DNA of 64,000 nucleotides from Thelephora terrestris (lineage: Eukaryota > Basidiomycota > Agaricomycetes > Thelephorales > Thelephoraceae), in assembly GCA_015956445.1 (NCBI GenBank), contig WIUZ02000003.1, positions 620,001-684,000 on the forward strand, read 5' to 3'. Of the stretch, positions 1 to 64,000 are shown piece by piece; position 1 is the stretch's first letter, and every line of letters starts with the position of its first letter. Made by a program: the position numbers and the translations under genes. The notes beneath the pieces are model-generated. The model saw only the letters and a list, made by a program, of their open reading frames with translations. It did no database searches and was not told where the DNA came from.

Positions 1-295
1 GACATATAAACAAAGGTTTTTTGTGGGACTTAGATCAGAATCTTCGATAGCCGCCTTCCGCCACCTCTTCCATTGCCTCCCGCGTTGCCTTCCACATTGC
101 CTCCCGCCGTCTCGCTCACCAACTTCGTTTGCTCGCTGCCCTCGTATCTTGTCGCACAACACCTGTGTGGTGCAGCGCCACTCTCATCAAGCATGCATGA
201 AGACATAGGCCAAGCAGTGGGGTTGTCTGTTTGCTGGTCGTTGTCGTTGCTCGTTGCATCGGGCGATCTCAACAACAGTTTTGGTATGTGCCGCC
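1..295 (+). repeat. Left terminal inverted repeat (visible part)
   Basis: This matches 3,215-3,510 in inverted orientation with scattered mismatches, including the GACATATAAACAAAGG motif at position 1 and its mirror at 3,495-3,510. Similarity fades after about 295. Confidence 0.85.
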
Positions 296-446
296 CAATC
301 CCTGAGACATGGTCTAACCATGTTGGGACCTCATTGCTATGCTCTCAGATTTCAAGATTTCGTTCTCCAAGCTCCCCACTACTTCTCCAGATCTCATCAT
401 ACTCACACCTGCTTTTCTCTCGCCTTGCTCGCCCGCACCACCACAT

Positions 447-1574
447 ATGGGGAACCGATACTTCATTTCAGACCTCACCAAGCAACACATCTTCACCCAT
501 GCTACACACCACCGACAAAAAACTGTTGCTAGTGCATTTGGGGTTTCCACCAAAACAGTAAAACGAGTCGTTAAGAATGTCCACAATCACGGTACGGTAT
601 CTTGCCAGCCGTTGACGGTAGGCCGGCGAAGAGAGCTATTGTGGGATGACATTACTGTATTACATCTATTGTACTCAATATCTCGTGGCTGACAGTGTCG
701 TAGTATCTCATTGCGCTCATCAAGCACACACCAGACATGCACCTCAGTGAACTTCGACATATGCTCGAGGTGATGTGTGGTGTGTCGGTTCACAAGTCTA
801 CTGTTTGCCGGTCATTGCATCGCGCGGGATATTCACTGAAGAAGGCTTCAATCTCTGCTCTGGAACAGAATGAAGATATACGCTGCGAGTACCTTCTCAC
901 AGTCGGTCTACAGTTCTCTGTGGAACAATTGGTCTTTGTGGACGAGTCCGCCTGTAACCGAATCACCACCCGACGACGATGTGCATGGGCACCAATCGGT
1001 AACCGTGCGAGGAGACACGACTACTTCGTTCGTGGAAAACAGTAGGTTTGCTCACATACAAACTCGATGTCTCACTCATTTGTTTTGTTTTAAGTTACTC
1101 TATACTGCCGGCAATGTCACTCGATGGGATTTTGCATCTTGCAATCCAAGACCAGCCCTACACCGCCATTCAATTCAATAGCTTCATCGACGCGCTCCTT
1201 GATGGCATGAATCCCTTTCCGCAGCCGAACTCGGTGATCGTGATGGATAACGCATCCATCCACAAGTCAGTAGAACTTCAGGAAATGGTTGAAGCACGGT
1301 TTGTTTAGCTATCTCCAACAATTGTACACATGGCTGATAGTTGAACAGCGGAATGCGACTCTTGTATCTCTCACCTTACTCACCGGACTTCAACCCCATC
1401 AAAGAAGCATTTTCTTGCATCAAGGCATGGATTCGTTCGCACCGGGATGAAGTACTAGTTGAAATGGATGGAGATGATGCATCACGGCCCTATGAGATCC
1501 TTTGGGAGGTGGTATTTACCTCGGTCACTGTAGATAAAGTTCAAGGCTGGTATCGTGACTGTGGGTATCTTTAG
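447..1574 (+). CDS. Tc1/mariner (DDE_3-type) transposase, four exons
   Basis: The enzyme would cut and rejoin the ends of its own element at TA sites. The exons that fit are 447-656, 704-1041, 1095-1298 and 1349-1574. The three introns are 47-53 nt with GT..AG borders and keep the frame, giving 325 residues, normal for Tc1. The first ~70 residues form a helix-turn-helix region, with AFGVSTKTVKRVVK visible. Catalytic motifs are VFVDES (first Asp), VMDNASIHKS (second Asp) and SPYSPDFNPIKEAFS. The second Asp is followed by 34 residues and then Lys rather than Glu. In relatives this motif reads NPIE, so the canonical DD34E glutamate appears replaced, with Glu one position later (codons aaa gaa). 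The frame is otherwise whole. The start at 447 gives the usual N-terminus for the family; an upstream in-frame ATG at 339 is less likely. The protein may be inactive. Confidence 0.85.
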
Positions 1575-1633
1575 GACATGTATGAGCGCCGAGAATGTTC
1601 GTAATTTATGATTGCATAATGAACCATGTGCCT

Positions 1634-1723
1634 AAACCATGCGTGCTCAAACCACACACACCCAAACCACCGGCGCTCAAACCGCCCACACCCAAACCAC
1701 CCGTGCTCAGGCTGCCCGTGTCC
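1634..1723 (+). repeat. Three-unit 30-bp tandem repeat
   Basis: Three imperfect 30-bp units each begin AAACCA and contain GCTCA (1,634-1,663, 1,664-1,693, 1,694-1,723). They lie between the convergent ends of the transposase and the second gene. Confidence 0.75.
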
Positions 1724-2067
1724 GTTATCTCACAGCTTGTAACAATCATAGAATGAACAGAGTTTGTATTTCAAGGCCACAAGATACAAGCTTTTGGTAA
1801 ATATGTGATACAAGTGCTCAAAATTTCCAGTCAGAGTGTCGAAATTTTGCCTTGAGCGCGGCGGGAGAGGGTGTTGTCTGCTCAGCATCAGAAACCTCCT
1901 TGTGGATTGTTTCAGCCACTCTGGAAGATGTCGCTCCAATGTTGAGGTGATCTGGGAGGTGGATGTGGATTTCGGGGAGGGAGGGAGCCTTTTTTTCCTT
2001 TTGAACTCGTGTCCGGAGATGATCAAATGCTGAGGTTGAGGGGAACCGATCAAGTGTAGCGGTGCCA

Positions 2068-3093
2068 CTAGCCTAGAACATCCGGGTCAGCAATAGTAAT
2101 GTTAATTGACATATCACAGACAATCATTTTTGCCCAGAGTGTAACTTGAAATACCGTCATCGTCTTGTGTATCCCACCTGGTGCTACCCAGCACCATGGA
2201 CGATGGTTTTCTTGACACTTCCTCAACTTTTCCGAGAGTAGCCGAAACTTGGTGGTTTGCTCAGTAGTAGCGGACGACTTAGTTGCCTTAACGGTCTTCT
2301 TCTGCCGAGCTGCCGACTGTCGTTTGGCTGCCTATAAATGAATCAGAAAAGGGTACCATATGTGGAGGAAGCGTAGTGGAGGATACCAGATTGTGGATTT
2401 CAAGAACCACGGCATGAGTACAGGCACGTGTGATCCGAGACTTCACCTTTTTGAGCATTGTGTCGAACGCAGTAGAATTGTTGGATGGGAGTCGAATAAT
2501 GGACTTTTTTGGATCTGAATCAAATTTGTATCCGAGCATCACATCATCCACGTTGGTGTCCATGCGAGCACAAATGCGATCGTAGAAATCATGGAACAGG
2601 ACATCCCATTCAAATGTGATCTCGGCTCAGCTCGGAGTGTCCTGGCGACTGAGCAGTTTTGAAGGAATGGAAACAGTAAAGCCTGTGGAGATATTATTTT
2701 TTCAATCCCATAGAAGAGGTGAGATTTCGACTCACATGGGGGAAGAGAGGTGCGGGAATCCCTCGCAGCAACTGGGGCCAGGTCAACATGCTGGCGAACA
2801 TCATAGACAGGAACTTGGCTAGCCGGGAGGAACCCTATTGTCGCCTCTGAGTGAATGCCTCCAGGAAGGCTGGGAACTACTTGTGCGTTGCTGAAGTGGG
2901 CTTGCATGGAAGGCGCGGGAGGACCAGGTGGGTGTAGAGGTGTATAGGGTGGAGGTGGTCCAAACTCGGGAATGGGCTGTCCACCATTGATATCAGGGTG
3001 AGAATCACTGATGCGAAACCAATAGGATGCATGAGGGGCCCTCTGCTGCCAGAGGAGATGATCTTCAGGAGACAAAGAAAAGTTGTTAGCCAT
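2068..3093 (-). pseudogene. Second gene carried by the Tc1/mariner element: Agaricomycete conserved hypothetical protein
   Basis: Read on the - strand, three blocks fit: 3,093-2,736, 2,682-2,387 and 2,331-2,068. Introns of 53 and 55 nt (GTGAGT..CAG and GTATCC..TAG) keep the frame over 306 codons. The N-terminal ~70 residues are charged and then proline-rich (PEFGPPPPYTPLHPPGP). The middle includes ITFEWDVLFHDFYDRICARM, and the C-terminal part has a Trp-rich stretch (RPWCWVAPGG) and VTLWAKMIV. From memory this resembles a widespread family of uncharacterised Agaricomycete proteins; no function is claimed. One in-frame TGA lies just before AEITFEW, so this copy looks recently inactivated. It sits inside the element's inverted repeats, tail to tail with the transposase. 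The proline-rich start and lack of DDE motifs argue against a second transposase. Confidence 0.65.
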
Positions 3094-3214
3094 GGGACAA
3101 GACGGGTTGAGGTCGAGAGAAAAACATCGAAAAAGCACCTTTTATACCCAAGAGAATGACAACAGCCGCAGAGATCTCATTGGTGAAATGGCGTGGGACA
3201 GATGGGCAGAGCGT

Positions 3215-3576
3215 GCAGCACAGACCAAGAGTGTTGTTGAAATCAGCGGATGCGGCGAGCGACAACGATTGCCAACAAACAGCCAACCCTACTGCTTGGC
3301 CTATGTGTTCAAACATGCTTGATGAGAGCGATGCCGCACCACACTGATGTGTTGTGCGACAAGATACGAGGGCAGCGAGCAAACAAAGTTGGTGAGCGAG
3401 ACGGCGGGAGGCAATGCGGAAGGCAACATGGGAGGCAACGGAAGAGGTGGCAGAAGGCGGCTATCAAAGATTCTGATCTAAGTCCCACGAAAAACCTTTG
3501 TTTATATGTCACGGTGCAAACAAAAAAATCCCACCCTACTTTTTCGAAAAAGGGTCTATCGATCTGCAACCCACTG
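3215..3576 (-). repeat. Right terminal inverted repeat
   Basis: This is the mirror of the window start, extended by ~66 bp to the terminal CCCACTG at 3,570-3,576. A TA dinucleotide follows at 3,577-3,578. Confidence 0.8.
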
Positions 3577-3677
3577 TAACCTCTCAGCCAAAGTGCCTTG
3601 GGTCCTGTGCCGAGTGCACAGCCCATGTGCCATCGCAGAGTATCTCCCCAAGCATGTGGGGGAAGGTGGCCAAAAAT

Positions 3678-3735
3678 AGCACCTGTAGGATTCGAACCTA
3701 CGCCCCCACAGGGTGGAAGATTTCAAGTCTACACC
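3678..3735 (-). pseudogene. tRNA-Ser(TGA)-like 3' half, 5' half missing
   Basis: On the - strand the segment shows an anticodon-arm-like CTTGAAA loop in a short stem. It then shows a class II variable-arm-like segment, the T-arm signature GGTTCGAATCC, an acceptor-like CAGGTGCT and a T5 run just downstream, as for RNA polymerase III termination. No D-arm or 5' acceptor strand precedes it. A TGCTGATC-rich MITE-like sequence ending GGTAAAATTTCTGATG sits there instead. It is a tRNA-derived remnant or repeat head rather than a working tRNA gene. Confidence 0.5.
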
Positions 3736-3741
3736 CCAAAT

Positions 3742-3950
3742 CATCAGAAATTTTACCAATCTGCTGATTGTGCTGAACTCAGCACGAATCAGCATCAATT
3801 GGTATAAATTAGCACAGATCAGCATGTTAAGCATCAACATGAAAAGCATAGAGCCCTTTTGTTCAGCATTGTCATCAAAATTTGTACTTTGTTGCTTAAC
3901 GATGCTGATCAGTGCTTAATGAAGCTCATCAGTGCTTGGCCAAGCAATGT
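3742..3950 (+). mobile_element. MITE-like sequence rich in TGCTGATC motifs
   Basis: It begins CATCAGAAATTTTACC, close to the terminal repeat of the 204-bp MITE at 46,166-46,369 (CATCGGGAAATTTAC). It is full of short inverted TGCTGA/TCAGCA motifs. The second terminus is not clear. Confidence 0.4.
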
Positions 3951-4377
3951 TCGTCATGAGGAACAATTGAGATTCTCACCAGTCCAGTTTCCCTGCAAGG
4001 TAAAAACAACATCACTTGTTTGAAATTCAAGATGAAATAAACCATATACAAGAACAAGCAACAATCACTGGCCCTGTATTTTATGTTCTTGACCAAATAC
4101 CAACCCCTGAAACTAGGCCAGGCAGTTTCCACTCACACACCTAACAGTCCTTCCACTGACTCAGGAGCCTTTGTATGCTTGTTTTCGTTTTGCCTCGACA
4201 TGGCTGTTGCTTCATGCAGCTTACATGGAGTGGACTCTTGAATTTCTTCCAGTGTCTTTCTCCAGTGAGTTTCTGTAATTTTCATCAGGCCATGGATGTA
4301 CTTATCTGTCAAAGGGCCCCTGTTTCCATACAAACATTCCCAAAGATTCATGGGCCTGGCCAGGTTTCTTGTATTCC

Positions 4378-4742
4378 TGCCAGAGACATTCTTGCTTCAG
4401 CTACAGTTGAGCAGCTCTCTAAATTTCAGGCATACCCAAAAGGCTATGAGGAAGTGCTACACTATCTCTGCCCAAACAATCTACAAGGACTAATAGATTG
4501 AACCAACCAGATTGTCCCCCAATAGATATCTGGTCTAGTCTCCTTGTGCAACACAGAAAAGAGAGGTTGGGCTTCTCTCTGATGTCTCACAGAATAGCCT
4601 CTTGCTTGGCCCCAAGGTCACCCGCAACACATTCAGGCAGAGAAGTTAACCTGCAATAGTAAGCCTGTTCTGTACAGAAGAAAATACAGTACTTTAGATG
4701 CTGTCAAAATGGTGGCAGCTTCAGCAGCAACTAAACACTTCC
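4378..4742 (-). mobile_element. Old family E LTR-end fragment
   Basis: This ~360 bp is a diverged direct copy of 4,746-5,100, the start of the family E unit. It also begins with a TGTCAGG-like end (TGCCAGAGACATTC). It is a truncated fossil next to the newer copy. Confidence 0.5.
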
Positions 4743-6699
4743 GCCTGTCAGGGCCACTCTTGCCCTAGCTACAGCTGAGCGACTCTATATAGTTCAGGTA
4801 TCTCACCAGGCAACCGATAAGGCTACGAGGATAGTGCTGGACGATCTCTGACCAAACAACCCACAAGAACTAGGAGATTGAGCTCATTAGATTGTCCTCA
4901 AAGAGGTATCCGGTTTGATTCACTGGTTCAATACAGAAAAGAAATGCGGGGCTTCTCTCTGATATTTACAGACAGCCTCTTGCTAGGCCTAGGGGTCGCT
5001 CAGGACACACTAAGGAAGAGGAGTTAATCTGCAATAATCAGTAGGAAATACAGGTCCTTATATACTGTAGCAACGGTTTCTGCTTTAGGAGTGACCAAAC
5101 GTGTCCACTAATGTGAAATTTGGTTGAGTGCCTGCTGCAAAACTATTTCAAAAGCGGACTTAGAAAAATATGAAAGGTAATGAATGTGTGGGAGTGTGGG
5201 GCAAGAGGGGGCATGACCAAGGGTAACTTCCATAAACAGAACAAAGGATGAGGCAAGGATGGCATCAAATAATGAACATTGGTCGGGATGAGGGAATGAA
5301 GTTATCACATGGGATAAAAAGGGTGTATGACAACTAAGCAGAAATGTGGTAAGTGGGCCGAATGGACAGGCCGAAATGTAAGCACAATGGGTGTGTGGGA
5401 ACAAATGAATCAGCACCAATTGAGTAGTGACTCAGCTGGTGTGTGCGCAGTCTTGTGACACAGGGACTAAATCTGACATGGCACCTTGGTTCCAGCCGTA
5501 GACTGATGATTGGCTGGCTGGGATAGGATTTAAGGTTGGGGAGTGTGGGCTTGCTTCCTCAGCAACTTTTGTCACTACCGACCTCTTCTTCACTCTCTTG
5601 CTTCACCGGCCAATCTTCATTAATACTATGTATTCTCTCGCCAACTCTGCTGCTGTGAAGGGAAACACTAGCCGTGCTGCATGGGGGCATCTTTCATTGC
5701 ATAACATACACGTGGCATATACTGATTGAAGTTCCCAGGTCCACTAACCTGGCTAGCACCACTATCACCAACAAGCTTCAGTCGGCGTCCAGGGAGGCAA
5801 ACATGTTGACTCCAGAGAGGACTCACAAGGTGTACCCACCGGAGTCCAGCACCTGCAACCCGCAGTTGACTTGCTCTGATGCGTGCAAGCCAATTGATCC
5901 ATACCCTGTCCGCCAAAAGGACTTCTTCTTCCACACACCGTATCTTCCGTTCGCCAAGATCTCCTGCAGTAACACTGCAGCCTATACTTGTCCTTGTGCT
6001 CCCCAGTACTTGGATGAGATCTATCCTGAGGAGGAGCAGATCAGGGACCAGGCCTTGGATCGTATGGATGATCAGGCTAACTTGTGGTTGCCCAACATGG
6101 TCTTTGTCAACAGATGTTGGGCTTCAACAATCATCCACGCCCAGGAGGAGGGTAATGAGTTCCTGCGGCTTTATCCTCATATCGAGTGAGGCTTGACTGA
6201 CATTGAGAAGGAAGAGTTGCCAATGGCAAATCCTGACGTTCTTAGGTCCATCCAATATGCTGCTGTGATGGGAGGGATGTTGTTCGATTACAACAACATG
6301 TTGGATAGGGAGAACCATCAGTTGCGAGGACAGATTTGGGAGATGTAGAAATCGATGGAGACCAAGCAAGGGCACTGTTGGGATCTGGAGAGGACCATCA
6401 ACCATTTTTCGAGTAGGGTGACCACTATGGAGTCTACCTTGAATGTGGTAGGACCTCTAGTCCAGTCTTATTTGTCTAGAACTAACTTGGCGTCTTGTAG
6501 GTGTTGGTCGCCCTTCATGGGAGTGGGACTCCTGAGGATCCGTCAGCCTTGGCAGATGATGAGTTCGGTCGCCAGCAGGTCCTACACATACAGGACAGTG
6601 TGCTTGTCGTGGGAAGGATAAGCATGGGCCTTACAGCCGTGTGGACAGATTGGGGAAGGGGTGGCTTGTGCCGATTGAGTCGGAGGCGAGCGGGTCCGG

Positions 6700-9600
6700 T
6701 GTCAGGAACATGGTATTTTTAAACTTTTTATAACACGCTCTTTCTTCGAACTCTTCTTACCACTTCTTATGTTTTGAATGCTTCACACTCCTTATCCTTC
6801 ATACCAATCATTCGAAACACACACACGCGCGTACTATTCCTAGCGAATCCACAACGAGCTATACAAGTGCTATCCTACGTCCTCAAAAGTCGACTCTATC
6901 TACGGCAGGCCTGAAGGTCACCAAACGTCCATCGCGGAGATCGTAGTGCTGGCCCCTCCTCGCTAGGACCTCCCCAAACATGGCGTCACCATCTTCGGCA
7001 CTCAGCTGAACGACTAGTTCAAGCCGATAGGAAGAGATACCTTCGAGCGGACCGATCAGCCTCCCAGATGTCACTGAACTCTGGAACACCTGGTCCCACA
7101 TCGCCATCACCGGGTGACTGCTCGACAGCACTATCGACGTAGTCGGCAAGCGACCCTCCGTCTCCCTTGTCGGACCCCTGGGTGGGATCCTGTCTTGCGA
7201 GTCGTAGCTGGTGGCGAAGCTGGATCTCCGACTCGACCTGTCGGTAGGAACGGTTGACCCGATAGCGGAACTCTCGTCCTCCACCTCGACCAGACTGGTC
7301 ACCATCCGACTCAACTGGTCGAGGATAGGGATTAGCCGATGGAGCCATGCGATGAGCAGGACGGCGTCGAGAGCGTTTGCAACGTTGCCCCTTAGTCACC
7401 GGACGTACCTCGGCGACCCTCGGAGCATCTTCAGCTCGGTCAACCTCCATGACCTCGTCCTCGATCTTCACCAACTGATGGATCGGCTGCAAGACGCAGC
7501 GCCCACAGTTCTCCTTGTCGGAAGCGGCCAAGGTGGAAGCCGGACCTGGAGTCGGAACTGGAACCGCGTTCTCGATCGGAGGCGTCGCATAGGACGACGG
7601 GTTAGGAGATGGGAGTACCACCTCGTCGGCGTACTCCAGCTCGAACGGAACGTCGGCGGTCCCCTGACCAACCAATTTGGGACCCTCCTTACAGTTGCAG
7701 GTTTTGTCCTGCAAGGACTCGACCTGCGCTGTCAACACGGCCACCACGTTCTCAAGCTCCTCAGTCTAGAAGAAGTGTCAGCTTCCCTCATTTCGTCTTC
7801 GAGATGAGGAAAGCTACCTTTTCATCCCTCCTGGCCAACGCTCCCTTGATGTTGTTATCCCTGACCTTCAGACCGGCGATCAACTCTTGATGGTTGGCGA
7901 CCATTGCCTCCAACGCTTCGTTCGTCCCCTGTTGGAAGGCAGCCAAGGTCTCCTTCATCTGAAGACCCTCCGCCGATAGACGAAGGACGTCTGCCTTCGC
8001 TTCCTTCACCTCACGTTCCAAATGTTCAACCTAGGCAGTTTGATTATTCGAGAGTCATACTCGAATATTCAAACGGAGAACCTACCTTGCTCTCCCCCTC
8101 CCGAACGAGCGACCACAACAATGACGTGGCGGCAGTGGCATGGCGGACGGCCCGAGGAACGGTTGCCCCGTGCTCCAAAAGGTCCTGATCGTAGATTCCC
8201 CTTTGCAGGGTGTGCCAGAGCTCCTTCTTGATCAGATGCTCCAACTCTCCGAACCTACCCCTCATTCGGAAGGCCACCTTCTCGGCAATGATCGTACGGA
8301 CCCAGAGCTCATTGTCCCAGGTCAACCCCATTAAATGAGGCATCGTCTCCCTGAGACGTTCGGCGTCCACTTCCGTAACGACCTCCAAGATCTATTGGAA
8401 ACGAGTTAGAATTAACATCAAAAGTTATTTCTAACTCCCCCCCACCTGTTCATCGGTGGTGTATGGAGTTCCAGCCGCACAGGCATAGGTCTTGCGAGCG
8501 GCGGCACGACGGTCGATGCGAGAGATGGTGGAGATACCATTGGCGACCTTGTAGGTATGGTTGTTGGGGAAGGACATGTTTTGGTAAGATGATGGGGAAG
8601 TTGCTGGTGTTGCTGATCAAGGATGGCTCCAAGAAGACGTCCTTCTTATAGCCTAGATCGGTGATCCTTCACGTGACCTACCCCGACGAACCTCATTGGT
8701 CCGGGTCACATCAACTTCCGCCCCTGTACCATCATCGTTGGCTTACTACATCAAGCTGACACCTCGGCCCGCGGGACGGCCTTGGAAGAACTTCGTTCCG
8801 GAACGCCTAGAACGCGTGCGCACTGAAAATAGGTCTCAAGACCCTGATGACCCCTTTATGACATCACGAACCCCTTTTACGACCCCTCATGACTTTACGA
8901 TTACGATCAACCCTGGACCCTGATCACACACGTGGACAGTCACATCACAGTCTCCTAACCGGAGGAAGGACTCGCCGCTATTCGGAAGCATCGCCTTAGG
9001 ATCCTTCTGGTTAGCCCAGCGCACGTGGAGTAGCCGTTAGCGTGAAACGCCGGCGAATCTGTAATCCCTCATGTCCCATGAGTCTAGGCCTGACCTCCTC
9101 ATGTTCGGACGTACGTTGAGGTTACCACTTGTCCGTGATGCTGTTACCGCCTACAGACAACAAGGGATGTTGAATGTCTCTACTCCCGAATCCAGCTGGC
9201 AGAGGCCATGTAAAGGGAGATTGACACCTAGCCCTTGGGTGAGATCCCCAGGAACGAACTTTCATGACACCTATGCCCTTATTTCTTTTAGGACTAGTGT
9301 TATCTTTACCCCTATGTTTCATGCGGACATTCCTTATCTTTTATGCAATCCTTCACACGCTAGTAAGGCCCTTTGTCTTTTATTCTCCCACGCGTCACCT
9401 TTGTTCGCTTCCCTTACTTAGCGTTCTCACACTCCTTATCTCCCTTTGTTCTGGACTTGATAAGGGTATATTAGGGTATTGACGTCATGGCCACTCCTTT
9501 AGTATAAATATCAACTGTGGCTGTATCGTAGTACCTTAGTTTTGTTACCTCAGGAAATCCTCTGCCCTTCTCAGCCCAGTTGCAGTTAAGGCCAAGTCAG

Positions 9601-9959
9601 AGTTTCTTGTTTGATCCAAGACATTTTCCCCCATCTGCTCTCCCTCCCGCTCTGCGCGTCAACTGCGCCTCGTAACTATAGACTCTCCGCAGTCATATTA
9701 GAACACCTCGAGCGTCCAGTCGATCAACTGGTGGAGTCATCAATCCTGTTGTAGGGATCAACCCTTGTTTGTTAAACCGAACGAAGTACGGTTTAGGTTG
9801 GGTTTCTCTTTAGGATTTCGACCTGACTTGCAGTGACCTCGGACAACCTACCGGAAGAATAGAGACGTGATCGTTCTCTCACAAGCTAGTTGGACTAGTG
9901 AGTACTCTGCGGAGTCGGCTCAGTGAACTGGTAGTTGTTGGGGTAGAGTGGCCCTGACA
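6700..9959 (+). mobile_element. Family A giant LTR-like unit, copy A1 (looks whole at its ends)
   Basis: It begins TGTCAGGAACATGG and ends GTGGCCCTGACA, flanked by a 5-bp target duplication TCCGG (6,695-6,699 and 9,960-9,964). It is 3,260 bp long. Near the right end a TATA box (TATAAATA, ~9,503) points right, leaving ~450 bp to the terminus, as in the U3-R-U5 layout of an LTR. A gene runs on the - strand from ~8,575 down to ~7,020 in four open blocks with short intron-like gaps and its own CTATAAG box. The third block looks like a coiled coil (~7,800-8,021); the last block is Cys/Pro-rich and then acidic. No reverse transcriptase or second LTR is attached. Confidence 0.75.
7019..8577 (-). CDS. 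Antisense gene of family A unit A1
   Basis: This is the gene embedded in A1, read right to left. Visible parts in order are a short basic N-terminal block (~8,455-8,577), a helical block rich in Trp and Leu (~8,080-8,390), a coiled-coil-like block (~7,800-8,021), and a long C-terminal block with CNCKEG and CGRC cysteine pairs, then Arg-rich and acidic segments (~7,019-7,770). The same four-block layout recurs in the other A copies. B and C have comparable helix/coiled-coil layouts. I recognise no enzyme domain. It could be a Gag-like or accessory protein; the function is unknown. Confidence 0.5.
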
Positions 9960-10479
9960 TCCGGTGGGACGTCCTACCAGTCAGTCCCAAGGACTGATGG
10001 TTCTGTGCTGTTTTCTCCTTTGCCTACTCCTGTACCACCTCCAGAGGAGCACTGGTCTATCTTGGACCCTTGGATGAGCAATCTCCAGGACATCCCGGTC
10101 TTGGAGTTGATAGCGGCGGCCAAAGAGGTGGAGGCGATGGACCACACACAGTCCAGGGCCATTCCTTAGATACCATAGTAAACCATAGTATCTTTGGAAT
10201 ATAACCAACATCATAGCCGTCATTTGGTGTGAATAGAAGGAAAAGGGTGAATGAATGGACTAGTTAATGTGAGAAAAGAGTGTCCATGAAGTGAAAAATA
10301 AACACAGTAAGGGCATAGCAGTCATGACGATGACACCACCAATCATCAAAAATAGCTGTGTGTATGCACGAAGATTTCTAACATCTAAACCTAGAGCACT
10401 ATGAAAGGTAACAAAAACTGGGCAAGAGGGGGCATGCCAAATGTCCACAGTGACTTTCTGAGGAACAGGACCACACTTG

Positions 10480-11110
10480 GTTGTTGGATCTGGATCTGGA
10501 GGAGGTGCAACAGGAGGGCTAGGGGATTAAGGAGCTGTTGTGAGAATTCAGGAGTTGATCCAGAGCATGAACCAGGGCCTCATATGGATGGTTCTTGTCA
10601 TTAGCATGTGACATGTTGAAAAAGATCACTCAAGTCATACAAGAAATTTGCTCCATTTGCAGTAATAACACAAGACAAGCATGCACGTCACATGAACAAC
10701 ACTGTGTCATCGAAAAACAATGAGCAAAATAGAAAGGATTATACACACTCTGAGAACATAAACACCTCCTCAATGTTGGATTTACTCAGCAGTCCTGACA
10801 CCCCAGGCCATCCTGAAACACCCCTTCATGCATTTCTGTCGCCACTTGACTTAACCCTTCACTCATTAAGTCAAACCATACTTCTCCTGGAGTTTCCCTA
10901 CTTCCAGCTTCAACCTCATCCTCACTTGACACACCTTGTTTGACAGATGACACTACTGTCAAGAAAGACTCATTGGGCTCTTGCAGCTCTTTTCAAAGTC
11001 TTCTCCATCTGAGGAACTGGAACTGGATGACTAAATGTGCAATTATTAAGCATGTAGAGGATTGGGTATATACGGAGGAGGGATGGATGGCTCTCTTCTT
11101 TTGACCACAA
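10480..11110 (+). mobile_element. Degenerate family D-related LTR fragment
   Basis: On the - strand around 10,780-11,000 an acidic stretch resembles the end of the family D antisense gene (~40.24-40.40 kb). At 11,050-11,075 the sequence TGTAGAGGATTGGGTATATA is shared with the family D promoter at ~41,470. It is a broken fossil with several breaks and no clear ends. Confidence 0.4.
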
Positions 11111-11358
11111 CTTCCCCCTTCAGCACCTAATTTGTTTGTCCCACCAGACACAGACACCATCAACTGTTTTGAATGAATCGTTATCAGACCTCTTCAAATA
11201 AACCTCAGTGATCTAGAGCTATCTTTTCAACACGCAGATGAGGAAGATGTCCCAATCCAAAAACAATCCAGACAACACTACTACACCTCCCACATCCTTG
11301 AAATTTTCAATGACAACTCTTCCCAATCCATTTGGCCCATCCTTTACCCACAGGTTTC
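11111..11358 (+). other. Left flank of PAL3: degenerate coding-like block, family not recognised
   Basis: An open stretch starting near 11,242 is cut by the foldback element PAL3 at 11,359. The material right of PAL3 (14,056-14,830) looks like the same decayed retroelement-like region. I could not assign a family. Confidence 0.3.
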
Positions 11359-11384
11359 AGCTACTTTTTCCCCATGGGTTATGG

Positions 11385-12030
11385 GCCATACGGCGTGACA
11401 AAATCCCATGACCCATGGGCCATACGTCACCGTATGACAGGTACAAATCCCCATGACCCATGGACCGTACGATGGTGTGTGGGTCCCATGACCCATGGGT
11501 TGTACGGTGCTGTATGACAGTATGGCCTGTCCATGACCCATGGGTTGTACGATGCCGTACGGTGGTATGCCCTTCCCATGACCCATGGGCCGTACGGTGG
11601 TGCTGGACAGCCATCCACCCTGCCCATGACCCATGGGTCGTATGGCACTGTACGGTGGTTTGCCCTGCCCATGACCCATGGAGCGTACGGCGCCGTACGG
11701 TGGTTTGCCCTGCCCATGACCCATGGAGCGTACGGCGCCGTACAGTGGTATGCCCTACCCATGACCCATGGGTCGTACGGCACCGTACGGTGGTATGCCC
11801 TGCCCATGACCCATGGGTCGTATGGCGCTGTATGGGGGTTTGCCCTACCCATGACCCATGGAGCGTACGGTGCCGTATGACAGTTTGCTCTACCCATGAC
11901 CCATGACCCATGGAGCGTACGGCGCCGTACGACAGTATGCCCTGCCCATGACCCATGGAGCGTATGGCGCCGTACGGTGGTATGTCCTACCCATGACCCA
12001 TGGGTTGTACAGTGCCGTACGGTGGATTAC
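11385..12030 (+). repeat. 45-bp minisatellite, left arm of PAL3 (~14 units)
   Basis: Units contain the self-complementary motifs CCATGACCCATGGGTC and GTACGGCGCCGTAC followed by GGTGGTTTGCCCTGC. The period is 45 bp, a multiple of three, so several frames on both strands stay open with 15-residue repeats such as MTHGAYGAVRWFALP. Confidence 0.85.
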
Positions 12031-13614
12031 CTCGAAAAGAATATTTAATGGATTACCTAATAAGGAACTATATGATAGATTACCTAACAAGGAACTATAT
12101 GATGGATTACCTAAAAAAGAAATATTTGATGAATTACCTAAAAGGAAATATTTGATGGATTACCTAAAAAGAAAATTTTGCTTGACTGCCTAAAAGAGAA
12201 ATAGTTGATGGATTACCTAAAAAGGAAATATCTGATTGATTCTGGAAAACAGCAACATCCTAACCTAACCTCAAGGCACTGCCAGATCAGGAATCCATTC
12301 ACCTCTTGCATTATTTTTCTGTTTGTAGTCCTGACTAACCCAAAGTGGTTAAGGTAACATCATCCAATCTAACCTAACCTAACTCAATTCAACCTAACCC
12401 AACCTAACCTAACCTAACCTAACCTAACCTAACCTAACCTGCAGTGGTCTATCCAACCTGACTATAGCTTTGCCTAAGCTGACCCATGACAAACAAGTCC
12501 TAACTTAAACTTGACCTTGCCTAGCACACCAACATGTAACACGGGTTACAGGAATGCAGTGCAAAGTGCACACCCCTTGGGGGACCTCCACCTGTATTTA
12601 GCCATAAGCTGGCTATCACTTGAACACACCTACTAAGCTGGACCTACCAGTTGGTAGACCTGCAAGCCAACAGGTCCATGGACTATATTCCATAAGCTGT
12701 GCCTGCCACTCAACCATATTCACCTCTCTTGTACCAGATAGTAACTTGATGACAAATAAAGCCAATCCACCTGGCTGAACCTATGACCCAGTGGACTCAT
12801 TAATTCATAAGTCTATAGGTCTGTGGGCCTGTAATGTGGAGGAACACACCCAGCTGGATTCTGGGTCTGGTCAGGTAGGTAAATTTGAGTTGTTGCTGAG
12901 TTTTGGCCTGGGCAAGAGATGTTTTGTGAATGTGGTTGGTGGTAATTGAGTGGCAGGATCTTTTATGGAATACCAGTCCAAGGACCTTTTGGCTTGCAGG
13001 TCTACCAACTGGTAGGTCCAGCTTAGTAGGTGTGTTCAAGTGATAGCCAGCTTATGGCTAAATACAGGTGGAGGTCCCCCAAGGGGTGTGCACTTTGCAC
13101 TGCATTCCTGTAACCCGTGTTACATGTTGGTGTGCTAGGCAAGGTCAAGTTTAAGTTAGGACTTGTTTGTCATGGGTCAGCTTAGGCAAAGCTATAGTCA
13201 GGTTGGATAGACCACTGCAGGTTAGGTTAGGTTAGGTTAGGTTGAATTGAGTTAGGTTAGGTTAGATTGGATGATGTTACCTTAACCACTTTGGGTTAGT
13301 CAGGACTACAAACAGAAAAATAATGCAAGAGGTGAATGGATTCCTGATCTGGCAGTGCCTTGAGGTTAGGTTAGGATGTTGCTGTTTTCCAGAATCAATC
13401 AGATATTTCCTTTTTAGGTAATCCATCAACTATTTCTCTTTTAGGCAGTCAAGCAAAATTTTCTTTTTAGGTAATCCATCAAATATTTCCTTTTAGGTAA
13501 TTCATCAAATATTTCTTTTTTAGGTAATCCATCATATAGTTCTTTATTAGGTAATCTATCATATAGTTCCTTATTAGGTAATCCATTAAATATTCTTTTC
13601 GAGGTAATCCACCG

Positions 13615-14045
13615 TACAGCACCATACAACCCATGGGTCATGGGCAAGGCAAACCACCGTACAGCACCGTACACTCCATGGGTCATGGGTAGGGCAAACC
13701 CCCGTACGGCACCGTACGACCCATGGGTCATGGGTAGGGCAAACCCCCGTACGGCACCGTACGACCCATGGGTCATGGGTAGGGCCAATCCCCGTACGGC
13801 GCCGTACGACCCATGGGTCATGGGCAGGGCATACCACCGTACGGCGCCATATGCCCCATGGGTCATGGGCAGGGTGGATGGCCGTCCAGCACCACCGTAT
13901 GGCCCATGGGTCATGGGAAGGGCATACCACCGTACGGCATCATACAACCCATGGGTCATGGACAGGCCATACTGTCATACAGCACCGTACAACCCATGGG
14001 TCATGGGGCCCACACACCATCGTACGGTCCATGGGTCATGGGGAA
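13615..14045 (-). repeat. 45-bp minisatellite, right arm of PAL3 (~9-10 units)
   Basis: This is the inverted counterpart of 11,385-12,030 with fewer units and slightly different unit variants. Confidence 0.85.
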
Positions 14046-14055
14046 AAAGTAGCTG

Positions 14056-14830
14056 AATGGGCTCCTTTACCCCTCCAGACTTGAAGACAATCTCCTCAGA
14101 TAACTCCAATCTGTTCAAACAGGAGTAGACAACCTCAGCACCAACAACAACCCTAACATATTCCAACCTTCCTCCCAACCTGCCACAGATGTCATTCTGT
14201 TGTTGGTGGCAATGGAGGCAAAGATTACAGATCTACAAGTGGAGACTCTAGCCTCCCTTTAAAGATATGCTGACACTGCTAAAGTGTCTGCTCCCATAAC
14301 CCCCCCTCCCCCACCCCCTCCATCAAAGCCCCCACAGCCAAAACCCCCCCTGAAAAAGAACCTCCTTCCACAAGCAGTGATCTAAATTAAAGGCAACACA
14401 GATCCCAAGAGCCTCCCCTCCTTTGTTGACCTGGTCACCACCCTTAACAAATCCCTCCACAAACATCCCAAATACTTACATGTCCATGTGGTCCGTGCCC
14501 AGACACCCTCCCCCTCTGCCCTCATTAACACCCTCAAGGCTGTTCAGGCATCAATTATGTCCAATCTACTGTATATCAAGAACATCATCCCCAACACAAG
14601 ATGGTCCTGTGTGACCCTGTCACACAAGTTCACCAGCAAGGAACCCTTAACCCAAGTATACTTTGCTCATCATCAGACAGTACCCCTATGGATAAGAAAC
14701 CCAAGAATTTCACAAACGGCCAAACATCCTCTATCTCCATTGCCTTCAAAGACCCAGATGGGACACACTCCCAATGTCTCATCGGGACCTCTCTCACCGC
14801 TTTTAGCAAGCCTCCACAGTAGATGTTTTA
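14056..14830 (+). other. Degenerate coding-like block right of PAL3
   Basis: It holds an amphipathic stretch, a run of prolines (~14,300-14,350) and open stretches up to ~14,822, with several breaks. It was probably one region with 11,111-11,358 before PAL3 inserted. It may come from a retroelement. No reverse transcriptase motif is visible and no function is assigned. Confidence 0.3.
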
Positions 14831-14839
14831 GACAGGTAA

Positions 14840-15908
14840 TCTGCACGTCAAGTCTCTACATACATCTGGTATCCTCCTGCACTTTCCCCACATAGATTTG
14901 TGTCCTCGTGTTACACTGATATTTCCCTCATTGGTCCAGGACTCCTGCACCTTGGTACCATAATCCCTGTGCGTCAGGTATACCTTGTATTTCCCCCCGC
15001 TGTCATATTTAATTGAGTTTGTAATTCACCAAAGATGCAAGTCAAGTAGGCCATACAGTAGCAAAGTGAAACATAGGTGGTACTACCTCAGCACTATAAA
15101 CTGGCATAAAAAAAAAATGGAGGAGAGATTGCACTTTTCTTTCTCCATTCTAAATCTCTTTTGTGCTCATCTACCCCTTGCTCAATACACAAAGTAAGCC
15201 AAAGAATCCTCCTTGTGTCTTACTCTTACTGACTTATTCAAGCAAGTATTATTTTGCAAGTGTATTTCATACTCCCAATCCCTTCCCCTCTACCAATCCC
15301 ACTGCTCTGACTGTTGTGCAAGATGTTCAGGCTTCTATGTGAAAATGCAAGAAAGTTAGAACTCTCCAACAAAACAAAACAGCAGGGCTATTATTGCATC
15401 ACCCCTATTACTGTTCTTCTGTGGCACTTGACTCAGGAGTGACCGCTCCTCCCTTCTTAGAAGGAGCAGATCATCAACTATTCCTGTGAAAGACTTTGTC
15501 CCACCCAGGAACCTCAGCTTCTGTTCTATTTAGCATCAGCACCACTTATTAGTTGCCTCACCCTAGGGTGCTGTTAACAACTCGTTTTCACACCCACTCT
15601 CCTGCCCTTATTGTAATTTGGTCGGACATCCAAAATGACCTACCTTGGGATATTATAGAATACCTCCATCGCTTTGAAGAGTGTAGTTGTCAAGACCTTG
15701 AACTGTTTGTCAGCAACTACAAATGTTCTGCATCAACTTCAATGCCACAATCTCACCCTATCAGTCAGAATCCCCTCTCATTCTTGATCTCCCACCCCTT
15801 CTCCCTTGTGCCCCAGGAACCCCCTTCTCCAAACCAAGACCCAACACACCTTACCCAACTGATTCCCTAGCACCCCACAGAAATTAAGCAGGTCTTCAAC
15901 ACTGACAG
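14840..15908 (+). mobile_element. Degenerate family D-related LTR right half
   Basis: The order matches the right half of family D (41.4-42.27 kb): a TATA-like box (~15,100), a transcript-start-like region, a diverged relative of the D sense frame (~15,400-15,870) and an end at ACACTGACA (15,908). It is broken in several places. Confidence 0.5.
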
Positions 15909-18900
15909 TTCCCCTGTAATTCATGGGCAATATCATCTCCTTTCCCTCTTTCTGGGTATGATCCATGAGTCAGTCTAATAGGTTGGTTACCTTTGTAATC
16001 CTAAAGTACATCCCTTGTTGTTGGCAGCCTGAATATTTATTAGTCATCCAGGGGTAATGGAGGGCCAAGTAGGAGTAGTCTCAGGATCAAGACTAGCTGC
16101 TATGTTTTCATGGATCATACCTTGCATCTTCTAGGCTATCTTGATTAATAGTTTCATCATCATGACTGCCACACCCCTACTCAGCGATGTCTCTCTTCAT
16201 GGACACTCTTTTTGCACATTAACTGGTCAATTCATTCATTATTTTTCCTATCACTTCACCCCAAAAGACATCAATGATGATGGTTCTATTCCAAAGATAT
16301 CATGCTTCACCAAGGTATCCAAGGAAGGGTGCTGGACTCTGTGCGGTTATCTTATCAACCTTTTTGACTGCCTCTATCAGCTGTGAAACCAGGATGTCTT
16401 GGAGATCACTCATCCAAGGGTCCAAGGTTGACCAGTGTTCCTCTGGAGGGGAAATATAACTTGGCAAGGGAGAAGATAGCACAAAACTTTCAGTCTGCAC
16501 AACCGACTGGTAGGAGGTCTCACCAGACCTGCTTGCCTCTGAGTCAATGGGCACAAGCTGCTCCTTCCCTAACCGGTCTGCACAGCTATAAGGCTCATGT
16601 CTATCCTTCCCACAGCAAGCACACTGTCCTGTATGAGTAGGACCTGCTGGAAAGTGATCTCCATCATTGGACAAGGCTGTCAGATAAGCTGAAGACCCAC
16701 TCCCATGAAGTGTCAGGAACATGGTATTTTTAAACTTTTTTATAACACGCTCTTTCTTCGAACTCTTCTTACCAATTCTTATGTTTGAATGCTTCACACT
16801 CCTTATCCTTCACTCCAATCATTCAAAACACACACAACGCGCATACATTCACGGCAAATCGGAACTACTAGGCTATACTATGCTTATACAACACCCTTCA
16901 AAAGTCGACTCTATCTACAGCAGGCCTCATGGTCATCAACTGTCCATCCCGGAGATTGTAGAACTGGCCCCTCCTCGCAAGGATCTCTCCGAACATGGCG
17001 TCCCCATCCTCCGCACTCAACTGAACGTCTAGTTCAAGTCGATACGAAGAGATGCCTTCGTAGGGTCCCACCAGCCGCCCAGATGTCACTGAACTTTGGA
17101 ACACCTGGTCCCACATCTCCATCACTGGGTGACTGCTCGGCAGCACTGTCAACGTAGTCGAAGAGTGACCCTCCGTCTCCCTCATCAGAGGCCTGGGCGG
17201 GATCCTGTATTGCGAGTCGAGTGAGGTGCCTACGCTGGACCTCCGACTCGACCTGTCGGTTGGGAAGGTTGACCCAGTATCGGAATGGTCTTCCCTCATC
17301 TCGACCAGACTGGTCACCATCCGATGATCGTTATGGCGTCTGGAGTGTTTACAACGCTGCCCTTTAATCACTGGACGTACCTCGGCGACCCTCAGAACAT
17401 CTTCTGCCCGGTCCACGACCATGTCCTCAATTGGCACCAATTGGCTGATCGGCTGCAGCAGGCAGCGCCTACAGTTCTCCTTATCGGACTTGGCCAGAGT
17501 AGAAGCCAGAGCCGGAGCTGGGATAGGAGCCTCATTCTCTACAGGAGGCGTGGCGTAGGATGACGGGTTAGGCAATGGGAGTACCACCTCGTCGGCATAC
17601 TCCAGCTCAAACGGAACATCAGCTGTACCCTGTCCAACCAACACGGGACCTTCCTTGCAGTTGCAGGTCTTGTCCTGCAAGGACTCAACCTGTGCAGTCA
17701 ATACGGACACCAGATCCTCGAGTTCCTCAATCTAGAAGAATGTCTTTCAGTCGTTGCACAAACTGCAAAGGCTGAAATACAACCTTAACGCTTTCACCCC
17801 TGATCTTCTTCGAGTGCCTATCCAGGCGATCATCCCTCATATCCAAGGCACTGTGGATGTTGTTATCCCGAACCTTCAGGCCGGCGACTAACTCTTGATG
17901 GTTGGCAACCATTGCTTCCAACGCCTCGTTCGTCTTCTGCTGGAACTCGGCCATAGTCTCCTTCATTAAGAGACCCTTGGCGGACAGACAAAGGACATCT
18001 GCCTTTGCCTCCTTCACCTCGCGCTCTAAACGTTCAACCTAGGCAGTTTGGTTAGTCAAGAGTCATACTCGAATATCCAAACGGAAAACCTACTCGGCTT
18101 TCCCCCTCCTGAACAAGCAACCACAACAGCGTGGTGGAAGCAGTGGCGTGGCGGACGGCCCGAGGAACCGTTGCCCTGTGCTCCAACAGGTCCTGATCGT
18201 AGATTCCCCTCTGCAGGGTGTACCAGAGCTCCTTTTTGATAGGATGCTCCAGTTCCCCGAACCTACCCCTCATCTGGAAGATCACCTTCTTGGCGATCAT
18301 AGACCAGACCCAGAGCTCATCGTCCCAGGTCAACCCCATCAAATGCGGGATCGTCTCCCTGAGACGTTCGGCATCCACCTGCTTGACGACCTCCAAGATC
18401 TACGGACGAAGTTAGAACTTAAATAACCAAAGTTCTAGCTCCCCCCCCACCTGGTCATTGGCGGCGTAGGGAACTCCTGCCTCATTGGCATAGGCCTTGC
18501 GGTTGGCGGCACGACGGTCGATGCGGGAGATGGTAGAGATCCCATTGGCAACTTGGTAGGTGTGGTTGTTTGGGAAAGACATGATGGTAAGATGATGGGG
18601 AAGTTGCTGGTGTTGCTGATCAAGGATGGCTCCAAGAAGACGTCCTTCTTATAGCCTAGATCAGTGATCCTTCACGCGACCTTCCTCGACGTACCTCATT
18701 GGTCTGGGTCACATCAACTTCCGCCACTGTACCATCATCGTTGGCTTACTACATCAAGCTGACACCTCAGCCCGTGGGACTGCCTTGGAAGAACTTTGTT
18801 GTGGAACGCCTAGAACACACGCGCAGTAAAAATAGGTCTCATGACCTTGACGACCCCTTTACGAACCCGTTTACGACCCTGATGACTCAATTATGACATC

Positions 18901-20630
18901 ACAATAACGACCAACCCTGGACCCTGATCACACACGTGGACAGTCACATCACAGTCTCCTAACCAGAGGAAGGAATTGCCGTTATTCAGAAGGAGTGCCT
19001 TAGACTCCTTTTGGCTAGCCAAGCGAATGTGGAAGTAGCTGTTAGCGTGAAACACCGGCGAATCTGTAATCCCTCATGTCCCATGAGTCTAGGCCTGACC
19101 TCCTCATGTTCGGACGTACGTTGAGGTTGCCACTAGTCCGTGATGCTGTTACCACCTACAGACAACAAGGGATGATGCATGGTCCCAGATCTCGGAGCCG
19201 CTCGAAAATTGCACGAAGCAATGAGACACTTCCACCTGACCCTTGGGTGTGATCCCCAGGTACAAACTTTCATGACCCCATGCCCCTTTTCTTTTAGGAC
19301 TAGTGTTATCTTTTATGCAATCCTTCACACGCTAGTAAGGCCCTTTGTCTTTTATTCTCCCACACGTCACCTTTGTTTGCTTCCCTTACTTAGCGTTCTC
19401 ACACTCCTTATCTCCCTTTGTTCTGTCTTGATAAGGGTATATTAGGGTATTGACGTCATGGCCACTCCTTTAGTATAAGTAGCAACTGTGGCTGTATCGG
19501 AGTACCTTAGTTTTGTTACCTCAGGAAATCCTCTGCCCTTCTCAGCCCAGTTGCAGTTAAGGCCAAGTCAGAGTTTTCTGTTTGAACCCAAGACATCCCC
19601 CATCTGCTCTCCCTCCTGCTCTGCGCGTCAATTGCGCCTCGTAACTATAGAACCCCAGCGTTCATCTTATAGAATACCTCGAGCGTCCAGTCGATCACCT
19701 GGTGGAGTCATCAATCCTGTCGTAGGGATAAACCCTTGCTTGTTAAACCGAAAAAAGTACGGTTTAGGTTGGGTTTCTCTTTAGGATTTCAACCTGACTT
19801 GCAGTGACCTCGGACAACCTACCGGAAGAATAGAGATGTGATCGTTCTCTCACAGATAGTTGGACTAGTGAGTACTCTGTGGAGTCGGCTCAGTGCACTG
19901 GTAGTTGTTGGGGTAGAGTGGCCCTGACATGAAGGGCGAACAATACCTCCTCCAAGACCCTAAGTCAGTTCTAGTCAAGCAGAACAAGCTGGAGGTCCCA
20001 CCACATTCAAGGTAGACTCCACAGTGGTCACCCTGCTCAACAGCTGGTTGACTGTGCTCTTCAAGTCTCAACATCACTGATTGGTCTTCATCTCTTCTTC
20101 CATCTCCCAAAGCAGTCCTTGCAACTGCTGGCTCTCCCCATTCAGCCCATTGTTATAATCAAAGAACATCACCCTCATAAAACCATGTCAGGCAACCACA
20201 AGTTGGCTTGGTGATCTATATGGTCCAACACCTGGCCCCTAACATGCTCCTCCTCAGGGTAGATCTCATCCAAGTACTGAGGAGCACAAAGACAAGCATG
20301 TGTTGTTTTTTCTGCAGGAGATCTTGGCAAAGGAGAAATGTAAAATGTGGAAGAAGTCCTTCTGGTAAACTGCAATAGGCACAATTGGCTTGCAGTCATC
20401 AGAGCAGATCAAGTGTGGGTTGCAGGTGCTAGGCTCCAGCAGATAAATGTTGTGGGTCTGTTCCATAGTCAGCACATTGGAGTATTTGAATGTCAACTAC
20501 GAGTCGTTGATGATAGCAGTGCTAGCTGGGTTTGGACTTGGGACCTTAGATCAGTATATGCTATGTGTGTGCAATGCAACAAAAGTCACTTGCATGTAGC
20601 ACAGCTAGTGTTTCCCTTCACAGCATGTCG
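15909..20630 (+). mobile_element. Family E unit, copy 2 (fossil, interrupted by A2)
   Basis: The - strand carries diverged copies of the family E coding blocks: a Cys-rich stretch at ~20,270-20,490 and the PPEEHWS..LDPWMS block at ~16,420-16,500. Downstream non-coding similarity to 10,170-10,330 is also visible (~16,130-16,320). It is broken in several places, interrupted by A2 and cut on the right near 20,630. Copies 1 and 2 are clearly diverged from each other, so both look old. Confidence 0.5.
16711..19929 (+). mobile_element. Family A giant LTR-like unit, copy A2
   Basis: Termini are TGTCAGGAACATGG and GTGGCCCTGACA with a 5-bp target duplication TGAAG (16,706-16,710 and 19,930-19,934). 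It is 3,219 bp long. The outward TATA (~19,473) and the - strand gene (~18,580 down to ~16,900) are as in A1. It is diverged from A1 and the gene shows small internal changes. It was inserted independently into the family E copy 2 coding region, at a different point from A1. Confidence 0.75.
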
Positions 20631-20871
20631 CAAAAATCCCACAGTAATTATAATTAGATATAATAATAATTACGTTCTCACCGATTAAAAATGCCATCAA
20701 AATTAAATGTTTATTCCCCGGGTCACAATCATAATCGTCCGGGAGATTCCAATTGCCGGCGGTCGATTATTATCGCCGTCGGGATAAAGATTGAATATTT
20801 ATTTGGGCCAATGATATATAACGGATTATATAGAGATAATTTTTACATCTTCCCGCCCTTCCCTCACCCCA
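20631..20871 (+). other. AT-rich leader of the Plavaka gene
   Basis: This is about 240 bp of AT-rich DNA between the E fossil and the Plavaka start, with a TATATAA-like motif near 20,815. It probably holds the left end and promoter of the Plavaka element. I could not fix the exact terminus. Confidence 0.35.
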
Positions 20872-22964
20872 ATGGACGCTGTCCAGTGTCCCCAATGCCA
20901 CCGCCATTTCGGGCGAAAGGGCATCGCCACCCATCAAAAAAGCTGCAAGCGAAAAGTGGAGTCAGAGCAAGATCAGGCCGACTTCATGGCTAGGCGAAGG
21001 CGGAGGTTTCAGATGGAAGGTGAGTGGGCCTTGCTCGGCACATGCAGATGTGTTGCTGACCCGCAACATTGTCTCTGACCCCGCACCGGCTCCAGATGCT
21101 CCCGCGATGGACAAGAGTGTCTCAGACCTCGTGTCGGACACTCCCACGATGGACGATATTGGCGCCGATCCCCGTGTCACGCCATCGACGATGAGTGGGG
21201 CTCCCCAGCTCCAGCACTCAGTGAGCTCACCTCGGCTAAAGTTTTCGTGGGTCCCGCTCACATAATCAGCCCCATCCGCCATCAATATCAATCTCCGTGG
21301 ACGAGATGGACACTGATCCCCTTGACATCGACAATGAGGGTGACGGCATGGAATGCGAGCATGGCTCGGATGCCAATTCTCAAGATGCAGATGACACAAG
21401 CAGCTTGGATGGCGATATCAGGGTTGAATACCATCCAAACAGTGGCCACAAGCACAAGACATTCACATTGGAAGAATTTCAACGTGCCCGCTCTGACGTA
21501 CAACACACTCAACCAGCAGATCCTGAACCCTGGTTACCATTGAACACCAGAGAGGATTTTGAGTTTGCTGAAATCGCACAGCAATCAAGGATGTCAAAAG
21601 GCCAAATCAATGCATTGATTCGCCTTTTCCGGAAGTGCATCGATATTGGAAAGGAGGCTTTCACCTTCTCAAACTATAATGACATGCATAAGACTCTGAC
21701 ACTTGCCTCGGAGAGACTTCCCAAGGTAGCTTCATAACCCTTCTATCTGTATTTCATATTCTCTGATTATATTTCTCAAGTTTGAAAAGGAGACTGCCTC
21801 TGCAACCTATAGGGGAAAATTACAGGAATTTGATGTTTATGTGCGGCCAGTATGGAAATGGATTGAGGGTATGCTGCAGGACCCAGACCTCATCCAACAT
21901 TTCAAGTGGGACGCTTGCCATATGTCAAAGTTTGATGCACAATCAAACTCTTGGGTTCGGTTTTATGATGAACCATGGACAGGAGACCAATTTTGGAATA
22001 TCCAGGTATGTGGTATCTACCCTTTATTCCCCTCTATGTTGTTGATATGTGGGTGAAAAGTCAGACCTTCCACCAGGAGCAAAGCCACTGTTGCTCAGTC
22101 TATATGCAGACAAGTCAAAATTGTCATCATTTGGCACCAAGACGGGTTACCCAGTCATTGCACGGTGTGCTAATCTCCCTGTTGAGATACGAAATGGAAA
22201 GGGCCTTGGAGGTGGTCGTGTTGTTGGGTGGCTGCCAGTTGTATGTTCCTATCTTTTTTATGGTCTCTCACGTCGTTCCTTTTCTAACAATACATTCAAG
22301 ATTGAGGAGGATGGAGCTGAGTCTGGAAAACCAAACTATGTCAACTTCAAACATGTTGTTTGGCATGACTCATTCCGCCAGCTGCTGGCATCAATCCATC
22401 AGCGCTCCAAGTTTGGACATTCCATTGAATGTGCTGATGGAATTACCCGTCACATCTATCCAGCTATCCTCATACTTTCAGCGGACTATGAAGAACAGTA
22501 AGATTATTACACATCTTGCAACTCAATCTGACACTACACTAGATCTACTATGGCTCTTATCCGGGGTACAACCTGTGATTTTCCCTGCCCTATATGCCTT
22601 GTGCCAAGACAGGAGACACACCAGGGTAGGGTCTATGCTGCTCGGACTACCCAAAGCATGAAGAAGATCTACGAGGATGCCTGTAACCTGAGGACAGCTA
22701 CTGAAAAGGACAAACTCCTCCAGAGTTATGGCCTTCGGGATGTTCCAGTGAGTGTAACATTGACTTGGCCAAATACACACTCACCTTAAAAATGGCTTGA
22801 TAGAATGTCTTTTGGGAACTTGAGAACTCAGACCCATACCAAGCACTCTCATTTGACCGATTGCATACATCTCACCTTGGACTTTTTAAAGACCATCTAT
22901 GGTCAGTTTTAAAATCAAAGATTGAAGAAGCTGGGCGATCAGCAATCAGAGGGGTTGACAAAAG
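20872..22964 (+). CDS. Plavaka-type transposase, N-terminal and central part (truncated)
   Basis: Plavaka elements are CACTA-like cut-and-paste DNA transposons common in Agaricomycetes. The start at 20,872 opens with a C2H2 zinc finger (CPQCHRHFGRKGIATHQKSC). Downstream blocks match the family closely from memory: EYHPNSGHKHKTFTLEEFQ, DPEPWLPLNTREDFEFAE, LYADKSKLSSFGTKTGYP, GGGRVVGWLPV, ILILSADYEEQ, MALIRG, FPCPICLVPR and ALSFDRLHTSHLGLF. Clear introns are 21,726-21,780, 22,006-22,060, 22,241-22,300, 22,498-22,542 and 22,748-22,803; exon borders between ~21,010 and 21,300 are less certain. The last visible exon ends at 22,964 with GTGAGG. Eleven bases later family A copy A3 is inserted, and the catalytic remainder is lost here. 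A C-terminal part of the same type lies at ~35.4-36.3 kb. Confidence 0.8.
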
Positions 22965-22975
22965 GTGAGGATGAG

Positions 22976-25571
22976 TGTCAGGGCCACTCTACCCCAACAA
23001 CTACCAGTGCACTGAGCCGACTCCGCAGAGTACTCACTAGTCCAACTAGCTTGTGAGAGAACAATCACGTCTCTATTCTTCCGGTAGGTTGTCCGAGGTC
23101 ACTGCAAGTCAGGTCGAAATCCTAAAGAGAAACCCAACCTAAACCGTACTTCGTTCGGTTTAACAAGCAAGGGTTTATCTCTACAGCAGGATTGATGACT
23201 CCACCAGATGATCGACTGGACGCTCGAGGTGTTCTAATATGAACGCTGGGGTTCTATAGTTACGAGGCGCAGTTGATGCGCAGAGCGGGAGGGAGAGCAG
23301 ATGGGGATGTCTTGGATCAAACAAGAAACTCTGACTTGTCCTTAACTGCAACTGGGCTGAGAAGGGCAGAGGATTTCCTGAGGTAACAAAACTAAGGTAC
23401 TACGATACAGCCACAGTTGCTACTTATACTAAAGGAGTGGCCATGACGTCAATACCCTAATATACCCTTATCAAGTCCGAACAAAGGGAGATAAGGAGTG
23501 TGAGAACACTAAGTAAGGGAAGCGAACAAATGTGACGCGTGGGAGAATAAAGGACAAAGGGCCTTACTAGCGTGTGAAGGATTGCATAAAAGATAACGAA
23601 TGTCCGCATGAAACATAGGGGTAAAGATAACACTAGTCCTAAAAGAAAAAAGGGGCATGGGGTCATGAAAGTTCGTACCTGGGGATTACACCCAAGGGTC
23701 AGGTGAGAATCTTCTTGGATGCTTCCTTTGGAGAGGCCAAAGATAGAGACCATACAACATCCCTTGTTGTCTGTAGGCGGTAACAGCATCACGGACTAGT
23801 GGCAACCTCAACGTACGTCTGAGCATGAGGAGCGCAGGCCTAGACTCATGGGACATGAGGGATTACAGATTCGCCGGTGTTTCACGCTAACGGCTACTTC
23901 CACATTCGCTTGGCTAACCAAAAGGAGTCTAAGGCACTCCTTCCGAATAACGGCGATTCCTTCCTCCGGTTAGGAGACTGTGATGTGACTGTCCACGTGT
24001 GTGATCAGGGTCCAGGGTTGATCGTAATCGTAAAGTCATGAGGGGTTGTAAAAAGGGGTTTGTGATGTCATAAAGGGGTCATCAGGGTCTTGAGACCTAT
24101 TTTTAGTGCATGCGCGTTCTAGGCGTTCCGGAACGAAGTTCTTCCAAGGCCGTCCCACGGGCCGAGGTGTCAGCTTGATGTAGTAAGCCAACAATGATGG
24201 TACAGTGGCGGAAGTTGATGTGACCCGGACCAATGAGGTTCGTCGAGGTAGGTCACGTGAAGGATCACCAATCTAGGCTATAAGAAGGACGTCTTCTTGG
24301 AGCCATCCTTGATCAGCAACACCAGCAACTTCCCCATCGTCTTACCAACATGTCTTTTCCCAACAACTATACCTACAAAGTCGCCCACGGCATTTCCACC
24401 ATCTCTCGTATTGACCGTCGTGCCGCTGCCCGCAAGGCCTACGCCAGTGAGGCGGGGACTCCTTATACCACGGATGACCAGGTATGGGGGAGGTCTAGAG
24501 CTTCGTGTGTTTGCACTAACGCCTTCCTCTAGGTAGAGGTTCTGTTCTTTGGGCGTTGATGTCCGACTAACGGCTTCTAGATCTTGGAGGTTGTCGAGCA
24601 GGTGGATGCTGAACGTCTCAGGGAGACGATTCCTCATTTGATGGGGTTGACCTGGGACGACGAGCTCTGGGTCCGGTCCATGATCGCCAAGAAGGTGATC
24701 TTCCAGATGAGGGGTAGGTTCGGGGAGTTGGAGCATCCGATCAAGAAGGAGCTCTGGTACACCCTGCATAGGGGGATCTATGATCAGGACCTGTTGGAGC
24801 ACAGGGCGACCGTTCCTCGGGCCGTCCGCCACGCCACCGCTTCCACCACGCTGTTGTGGTCGCTCGTTCGGGAGGGAGAGAGCCGGGTAGGTTCTCTGTT
24901 TGAATATTCGAGTATGACTCTCGACTAATCAAACTGCCTAGGTTGAACGTTTGGAGCGTGAGGTGAAGGAGGCGAAGGCAGACGTCCTTCGTCTGTCTGC
25001 AGAGGGTCTGTTGATGAAGGAGACCATGGCCACCTTCCAGCAGGGAACAAACGAAGCGTTGGAGGCGATGGTGGCTAACCATCAAGAGTTGGTTGCCGGG
25101 TTGAAGGTCAGGGACAACAACATCAAGGGGGCGCTGGCCAGGAGGGATGAAAAGGTTCTTTCAGCCTTTGCAGGTTTATGCAATGACTGAGAGACTTCTT
25201 CTAGACTGAACAGCTCGAAGACGTGGTTGCCGTGTTGACGGCGCAAGTCACATCCTTGCAGGATAAGACCTGCAACTGCAAGGAAGGTCCGGTATTGGTC
25301 GGTCAGGGAACTGCTGACGTTCCGTTCGAGCTGGAGTACGCCGATGAGGTGGTACTCCCATTGCCTAACCCGTCGTCTTATGCGACACCTCCGATCGAGA
25401 ATGCGGTTCCCGTCCCGACTCCGGCTCCGGCTTCTACGTTGGCCGAGTCCGACAAGGAGAACTGTCGGCGTTGCCCGCTGCAGCCGGTCAGTCAGCTGGT
25501 CAAGATCGAAGATGAGGTCATGGAAGTTGACTGGGCCGAAGATGTTCCAAGGGCCATAGAGGTACGTCCGG
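22976..25571 (-). mobile_element. Family A LTR-like unit, copy A3 (truncated by PAL1)
   Basis: It begins TGTCAGGGCCACTC at 22,976, the reversed right end of A1. It carries the outward TATA (reading left, ~23,430) and the gene on the + strand from ~24,350. It stops inside the last coding block at 25,571, where PAL1 starts; the other terminus is missing. Because it is truncated, no target duplication can be tested (left flank ATGAG). Confidence 0.8.
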
Positions 25572-26699
25572 TCAGTAGTCCTTATTAAAAACATTAATGT
25601 TTTAGGAGTTTTTGTCGCAAATTTGAATGATTTTTCTCATGAGTTTTTGAATGGCCTGAGGGGGGATATTTTACTCATAAAGTTTTAATGGAAATTATGG
25701 GGGGGACTGGGACCCAGCTTACTGGGCACTGGTGCTCCCAATTAGGCAGGTGCCGACAGTGTGGGTGGCCCGGGAGAGTGGATTGCTTATATAATAAAAA
25801 TTAAAAAATTCAGGGAAATTCCAGAAAATTCTGGAAAATTTCCAAAAATTATTAGAAAATTCCCACGGGTGTCAGGGAGGGCAGAAAATGAAAAATGGAC
25901 TGTGGGAATTTCCGATCAAAATTTCCCAAAAAGGAAATTTTTGATGGCTTACATAAGCAACTCAAAAATGATTTTGATATTGAATTTCCTTTTTGGGAAA
26001 TTTTGATGGATGACATAAGCAGGTCATGTGACCGACCAAAAAAGGAAAGTTTTGATGGCTTACATAAGCGTCTCAAAAATGCTTTTGGAGGGGTCTTTCC
26101 TAAAAGGGAAATTCCTTTTTAGGAAATATTTGATGGATTACCAAAAAAAGAAATTTTGATGGCTTACATAAGCGGCTCAAAAACGCTTTTTGCAAAAATT
26201 ACCAAAAAAGGAAATTTCCTTTTCAGGAAATAGTTTCCAAAAAGAGAAATTTTGATGGCTTACATAAGCAACTCAAAAATTATTTTGGCAAAAATTACCA
26301 AAAAGGGAAATTTCCCAAAAAGGAAATTATATGCTAGAAAATTCGGAAAAATGCCAGAAAAATCCTAAAAAATACTGAAAAAATTCCCACACGTCTAGAA
26401 AGTGCCCAAAATGGTAAATTATTCCCAGAAATATTCAAAAAATTGTTTTTCTGGCTGGAAAAATCAGGAAAAAATTCCAAAAAAATTCCAAAAATTCCAG
26501 AGTATAGATAAATATTTTATAAAAATTATTTCAATTTTTTTGGTCCATTGAATAGCCCATAATTTCAATATTAATATATTTTTTGCCCAAAAATTTCAGA
26601 AAAATCCCAAAAAATTTGATAAAAATAGGGAAATACAAATATATCTGTAATATTCATCATATCATGAAGTACAGACCAGTTTTTAGTCATAAACTAGCC

Positions 26700-27088
26700 C
26701 TAAACCTAGTCCTGGACCTAACCTAACCTAACCTAGCCTAACCCTAACCCTAACCCTAACCCTAACCTAGACCTAAACCTAACCTAAACCTAAACCTAAC
26801 CTAACCTAACCTAAAACTAACTTAACCTAACCTAACCTAACCTAACCTAACCCTGACTTAACCTAACCTAACCTAACCTAAACCTAACCTAACCTAACCT
26901 AACCTAACCTAACCTAGCCTAACCTAACCTAACCTAACCTAACCCCAAACCTAACCTGCCCTAAACCCAGCCTGCCCCAAACCTATCCTAGCACCAAACC
27001 TAAACCTAAACCTAAACCTAAACCTAAACCTAACCTGCCCTAAACCTAACTCTGACCTGGCCTAGTTCAGCCTTATCTTATCTTATCT

Positions 27089-27119
<31 letters not shown>

Positions 27120-27120
27120 T
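26700..27120 (+). repeat. (CCTAA)n/(CCCTAA)n and (TATCT)n arrays, left arm of PAL1
   Basis: Degenerate CCTAACCTAAA repeats include a short run of perfect CCCTAA telomere-type units (~26,742-26,766). They are followed by ~10 units of TATCT (~27,069-27,120). Confidence 0.9.
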
Positions 27121-27877
27121 CTTATTCTGTCTTACCTACCCTAGACCAAACCTAACCTGACATAGCCAACTTAACCTAGTCCACCACAGATCACCCAACC
27201 TAACCTAAAGTGGTCCACCTGACCCAGACTGATGCAGCTTGAGTTTATCTCTTCTAATCAGCTGTTATCTTATCTGGCCTTAATCTAAATACCGTAGCTA
27301 ACCAACATCTAACCCAACCTCACCTGGCTCACCAGCAAGTAGCTGGGCTACAGGAACACACCCTGAGCTGCACCATCCCATATCCTGTATCCAACTGTCA
27401 CTCAAACACAAGAACTGTGGTGGACCTACAAGTTAGTGGACCCATAAGCCCACAGACCCACAAGTATAGGCTGTTCACTCAGTGGAAACATCTGTTATCC
27501 ATCCTCACCCACGCACCACCCTCACTCTGTGTTCTGTGCCAGACTGCAACTTCACCACAGCTTATGTTCAGCCACCTGGCTGAACCTGCAAGTCAGGGTG
27601 ATAGACTACTGGTTATGGGTCCATGGATTTGTAGACCTGATTGTACATGGGTTTAGCTAGGTGGCTGAACATGAGCTGTGGTGAAGTTGCAGTCTGGCAC
27701 AGAACACAGAGTGAGGGTGGTGCGTGGGTGAGGATGGATAACAGATGTTTCCACTGAGTGAACAGCCTATACTTGTGGGTCTGTGGGCTTATGGGTCCAC
27801 TAACTTGTAGGTCCACCACAGTTCTTGTGTTTGAGTGACAGTTGGATACAGGATATGGGATGGTGCAGCTCAGGGTG

Positions 27878-30297
27878 TGATGATTTCGCCGTTTACCCCC
27901 TTTCATTTCCTTTATTTAACGCCTCATCACCACTAAGTCAGTTGGTGCCCTGCCCTAAACACGGCGATAAACTGTTTATTATGCAGTATGCCCTATGCTT
28001 AACGACTCAAAGTCCAATACGTGGAACGTGCTACTAGTCAAGATACCCCAGAAGACCCGAGGTATAATACGTGAACATGTACCGGCGGACCTTCATATGA
28101 AGATCCCCCCTACCTGGCCCTCCGTTGCCCCTGGACGACTAGTAGATATTCAGGCTACCGACAACAAGGGATGTATTAATAAGCGACGCGCGCTGACCTC
28201 TCGCAGAAGTCAACCGGCTTATTAATCTGACCCTTGGATTGGACTTATGAAAACCATTATGTTTTACGACTCATGGATCACACGCAATAGACAAAATAAA
28301 AAGAAGATTAATTGGAAGCCGACAGTACAAAAGAGTTATTTAATCAATATCTCTTCGAATCCTTTGTACTACTTCCAATGCTGATCTCACCAACTCCTCA
28401 TTCAGCCAGTTCTGCTCCCGGATCTCGTTCGGGTCTACGTCCGACAGGTCGTCGTAATCTGGAAGCTCTGTGTCAGAGTTCGGTTCGCTATCAGGAACGA
28501 ACTCGGCATACGGATCGTACTCCAGAGCAGGCCATTGACGGCGACTACCCCAAGGAGTAGATACGAATCCAGGACGAGGAGTGTCCCGACGGACGACTCC
28601 TACGTTCTGGTAGAACTCGTCGCTCCCGATTTCGATAACCTCATCATCAACAGGAACCAACCTGTTCTCGTGACGAACCAACAAACGAGCGGGTGGCGAC
28701 TCAGCCCGATTGGGAATTATCGGCGACCCGGCCCGATGCAGAACTTCCTCTCCCTCCTCTTCTTCAACTCGGACCTCCGGCTCGTTACACCTCCTCTGGA
28801 GATCCCGGACTTCTCCGGTCAACTCGGAGACACGACGAGTAAGGCGAACCTAAAGGAATAGGGTTAGAAGAAATCAATTATCTTCAACCCCTACCCCTTA
28901 CCTTATCGTCCTCCAATTCTCCAGTCCTAGTAACAAGAGCCCGGACCAAGTCCTTCAAAGTAGTCACCTCTCCCTAAAGGAAATGTTGGGTTAGAAATGT
29001 CAAATATCTCCCGACCCCACATTTACCTTTAACAAATCGATATCGGCCCCCTGCCGAACAACGGTATCTTCCTGTCCATGAATCACGCCCTGCATATCCT
29101 CCTTCCAGTTCTCCAAGACTTCGATCTCCTCACGACGTCCATCGATACGCTCGTTAACATGAGCCACTTCGTCCATTAACATGGACCCAACGTTCCCCGT
29201 ATGAAGAACGCTGGCCTCCAACACGGAGTTGAAGGTCTCGTTGGACTCGGTCACGAACTCAACACCCCTATTGAGGAGCTCGTTCGCATAAGGGTTGGTC
29301 TCGATGCGCGCCAACTTGCGCCGAGACACCCTACGAGCAGCTTGGAGGAAATCCCTGAAACCTAAAAGGAGTTAGCTTGGTTTCCTAGATCGGAATTCGC
29401 AAGCAGGGCCCCCACCTAAATCAGAGAACCCCTCATTAGGGTCGGCGGTGGCGGTCCTATCCATAACAGCTCCCAAAGTGGGATAAGGGCGGGATGGATC
29501 CCGGCGAGCATGGGAGAAACGGTCGATGTTGTAGTTGTTCTCCTGAACAGGAGAGTAGGAGGAAGAGCGACGAGTGGGATTGCGAGTAGAAGCACGAGGC
29601 ATGTTGGCTGTGTGTAACAAAGGTGGGTTTGTTGGGAGACCAGTCATCCAACCCCCTTTGGTTATATACCAAATGCCACGCCCCTTCCACGACTCAGGAG
29701 TTGAGTCATCATTTCTATTGTTTACTGCGCATGACCCACATGACATCATATGCCCCTATCTTTAGTCATATGCTCCCCTTTTGCTATTGGCTGTTAGTCA
29801 GCCATACCCACATTCCTTCCGAACATTCTCAGGATACGTCATGCTTTGTAATTGCTCTGTAATGCTCTCAAATTGCTATTGGCCGCCACACTTTCGTTTA
29901 TCAGCTGATAATTTGTAGCATTAGTCACCACGTAACGCACAGACCATGCAGTGCTGTGCACGGACCATGTTTGTCTGTGTTTGTATCTTTAGGGTAGTTA
30001 CATGTCACTGTCACGTCACAAATCTAAGTAGTATATATACTCAGAGTAGTTTAGCCTGTACTCCTTAGATTTGTTATCATCAGACTCTCCGTGACCTCTA
30101 CTGCTGTGTGCTTAGAGCAAGAGTGCCTGAAGACCCTTGTCTCCTTCTTTCTCCTCCTCTCTAATCTAGTCCGTGAAGAGACTTCCGATATCCCTGGGTT
30201 TGCAACAGGGTTATAACTGTGTGTTTGACCCCTGAGTGTGATAGGTTTGGATAGCAAGAGTGCTATTGAACTGTAGAGGTCGCGTCGGCCTGACACA
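27878..30297 (+). mobile_element. Family C LTR-like unit with antisense gene
   Basis: It is inserted near the centre of PAL1. It starts TGATGATTTCG and ends CGGCCTGACA(CA). The target duplication reads GGGTG (27,873-27,877 and 30,298-30,302). Because the neighbouring bases CA also repeat, CAGGGTG with an end at 30,295 is equally possible. A TATATATA box (~30,031) points right, ~260 bp from the end. The - strand holds a gene from ~29,600 down to ~28,325 in about four open blocks with intron-like gaps, with its own TATATAA (~29,664). A long helical/coiled-coil block lies at ~29,030-29,329 and an acidic C-terminal block at ~28,340-28,850. It looks whole. Confidence 0.7.
28325..29602 (-). CDS. 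Antisense gene of family C unit
   Basis: Read right to left, it has a basic Ser/Arg-rich start (MPRASTRNPTRRSSS), a helical block (~29,030-29,329) likely to form a coiled coil, a short leucine-rich link (~28,900-28,975) and an acidic C-terminal block with PNSDTELPDYDDLSDVDPNE. Sequence identity to the family A and B genes is weak, but position, strand, block order and intron-like gaps match. No enzymatic motif was seen. Confidence 0.45.
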
Positions 30298-30536
30298 GGG
30301 TGTGTTCCTGTAGCCCAGCTACTTGCTGGTGAGCCAGGTGAGGTTGGGTTAGATGTTGGTTAGCTACGGTATTTAGATTAAGGCCAGATAAGATAACAGC
30401 TGATTAGAAGAGATAAACTCAAGCTGCATCAGTCTGGGTCAGGTGGACCACTTTAGGTTAGGTTGGGTGATCTGTGGTGGACTAGGTTAAGTTGGCTATG
30501 TCAGGTTAGGTTTGGTCTAGGGTAGGTAAGACAGAA

Positions 30537-30541
30537 TAAGA

Positions 30542-30572
<31 letters not shown>

Positions 30573-30960
30573 AGATAAGATAAGATAAGGCTGAACTAGG
30601 CCAGGTCAGAGTTAGGTTTAGGGCAGGTTAGGTTTAGGTTTAGGTTTAGGTTTAGGTTTAGGTTTGGTGCTAGGATAGGTTTGGGGCAGGCTGGGTTTAG
30701 GGCAGGTTAGGTTTGGGGTTAGGTTAGGTTAGGTTAGGTTAGGCTAGGTTAGGTTAGGTTAGGTTAGGTTAGGTTAGGTTTAGGTTAGGTTAGGTTAGGT
30801 TAAGTCAGGGTTAGGTTAGGTTAGGTTAGGTTAGGTTAAGTTAGTTTTAGGTTAGGTTAGGTTAGGTTTAGGTTTAGGTTAGGTTTAGGTCTAGGTTAGG
30901 GTTAGGGTTAGGGTTAGGGTTAGGGTTAGGCTAGGTTAGGTTAGGTTAGGTCCAGGACTA
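30537..30960 (-). repeat. (AGATA)n and (TTAGG)n/(TTAGGG)n arrays, right arm of PAL1
   Basis: This is the mirror of 26,700-27,120, including a TTAGGG run (~30,895-30,925). Confidence 0.9.
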
Positions 30961-31897
30961 GGTTTAGGGCTAGTTTATGACTAAAAACTGGTCTGTACTT
31001 CATGATATGATGAATATTACAGATATATTTGTATTTCCCTATTTTTATCAAATTTTTTGGGATTTTGCTGAAATTTTTGGGCAAAAAATATATTAATATT
31101 GAAATTATGGGCTATTCAATGGACCAAAAAAATTGAAATAATTTTTATAAAATATTTATCTATACTCTGGAATTTTTGGAATTTTTTTGGAATTTTTTCC
31201 TGATTTTTCCAGCCAGAAAAACAATTTTTTGAATATTTCTGGGAATAATTTACCATTTTGGGCACTTTCTAGACGTGTGGGAATTTTTTCAATATTTTTT
31301 AGGATTTTTCTGGCATTTTTCCGAATTTTCTAGCATATAATTTCCTTTTTGGGAAATTTCCCTTTTTGGTAATTTTTGCCAAAATAATTTTTGAGTTGCT
31401 TATGTAAGCCATCAAAATTTCTCTTTTTGGAAACTATTTCCTGAAAAGGAAATTTCCTTTTTTGGTAATTTTTGCAAAAAGCGTTTTTGAGCCGCTTATG
31501 TAAGCCATCAAAACTTTCCTTTTTTGGTCGGTCACATGACCTGCTTATGTCATCCATCAAAATTTCCCAAAAAGGAAATTCAATATCAAAATCATTTTGA
31601 GTTGCTTATGTAAGCCATCAAAAATTTCCTTTTTGGGAAATTTTGATCGGAAATTCCCACAGTCCATTTTTCATTTTCTGCCCTCCCTGACACCCGTGGG
31701 AATTTTCTAATAATTTTTGGAAATTTTCCAGAATTTTCTGGAATTTCCCTGAATTTTTTAATTTTTATTATATAAGCAATCCACTCTCCCGGGCCACCCA
31801 CACTGTCGGCACCTGCCTAATTGGGAGCACCAGTGCCCAGTAAGCTGGGTCCCAGTCCCCCCCATAATTTCCATTAAAACTTTATGAGTAAAATATC

Positions 31898-34827
31898 TGT
31901 CAGCGTGCTGAATTTTATTCCCTTTTTGAACCATTTTTACACCCAACTTTCGCCCACTTTCCTTACCATACCCCTTTCTTATCTTATCATTTCCTTTATC
32001 ACGACTCACACGTCATCGAGGAACACAGAAAAGGACACTGATGATATTACACACGGCGCGCAGCGAAGACACAAGACTACCAAACTGACGGAGTTGAATC
32101 CGCCCAGACTCTATGGACGAGGACTAAGGCGTACAAACCCTAGTCGTCAAGACCTGGTCTGCCAGTACTCCTCAGCACTGGCAACCTCCTCCTCCGTCCC
32201 CTCCGAGGCATTCTCGTCGACTTCCTCGTCGACCATCTCGACGACCCGAGCTTCCTCCAGACGATGAGCGACGGCCAACTGAACCTCGGCGCGAAGGCGG
32301 TTCCTCGCTGAATCGACCATAGTCTGATCCAGAGTCCTCTGGACTGACCAACCCTCCACTCTCTCGGTCAGTTGAGCCACCAGGCGAACGGCCTCCGCTG
32401 CACGCTGGACCGACAAGAGCGTAAGGTCGGTTAAGCCGTTCACGTCGACGGACTCCACCGGAATCAGTTCGCCGCGATCCACGCGACACTGTAGCATCGT
32501 CGCATTGGAATAGGACGGTGGATTCGATGTCTCCACCCTGGCGGACGATGTTGGGATTACTGGGACGCATGCGGTGCGCTGGACAAAGTGCCCCACGATA
32601 AGGAACCCAACGACGAGCACGGATAGAACGTTGCCCACGCACCGGAGAGATTGACGGAGGCGGAATCGGAACGGCCACCTCGTTCTCCCCCGCGTACTCC
32701 AACTCGGGAGAACTGTTAACCGGATTCACGGCCGTCTCCTCGGACGTCTCGCGGACGACCTCTTCCCCGCCATCGGTGTGCGCTGGTGTACGGTATGAAC
32801 CGTCGGAGGCTAAAAAGGATGTCAGTGGACAAAGCCAAATATGTCGACCGACATCCCACCTATGGGAGAAGCCATCTGATCAGGTATCGACTCGTCCTCG
32901 GACTCGTTGCGAACCGCGGCTACCAAACGAGTGCGGCAGTGGCACAACTGCTCGCTCATCGATTCGACCCGAGCGCCCAACAATGGCAAGGCGTCGTCCA
33001 ACGTGTCGACCTAGAAGTGGTATGAGCTCCCTCGGATCAAGACCAGGGGAAGGCACACCGACCTTGGTGTCCAACTCATTTAAGGCCCTTCGATGACGAT
33101 TGAGCCGTCGGTCGACCTCGATCAGGTCCCGCTGAATGGTGTCGTCCCGTTCCTTCAAGGACTCGATCAACCGGTTGTGTTCTTCGCGCATCGCCAGCAT
33201 CTCGCTCTCAAACGTGACGCGGAGCGTATCGTTCATCAGGAGCAGCGTCTTCTTCGTGTCCAATGCTTCTGAGTACATCCTACGTGCATCATCCTTCGCT
33301 TCCTTCACTTCACGCTTCAGCCGCTCATTCTACAAGCCTGTCAGTGTTATCCCACAAGCGGGATGCACAGACCGACTCACCGCTTTCTGTTCCGTCCTCA
33401 AAAGGAACCAAAGGCGGTGACCAACGGCCACTGTATAGTGTTGCGAACGAGTCGCCCCCGGCCACCTTCCTTCGCCGTTTCCCAGGTCGTAGATTCCCAT
33501 CTTCAGAAGACCCCACAACGATGACGCCACCGGAGTCTCCCATGGCATACGCAACTTGGTGTCAAACGTGACTCCGCGCATAGACTCCTGTAACTTATGG
33601 TCGATCAAGTTGTGATACCACAACTCGTCATCTATGGTCAAATAGTGGGGAGGCCTGGCGATCGTTGCCTCCAGTTGTCGAGCATCCACCTTGTCGGCGA
33701 CCGCGAAGATCTACGATGCGATATCAGTTGTTGCCAGCAAACGGCGACACGTGACGTCGCACCTCGCGATAACTAGGGTATGCCACGTTGGCGTTCGGAA
33801 GGAAGTAACTCTTGTTCTGCACAGAGCGCGGATCCGCGGACTCGATGGTAGCGGTGCTGTTCTCAGCACGGAAGACACGATCAGAGATCATAGGCATAGT
33901 GGATGAGTAGTTGGTTGGTGGGATTGTTGATTTGGGAGGAAGGGAGTTTGATGATCCAACGGCCGGTTCGCGCTATGCTTTATCCGACCATCGGTAGCGC
34001 TCGCGTCCTATTCGCCATTGGATCGGTCCATTGTTTCACCGGCCCAGACTCTTCATACATTCGCCTTCGACATTCACGCCCCACTCGGTCTGTTGTTGTC
34101 CCGATCGGACGAGCTGACGCGTCGTCCTCTCATTGGTTCGTCCTTGCATGTGATATTATCCTTTGTCATTCCTTTCCCACACGACGTCATGACCCCTTCT
34201 TCATTCTCTCACGAACCCTGACCCATTAGTCATTCCTTTATCATTTCTATTCTACATCCCGGGCCGCTTACTGTTCCAGCTTACTCTCGGCCCTTCTTTG
34301 CTCCGAGTTATTATTAGATAGGGTTATCTATGTCCCAGCCACTCTCCTATATAAGTACCAGTAGAGTAGCTGAGGACTCCCCATCTTTGATATCTCGGGA
34401 AGTCCTCTTCTCCTTGCAGCATCGGTGTATTTGCTGTAGGCCACTGAAGAGCTTATCGAGTAACTCCTTGAACCGTTCGCTCTCCTCTCTCACTCAGTCT
34501 TGATCCTTAACCGGTGTTTGAAGCGAGCTCGGACACGACATCGAGTTCCGCACTGCTCTTTGGATCAAGTCATCAGTTTGAGGCACCATCCTCGGGCTCT
34601 TGTATCTGCCCTCAGAAGACGATAGGGATTTACCTGATAGAGGCTCGGCACTCCTGCTGTGAATTCGGACAACTTACCGGAGAACGCTCGTCCATCGCGT
34701 TTTGGACCACGTAGACTTTGGGTGGATATAGGGAAGTCGTTCCCCCTTTGCCCCATTGTTTCTTGTTGGTTGGAGTTGCGACTCACCAACAGCACTGGTA
34801 CCTGAAGGGCGAAGAGTGGCCCTGACA
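31898..34827 (+). mobile_element. Family B LTR-like unit with antisense gene
   Basis: It is inserted in the outer right arm of PAL1. Termini are TGTCAGCGTGCTG and GTGGCCCTGACA with a perfect 5-bp target duplication ATATC (31,893-31,897 and 34,828-34,832). It is 2,930 bp long. A TATATAAG box (~34,349) points right, ~480 bp from the end. The - strand gene runs from ~33,900 down to ~32,170 in several open blocks: a Trp-containing helical block (~33,370-33,690), a coiled coil (~33,060-33,308) and an Arg/Gly/Ser-rich tail. It looks whole. It shares its right-end sequence TGTCAGGGCCACTCTT (reversed) with family E. Confidence 0.75.
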
Positions 34828-34940
34828 ATATCCCCCCTCAGGCCATTCAAAAACTCATGAGAAAAATCATTCAAATTTGCGACAAAAACTCCTAAAACAT
34901 TAATGTTTTTAATAAGGACTACTGCACACTCAACTACGTA

Positions 34941-35207
34941 CTAGGACCGAACTTCGTTGAGGGCAGCTCTGTGAGAGTTAAAAAAGAGACTCACTGCTTC
35001 TTCATTTTGCGAGAGAAAACGATGCCTCCCAGTCCTCCTCCCTGCCTGCTCAGGTTCAACGGATCCAGTGGTTTCCCAACATTTTCTGATGCGGTAAATT
35101 TGACGGTGGCTTACGCCTGTCAGGCTCTCAATTTCGGAGACAGAGTGAAGGTCGCCCAAGGCCAGGATGGTGCGCTTAAGATCAGCGGATATTTTCTTGC
35201 CTCTCAT
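34941..35207 (-). pseudogene. Tc1/mariner transposase N-terminal fragment
   Basis: The - strand frame starts MRGKKISADLKRTILALGD and contains the helix-turn-helix SLTGVSHRQIYRIRKCW, typical of the N-terminus of Agaricomycete Tc1-like transposases. It covers only ~88 codons, stopping near the PAL1 end at 34,924; no catalytic domain remains. It is not the same subfamily as the element at 1-3,576. Confidence 0.6.
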
Positions 35208-35429
35208 GGCGCAATCTTGTCTGACGAAGTCTCTGGGATCCCAAACTGGTACTGTTGCTTATACTGTTGGTGGGAAATATTTCCGTCGAGAAGTGGGCCG
35301 GTGATATTGTCTTGCTGTTGAAGAAGAAGGGGAAGTAAGTCGTCACTGTCTGAAGTCGTCTATTTTTCACGATGCGGCACTTCCCACGCATGCCAACTAT
35401 TTCAAAACTCGCAGTAACTTTGTGCCAGC

Positions 35430-36270
35430 TTCTTTGTCTTGACCACATCAAGTACACCATCACCTTCATTCGAACAAAAGTTGACCTCACAGATGAGGCA
35501 AACAAACCCAGTGATACAGGTGAAACCACTGGGTCGCAGTCTCTCACTCCTGGATCAGATAGCCATATATATCTTGGCTCTCAAAAGGGTGTGAAACCAA
35601 AGCATGGGACACCAGAGGATGGAACTCCAAAGGACATAACCAAAGAGGATGGGACAACTGTAGCAAAACTTGCTGAAGAGTTAGGAGGATCCAATGAGCC
35701 TGGTGGATTCCGGCGAATGTTGGAGGAATTCCTAAATTCTCCAGAACATCAAAATGGCTCCTACTTGCATGTGCGGGGTGATCAAAAGGTAATATCCAAA
35801 GTATAATTGTTGAGAATGTATTACTTATGGGTATTTGACAGATCACAGAGTTTCAGTACCTGGTGGTTGACTATAAAAACTTGGTCGACTGGAAACTCAG
35901 TACTGATCACCTCCGCTGCAATGAGTCATTTTTCAATGCTGAACGACGTGTCCATGTTCTTGTTAAATCAAAGGATCACCACTTCTTTGCTCATCTTCTT
36001 CGCCTCTTCAAGGTCACAGTGGGTGACAAAACACATGCCCTTGCATATGTTGAGTCATACTGTAGACCTCCTGGCTCCTTACGGCGCAAGGATAAGGACC
36101 TTGGTCTTTATCGTCTTCAGTTACAGGCCAAAAAATATAAAATCATATCCTTAGAATCAATTGTTCATGGAGCTGTACTTGTACCAGAGTCCAAAAATTC
36201 TGGAGAATACTTTGTTGTTGATACCATTGATGCTGATATGTTTCTGCGGATGAAGAGCTTAATTTTGTAA
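35430..36270 (+). pseudogene. Plavaka-type transposase, C-terminal part
   Basis: Two blocks are separated by a 53-nt intron (35,789-35,841). The second begins ITEFQYLVVDYKNLVDW and contains TDHLRCNESFF, RRKDKDLGLYRLQLQAKKY, ISLESIVHGAVLVP and VVDTIDADMFLRMKSL, a sequence order I know from Plavaka C-termini. It ends with TAA at 36,268-36,270. It lies on the same strand as the N-terminal part at 20.9-23.0 kb. It may be the far end of the same copy, separated by nested insertions and a deletion, or another copy. The upstream border near 35,430 is approximate. Confidence 0.6.
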
Positions 36271-37288
36271 CAGATTTGTGTATATATATATATATATTTC
36301 TGACAGCACCCTGTGTGTTCATCTAATGACTGATTTTACAGAAAGAAATCTGGAAATATATCATAGCACTTGTTCAATGTCAGGGAACTTGTTGATGGTG
36401 GGATTACCATTCAACATGAGATAGCACCTTCTGTGTGGTAAAGCCATAAAAATAATGTGTAGAGGCAACCGACCTGAACCAAGTAGCAGCAAAAAGCAAG
36501 AAAGCCAAGTGAGTAATTGTTTGGTCTGTGCACCACAAGAATGGCATGTGTGAAAGTGAGTGCGGTAGATGATTGTGTTGGAAGAATGTACAGTTGTCAT
36601 CCCCAAGCAATGTGGCATCATCGTAAATGATCGGTCAAGGCAATAATGATACCGTGCCGTTGAGGCATGAAAACAGAATAGTGACCAAGACTGTCTGATC
36701 AAAGGGGGCAAGCAACAAGTGCATGTATCAAGCGTTGAGCGATGTGGCTGGTCTTACCACACACAAGGCTAGGCGAAAGCATAGACGGCATTGGATTTGA
36801 TGGGTGTGGCATGCTGATAGGCACCCGATGACCTCTTGGGTGAAGGATGCTTTGCCCCTACAGGAGCACGAGTCTTGGTGGTGTGTGCTGGTTGGTGAAG
36901 AAGACTTCCTGGAGTGTTGTAGAAGTGGAGGAAGACATGGTGGTGCCCAGGCTCATAACCTGTGAGCCAGATAGGGAGCATTGGAGAGTCGTCTCAGATA
37001 GACAAGAACTAATCTAGCTACAAGTCAGATAGGGGTAAGAGTGTGCATACAATGAGAAGACTAACCTCAGTGCGCGGAAAAGAAATGCAAACACTGAGGT
37101 GAGAGCGAGCGGACACATGAGCTAAATGAGTAGCAGGCTGTAACGAAAGTGGATTGGGTGGCTATGGAAACGGACGGGTCGTATGATCAAATATATGTCG
37201 AAAATAACATATGTGGGAACTACAAGGTAAGTCCCAAACGGTTGAAAATAAACTTGGAAATCCTAACAGCACAGAGGGGAGATGCTGT
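36271..37288. other. Non-coding or unrecognised DNA with a short (TA)n
   Basis: A (TA)n run lies at ~36,278-36,297. A 116-codon - strand frame (36,361-36,711) and a 70-codon one (36,769-36,981) show no family resemblance that I recognise. Nothing else is supported. Confidence 0.4.
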
Positions 37289-38231
37289 CACTGGGGACAA
37301 GCCCCTACTTACTGACCAGGTACTTTTTGAATACATTGTAGTTCCATGTCCAATGTACTAACAGTTTGCTGAGCAAGAACAAGTTGAGTTCCTTCAGAAT
37401 GTACTAAACAATGTAACTACTACTTCCCAGCTCAGCACATTGTGGAAACATTCAAAAAGTACTGAATCATGTGACCACAATGTCCCTGATCAGTAATCGT
37501 TCAGTAATTTTTGATTGTCCCAAAGAAAGTGATAAACAAGTACCTGCACTGCACATTGTGGTTTCAATCAAAATTAACTGGATCATGTGACCACAAAGTA
37601 CCAAATTGGTGAATGCTGAGTACTTCTAGAATGACCTGTGCCCATGTGCCCAAATTTTACACGAGTGGCTCAAAGAAAATGTGATTACAAAGTACTGAGG
37701 CTGGGTAAATCCTGAACACCTTCTGAAAGAAACCAAAATATACTGCATCGTTGCACAGTACTTCTTAAACGATTTAGTATATTTTGGTTTCTTTCAGAAG
37801 GTGTTCAGGATTTACCCAGCCTCAGTACTTTGTAATCACATTTTCTTTGAGCCACTCGTGTAAAATTTGGGCACATGGGCACAGGTCATTCTAGAAGTAC
37901 TCAGCATTCACCAATTTGGTACTTTGTGGTCACATGATCCAGTTAATTTTGATTGAAACCACAATGTGCAGTGCAGGTACTTGTTTATCACTTTCTTTGG
38001 GACAATCAAAAATTACTGAACGATTACTGATCAGGGACATTGTGGTCACATGATTCAGTACTTTTTGAATGTTTCCACAATGTGCTGAGCTGGGAAGTAA
38101 TAGTTACATTGTTCAGTACATTCTGAAAGAACTCAACTTGTTCTTGCCCAGCAAACTGTTAGTACATTGGACATGGAACCACAATGTATTCAAAAAGTAC
38201 CTGGTCAGTAAGTAGGGGCTTGTCCCCAGTG
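37289..38231. mobile_element. Element P: palindromic non-autonomous DNA transposon, CACTG ends, 3-bp target duplication
   Basis: Termini are CACTGGGGACAAGCCCC and its mirror; the two ~470-bp arms mirror each other over almost their full length, with only a short centre near 37,760. The flanks are TGT at 37,286-37,288 and 38,232-38,234. CACTG ends plus a 3-bp duplication suggest a CACTA-superfamily passenger, possibly moved by a Plavaka-like enzyme; this is inference. It carries no gene. Confidence 0.75.
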
Positions 38232-39490
38232 TGTCACCAGATTTTGCATCGTGTTGGAACCGGCGGAAGAGGCGATCTTTGCGCTGTTGCCTTCGTAGTT
38301 GGGTGGGGTGACAGGAGACATCGAGTTGGTGGGTGATGTTGGAACGTGACGAGGGAGGAGTGGGGGAGGCGTGCCGGGGCCGAAAGATGGGATAGCCGTT
38401 GGATTGTTGTTCATGGTTGGTTTCAGATGGGCGAACAGTCCAGACGAGGGCAAGGGCAGCGTATATTGCGATGGGTAGGGACCGAGACCCTTGAAGTCCA
38501 TCCAGACCATTGATTCGAAGTCCTTGAGCGCGCTGGGCTCGACGTTGAGCTGCCACTCCAAGTTGGAGCACATCTCACGCTCTGTCTTCAAGGTGGAAAT
38601 GGAGAGGCGGTGTCCGGAGGAACCGCATGCGGCAATGAACCGGGTCCCCAGCCTTTGCAGTGGATAGAGAGCGATGGAGGTTGTTGAGGACATTAGTTGC
38701 GTGCGATGAGGCGCATTGGCGATAGAGTGGGTGAGGGATGGGGAGGGAGTATTGGACGAAGCAGGTGGGCGATCGGTCGGGACAGGTAAGACGTCTCCAG
38801 GGGAGGGACCCATTGACAGAAGATCGGTGGCTGTCACGTCGTAGTCGCGCCCAACACCAGGCGACCTGACAAAAGGAACGCCAACGCCGCAAGCAAGGGG
38901 CTCGTGGACTTTGGACTTAAGCTGGAGGTGTTCAGCCTCAGCTGACTTGAACCGGATAGCGGCCTCTTCACCGGGGGTGGTGATTCCGAGGTAAGGTGAG
39001 GGCTGACGAGAGAATGCGAGATCGCCCGGAGCGCTGGCGGAAGGATGCAGGAATGACTGGTTGTCGTCGAGGTTGATCGGGAGGTGCAGGATGGTCGAAG
39101 ATGGCTGGGATAAGGCGGGCGATGGCAAAACAGGACGCGGCAATGCGTTAGATTGAGTCGATGGGAGAAGGAGGGAAATCTTGAGATCCGATTGGACATG
39201 GCTAGAGTCACTGTCGTTGAACGAAGGGTAGATATTTTGACCAGCAGGAGGGGTGGCAATGCTCGTCAGACCGATGTCTGCGGAACAGCTTTTTTGAGGT
39301 GGGCAGAAGTTCGGTAGACAGCTAGGGGGGTGCTCAGTGGCGAAGCAACGCCGCAGGGCAAAATCCAGCTTGAGTAGGACAACGGCTCCTAAACGGTCGA
39401 GGTGGCGATCGCTGTTGTCGAAATGAGATCCAATGTATGGTGGGGAAGGTGTGCGGTGTTCAGCACAGTCCGCGCAAGTGCGTTCAAAGC
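38232..39490 (-). pseudogene. Decayed cyclin-like gene (PHO85-type/PCL cyclin suspected), interrupted by P
   Basis: A long - strand open frame contains STTSIALYPLQRLGTRF, AACGSSGHRLSIS and EREMCSNLEWQLNVEP followed by FESMVWMDFKGLGPYPSQY. These match, from memory, the cyclin fold of fungal PCL-type cyclins (partners of PHO85-like kinases). About 35-40 residues expected between GSSGHR and EREMC are missing without an intron, so the fold would not be complete. The tail is Pro/Ser-rich. The frame is open upstream to ~39,490 but its start is unclear. Element P is inserted near its 3' end. Confidence 0.5.
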
Positions 39491-40237
39491 CGCAAGAGGA
39501 TGCCCTGGATGGAGGGAGTTGTTCGTCAGCAGGTGTCCCAACGCCGCAAACCTAAGACCTGGACATATGGAGGAATCTTTTTTTTTGCTCAGTCCGTACC
39601 CCCCTCCATCGTGGAGGTTTGTGTTGAGCCTGCGAGGGGAATCTCTTTCGAAAAAGAGATGGCACTGGGGGCAGGGGCACCTGGAATTGGTGATTACATC
39701 TTGATTACATGTGCACTGTTCAATGATTGTAATCGCCAATTCCAGGTTGATTACATTTCAAATGTTACCTTGACATGTAATTCAACTGTTGCCACCAACT
39801 CCATTTGAAATTGCCTCAGGATATTTCCAAGCAATGTTTCCTGAATGTGCCCAGTGGGTACATTGTGAAAACATCTCATGTTTTTGAGCGCATTTAGATT
39901 ACATCTCGGACGATTGAAGAACATGCTGATTACATTGCAGTATCATTTTTGCCGACAGGTCAAAAGTGTCACGAACGCGTGACATAATAGCTAAGATCTC
40001 ACAGATAATTCAAGACATTGGTCTCATTCGTAATAATAATAATACAAGAGCGGCAACAAGGAACTACAAAATTAGACAAGCACAAACGGGTCAATATCAC
40101 ATGAACACTTCTGAGGAAGAGGGCAACGATGAGCGAAGTGGTGAGGGTTATGTATACTCTCAGGACAGTAAGACCAATCTCGCGTCACCGGATCCTGCCA
40201 ACACGCCCTACACCCCAACACATCATGAGACAGGCTA

Positions 40238-40975
40238 TCATACATCTCCCGCTTCACGTCCGACAAGGCTGCGCTCACTAAGGCGAACCCATAGCGGTCT
40301 TGGAGACCCGCCACTTCCACCTTCAACTTCATCCTCACCTGACGTGACTTGTCGGAGGGACGACAACGTTGACCAGAACGAGTCATCGGACTCTTGCGGG
40401 TCTTCTTCTTTTGGGACCTCTCCACCATCTGGCGAACTGGGGCAGGACTCCAGGGAGGGGATGGAGGGAGAGGAACGCCCTGATCCTGGCGGTGGCGAAG
40501 GGACGACTGGAGACTTGCAAGGGGGGTCGGTGCAGTAGGTCCCGTGACATTGGTGTCCGAAATATCGGAAGAGAGATGCCTGGAAAGGTCCCCAATGTTC
40601 CAAAGCAAAGTGAGAGAAGTCATCATTCAAACTGTTCATGATGACGTACATGAGATCCACCCGCTTCTCCAACTTCGCAATCCTATCCTCCCTATCCCGC
40701 TCCATGACGTCCAATAGCTGGACGGCTCCAGGGTGTAAAGCCCGGACCACAGGCCCAGAAGGTCTGGGGTCTTCATAACCGGCTTGTTCCCAGAATTCAG
40801 CAGGAGCGTTATGAGCGGTAAGGAAGTTGATGGCGACCTGATTGTCGTGGGCGATGTTGGCGGGGGTATCGTACAAGTGCTGCTCCACGTCGTAGGGAGC
40901 ATCCGTCTCGAAGGACGGAGTGAAGGGAGTAGCAGCGGCGTTGAGCACGGCGTTGTTGGCAGCGAAAGCAGACAT
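40238..40975 (-). CDS. Antisense gene of family D unit
   Basis: It is a single open frame of ~245 codons starting at a Met near 40,975 (MSAFAANNAVLNAAATPF). It has an N-terminal acidic region, a helical/coiled-coil-like stretch (ERDREDRIAKLEKRVDLMY) and an acidic Ser/Pro-rich tail. Unlike families A-C it shows no clear introns. The function is unknown; by position it is the counterpart of the other antisense genes. Confidence 0.5.
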   Translation of the reverse strand: MSAFAANNAVLNAAATPFTPSFETDAPYDVEQHLYDTPANIAHDNQVAINFLTAHNAPAEFWEQAGYEDPRPSGPVVRALHPGAVQLLDVMERDREDRIAKLEKRVDLMYVIMNSLNDDFSHFALEHWGPFQASLFRYFGHQCHGTYCTDPPCKSPVVPSPPPGSGRSSPSIPSLESCPSSPDGGEVPKEEDPQESDDSFWSTLSSLRQVTSGEDEVEGGSGGSPRPLWVRLSERSLVGREAGDV

Positions 40976-41630
40976 AGTAGTAGTGGATATGAAGAAGACG
41001 GTAGTGCTGGTGTTTGATGGGAGTGGAAAAGAGACGATGAGGGGAACGACCATTAACCCCCCCTGACTTAAATACACCCTGACTCAAAGGGAAACCAAAA
41101 AGGGAAAACAATAACCTATTATCCATTAAAGTCCCAGTTAGGATAAACGAACCCTCAGCCCCAATCGCGATCCCATCAAAGCCGAGAAATCCCCACCGAT
41201 CAAGAGAAATCCCCATCAGTCTTCTATTACCACCATGAAACAAGAGAAATCTCCATCACGCTTCTATTGCCGCCATTGATCCAGAGAAATCCCCATCGAC
41301 CACGAGAAATCCCTGGATGCTTCCATTGACTCGTGCCCCTATTGTTTCCGTATGAGTAATTACTATCTGTCGCCCTAAGTCCCCCCATTCTGACTCATCT
41401 ACCCTACCCTAAACTACGCACAGACCATGTTGACTCTTGTTTGGCTCGTCGTAAAATAATGACTCCTGTAGAGGATTGGGTATATAAGGAAGAGCGTTCG
41501 CTCCTTCTTTTCCCCATTCTCAATCTCTTCTGTACTCCCCTACCTATAACCTGAATACAAGTAAGCTGAGGAATTCTCCTCACGTCTTGCCTTTTCTAAC
41601 TCATTTTAGCAGGAATCCTCCTGCCAGTGT

Positions 41631-42254
41631 ATGTTCAACGCCCCTAACCCTTTCCCATCTACAAGTCCCGTTCAGCGACCAGTTGTCCCAGACGCTAGGA
41701 GATCTATCTGGGAGTATAAACTCATCAGAAGTCTTCAAGTAAACCGAACCGCCGGTTTACTCACCCATTTCCCTTACTATCGTCCCTTTGCAGCTCTCGA
41801 CGCCGGAGTCACTACTCCCCCTTTCCTTCTAGGCGCAGACCATCAGTTCCTTTGGAACTCAGACCTCACTGGGAGTGTCCTAGCAACCGTCTACTTCAGT
41901 GTTAGCCCCGCCTTTTATTTCCCATCTCCCAAAGTTCATTTAACCACCAACGTTCATACTCACTGTCCTGCTCTCATCGTCCTTTGGTGGGACATCCCGA
42001 CTGAACTACCTTATTCGATTATAGAATATCTCGTTCACTTCGAACAACTCAACGGTCAAGACTTCGAACCGTTCGTTCAGCAACTGAACCAGTTTTGCCA
42101 GGACTATAATTCACCCGTCCATCCTTATCAGACAGAGTCACCACTCTCCCTTGATATCCCCCCTCCTCTCACCTCTACGCCCGGAACCCCCTTCAAAACT
42201 CGACCCGACACCCGACACCCCTCCGCTAATCCTCTAGCGCCCCACAAACAGTAA
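41631..42254 (+). CDS. Sense frame in the R-U5-like part of family D
   Basis: This is a 207-codon frame, MFNAPNPFPSTSP.., downstream of the outward TATA box and after a possible leader intron. A recognisably related but decayed sequence lies at ~15,400-15,870, so the frame was conserved as protein during the life of the family. It has hydrophobic and Trp-containing stretches (PALIVLWWDIPTELPYSIIEY). The family is not recognised. Confidence 0.45.
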   Translation: MFNAPNPFPSTSPVQRPVVPDARRSIWEYKLIRSLQVNRTAGLLTHFPYYRPFAALDAGVTTPPFLLGADHQFLWNSDLTGSVLATVYFSVSPAFYFPSPKVHLTTNVHTHCPALIVLWWDIPTELPYSIIEYLVHFEQLNGQDFEPFVQQLNQFCQDYNSPVHPYQTESPLSLDIPPPLTSTPGTPFKTRPDTRHPSANPLAPHKQ

Positions 42255-42589
42255 GCAGGCCTACAACCCTGACAAAAAGCATCCCAGAAACATTTTTTGA
42301 GAACATTTCAAATGGAATTGGTGGACATTGGTTGGATTACATGTCAAGGTAACATTTGAAATGTAATCAACCTGGAATTGGCGATTACAATCATTGAAAA
42401 GTGCACATGAACTCACCATGTAATCAAGATGTAATCACCGATTCCAGGTGCCCTTGCCCCCAGTGTGGGGTGGTGGTGGTGGTGGCGGGAGGGTCGATGG
42501 TGGTTGCTTTCGAACGCTTGAACAAGTTGCTGCCCAATGCGAAGGCCACGATCACGCACGCCTAGAAGGTGAGTTCCGATTCAGCTACG

Positions 42590-42850
42590 TGTCACTTAGC
42601 TCGAACCCCAATCACTCGCTGTCAACCCCCGCTCATCCCTTCCCTCGTCTCTCATCCTCAAGCCCGTGTCGGCTGCGTGCTACCTCACTTGCTGTCAACC
42701 CCCGCTCATACCTTCCCTCGTTTCTCATCCTCAAGTCCGTGTCGGCTGCATGCCACCTCACTTGCTGTCAACCCCTGCTCATCCCTTCCCTTGTCTCTTG
42801 ACATCCTCAAGTCCGTGTCGGCTGCGTGCCACCTCGCTCGAAACCCACCA
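42590..42850 (+). repeat. ~73-bp tandem repeat upstream of the DUF6698-type gene
   Basis: The motif GTGTCGGCTGC recurs at 42,666, 42,739 and 42,815 (periods 73 and 76) with shared CTTGCTGTCAACCCCTGCTC-like units. At least three units are visible. Confidence 0.8.
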
Positions 42851-43262
42851 CCTGCCGACCTTCGCTTATTGCTTCCCTCGCCTTTGATCCCTCCACCACG
42901 AAGCACCATACGCCTGGAGTCTGGGTCGTTCCTGCTTGTAAGTACCCCCCCCCTCTGTATCCAACATGCCTGCTAAGGCACCTTCCGTGCAACGTGCTTT
43001 GCAGACTGACAAGTTCCCTTTTGTTTAGGTACCCTCGTCACCTCGACTATCAAGCGTGCCCCCCGCCCAGTGAAACGCACCCTGTTTCGGCATTGCGAGA
43101 CCCCTATTAGGTGGGGCTTTTTCAAAACCTCCCAGTATGCGCCCAAATGCCGCTGGAACCACCACCGGAGCTTTCACCCACTCGGTGTTCCGATGCGTGG
43201 GGGCAAACGAGCATGGTCGCCTCTATTTAAACTCCCTGGCCACTCCGATCTCCAACAAACCC

Positions 43263-44964
43263 ATGCCAACCCCCCTTTCGGAGCAGCACTACAATGACGA
43301 CTCCAGCTCTGAGGAGCCGGACGCCCCTCGTTTGCTGGAGGACCACCTTAGGGTAAGCGCAGTTGTGCTGTACCCTGTACCCCAGTACTGACGCCCCTCA
43401 GGACCTGCAGCGTGAGGCTTCCAAGTTGAGAGCCGAGAACAGGGCTCTGAAGAGCACACGTCCGGCGAAGGACAGCCGACCTTGCAGTACGGCCTCATCC
43501 GTTTCCCTCGCCACTCACCAAGAAGATGATGTGACGGTCCATGGGTACCGCTCCGCTGGGAAACGGTTCGTGCTTCTATCCGACCTGTGGCCCAAGGAGT
43601 CAGTCCTGAGACTGCCCTATCCACCACACCTCAAATCATTGGGTCCATGGCATTCTGGCCGGTGTGCAAGTGACGCTGCGTGGAATGAAGGGAGTGTCAC
43701 CGAGTTGTACAAACTCCTTCCAGAACGTTACCACGAGCTGATTGAGCACTCGGCACTATTCGCCGACGAGGTACGTGCATTGAACTACATCCTGATCAAG
43801 AATCTCTTACTCATTATCCACAGTTTATGATGGGTGCTAAAAGCGCACAAACTGCTCTCATTGATACTGTGCGAAAGAACGCCTCCAGGATATTTGCCAT
43901 CCGTTTGGTTACCGACGTTGAGATGTACGCCAAATGTTACAACCGCTCTACGGTCCCGGTGTTCGCCAACCTGCTGAAGAGTCCGAAGAACCCGGATGAA
44001 ACCTACGCCACGTACCCCTGCATCCTGTTCAAAAACTATGAAGTTGACAACAGAGGGCTGTTTGGGAGTGTCGCAATCTTGAATGTGAGTCCGTCTCGCC
44101 TGTCCAAGTCTCTCACCCTTCCTCACAATGCCTGGCAGATATTGAAGGCGGTCCTTTATGGGCCAACTGCCATTGGCTCCACTACAGAGGGTCAGAGGTC
44201 TGGTTCCAAAGGAAGTGCCCGCACTTCGGAATTGAAGACTGTTACCCCCGGGTGTATCACTATGGCAGCTGTCGTCGTGAGTCGCCCATCCCCTTCCCTG
44301 ATTCATCCAAACTTACTTCCCTGATTCAGGCCCAGTTCATCATATCGCCGGACCAACTCTTCTCGGAAAAGGGCGCCATCTCCAAGATCAACTACCGTGA
44401 TCGCTTCAAACAATACAAGCGACTCATCATCAAGAACATCGACACACCACGGATGGTACAACTGATCACGCGACTCAACACGGAGCTTTTCCATATCCAC
44501 TCGCCGAATGAACCGTCGTCTGCAGAAGCTCGGGTAGTGATTGACGAGGAAGACGAGTTCTGTCTCGCCTTCCAGAATGAGGTCACCATTGGTATGTTCT
44601 CTGAATCATCCACTATTATTCCATGATGACTGATTGCTCCCAAGATGATAGTACAGAAAGCGCACAGACTGAGCCAACCACTGACCCCATCCTGCCCCCC
44701 TCCCTCTCAGTCCCTACTGCCGTTGGACCATCCACCCTGCCTCCCAACCCCAATACCCCAAGTACCCCACCATTCACCAACATGGCTGAGCCCTTTGCCG
44801 CCTCCGATAGCGAAGGTGAACCCGCCGGCAGACCCACTGTGGCCAAAAAAAAATCCAAGAAAGGCAACGACGGAGCTGTTGTGCAGGCCAACATGAGGAG
44901 GACCACTAGGAATGCCGGTGGGGGTACGAAAAAGGCAGGAGGAGCAAAGACGAACAAAGCGTAG
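43263..44964 (+). CDS. DUF6698-type protein, six exons, apparently intact
   Basis: Exons are 43,263-43,352, 43,402-43,770, 43,824-44,084, 44,139-44,276, 44,330-44,591 and 44,645-44,964. The five introns of 49-54 nt have GT..AG borders and keep one frame of 479 residues. Motifs recalled for DUF6698 are present: LYKLLPERYHELIEHS, FMMGAKSAQ, then ILKAVLYGPTAIG, VTPGCITMAAVV, FIISPDQLF and INYRDRFKQYKRLI. The first ~50 residues have a short coiled coil (LQREASKLRAENRALK); the last ~90 are Pro-rich then Lys/Arg-rich, possibly nuclear. An in-frame ATG at 43,137 would add 42 residues; 43,263 is preferred because it directly precedes the conserved part. The function is unknown. The setting, between mobile elements, leaves open whether it is a host gene or element cargo. 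Confidence 0.8.
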
Positions 44965-45036
44965 GCTGTTTTCACATCTCGGACATGATCAGACCCTATA
45001 AACATGTACATAGATCAATATCTTGGAATGCGATTT

Positions 45037-45111
45037 GTTTGATTGATTTCTTGCAATGTGTGATTAAAATACAGTATATAATCTCGTGACATTGCAAGAA
45101 ATCAATCAAAC
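45037..45111. other. Perfect 23-bp hairpin
   Basis: Arms at 45,037-45,059 and 45,089-45,111 are perfectly complementary (containing GATTGATTTCTTGCAATGT and its mirror) with a 29-nt AT-rich loop. It lies ~70 bp after the DUF6698-type stop codon. It could be a 3'-end signal of that gene or part of a mobile-element end. Confidence 0.85.
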
Positions 45112-45477
45112 CCCAATTTGACCAATATTTAATTCCAATCTGACCCGACGAGATAATAATTCAGTCCAAAAGCAATCATCAATCAATTATAAATCAACTT
45201 TAAATAGGATTAAAATCAGATTTTATTTACTTCGGTCGAGATTTTTATTTCTTCTCTTTCATAATAATCGATCTTGATCACTCCGGATCAGAATTTGCTC
45301 AAAGTGGATTTTTATTGATAAAAATTTGGCGGCAGCTTTTTGTGACACAGCAGAGTTGGCACAAAGAAGGTTTGATTTAGGAGGAGCTGGTGACGCGAGG
45401 GAAAAGGAGTGAAGTTTGGTAGTGAGGAAATTTGATGAAGAAGCAAGCCTCTGGTCCCCAACAGCTATTGTGATTGG
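45112..45477. other. AT-rich spacer
   Basis: About 365 bp of AT-rich DNA follows the hairpin. I see no gene or clear repeat in it. Confidence 0.4.
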
Positions 45478-46165
45478 TGGAAGTGTTTAGTTGCCGCTGA
45501 AACTGCCACCATTTTGACAGCATCTAAAGTACTGTATTTTCTTCTGTACAGAACAGGCTTACTATTGCAGGTTAACTTCTCTGCCTGAATGTGTTGCGGG
45601 TGACCTTGGGGCCAAGCAAGAGGCTATTCTGTGAGACATCAGAGAGAAGCCCAACCTCTCTTTTCTGTGTTGCACAAGGAGACTAGACCAGATATCTATT
45701 GGGGGACAATCTGGTTGGTTCAATCTATTAGTCCTTGTAGATTGTTTGGGCAGAGATAGTGTAGCACTTCCTCATAGCCTTTTGGGTATGCCTGAATTGT
45801 AGAGAGCTGCTCAACTGTAGCTGAAGCAAGAATGTCTCTGGCAGGAATACAAGAAACCTGGCCAGGCCCATGAATCTTTGGGAATGTTTGTATGGAAACA
45901 GAGGCCCTTTGACAGATAAGTACATCCATGGCCTGATGAAAATTACAGAAACTCACTGGAGAAAGACACTGGAAGAAATTCAAGAGTCCACTCCATGTAA
46001 GCTGCATGAAGCAACAGCCATGTCAAGGCAAAACGAAAACAAGCATACAAAGGCTCCTGAGTCAGTGGAAGGACTGTTAGGTGTGTGAGTGGAAACTGCC
46101 TGGCCTAGTTTCAGGGGTTGGTATTTGGTCAAGAACATAAAATACAGGGCCAGTGATTGTTGCTT

Positions 46166-46369
46166 CATCGGGAAATTTACTTATGTGCTGATCGTGCTGT
46201 ATGCTTAATTGTGCTGAAAATGTAATAAAATCAGTGCTAAAATGTGCTTGACGTGCTTGGAAAAACCCGCTTGTGCTGTATTTACAGCATGCTTGACATG
46301 CTTTACGTGCTAAAACCCGCTTAACGTGCTGGTTTCAGCATGATCAGCACATTTGTAAATTTCCTGATG
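46166..46369. mobile_element. 204-bp MITE absent from the partner segment
   Basis: It begins CATCGGGAAATTTAC and ends GTAAATTTCCTGATG, inverted repeats of 15 bp with one mismatch. It is rich in GTGCTGATC/CAGCAC motifs. The partner copy at ~4,055-4,075 has the empty site. Alignment of the two sites suggests duplication of TT (46,164-46,165 and 46,370-46,371). Confidence 0.75.
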
Positions 46370-46707
46370 TTGTTCTTGTATATGGTTTATTTCATCTTGA
46401 ATTTCAAACAAGTGATGTTGTTTTTACCTTGCAGGGAAACTGGACTGGTGAGAATCTCAATTGTTCCTCATGACGAACATTGCTTGGCCAAGCACTGATG
46501 AGCTTCATTAAGCACTGATCAGCATCATTAAGCACTGATCAGCATCGTTAAGCAACAAAGTACAAATTTTGATGACAATGCTGAACAAAAGGGCTCTATG
46601 CTTTTCATGTTGATGCTTAACATGCTGATCTGTGCTAATTTATACCAATTGATGCTGATTCGTGCTGAGTTCAGCACAATCAGCAGATTGGTAAAATTTC
46701 TGATGTC

Positions 46708-46771
46708 ATTTGGGGTGTAGACTTGAAATCTTCTACCCTGTGGGGGCGTAGGTTCGAATCCTACAGGTGCT
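46708..46771 (+). pseudogene. tRNA-Ser(TGA)-like 3' half, copy 2
   Basis: Same as 3,678-3,735: a CTTGAAA loop, GGTTCGAATCC T-arm, CAGGTGCT end and a T5 run just after. The 5' half is missing and a MITE-like end lies there instead. Confidence 0.5.
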
Positions 46772-46799
46772 ATTTTTGGCCACCTTCCCCCACATGCTT

Positions 46800-47110
46800 G
46801 AGAAGCCAGTTTTCGATGGCATATACACCACATACTCAGCCCCAGATCCAAGGCACTGGACTTCAGCAATGTGAGCATCAAAACAAGGCCTACAGTATTC
46901 CTTTTCAGCCTTTATGCTACCTCCCACAACCCAAGCTTCTTCAAGTTTTGCAGAGTGGCCGGGATGATCATAATATTGGTTTTGCCACCAACCATGAGCA
47001 GCATTTGAGGGCATGGGGAGAGAGGAATGTATAATTTGGGGTGTAACATATTGTTTTATACAATAGGCTTCAACAAAACCGCACACAACCCTGCTGGCAA
47101 CTGTGGTCAA
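46800..47110 (-). pseudogene. Cys/His-containing N-terminal fragment, possibly transposase-related
   Basis: The - strand frame from ~47,110 contains NAAHGWWQNQYYDHPG, KEYCRPCFDAHIAEVQ and ends near the tRNA-like sequence. A Cys-x2-Cys with an upstream Trp pair recalls zinc-finger N-termini of some hAT-type or unclassified Agaricomycete element proteins. This is only a resemblance, and no catalytic part follows. Confidence 0.3.
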
Positions 47111-47134
47111 GCTCGCGCAGACCTTGGGGCAGTC

Positions 47135-47300
47135 TAGACTAATGTTCTCGTAGTTCGGTTCACGTTCGGTCCAGCCAAATTTTTACGAATGTGAACGCCG
47201 AACTTGACTGCTATCCTTGGCGGTGGCGAACGCGAACGCGACCATGTTCAGTTCACGTTCGGATACTCTTGGTTCGGGTCAAGTTCGGTTTGCGTTCAAA
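47135..47300. repeat. GTTCGG-rich repeat, copy 1
   Basis: It starts GTCTAGACTAATGTTC and contains many GTTCGGTTCACGTTCGG-like units in both orientations. A related repeat with the same start lies at ~56,940-57,140. Confidence 0.5.
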
Positions 47301-47771
47301 CTTCAAACACATGGGTAACGAGTGGGTTTCTGTCACGGCAGCATATATATTATATTTTGTAGCGTGTTGAACAATTGCACAAACATTCCACCATACTTGA
47401 ACTGGGCAGTTAGTCAGCATGCCACTTACGCTTCAGGCCTCAGGCTAGTGGGGACTGTGACTTCCGGCGGAGCCACTGGTATGCGAGTTTTGAGGTCTGG
47501 GAACCTGCTCCTGATCAAGGGTGGCAGCACTCGGATCTACCTCCGTCAATTTGTGTTTCGGGGAGCTGAAGATGTGAGTATCCTGGGGAATATTCTCAAT
47601 CTATCTCACTTGCATCCTTCAAGCTTCCATCTGTATTTAGCGCACAACTTATGGCCATAGTGAGAGTGCCTTTTTAACGGAGGTAGAATGTTTGGGGGTC
47701 ACCCGCGTTGTGGCTGGACCTACCCACAACAGATCAATAATATGTAATTAGACTATCCTAGACTACTGTAC
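47301..47771. other. Unrecognised stretch before PAL2
   Basis: It contains a 112-codon + strand frame (47,322-47,660) with no resemblance I recognise. The last bases include the PAL2 target duplication. Confidence 0.3.
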
Positions 47772-48889
47772 CAGTAGTACTTATTAAAATGATTAAGACT
47801 TTGTGATGTTTTGTCTTAAAAGTGAATAATTTTTCTCATGAGTTCCTCAATGCCCCCAAGGGGGCAAATTTTACTCATAGAGTATTAATCAAAATTATGG
47901 GGGGGACTAGGACCCAGCTGACCGGGCACTGGTGTTCCCAATTAGGCAGGTGCCGACGGTGTGGATGACCCGGGAGAGTGGATTGCTTATATAATGAAAA
48001 ATAGACTGTGGGAATTTCCGATCAAAATTTTCCCAAAAGGGAAAATTTGATGGCTGAGATAAGCAGGTCATGTGACTGAAAAAAGTGGGTTTTGGTTATG
48101 TAAGCAGGTCATGTGATCGACCAAAAAAAGAAAGTTTTGATGGCTTATATAAGCGTCTCAAAAATGCTTTTGGACGGGTATTTCCTAAAAAGGAAATTCC
48201 TTTTTAGGAAAATTTGATGGCTGACATAAACAGGTCATGTGACTGAAAAAAGTGGGTGTTGCTGATGTAATCAGGTCATGTGACCGACCAAAAAAGGAAA
48301 GTTTTGATGGCTTACATAAGTGTCTCAAAAATGCTTTTGAACGGGTATTTCCTAAAAAGGAAATTCCCTTTTAGGAAATATTTGATGGCTTACATAAGCG
48401 GCTCAAAAATGCTTTTTGCAAAAATTACCGAAAAAGGAAATTTTGATGGCTTACATAAGCAACTCAGAAATGATTTTGACAAAAAATACCAAAAAAGGAA
48501 ATTATATGCTAAAAAATTCGGAAAAATGCCAGAAAAATCCTAAAAAATACCGAAAAAATTCCCACAGGTCTAGAAAGTGCCCAAAATGGTAAATCAATTC
48601 CAGAAATATCCAAAAAATTGTTTTTCTGGCTGGAAAAATCAGGAAAAAATCCGAAAAAATTCCCAAAAATTCCAGAATATAGGTAAATATTTTATAAAAA
48701 TCATTTCAATTTTTTTGGTCCATTGAATAGCCCATAATTCCAATATTCATGTATTTTTTGCCCAAAAAATTCATAAAAATCCCAAAAAATAAATAAAAAT
48801 TGGAAAATACAAATACACCTATAATATTCATTACACCATGAAGTAAAGACCAGTTTGTGATCATAAACCAGCCCTAAACCTAGTCCTGG

Positions 48890-49114
48890 ACCTAACCTAA
48901 CCTAACCTAGCCTAAACCTAACCTAACCCTAACCTAAACCTAACCTAACCTAACCCTAACCCTAAACCTAACCTGCCCTAAACCCAGCCTGCCCTAAACC
49001 TAACCTAGCACCAAACCTAAACCTAAACCTAACCTAAACCTAAACCTAACCTGCCCTAAACCTAACTCTGACCTGGCCTAGTTTGGCCTTATCTTATCTT
49101 ATCTTATCTTATCT

Positions 49115-49145
<31 letters not shown>

Positions 49146-49150
49146 TCTTA
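48890..49150 (+). repeat. (CCTAA)n and (TATCT)n arrays, left arm of PAL2
   Basis: Shorter relatives of the PAL1 arrays: CCTAACCTAAA units, then ~13 TATCT units. Confidence 0.9.
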
Positions 49151-50099
49151 TCCTGTCTTACCTACCCTAGACCCAACCTAACCTGACATAGTCAACTTAA
49201 CCTAGTCCACCACAGATCACCCAACCTAACCTAAAGTGGTCCACCTGACCCAGACTGATGCAGCTTGAGTTTATCTCTTCTAATCAGCTGTTATCTTATC
49301 TGGCCTTAATCTAAATACCCTAGCTAACCAACATTTAACCCAACCTCACCTGGCTCACCAGCAAGTAACTGGGCTACAGGAACACACCCTGAGCTGCACT
49401 ATCCCATATCCTATATCCAACCGTCACTCAAACACAAGAACTGTGGTGGACCTACAAGTTGGTGGACCCACAAGTATAGGCTGCTCACTCAGTGGAGACA
49501 TCTGTTATCCAACCTCACCCACGTACCACCCTCACCCTGGATTCTGTGCCAGACCACAACTTCACCACGGCTCAAGTTCAACCACCTGGCTGAACCTGCA
49601 AGTCAGGTTGATAGACTGTTGGTTATGGATCCATGGATTTGTAGACCTGATTGTACATGGGTTCAGCCAGGTGGTTGAACTTGAGCCGTGGTGAAGTTGT
49701 GGTCTGGCACAGAATCCAGGGTGAGGGTGGTACGTGGGTGAGGTTGGATAACAGATGTCTCCACTGAGTGAGCAGCCTATACTTGTGGGTCCACCAACTT
49801 GTAGGTCCACCACAGTTCTTGTGTTTGAGTGACGGTTGGATATAGGATATGGGATAGTGCAGCTCAGGGTGTGTTCCTGTAGCCCAGTTACTTGCTGGTG
49901 AGCCAGGTGAGGTTGGGTTAAATGTTGGTTAGCTAGGGTATTTAGATTAAGGCCAGATAAGATAACAGCTGATTAGAAGAGATAAACTCAAGCTGCATCA
50001 GTCTGGGTCAGGTGGACCACTTTAGGTTAGGTTGGGTGATCTGTGGTGGACTAGGTTAAGTTGACTATGTCAGGTTAGGTTGGGTCTAGGGTAGGTAAG

Positions 50100-50110
50100 A
50101 CAGGATAAGA

Positions 50111-50141
<31 letters not shown>

Positions 50142-50380
50142 AGATAAGATAAGATAAGATAAGATAAGGCCAAACTAGGCCAGGTCAGAGTTAGGTTTAG
50201 GGCAGGTTAGGTTTAGGTTTAGGTTTAGGTTTAGGTTTAGGTTTGGTGCTAGGTTAGGTTTAGGGCAGGCTGGGTTTAGGGCAGGTTAGGTTTAGGGTTA
50301 GGGTTAGGTTAGGTTAGGTTTAGGTTAGGGTTAGGTTAGGTTTAGGCTAGGTTAGGTTAGGTTAGGTCCAGGACTAGGTT
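50100..50380 (-). repeat. (AGATA)n and (TTAGG)n arrays, right arm of PAL2
   Basis: Mirror of 48,890-49,150. Confidence 0.9.
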
Positions 50381-51348
50381 TAGGGCTGGTTTATGATCAC
50401 AAACTGGTCTTTACTTCATGGTGTAATGAATATTATAGGTGTATTTGTATTTTCCAATTTTTATTTATTTTTTTGGGATTTTTATGAATTTTTTGGGCAA
50501 AAAATACATGAATATTGGAATTATGGGCTATTCAATGGACCAAAAAATTGAAATGATTTTTATAAAATATTTACCTATATTCTGGAATTTTTGGGAATTT
50601 TTTCGGATTTTTTCCTGATTTTTCCAGCCAGAAAAACAATTTTTTGGATATTTCTGGAATTGATTTACCATTTTGGGCACTTTCTAGACCTGTGGGAATT
50701 TTTTCGGTATTTTTTAGGATTTTTCTGGCATTTTTCCGAATTTTTTAGCATATAATTTCCTTTTTTGGTATTTTTTGTCAAAATCATTTCTGAGTTGCTT
50801 ATGTAAGCCATCAAAATTTCCTTTTTCGGTAATTTTTGCAAAAAGCATTTTTGAGCCGCTTATGTAAGCCATCAAATATTTCCTAAAAGGGAATTTCCTT
50901 TTTAGGAAATACCCGTTCAAAAGCATTTTTGAGACACTTATGTAAGCCATCAAAACTTTCCTTTTTTGGTCGGTCACATGACCTGATTACATCAGCAACA
51001 CCCACTTTTTTCAGTCACATGACCTGTTTATGTCAGCCATCAAATTTTCCTAAAAAGGAATTTCCTTTTTAGGAAATACCCGTCCAAAAGCATTTTTGAG
51101 ACGCTTATATAAGCCATCAAAACTTTCTTTTTTTGGTCGATCACATGACCTGCTTACATAACCAAAACCCACTTTTTTCAGTCACATGACCTGCTTATCT
51201 CAGCCATCAAATTTTCCCTTTTGGGAAAATTTTGATCGGAAATTCCCACAGTCTATTTTTCATTATATAAGCAATCCACTCTCCCGGGTCATCCACACCG
51301 TCGGCACCTGCCTAATTGGGAACACCAGTGCCCGGTCAGCTGGGTCCT

Positions 51349-54300
51349 TGTCAGGAACATGGTATTTTTAAACTTTTTATAACACGCTCTTTCTTCGAAC
51401 TCTTCTTACCAATTCTTATGTTTGAATGCTTCACCTTCCTTATCCTTCACACCGATCATTCAAAACACACAAAACGCGCATACATTCACGGCAATACGAA
51501 ACAACCTGGCTATACAAATGCTTCTACAACGTCCTCAAAAGTCGACTCTATCTACGGCAGGCCTCATGGTCATCACCCGTCCATCCCGGAGATCGTAGTG
51601 CTGGCCCCTTCTCGCAAGAACCTCCCTGAACATGGCGTCACCATCTTCGGCACTCAGCTGAACGACTAGTTCAAGCCGATAGGAAGAGATACCTTCGAGC
51701 GGACCGATCAGCCTCCCAGATGTCACCGAACTGCGGAACACCTGGTCCCACATCTCCATCACCGGGTGACTGCTCGACAGTACTGTCGACGTAGTCGGCA
51801 AGCGACCCTCCATCTCCCTCATCGGACCCCTGGGCGGAATCCTGTCTTGCGAGTCGTAGCTGGTGGCGAAGCTGGATCTCCGACTCGACCTGTCGGTAGG
51901 GACGGTTGACTCGATAGCGGAACTCTCGTCCCCCACCTCGACCAGAGAGGTCACCATCCGACTCAACTGGTCGAGGGTAAGGATTAGCCGACGCGGTCAT
52001 ACGATGAGCAGGACGGCGTCGAGAGCGCTTGCAACGTTGCCCCTTAGTCACCGGACGTACCTCGGCGACCCGTGGAGCATCTTCAGCTCGGTCCACTTCC
52101 ATGACCGCATCCTCGATCTTCACCAACTGATGGATCGGCTGCAAGACACAGCGCCCACAGTTCTCCTTGTCGGAAGCGGCCAAGGTGGAAGCCGGACCTG
52201 GAGTCGGAACGGGAACCGCGTTCTCGATCGGAGGCGTCGCATAGGACGACGGGTTAGGCGATGGGAGTACCACCTCGTCGGCGTACTCCAACTCAAACGG
52301 AACATCGGCGGTCCCCTGACCAACCAATTTGGGACCCTCCTTGCAGTTGCAGGTCTTGTCCTGCAAGGACTCAACCTGCGCTGTCAACACAGCCACCACG
52401 TTCTCGAGTTCTTCGGTCTAGGAAATGTCAGCTTCCATCATTCTAAGCAATGATGAAAGCAGCATTACCTTTTCATCCCTCCTGGCCAACGCTCCCTTGA
52501 TGTTGTTATCCCTGACCTTCAGACCGGTGATCAACTCTTGATGGTTGGCGACCATTGCCTCCAACGCTTCGTTCGTTCCCTGCTGGAAGGCGGCCAAGGT
52601 CTCCTTCATCTGAAGACCCTCCGCAGACAGACGAAGGATGTCTGCCTTCGCCTCCTTCACCTCCCGCTCCAATCGTTCCACCTAGGCAGTCTGATTAGTC
52701 GAGAGTCATACTCGAATATTCAGACGGAAAACCTACCCGGCTTTCCCCCTCCCGAACGAGCGACCACAAAAGGCTAGTGGAAGCGGTAGCATGACGGACG
52801 GCCCGAGGAACGGTAGCTCCGTGCTCCAACAGGTCCTGATCGTAGATTCCCCTCTGAAGGGTGTACCAGAGCTCCTTCTTGATCGGATGCTCCAACTCTC
52901 CGAACCTACCCCTCATCTGGAAGGCCACCTTCTCCGCGATAATCGTACGGACCCAGAGCTCATCATCCCAGGTTAACCCCTTCAAATGAGGCATAGTCTC
53001 CCTGAGACGTTCGGCGTCCACTTCCGTGACGACCTCCAAGATCTAGAAGCCGTTAGCTGGACATCAACGCCCAAAAGAACGTAACCTCTACCTAGAGGAA
53101 GGCGTTAGTGCAAACACACGAAGCTCTAGGTCTCCCCCATACCTGGTCATCCGTGGTATAGGGAGTCCCAGCCGCACAGGCGTAGGACTTGCAAGCGGCG
53201 GCACGACGGTCGATACGAGAGATGGTGGAGATACCATTGGCGACTTTGTAGGTATGGTTGTTGGGGAAGGACATGTTTTGGTAGGATGATGGGGAAGTTG
53301 CTGGTGTTGCTGATCAAGGATGGCTCCAAGAAGACGTCCTTCTTATAGCCTAGATCGGTGATCCTTCACGTGACCTACCTCGACGAACCTCATTGGTCCG
53401 GGTCACATCAACTTCTGCCCCTGTACCATCATCGTCGGCTTACTACATCAAGCTGACACCTCAGCCCGCGGGACGGCCTTGGAAGAACTTCGTTCCGGAA
53501 CGCCTAGAACGCGCGCGCACTAAAAATAGGTCTCAAGACCCTGATGACCCCGTTATGACATCACGAACCCCTTTTACGACCCCTCATGACTTTACGATTA
53601 CAATCAACCCTGGACCCTGATCCCACACGTGGACAGTCACATCACAGTCTCCTAACCGGAGGAAGGACTCGCCGCTATTCGGAAGCATCGCCTTAGGATC
53701 CTTCTGGTTAGCCCAGCGCATGTGGAGTAGCCGTTAGCGTGAAACGCCGGCGAATCTGTAATCCCTCATGTCCCATGAGTCTAGGCCCGACCTCCTCATG
53801 TTCGGACGTACGTTGAGGTTGCCACTTGTCCGTGATGCTGTTACCGCCTACAGACAACAAGGGATGTTGAATGTCTCTACTCCCGAATCCAGCTGGCAGA
53901 GGCCATGTAAAGGGAGATTGACACCTGGCCCTTGGGTGAGATCCCAAGGTACGAACTTTCACGACCCCATGCTCCTATTTCCATTTGGACTAGTGTTATC
54001 TTTACCCCTATGTTTCATGCGGACATTCCTTATCTTTTATGCAATTCTTCACACGCTAGTAAGGCCCTTTGTCTCCTACTCTCCCACGCGTCACCTTTGT
54101 TCGCTTCCCTTACTTAGCGTTCTCACACTCCTTATCTCCCTTTGTTCTGGACTTGATAAGGGTATATTAGGGTATTGACGTCATGGCCACTCCTTTAGTA
54201 TAAGTAGCAACTGTGGCTGTATCGTAGTACCTTAGTTTTGTTACCTCAGGAAATCCTCTGCCCTTCTCAGCCCAGTTGCAGTTAAGGACAAGTCAGAGTT

Positions 54301-54652
54301 TCTTGTTTGATCCAAGACATCCCCATCTGCTCTCCCTCCCGCTCTGCGCGTCAACTGCGCCTCGTAACTATAGACTCTCTGCAGTCATATTAGAACACCT
54401 CGAGCGTCCAGTCGATCAACTGGTGGAGTCATCAAATCCTGTTGTAGGGATCAACCCTTGCTTGTTAAACCGAACGAAGTGCGGTTTAGGTTGGGTTTCT
54501 CTTTAGGATTTCGACCTGACTTGTAGTGACCTCGGACAACCTACCGGAAGAATAGAGACGTGATCGTTCTCTCACAAGCTAGTTGGACTAGTGAGTACTC
54601 TGCGGAGTCGGCTCAGTGCACTGGTAGTTGTTGGGGTAGAGTGGCCCTGACA
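51349..54652 (+). mobile_element. Family A giant LTR-like unit, copy A4 (recombination partner of A5)
   Basis: It is 3,304 bp from TGTCAGGAACATGG to GTGGCCCTGACA. The left flank is GTCCT (51,344-51,348) and the right flank GAAAG (54,653-54,657), which do not match each other but do match the flanks of A5. It carries the outward TATA (~54,200) and the - strand gene from ~53,274 down to ~51,671. It looks whole. It is almost identical to A5 (same length and near-identical frames), so both are young or recently homogenised. Confidence 0.85.
51671..53274 (-). CDS. Antisense gene of family A unit A4
   Basis: The same four blocks as in A1 all look open: N-terminal ~53,147-53,274, helical ~52,735-53,044, coiled-coil ~52,470-52,681, and a Cys/Pro/Arg-rich C-terminal block ~51,671-52,420. 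Intron-like gaps of ~50-105 nt separate them. A CTATAAG box lies ~70 bp upstream of the start. The function is unknown. Conservation of blocks between diverged copies suggests it was maintained as protein. Confidence 0.55.
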
Positions 54653-54750
54653 GAAAGGAGTTGCGGGTTGGTCTGAATACCTGTTTCCAGAGTCGATGAG
54701 GCAAGGAATTATTGACTTGGTTGGTGAATCCATATCAATCCCATTGATTT
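54653..54750 (+). pseudogene. F-box gene 1, C-terminal end (displaced by the inversion)
   Basis: The frame reads GVAGWSEYLFPESMRQGIIDLVGES. The preceding residues HQLGPKGVGK are at 60,595-60,640 on the - strand, next to A5. The target bases GAAAG are shared, so the codons join without change of frame once one target copy is counted. It is the tail of the gene whose other pieces lie at 60.6-61.0 and 62.8-63.6 kb. Confidence 0.6.
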
Positions 54751-54754
54751 TTGA

Positions 54755-55150
54755 CAATCACCACTGTATGTTGCCTACGTCACCAACAGAAAGAATCATC
54801 AACATTGTTGGTTGTCTCGAGGGTGCCACTGGGGTGGACTTGGCCGAGAGTGGTTGGGTTCCAACTTTTTCTTGCTTTGTGCGATTGGAAGCGTTCAGCT
54901 CTGAAGCGTTCAGCCTTGATGACATCCTCTTGGGGATGTTTTCTCCCCATTCCCCAACAATTTCAAGTTTCTCCATGTGGACCGCTCCGCCACTCTACCC
55001 TCGCAACCCCTTAATCTCATCTACCCCCTCCCACTTCTCGAAAACCTCAGTGTGGTTTGTTTCAATCTCAAGCCGGGTGGACCACCGACAATTAGTTCCT
55101 CTTCGGCCCTGGCCCCGCTGACTGGAATGCTTGACACGAGATGCTGCAGC
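54755..55150 (+). pseudogene. F-box-family fragment 2
   Basis: It shows LAESGWVPTFSCFVRLEAF and, in another frame, LNLIYPLPLLENLSVVCFNLKPGGPPTI. These match the middle of F-box gene 1 (63.0-63.4 kb: VTKGGWIQTFSSVMRFEAR and LVNLIYPLLVLRDLSL). There is at least one frame change, and no F-box domain is present. Confidence 0.6.
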
Positions 55151-55754
55151 GACTCATCCAACACTTGTGAGAATCATCAACCAGAATGGGCTTGGCTGAG
55201 AGGGAGAGCCACTGGAGATTATGGTGGGAACGTTAACCCCTTTGGATAACATGACCCATGGTCGGGCTCGAGTCGTAGCCTTCATTAGCACCCACTGGCA
55301 ACCTACGGGTGATTTAGTTGACCAGCTACTGAGGATAGCCATACGTATCTTGCATTTTCTGAGGTTGTCCTCAAATTAACCTCAGCCAAAGAGTTGAGAA
55401 AGCGCTCCCGGTTGTGACATACAATGTGAGTGCAGGTTGGACACTGTCGTTCACCCGAACGCCTGCGAGCAGCGAGTGCCAGATCTGACCAGGTAGAGAT
55501 AGTGGGGGCTCAACACATTTGCGGCGCTTGGTACTGCATCTATCATTGTTGACGAATGCAACAATTGATGGAGACTGTTGAATGAAGAGATTTGGATGGG
55601 AGTTTGCGAGGATCGAAAGCCAGTAAAAGTTGTAAGGGTGACACTCAGAATCCGTGGGGTGGGATGTGAAGAGTGCCGGCTTATTGGTGGCGCCTTAGGG
55701 TGAAGTTCAGCCTTGAAGCGCACTTGAGCCCACACCCGGGGTGGTGACGGTTAG
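55151..55754. other. No feature recognised
   Basis: About 600 bp lies between two F-box fragments. I see no convincing gene or repeat in it. Confidence 0.4.
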
Positions 55755-56877
55755 AAAATACTCAAGAAGGACAGATTGGTGGCAAAGTCTCCTTCCTTTC
55801 TCTCAAAGACCTCAATGCCTGGAAAGATATTTTCCCAGATGCTGTTAACTCACCTGCCACCTATACCAGCTCTCTGTTAATCAATTGCCCATGTGACATC
55901 TGCACCTTGGCAACTGTAGAAGGGAGAAGTTGGCTCCAGTTGTTTTCCAACGTTGTGCGTTTGACGGTCATTGGTGCGAGGTTTTGTGATTTCGTTTCCT
56001 TTCAACTGCTTCTTAAACCTCACTGCGCAGTTCCTGAAATCTCTTCTGCCTCACACTTCTTCAAGCTTCTTTGTTCCCTACCCCTTCTTGAAGACTTGAA
56101 AGTAGCAAGCTATGGGTTTGGCAACAACGATGACGATGACACCGCCTTCCACCCTCCAACCTCACCGCCGTTGACCAGAACCCTTGAACTTTGTATGGTT
56201 AAAATGGAATCCATCACATGCCAACTGTGGGAACTATGGGTGGCATTTGTTTTCGGAAACTCGTGTCCTCATGGAGCTGCAAGGATCAGTGTCGATGGGT
56301 CGGGGCTATGGTGGAGAAGTGCGTTGATACCCTCGAGTGCATCAAGTTTGTGGGCATGTACCTCGGTGAGTTTTGTTCCTTTGGTTTCCCTTTTGGACTT
56401 GTAGCTGAATTGTCCTCACTTCTGTGCTGGTGAATCTAGGAGAGGCTTCAATCAATCTCTTTGAAGTGATAAGACTCAAAGAGGTGATGTTTGGCCTCGA
56501 CGAAATTGAGGACGTGTGCCCCACTGTAGCACTCAAAACCATCACATCCAAACACACACAGTTCAAGAATGTTTCTATCTTCATCCCTGTCTCAGACCAT
56601 GCTCCTCTTGACAAAGCCATAGGTTTCATTAAAAAAGACATTCTCATCTGATGGATGGACTTTGACCGTGTTCCCATTCAACTCTGGGAGTTGCATGCAA
56701 TTCACACGCAGGTCACCTACACTACAGAACAAGAGGAGAAAGAGACACTTGAGTACATAGGGAGCTTGTTGCCAGAGATGATGAAGAGAGGAATACTTGG
56801 GACGGTAGATGCAGTGTTGGACAATCAACAACTCAAACATCATCAACAAGCCATGCTTCAAATAATCATGGTAATTT
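55755..56877 (+). pseudogene. F-box/LRR-like gene 3, decayed
   Basis: It shows LKDLNAWKDIFPDAVNSPATY (compare LEAWKNTFPDPSNSPAHH in gene 1), LFSNVVRLTVIGARF, HFFKLLCSLPLLEDLKVASYGF, MVEKCVDTLECIKFVGMYLG, then after an intron-like gap (~56,367-56,440) EVMFGLDEIEDV and a tail IGSLLPEMMKRGILG. A frame change near 56,220-56,245 and an in-frame TGA near 56,649 break it. F-box proteins recruit targets to SCF ubiquitin ligases; the N-terminal F-box itself is not seen here. Confidence 0.65.
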
Positions 56878-56939
56878 AAGCATGTGATCTGATTTGACTT
56901 TCAGACTTTGGACTTTCCGGAGATTCTTAGTTTGTCATA

Positions 56940-57140
56940 GTCTAGACTAATGTTCTTGTAGTCCGGTTCTGAACCCGCCGAACCAAAGTTCAAACACTAA
57001 CATGACCAGCAGGAACCGAACCCAATGTCCGGTTCATGCTACGTTCTCAAGGTGTTCGGTTCACGTTCGGCCTGGGCATGGGATTACTGAACATGTTCGA
57101 ACGCGTTCGAATGCGTCCGAACCCGTTAGATGTGCCGTAG
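56940..57140. repeat. GTTCGG-rich repeat, copy 2
   Basis: It shares the start GTCTAGACTAATGTTCTTGTAG with 47,135 and contains CGGTTC/GAACCG units. It ends near the PAL2 target duplication at 57,142-57,148. Confidence 0.5.
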
Positions 57141-57148
57141 TGTACAGT

Positions 57149-57290
57149 CAGTAATATTTATTAAAATGATTAAGACTTTGTGATGTTTTGTCTTAAAAGT
57201 GAATAATTTTTCTCATGAGTTCCTCAATGCCCCCAAGGGGGCAAATTTTACTCATAGAGTATTAATCAAAATTATGGGGGGGACTAGGAC
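57149..57290 (-). mobile_element. Displaced right tip of PAL2 (142 bp)
   Basis: It is near-identical to the left tip 47,772-47,913, same length, ending in AGGAC exactly where A5 begins. Confidence 0.85.
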
Positions 57291-60200
57291 TGTCAGGGCC
57301 ACTCTACCCCAACAACTACCAGTGCACTGAGCCGACTCCGCAGAGTACTCACTAGTCCAACTAGCTTGTGAGAGAACGATCACGTCTCTATTCTTCCGGT
57401 AGGTTGTCCGAGGTCACTACAAGTCAGGTCGAAATCCTAAAGAGAAACCCAACCTAAACCGCACTTCGTTCGGTTTAACAAGCAAGGGTTGATCCCTACA
57501 ACAGGATTTGATGACTCCACCAGTTGATCGACTGGACGCTCGAGGTGTTCTAATATGACTGCAGAGAGTCTATAGTTACGAGGCGCAGTTGACGCGCAGA
57601 GCGGGAGGGAGAGCAGATGGGGATGTCTTGGATCAAACAAGAAACTCTGACTTGTCCTTAACTGCAACTGGGCTGAGAAGGGCAGAGGATTTCCTGAGGT
57701 AACAAAACTAAGGTACTACGATACAGCCACAGTTGCTACTTATACTAAAGGAGTGGCCATGACGTCAATACCCTAATATACCCTTATCAAGTCCAGAACA
57801 AAGGGAGATAAGGAGTGTGAGAACGCTAAGTAAGGGAAGCGAACAAAGGTGACGCGTGGGAGAGTAGGAGACAAAGGGCCTTACTAGCGTGTGAAGAATT
57901 GCATAAAAGATAAGGAATGTCCGCATGAAACATAGGGGTAAAGATAACACTAGTCCAAATGGAAATAGGAGCATGGGGTCGTGAAAGTTCGTACCTTGGG
58001 ATCTCACCCAAGGGCCAGGTGTCAATCTCCCTTTACATGGCCTCTGCCAGCTGGATTCGGGAGTAGAGACATTCAACATCCCTTGTTGTCTGTAGGCGGT
58101 AACAGCATCACGGACAAGTGGCAACCTCAACGTACGTCCGAACATGAGGAGGTCGGGCCTAGACTCATGGGACATGAGGGATTACAGATTCGCCGGCGTT
58201 TCACGCTAACGGCTACTCCACATGCGCTGGGCTAACCAGAAGGATCCTAAGGCGATGCTTCCGAATAGCGGCGAGTCCTTCCTCCGGTTAGGAGACTGTG
58301 ATGTGACTGTCCACGTGTGGGATCAGGGTCCAGGGTTGATTGTAATCGTAAAGTCATGAGGGGTCGTAAAAGGGGTTCGTGATGTCATAACGGGGTCATC
58401 AGGGTCTTGAGACCTATTTTTAGTGCGCGCGCGTTCTAGGCGTTCCGGAACGAAGTTCTTCCAAGGCCGTCCCACGGGCTGAGGTGTCAGCTTGATGTAG
58501 TAAGCCGACGATGATGGTACAGGGGCAGAAGTTGATGTGACCCGGACCAATGAGGTTCGTCGAGGTAGGTCACGTGAAGGATCACCGATCTAGGCTATAA
58601 GAAGGACGTCTTCTTGGAGCCATCCTTGATCAGCAACACCAGCAACTTCCCCATCATCCTACCAAAACATGTCCTTCCCCAACAACCATACCTACAAAGT
58701 CGCCAATGGTATCTCCACCATCTCTCGTATCGACCGTCGTGCCGCCGCTTGCAAGTCCTACGCCTGTGCGGCTGGGACTCCCTATACCACGGATGACCAG
58801 GTATGGGGGAGACCTAGAGCTTCGTGTGTTTGCACTAACGCCTTCCTCTAGGTAGAGGTTACGTTCTTTTGGGCGTTGATGTCCAGCTAACGGCTTCTAG
58901 ATCTTGGAGGTCGTCACGGAAGTGGACGCCGAACGTCTCAGGGAGACTATGCCTCATTTGAAGGGGTTAACCTGGGATGATGAGCTCTGGGTCCGTACGA
59001 TTATCGCGGAGAAGGTGGCCTTCCAGATGAGGGGTAGGTTCGGAGAGTTGGAGCATCCGATCAAGAAGGAGCTCTGGTACACCCTTCAGAGGGGAATCTA
59101 CGATCAGGACCTGTTGGAGCACGGAGCTACCGTTCCTCGGGCCGTCCGTCATGCTACCGCTTCCACTAGCCTTTTGTGGTCGCTCGTTCGGGAGGGGGAA
59201 AGCCGGGTAGGTTTTCCGTCTGAATATTCGAGTATGACTCTCGACTAATCAGACTGCCTAGGTGGAACGATTGGAGCGGGAGGTGAAGGAGGCGAAGGCA
59301 GACATCCTTCGTCTGTCTGCGGAGGGTCTTCAGATGAAGGAGACCTTGGCCGCCTTCCAGCAGGGAACGAACGAAGCGTTGGAGGCAATGGTCGCCAACC
59401 ATCAAGAGTTGATCACCGGTCTGAAGGTCAGGGATAACAACATCAAGGGAGCGTTGGCCAGGAGGGATGAAAAGGTAATGCTGCTTTCATCATTGCTTAG
59501 AATGATGGAAGCTGACATTTCCTAGACCGAAGAACTCGAGAACGTGGTGGCTGTGTTGACAGCGCAGGTTGAGTCCTTGCAGGACAAGACCTGCAACTGC
59601 AAGGAGGGTCCCAAATTGGTTGGTCAGGGGACCGCCGATGTTCCGTTTGAGTTGGAGTACGCCGACGAGGTGGTACTCCCATCGCCTAACCCGTCGTCCT
59701 ATGCGACGCCTCCGATCGAGAACGCGGTTCCCGTTCCGACTCCAGGTCCGGCTTCCACCTTGGCCGCTTCCGACAAGGAGAACTGTGGGCGCTGTGTCTT
59801 GCAGCCGATCCATCAGTTGGTGAAGATCGAGGATGCGGTCATGGAAGTGGACCGAGCTGAAGATGCTCCACGGGTCGCCGAGGTACGTCCGGTGACTAAG
59901 GGGCAACGTTGCAAGCGCTCTCGACGCCGTCCTGCTCATCGTATGACCGCGTCGGCTAATCCTTACCCTCGACCAGTTGAGTCGGATGGTGACCTCTCTG
60001 GTCGAGGTGGGGGACGAGAGTTCCGCTATCGAGTCAACCGTCCCTACCGACAGGTCGAGTCGGAGATCCAGCTTCGCCACCAGCTACGACTCGCAAGACA
60101 GGATTCCGCCCAGGGGTCCGATGAGGGAGATGGAGGGTCGCTTGCCGACTACGTCGACAGTACTGTCGAGCAGTCACCCGGTGATGGAGATGTGGGACCA

Positions 60201-60594
60201 GGTGTTCCGCAGTTCGGTGACATCTGGGAGGCTGATCGGTCCGCTCGAAGGTATCTCTTCCTATCGGCTTGAACTAGTCGTTCAGCTGAGTGCCGAAGAT
60301 GGTGACGCCATGTTCAGGGAGGTTCTTGCGAGAAGGGGCCAGCACTACGATCTCCGGGATGGACGGGTGATGACCATGAGGCCTGCCGTAGATAGAGTCG
60401 ACTTTTGAGGACGTTGTAGAAGCATTTGTATAGCCAGGTTGTTTCGTATTGCCGTGAATGTATGCGCGTTTTGTGTGTTTTGAATGATCGGTGTGAAGGA
60501 TAAGGAAGGTGAAGCATTCAAACATAAGAATTGGTAAGAAGAGTTCGAAGAAAGAGCGTGTTATAAAAAGTTTAAAAATACCATGTTCCTGACA
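57291..60594 (-). mobile_element. Family A giant LTR-like unit, copy A5
   Basis: It is 3,304 bp, the inverted near-identical partner of A4. Flanks are AGGAC (57,286-57,290) and CTTTC (60,595-60,599). Its gene runs on the + strand from 58,669 to ~60,272. It looks whole. A single coding difference from A4 was noticed in a shadow frame near 58,480, so divergence is very low. Confidence 0.85.
58669..60272 (+). CDS. Antisense gene of family A unit A5
   Basis: The start is ATG at 58,669 (MSFPNNHTYKVANG), ~70 bp after a CTATAAG box. Four open blocks match A4: ~58,669-58,796, ~58,899-59,208, ~59,262-59,475 and ~59,525-60,272. The third is strongly helical (REVKEAKADILRLSAEGLQ). The fourth has CNCKEG and CGRC, then a basic RCKRSRRRPAHR stretch and an acidic tail. 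There is no reverse transcriptase, protease or integrase motif. Confidence 0.55.
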
Positions 60595-60965
60595 CTTTCC
60601 CTACACCTTTTGGACCCAGTTGATGACATACAAACTTTGTATGGATTGAATGTGATTCCCAGAATTGGACCAGAAGCGAGTCCAAATCTGAGCACAGCAT
60701 GCGGGCCAGCTCTTCCTCCATACCAACGTGGACAAAAACAGGAGGGAGGTGGATCAAGATAGGCTGGAAGCCTCGGTTTTTAACTGCAATTTTGAGCGCC
60801 ACAGTAACCCATTCTATGTCCAGGAATATGCACCAAAATTTGACCTCTTTGAGTTTTGTCGCTTTGGATAGATCGACCGGACTAGGTGCATAACTATCTG
60901 AAAGTCGGAGCTCAAGTCAATTACCGGTCCACCAGATGCACAGAAATAATTGGACCAAACCCCTT
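60595..60965 (-). pseudogene. F-box gene 1, late-middle part
   Basis: On the - strand the frame shows DLSKATKLKEVKFW, WVTVALKIAVKNRGFQP, LDSLLVQFWESHSIHTKF and HQLGPKGVGK, a signature I know from the C-terminal half of Agaricomycete F-box proteins. A5 is inserted right after it; the gene's end now lies at 54,653-54,750. Confidence 0.65.
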
Positions 60966-61291
60966 ACGCCGAAGCTGTTGAGCAGGTAGAGTATAATACT
61001 ATACTACTACATGGATACTCTAATCCTTACCTGAAGGGGAGAGGCTTATATTGCTAGTGGGGGAGAGAGAGAGAGAAGCGATTGATTGATCTATCTACAC
61101 ATGTGAGGTATATATCTTATCTACTCTATTGGTGTCACAACTATACAGTGTGACTGATGCAGGGTCCGTGCAGCGGCTTAAGGCACGTGCGCGTCATACC
61201 GATCAATCGGATCACTGATGTGATACCGTCCCTTCGGGTTGATTATTGAGCACTCTCCAGCATCGGCTCTCGCATGAAGCGGTGGGGCCGG
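60966..61291. other. Possible internal 3' end of an LTR element with purine-rich tract
   Basis: A purine-rich run GTGGGGGAGAGAGAGAGAGA lies at ~61,059-61,078, like the polypurine tract before a 3' LTR. No coding motif is visible. The true LTR start could therefore be at ~61,082 or at 61,292. Confidence 0.35.
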
Positions 61292-61542
61292 TGTCGGACC
61301 CCAGGATTATCATTATTTATTTACGATTTTAAGCACAATTTATAGTCAACAAGTTGAACAATGGATTATTTAAATGATTAAAGAATTATTTAAGCCTGAT
61401 GAGATTAGATAACAGAAAGTCTAATTATAATCCATTCTAGATAAGATAAGATAAGGATCCTAGAGATTAGATCAAGAGATCAGATATCCATGGAAAGCCC
61501 TAGAACATCATGGAACTTCCTGGAACATGCTGGAAAGTGCTG

Positions 61543-61555
61543 GAACATTCTAGAA
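61543..61555 (+). promoter_or_regulatory. Perfect three-unit heat-shock-type element
   Basis: GAACATTCTAGAA fits GAAnnTTCnnGAA exactly, ~130 bp upstream of the TATA box. Confidence 0.6.
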
Positions 61556-61655
61556 GGTGACGGAACGTCACAAATGTGATAACTTGTCACACCAAGAATG
61601 CTATGGAAGCTGATGGAACATGACGGAATATTACGGAACATTGTGGAAAGTGCTG

Positions 61656-61673
61656 GAATGTTCTGGAACATTC
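61656..61673 (+). promoter_or_regulatory. Perfect four-unit heat-shock-type element
   Basis: GAATGTTCTGGAACATTC is four alternating GAA/TTC units with exact 2-nt spacing, the best binding form for heat-shock factor. It ends 13 bp before the TATATATA box. Confidence 0.65.
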
Positions 61674-62289
61674 TTGTGTAAAATAGTATATATAGACCTC
61701 AACCCCACTTCTAAGAGAAAAACAGGTACCTACTGCTCAGGAAAAAGCACAGTTTTCTCTATCCTCACATCAGCTGAGCATCCATTTGCTCAGTGTCTCT
61801 TTTCCCCCCCCCACTTTACATCTACCCCCTCTCCCTCTACATCTACCCTCTAAAGTATCTACCTCAATTCCCTTAGGACTGATTGGTTGAGTGATTTGAG
61901 CAATCACATACCATATTTTAGCCCTACCCTCTGTGAGAAGAAGTTCTAAGTCAGAAGAACTGAATAAGCTTAGTACACTTGAGACGTTGGAATCTTGGTA
62001 TCTGTAGTACTAAAGTCTGAAACTTTAGGCAGATAACCCCACCTCAGAGAAGTGACTGACTGAGTGACAGCCAGATATTTAGCAGTACCACAAGGACTTA
62101 CGACATATTTTACAACATAGGTTTATTATCTGAAGATTATTGAAGACATATCAGTTAGACGTACTAGACGTCATCTGCAGCAAAGTTTAGGGTATCAGTT
62201 ATACCCTCCCAGTTTTACGACATATCTTGTCACCTTTACAACATATCTAGCACAGCCCCAGGTGTAAGTGTACACTTTCCTTTTTAGGT

Positions 62290-62420
62290 CTAGTCACACG
62301 ACACAGCCTCAACACAGCCTTAGGCATAGCCCTAAGCACAGCATCAATACACAGCCTTAGGCACAGCCCTAAGCACAGCCCTAAGCACAGCATCAAAGCA
62401 CAGCATCAAAGCACAGCCTT
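62290..62420 (+). repeat. GCACAGC-type short tandem array
   Basis: AGCACAGCATCAA and AGCACAGCCTTAGG/CCCTA units alternate about ten times. Confidence 0.75.
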
Positions 62421-62830
62421 AGGAATTCAGCCTCAAACACACCCTTTGAGCATCCCCCTCTTTTCCCCTCCCCTTTGGTCTACCCCAGTAGATCATCCCC
62501 TCCACTCTTGATCTCCCCTTAGATCAGGAACTCCATTCCCATCAAATCACCACCAAACCCCCACACACCAGATAAGCGTCTAATCAAGGAACAGGAACAA
62601 CTGAGTGATATAGTACGTCTGATTCCCTTGGAATAATACTGAAGGACACACTCACAGAGTAGATCCCTCAGCGAACTCATCAGGTCCGAGAGCCGGAAAG
62701 AGGAACCCCGCTCACCCTGTGGAGTTGTTAGTTGTGTTCATAGACTACTCAACCAGCCTGCTTAGCTTCTATACACTTAGTCTCTAAGCGAACCAACTGG
62801 GTCTAGTTATCTTCTGTATAGAACATAACA

Positions 62831-63593
62831 CTACACCACCCACGAGCACGACACCGGTTGACCCGTTGCCGGGCACAGACCTCCAGTTCAACAGAAGCTC
62901 AAGGTACTCGAGTGTTCCAGAACAAGCCTCAACCAATCTCCCCATGCAGGCAAAATTGGATGAGATCAACCTGCTCTCTCGGAAGTGAAGACCGCTCGGT
63001 ATATCCAATAATTGATGGACCATACTTGTCATCCCGAATGACACTTGAAGGCCAAGGGTTTCGGTTAACGGGGGCGGATTTGAATAAGTTATGGTCAGTG
63101 GTCCACCCGGGTCGAAATCACAACTGGTCAAGCTGAGGTCTCTGAGAACTAGAAGGGGGTAGATGAGATTGACAAGTTGCAAGAGTAGAGTGCAGGAGCG
63201 GCCCATGTGGAGGGCCTTGATAGTGTTGTGGAATGTGGAGAGAAAAATCTCTAAGACAGCATCATTGACGTTGCGTGCTTCAAATCGCATGACGCTAGAA
63301 AAAGTTTGAATCCAACCGCCCTTGGTCACGTCTGCCACGGTTGTGCCCCTCATACAGTAGATCAATAGAGTGTGTGTGTGGTGAGCGGGAGAGTTGGATG
63401 GATCCGGGAATGTGTTTTTCCATGCCTCGAGGTCATGAGGGATAACAAACTTGACGACGGCAAATATGTGTTTTTGTGTGCACAACACCCATGATTTAGA
63501 AACGAGACAACACTGCTCGAGTGTCTCTGGATCGTCATGCAAGAAGTTGACGATGCGGTCGCATATCTCTTGTGGGATACAGAGGTTAGACAT
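62831..63593 (-). pseudogene. F-box gene 1, N-terminal part with F-box domain
   Basis: The frame starts at 63,593 (MSNLCIPQEICDRIVNFLH); an in-frame Met 13 codons upstream is possible. Residues ~5-45 form an F-box (IPQEICDRIVNFL..LEQCCLVSKSW), the Skp1-binding domain of SCF ubiquitin ligase adaptors. It continues through the LRR-like middle (VTKGGWIQTFSSVMRFEAR, LVNLIYPLLVLRDLSLTSC). About 254 codons are open before the LTR at 62,830 cuts the gene. The remainder matches the pieces at 60,595-60,965 and 54,653-54,750. Confidence 0.75.
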
Positions 63594-63654
63594 CGTGGTT
63601 CGAGGAAGGGTGTATTGTGGTCCGGGACCCACATCCTCCCACCGGGGACAAGGG

Positions 63655-64000
63655 TTGGTTTACTGAGTCAGTAAAGTGTGAGTAAATCACAAGTAAATGG
63701 AAAAATAACCCAGCCAAATACCTGCCTGGCAAGCACAAAGCAAATTTACAATTTACTGAGCCAATTTACCTGCAATTTACTGGGTTCAGTATGTGCTCAG
63801 TATGTTTGCAGTTTACTGGGTCATGTGACCATGGTTTCCCCATTAGGTAAACCTTGGAAAAATCTACAATTTACTGGATGAATTTACCAGCGATTTACTG
63901 AGCCACTTGCCCAATCAGTATGTTTTTAATTTGCTGAGTGGTTTGATCGCGATTTACTGGACTCAGTAAACTGGAAAAAAACCAAACTGGTTTACTGACG
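63655..64000. repeat. CAGTAAA/TTTACTG-rich repeat, cut by the window end
   Basis: More than ten TTTACTG(A/G)G and mirror motifs lie in 345 bp, starting GGTTTACTGAGTCAGTAAAG just upstream of the F-box gene start. It looks like the end of a MITE or foldback repeat. Confidence 0.45.

Follow-up and report, generated by a model that had tools for sequence, protein, structure and literature searches.

Long TG..CA units with an antisense gene in a 64-kb window of the Thelephora terrestris genome, read as probable solo LTRs of Ty3-like retrotransposons

Results and discussion

TG..CA units in the window

The window, that is, the whole 64-kb stretch of DNA analysed here, is rich in repeats and includes discrete units of 2.3-3.3 kb that form the families A, B, C and D. 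TG..CA ends are present in A1 (6700-9959, + strand), A2 (16711-19929, +), A3 (51349-54652, + in the LTR sense), A4 (57291-60594, -), B (31898-34827, +), C (27878-30297, +) and D (39967-42274, +). Family A was found by self-comparison in five copies, the fifth of which, A5 (22976-25572, -), is truncated and stops at 25572/25573, at the start of an element designated X2. Units B and C lie inside X2. The right-hand part of a second D copy, D2 (15119-15907, +), ends like D at CTGACA. The interval 36378-38871, bounded by TGTCAGG..CCTGACA, was dropped as a unit, having no duplication and containing a separate palindrome.

The first-pass annotation had listed at least five TG..CA families. Four of these are A to D, and for the fifth, E, no coordinates were given there; the unit designated E here is degenerate, starts at 4746 and hosts A1, and a second copy of it hosts A2. 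E1 (4746-10345, -) is interrupted by A1 and has its gene-side end at 4746; position 10345 is where homology to E2 stops, the far end of E1 not having been found. E2 (16142-20625, +), interrupted by A2, is delimited by its homology to E1. The gene-side end TGTCAGGGCCACTCT occurs exactly at seven places, namely in the five A copies, B and E1. E is thus itself a unit, with the gene-side end of A and B.

Target duplications and empty sites

A scan for ends resembling TGTCAGG and CCTGACA with at most one mismatch gave 72 left and 102 right ends, which were paired at distances of 200-12000 bp. Among the pairs listed, only four had equal outer 5-mers, A1 (TCCGG), A2 (TGAAG), B (ATATC) and D (AAAAG), all of them 1.5-4.5 kb long. 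In this length range, 1000 trials in which the ends were shifted by up to 200 bp gave on average 0.35 such pairs and never more than 3, against the four observed, and the 5-bp duplications previously proposed for these four units were thus recovered. The duplication GGGTG proposed for C is also present, alongside five other GGGTG candidates in the same listing, and the repeat there reads as the 9-bp CAGGGTGTG. It is ambiguous: either the duplication is truly 9 bp long, or it is of 5 bp and extended by fortuitous agreement with TG and CA. Target duplications in the range of 4-6 bp therefore amount to 5 bp at A1, A2, B and D and to a crossed 5 bp at A3/A4 (see below), with 5 or 9 bp at C.

The window includes empty sites for A1, A2, B and C; that of A3 is recovered only with crossed flanks. 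When joined, the flanks of A1 match the element that hosts A2, and those of A2 the element that hosts A1, in alignments that run through the junction (79% and 80%); these hosts are the degenerate E units. For B, 212 of 240 positions of the joined flanks align at 100% identity with the opposite arm of X2, its host, up to the end of X2, and the joined flanks of C are 100% identical over 240 positions to X2 itself. Searches within the window found no empty site for D, and no DNA-level empty site or paralogue for A4. Hence, A1, A2, B, C and, with crossed flanks, A3 were inserted as units; for A4, insertion as a unit is indicated by the continuity of an ORF (see below).

The inverted spacer between A3 and A4

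A3 and A4 are inverted relative to each other, lie 2.6 kb apart and differ by one mismatch in 3304 bp (99.97% identity). The interval 51349-60594 named in the first-pass annotation is not one unit; it frames an inverted spacer between two units with exact ends at 51349-54652 and 57291-60594. The flanks read GTCCT-A3-GAAAG and AGGAC-A4-CTTTC, such that neither unit has its own duplication and the flanks are reverse complements crosswise (GTCCT/AGGAC and GAAAG/CTTTC). When crossed, the A3 flanks align to 47788-48028 over 241 columns with 99.6% identity, which places the empty site at 47905-47925 in the other arm of the palindromic element X1, whereas uncrossed flanks do not span the site. With the inversion undone, the second X1 end falls into place with ACTGTAC on both sides, as judged by eye and without a chance estimate. 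At the A4 junction, the crossed flanks are spanned by a single 261-aa ORF, as compared with frames of 72, 111 and 9 aa for the uncrossed join.

The spacer (54653-57290), which is inverted relative to its flanks, carries gene copies related to an F-box-like protein encoded at 62784-63659. The F-box-like match of that protein has an E-value of 0.0024, below the Pfam cut-off. The spacer paralogue aligns with the 261-aa ORF over 122 columns with 29% identity (E 6e-10 in a single comparison), and its local score of 102 compares with a maximum of 45 in 300 shuffles. Most of this score (92) lies to the left of the A4 junction, and the score of the right side by itself, 37, does not exceed those of the shuffles; the paralogue test therefore adds little. 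A3 was inserted in X1, A4 was inserted in a gene related to that at 62784-63659, and the 2.6-kb spacer between them is now inverted. The inversion of the spacer between two independent units accounts for the lack of a duplication around either one.

The near-identity of the two arms, their inverted orientation and their spacing of 2.6 kb are what a single 9.2-kb transposon with 3.3-kb terminal inverted repeats would present. However, the outer flanks GTCCT and CTTTC differ and agree only crosswise, A1 and A2 are found alone with their own duplications, and crossing the flanks restores two separate target sites. A single element is thus exceedingly improbable: crossed duplications and an empty site, together with the 261-aa ORF, refute it. 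The spacer would have flipped either by recombination between A3 and A4 or in assembly. An assembly artefact, which would concern the flip alone and is compatible with the reading of the units preferred below, has a chance only somewhat short of even: the single mismatch between A3 and A4 would allow an assembler to turn the spacer, and a nearby 3.4-kb palindrome also makes mis-joining possible. Against this, ectopic recombination can invert the DNA between repeats and homogenise the repeats as well, and would yield the same product.

The antisense gene of family A

On the strand opposite to the LTR sense, the family A units include a predicted gene of at least four exons, which lies on the - strand in A3 and on the + strand in A4. 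In A4, exons 1 to 3 are placed at 58669-58800, 58901-59206 and 59262-59474 (all +), the start at 58669 being 73 bp downstream of TATAAGAAG. Read in its first frame, exon 4 covers 59526-60272 (+), with two frames competing past about 59980, and is followed in the +1 frame by a conserved tail at 60273-60408 (+) ending in RPAVDRVDF and a stop. GT..AG is present at all three predicted introns in 4 of 4 copies.

Across exons 1-3 and the initial part of exon 4, dN/dS was 0.01-0.30 in all 24 exon-by-pair comparisons, with dS of 0.24-1.15. These values were obtained by the Nei-Gojobori method for the six pairs of four copies, which are not independent, and A3 was left out because its lone difference from A4 falls outside the gene. 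Pooled differences at codon positions 1, 2 and 3 number 210, 123 and 552 in the true frame, which has no stops, as compared with 24-172 stops in the other five frames. As judged by these substitution patterns, the antisense gene of family A is real and coding and is kept intact by purifying selection, which suggests that it matters to the element. The neutral evolution of the antisense frames named in the first-pass annotation as a refuting outcome was not seen in family A.

Past about 59980, dN/dS ranges over 0.37-0.67 for frame 0 and 0.53-0.67 for frame 1, with frame 1 favoured by the final 44 codons (0.23-0.24). In A2, the conserved tail is brought into the frame of exon 4 by a 43-nt gap; if the gap is taken as a lost intron, candidate introns counted by hand do not restore the frame. 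Divergence between copies is 2-6% in R-U5 with the promoter, 3-8% in the 5' region of the gene and 7-9% in intron 2, and dS is far greater. The low divergence outside codons relative to dS may reflect constraint or mosaic ancestry, the only two explanations offered here.

The A protein includes a basic stretch, KGQRCKRSRRR, and cysteines. When the spliced A4, B and C proteins were compared with Pfam, all matches fell below the curated cut-offs, and some were to coiled-coil or leucine-zipper families. On such sub-threshold matches, sited in A4 in exon 3, the A protein may be coiled-coil-like. A search of PDB sequences with 251 aa of the protein gave a best E-value of 0.12, and the structure predicted for exon 2 (mean pLDDT 54.8) was too poor for a fold search. 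No relatives were confirmed in contig scans of viral and prokaryotic collections, a result that says little on fungi. By analogy with HBZ and the Retand antisense proteins (see below), one might guess that the product acts on transcription or RNA, perhaps in a regulatory role.

Genes in families B, C, D and E

The antisense gene of B is modelled with exons at 33763-33897, 33381-33710, 33063-33329, 32860-33010 and 32172-32809 (-), with introns at places corresponding to those of A. The predicted B protein is 30% identical to that of A4 over 455 columns (126 bits) and matches the A profile with an hhalign probability of 99.5, and by this measure the A and B antisense genes are homologous. For C, exons are modelled at 29416-29602, 29027-29361, 28902-28973 and 28340-28849 (-), and D has an antisense ORF at 40238-40975 (-); genes at these positions are plausible from the ORFs and, in C, from splice-like sites. 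In a set of ten sequences, blastp gave E-values of 0.061 for C with A2 and 0.009 for D with A5, and hhalign probabilities with A were 0.5 and 1.2 percent for C and D and 0.1-0.6 for the E pieces. Homology of the putative C, D and E genes to that of A is thus marginal or absent, and C and D share its layout. The earlier proposal of an antisense gene in every family therefore stands as coding in A, homologous in B and plausible in C and D, and the grouping of all families into one class is backed by homology for A and B, with C and D showing a common layout and at best marginal similarity.

D further includes a conserved ORF in the sense direction (41631-42251, +), which ends 22 bp before the right end of the unit. 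In the alignment with D2, which stops at the CTGACA of both, the differences in this ORF are 32%, 25% and 54% at codon positions 1, 2 and 3, as compared with 32%, 32% and 39% upstream of it. The ORF had no matches in Pfam and no confirmed relatives in viral and prokaryotic contig collections, which says little on fungi, and its predicted structure (pLDDT 34.5) was too poor for a fold search.

Putative promoters and search for retroelement proteins

TATA-like boxes pointing outward were found by scanning at 451 bp from the right end in A1, 474 bp in B, 260 bp in C and 788 bp in D, the last having further boxes at 166 and 726 bp. In A2-A5, TATAAG is present at the same aligned place by eye and was missed by the scan. 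Apart from the additional box at 166 bp in D, these candidate promoter boxes lie 260-790 bp from the right end.

The window has 400 ORFs of 60 aa or more, and none of the 145 of 100 aa or more matched reverse transcriptase (RT), integrase, RNase H or gag in Pfam (E up to 0.01), in keeping with the original observation that no gag-pol is attached. A motif search (YxDD, TDAS, HHCC and CCHC) in ORFs of at least 40 aa gave four matches. Of these, one is a CCHC motif in an E unit, and the ORF that contains it had no Pfam match to RT, integrase, RNase H or gag. The remaining three are located in ORFs of less than 100 aa, below the length limit of the Pfam set. Short or heavily broken pieces of pol could escape these searches. 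Scans for tRNA and Rfam families gave no matches. Plavaka and DDE_3 transposases are among the Pfam matches in the window; together with the F-box-like protein and the short GT..AG introns, they suggest a fungus of mushroom type.

Interpretation of the units

TG..CA ends with a 5-bp duplication are the usual mark of LTR integration. Given these ends, the duplications, the empty sites, the order of the putative promoters and the selection on the antisense gene, the best supported reading, to which a probability of roughly 0.6 is assigned, is that the units are solo LTRs of several fungal Ty3-like LTR retrotransposon families with a long U3 carrying an antisense gene, and that 51349-60594 comprises two such LTRs. 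This is in essence one of the two readings that the first-pass annotation had suggested, and the LTR status itself is what we infer. Training lengths of 174-695 are given for six Gypsy/Ty3 LTR models in the available text of PMC3601003.

Under the solo-LTR reading, each LTR would have a very long U3 with a divergent promoter pair. The outward TATA box would start the genomic RNA, and the second promoter, with its own TATA box, would direct transcription of the coiled-coil-like gene, introns included, the other way. Since this gene is antisense to the genomic RNA, the introns would remain unspliced during retrotransposition and so be inherited. Because the gene is located in the LTR, it would outlive loss of the internal region by recombination between LTRs, the solo LTR keeping the whole gene. 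A3 would be a solo LTR in X1 and A4 one in the F-box-like gene, in opposite orientations; in full-length copies, a PBS would be expected after the right end, AGAGTGGCCCTGACA. Transcription and the introns are predicted from the DNA sequence only.

Some observations count against solo LTRs. There is no gag, pol or integrase in the ORFs searched and there are no paired units in the window; a solo LTR would itself contain no RT or integrase. The D sense ORF, ending so close to the right end, is unusual for R-U5, and the possible 9-bp duplication at C also counts against this reading. A further point on this side is the excess of dS over the divergence of R-U5 with the promoter, the 5' region of the gene and intron 2. 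The solitary state of all seven intact units (A1-A4, B, C and D) fits units that move by themselves as well.

The units might accordingly not be LTRs at all but independent mobile elements, each 2.3-3.3 kb long and with one or two divergent genes, which are mobilised either by a product of their own or in trans, for instance by an integrase of retroviral type. The occurrence of every intact unit alone, the lack of pol matches among the 145 ORFs, the location of a strongly selected gene inside the unit and the two divergent ORFs between the ends of D all favour this. It is nevertheless unlikely, as the terminal inverted repeat is only about 7 bp, the ends and duplications are those usual for LTRs, no Pfam match of the A, B, C or D proteins exceeds the cut-off, and frequent recombination to the solo state would be expected of long LTRs. 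Distinctly unlikely, too, is a combination in which the TG..CA units form a complete LTR-derived class that moves singly by a retroelement integrase acting in trans, the selected antisense gene for a coiled-coil-like product and the D sense gene being its sole genes. It is also quite improbable that a single LTR family recently captured the antisense gene from the host and that the gene has no bearing on mobility: its introns and promoter are host-like and its product has no likeness to retroelement proteins in Pfam, but selection acts across copies and B has a homologue (about 30% identity) at the equivalent position and on the same strand, which implies that the association of gene and LTR is old.

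Significance and comparison with known systems

If the gene sits in the LTR, each solo LTR stays gene- and promoter-bearing after the body of the retrotransposon is lost, which would change the view of solo LTRs, usually treated as regulatory debris. Antisense placement would let an intron-bearing gene pass through an RNA intermediate, and what antisense proteins do would become testable in an independent case from a fungus in which selection can be measured. The crossed duplications illustrate in detail how solo units in inverted orientation can flip the DNA between them. Among the matches listed in a search of the open-licence literature, no title or beginning of an abstract described a fungal LTR with an antisense gene inside it, such that novelty is provisional.

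An accessory gene within an LTR is known from MMTV, where sag has the sense orientation, whereas the gene described here is antisense. In HTLV, HBZ is an antisense gene with its promoter in the LTR and a regulatory product. The present gene would resemble HBZ and APH-2 as an antisense gene with an LTR promoter, and differ in that those are genes of human retroviruses located mostly outside the LTR. APH-2 is named as an antisense gene in the available text of PMC11963269. Among fungi, MarorGypsy-26 of Marasmius oreades is a Gypsy element reduced to one LTR, which is ascribed to LTR recombination (PMC9674265), and the word "antisense" is absent from the available text of that paper.

The Retand lineage of plant Ty3 elements offers a further comparison. 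In the available text of PMC11963269, its antisense ORFs, which mostly encode TRP28 and in some cases Smc domains, are kept across many LTR retrotransposon clusters; a regulatory role is proposed for their proteins, and what the antisense proteins of plant Ty3 elements do is described there as unknown. None of the A, B and C proteins matched TRP28 (PF04195) in Pfam at E up to 1, a comparison in which HMMER filters drop most weak matches, and the word "intron" is absent from the same available text. The units described here would resemble Retand in that antisense ORFs are retained in LTR retrotransposons (PMC11963269), and differ from it in location, as the Retand ORFs lie between pol and the 3' LTR, whereas the genes in the window lie between the TG and CA ends of the units themselves.

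Repeats and palindromic elements

Two long palindromic host elements were delineated, namely X2 (25573-34924), in which units B and C lie, and X1, which occurs in two pieces (47772-51348 and 57149-57290) and carries the inserted unit A3. Both include TTAGG/CCTAA-type tracts, and the two have their ends (CAGTAG..) in common. Once the inversion of the 2.6-kb spacer between A3 and A4 is undone, ACTGTAC is seen on inspection next to X1 at each of its two ends. Unit A5 stops exactly where X2 starts (25572/25573), and the right end of X2 is not followed by the missing remainder of A5; hence, this arrangement is not a simple insertion. The window further includes a near-perfect palindrome (37289-38231; 464-bp arms, 98% complementary, separated by 15 bp) and, at 11350-14060, tandem repeats with units of 45 bp and 27 bp that form an inverted array centred near 12.8 kb.

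Coding segments and nesting of the units

The gene part of the degenerate unit E2 (16303-16710) includes a CCHC-like motif (CACCGKDRHEPYSC) near LVPIDSE, which by eye resembles two other segments, LVPVDDE of unit C and LVPIEDM of A2, and this stretch may mark a shared tail. E1, which A1 interrupts, lies within another element (4056-4745; second copy at 45476-46165, 99% identical) that is itself similar to units of the E type, with 72.5% identity across some 295 bp. Counting A1, the nesting has three levels.

The sense ORF of unit D (41631-42251), whose stop codon lies 22 bp short of the right end of D, had no match in Pfam; it is related to D2 (15119-15907), the right-hand part of a second D copy, with differences in excess at third codon positions.

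Among family A copies (57291-60408 in A4), synonymous divergence is 0.24-1.15, far above that of the promoter-bearing R-U5 part, the 5' region of the gene and intron 2. It is also unequal from exon to exon, hinting that the copies are mosaics.
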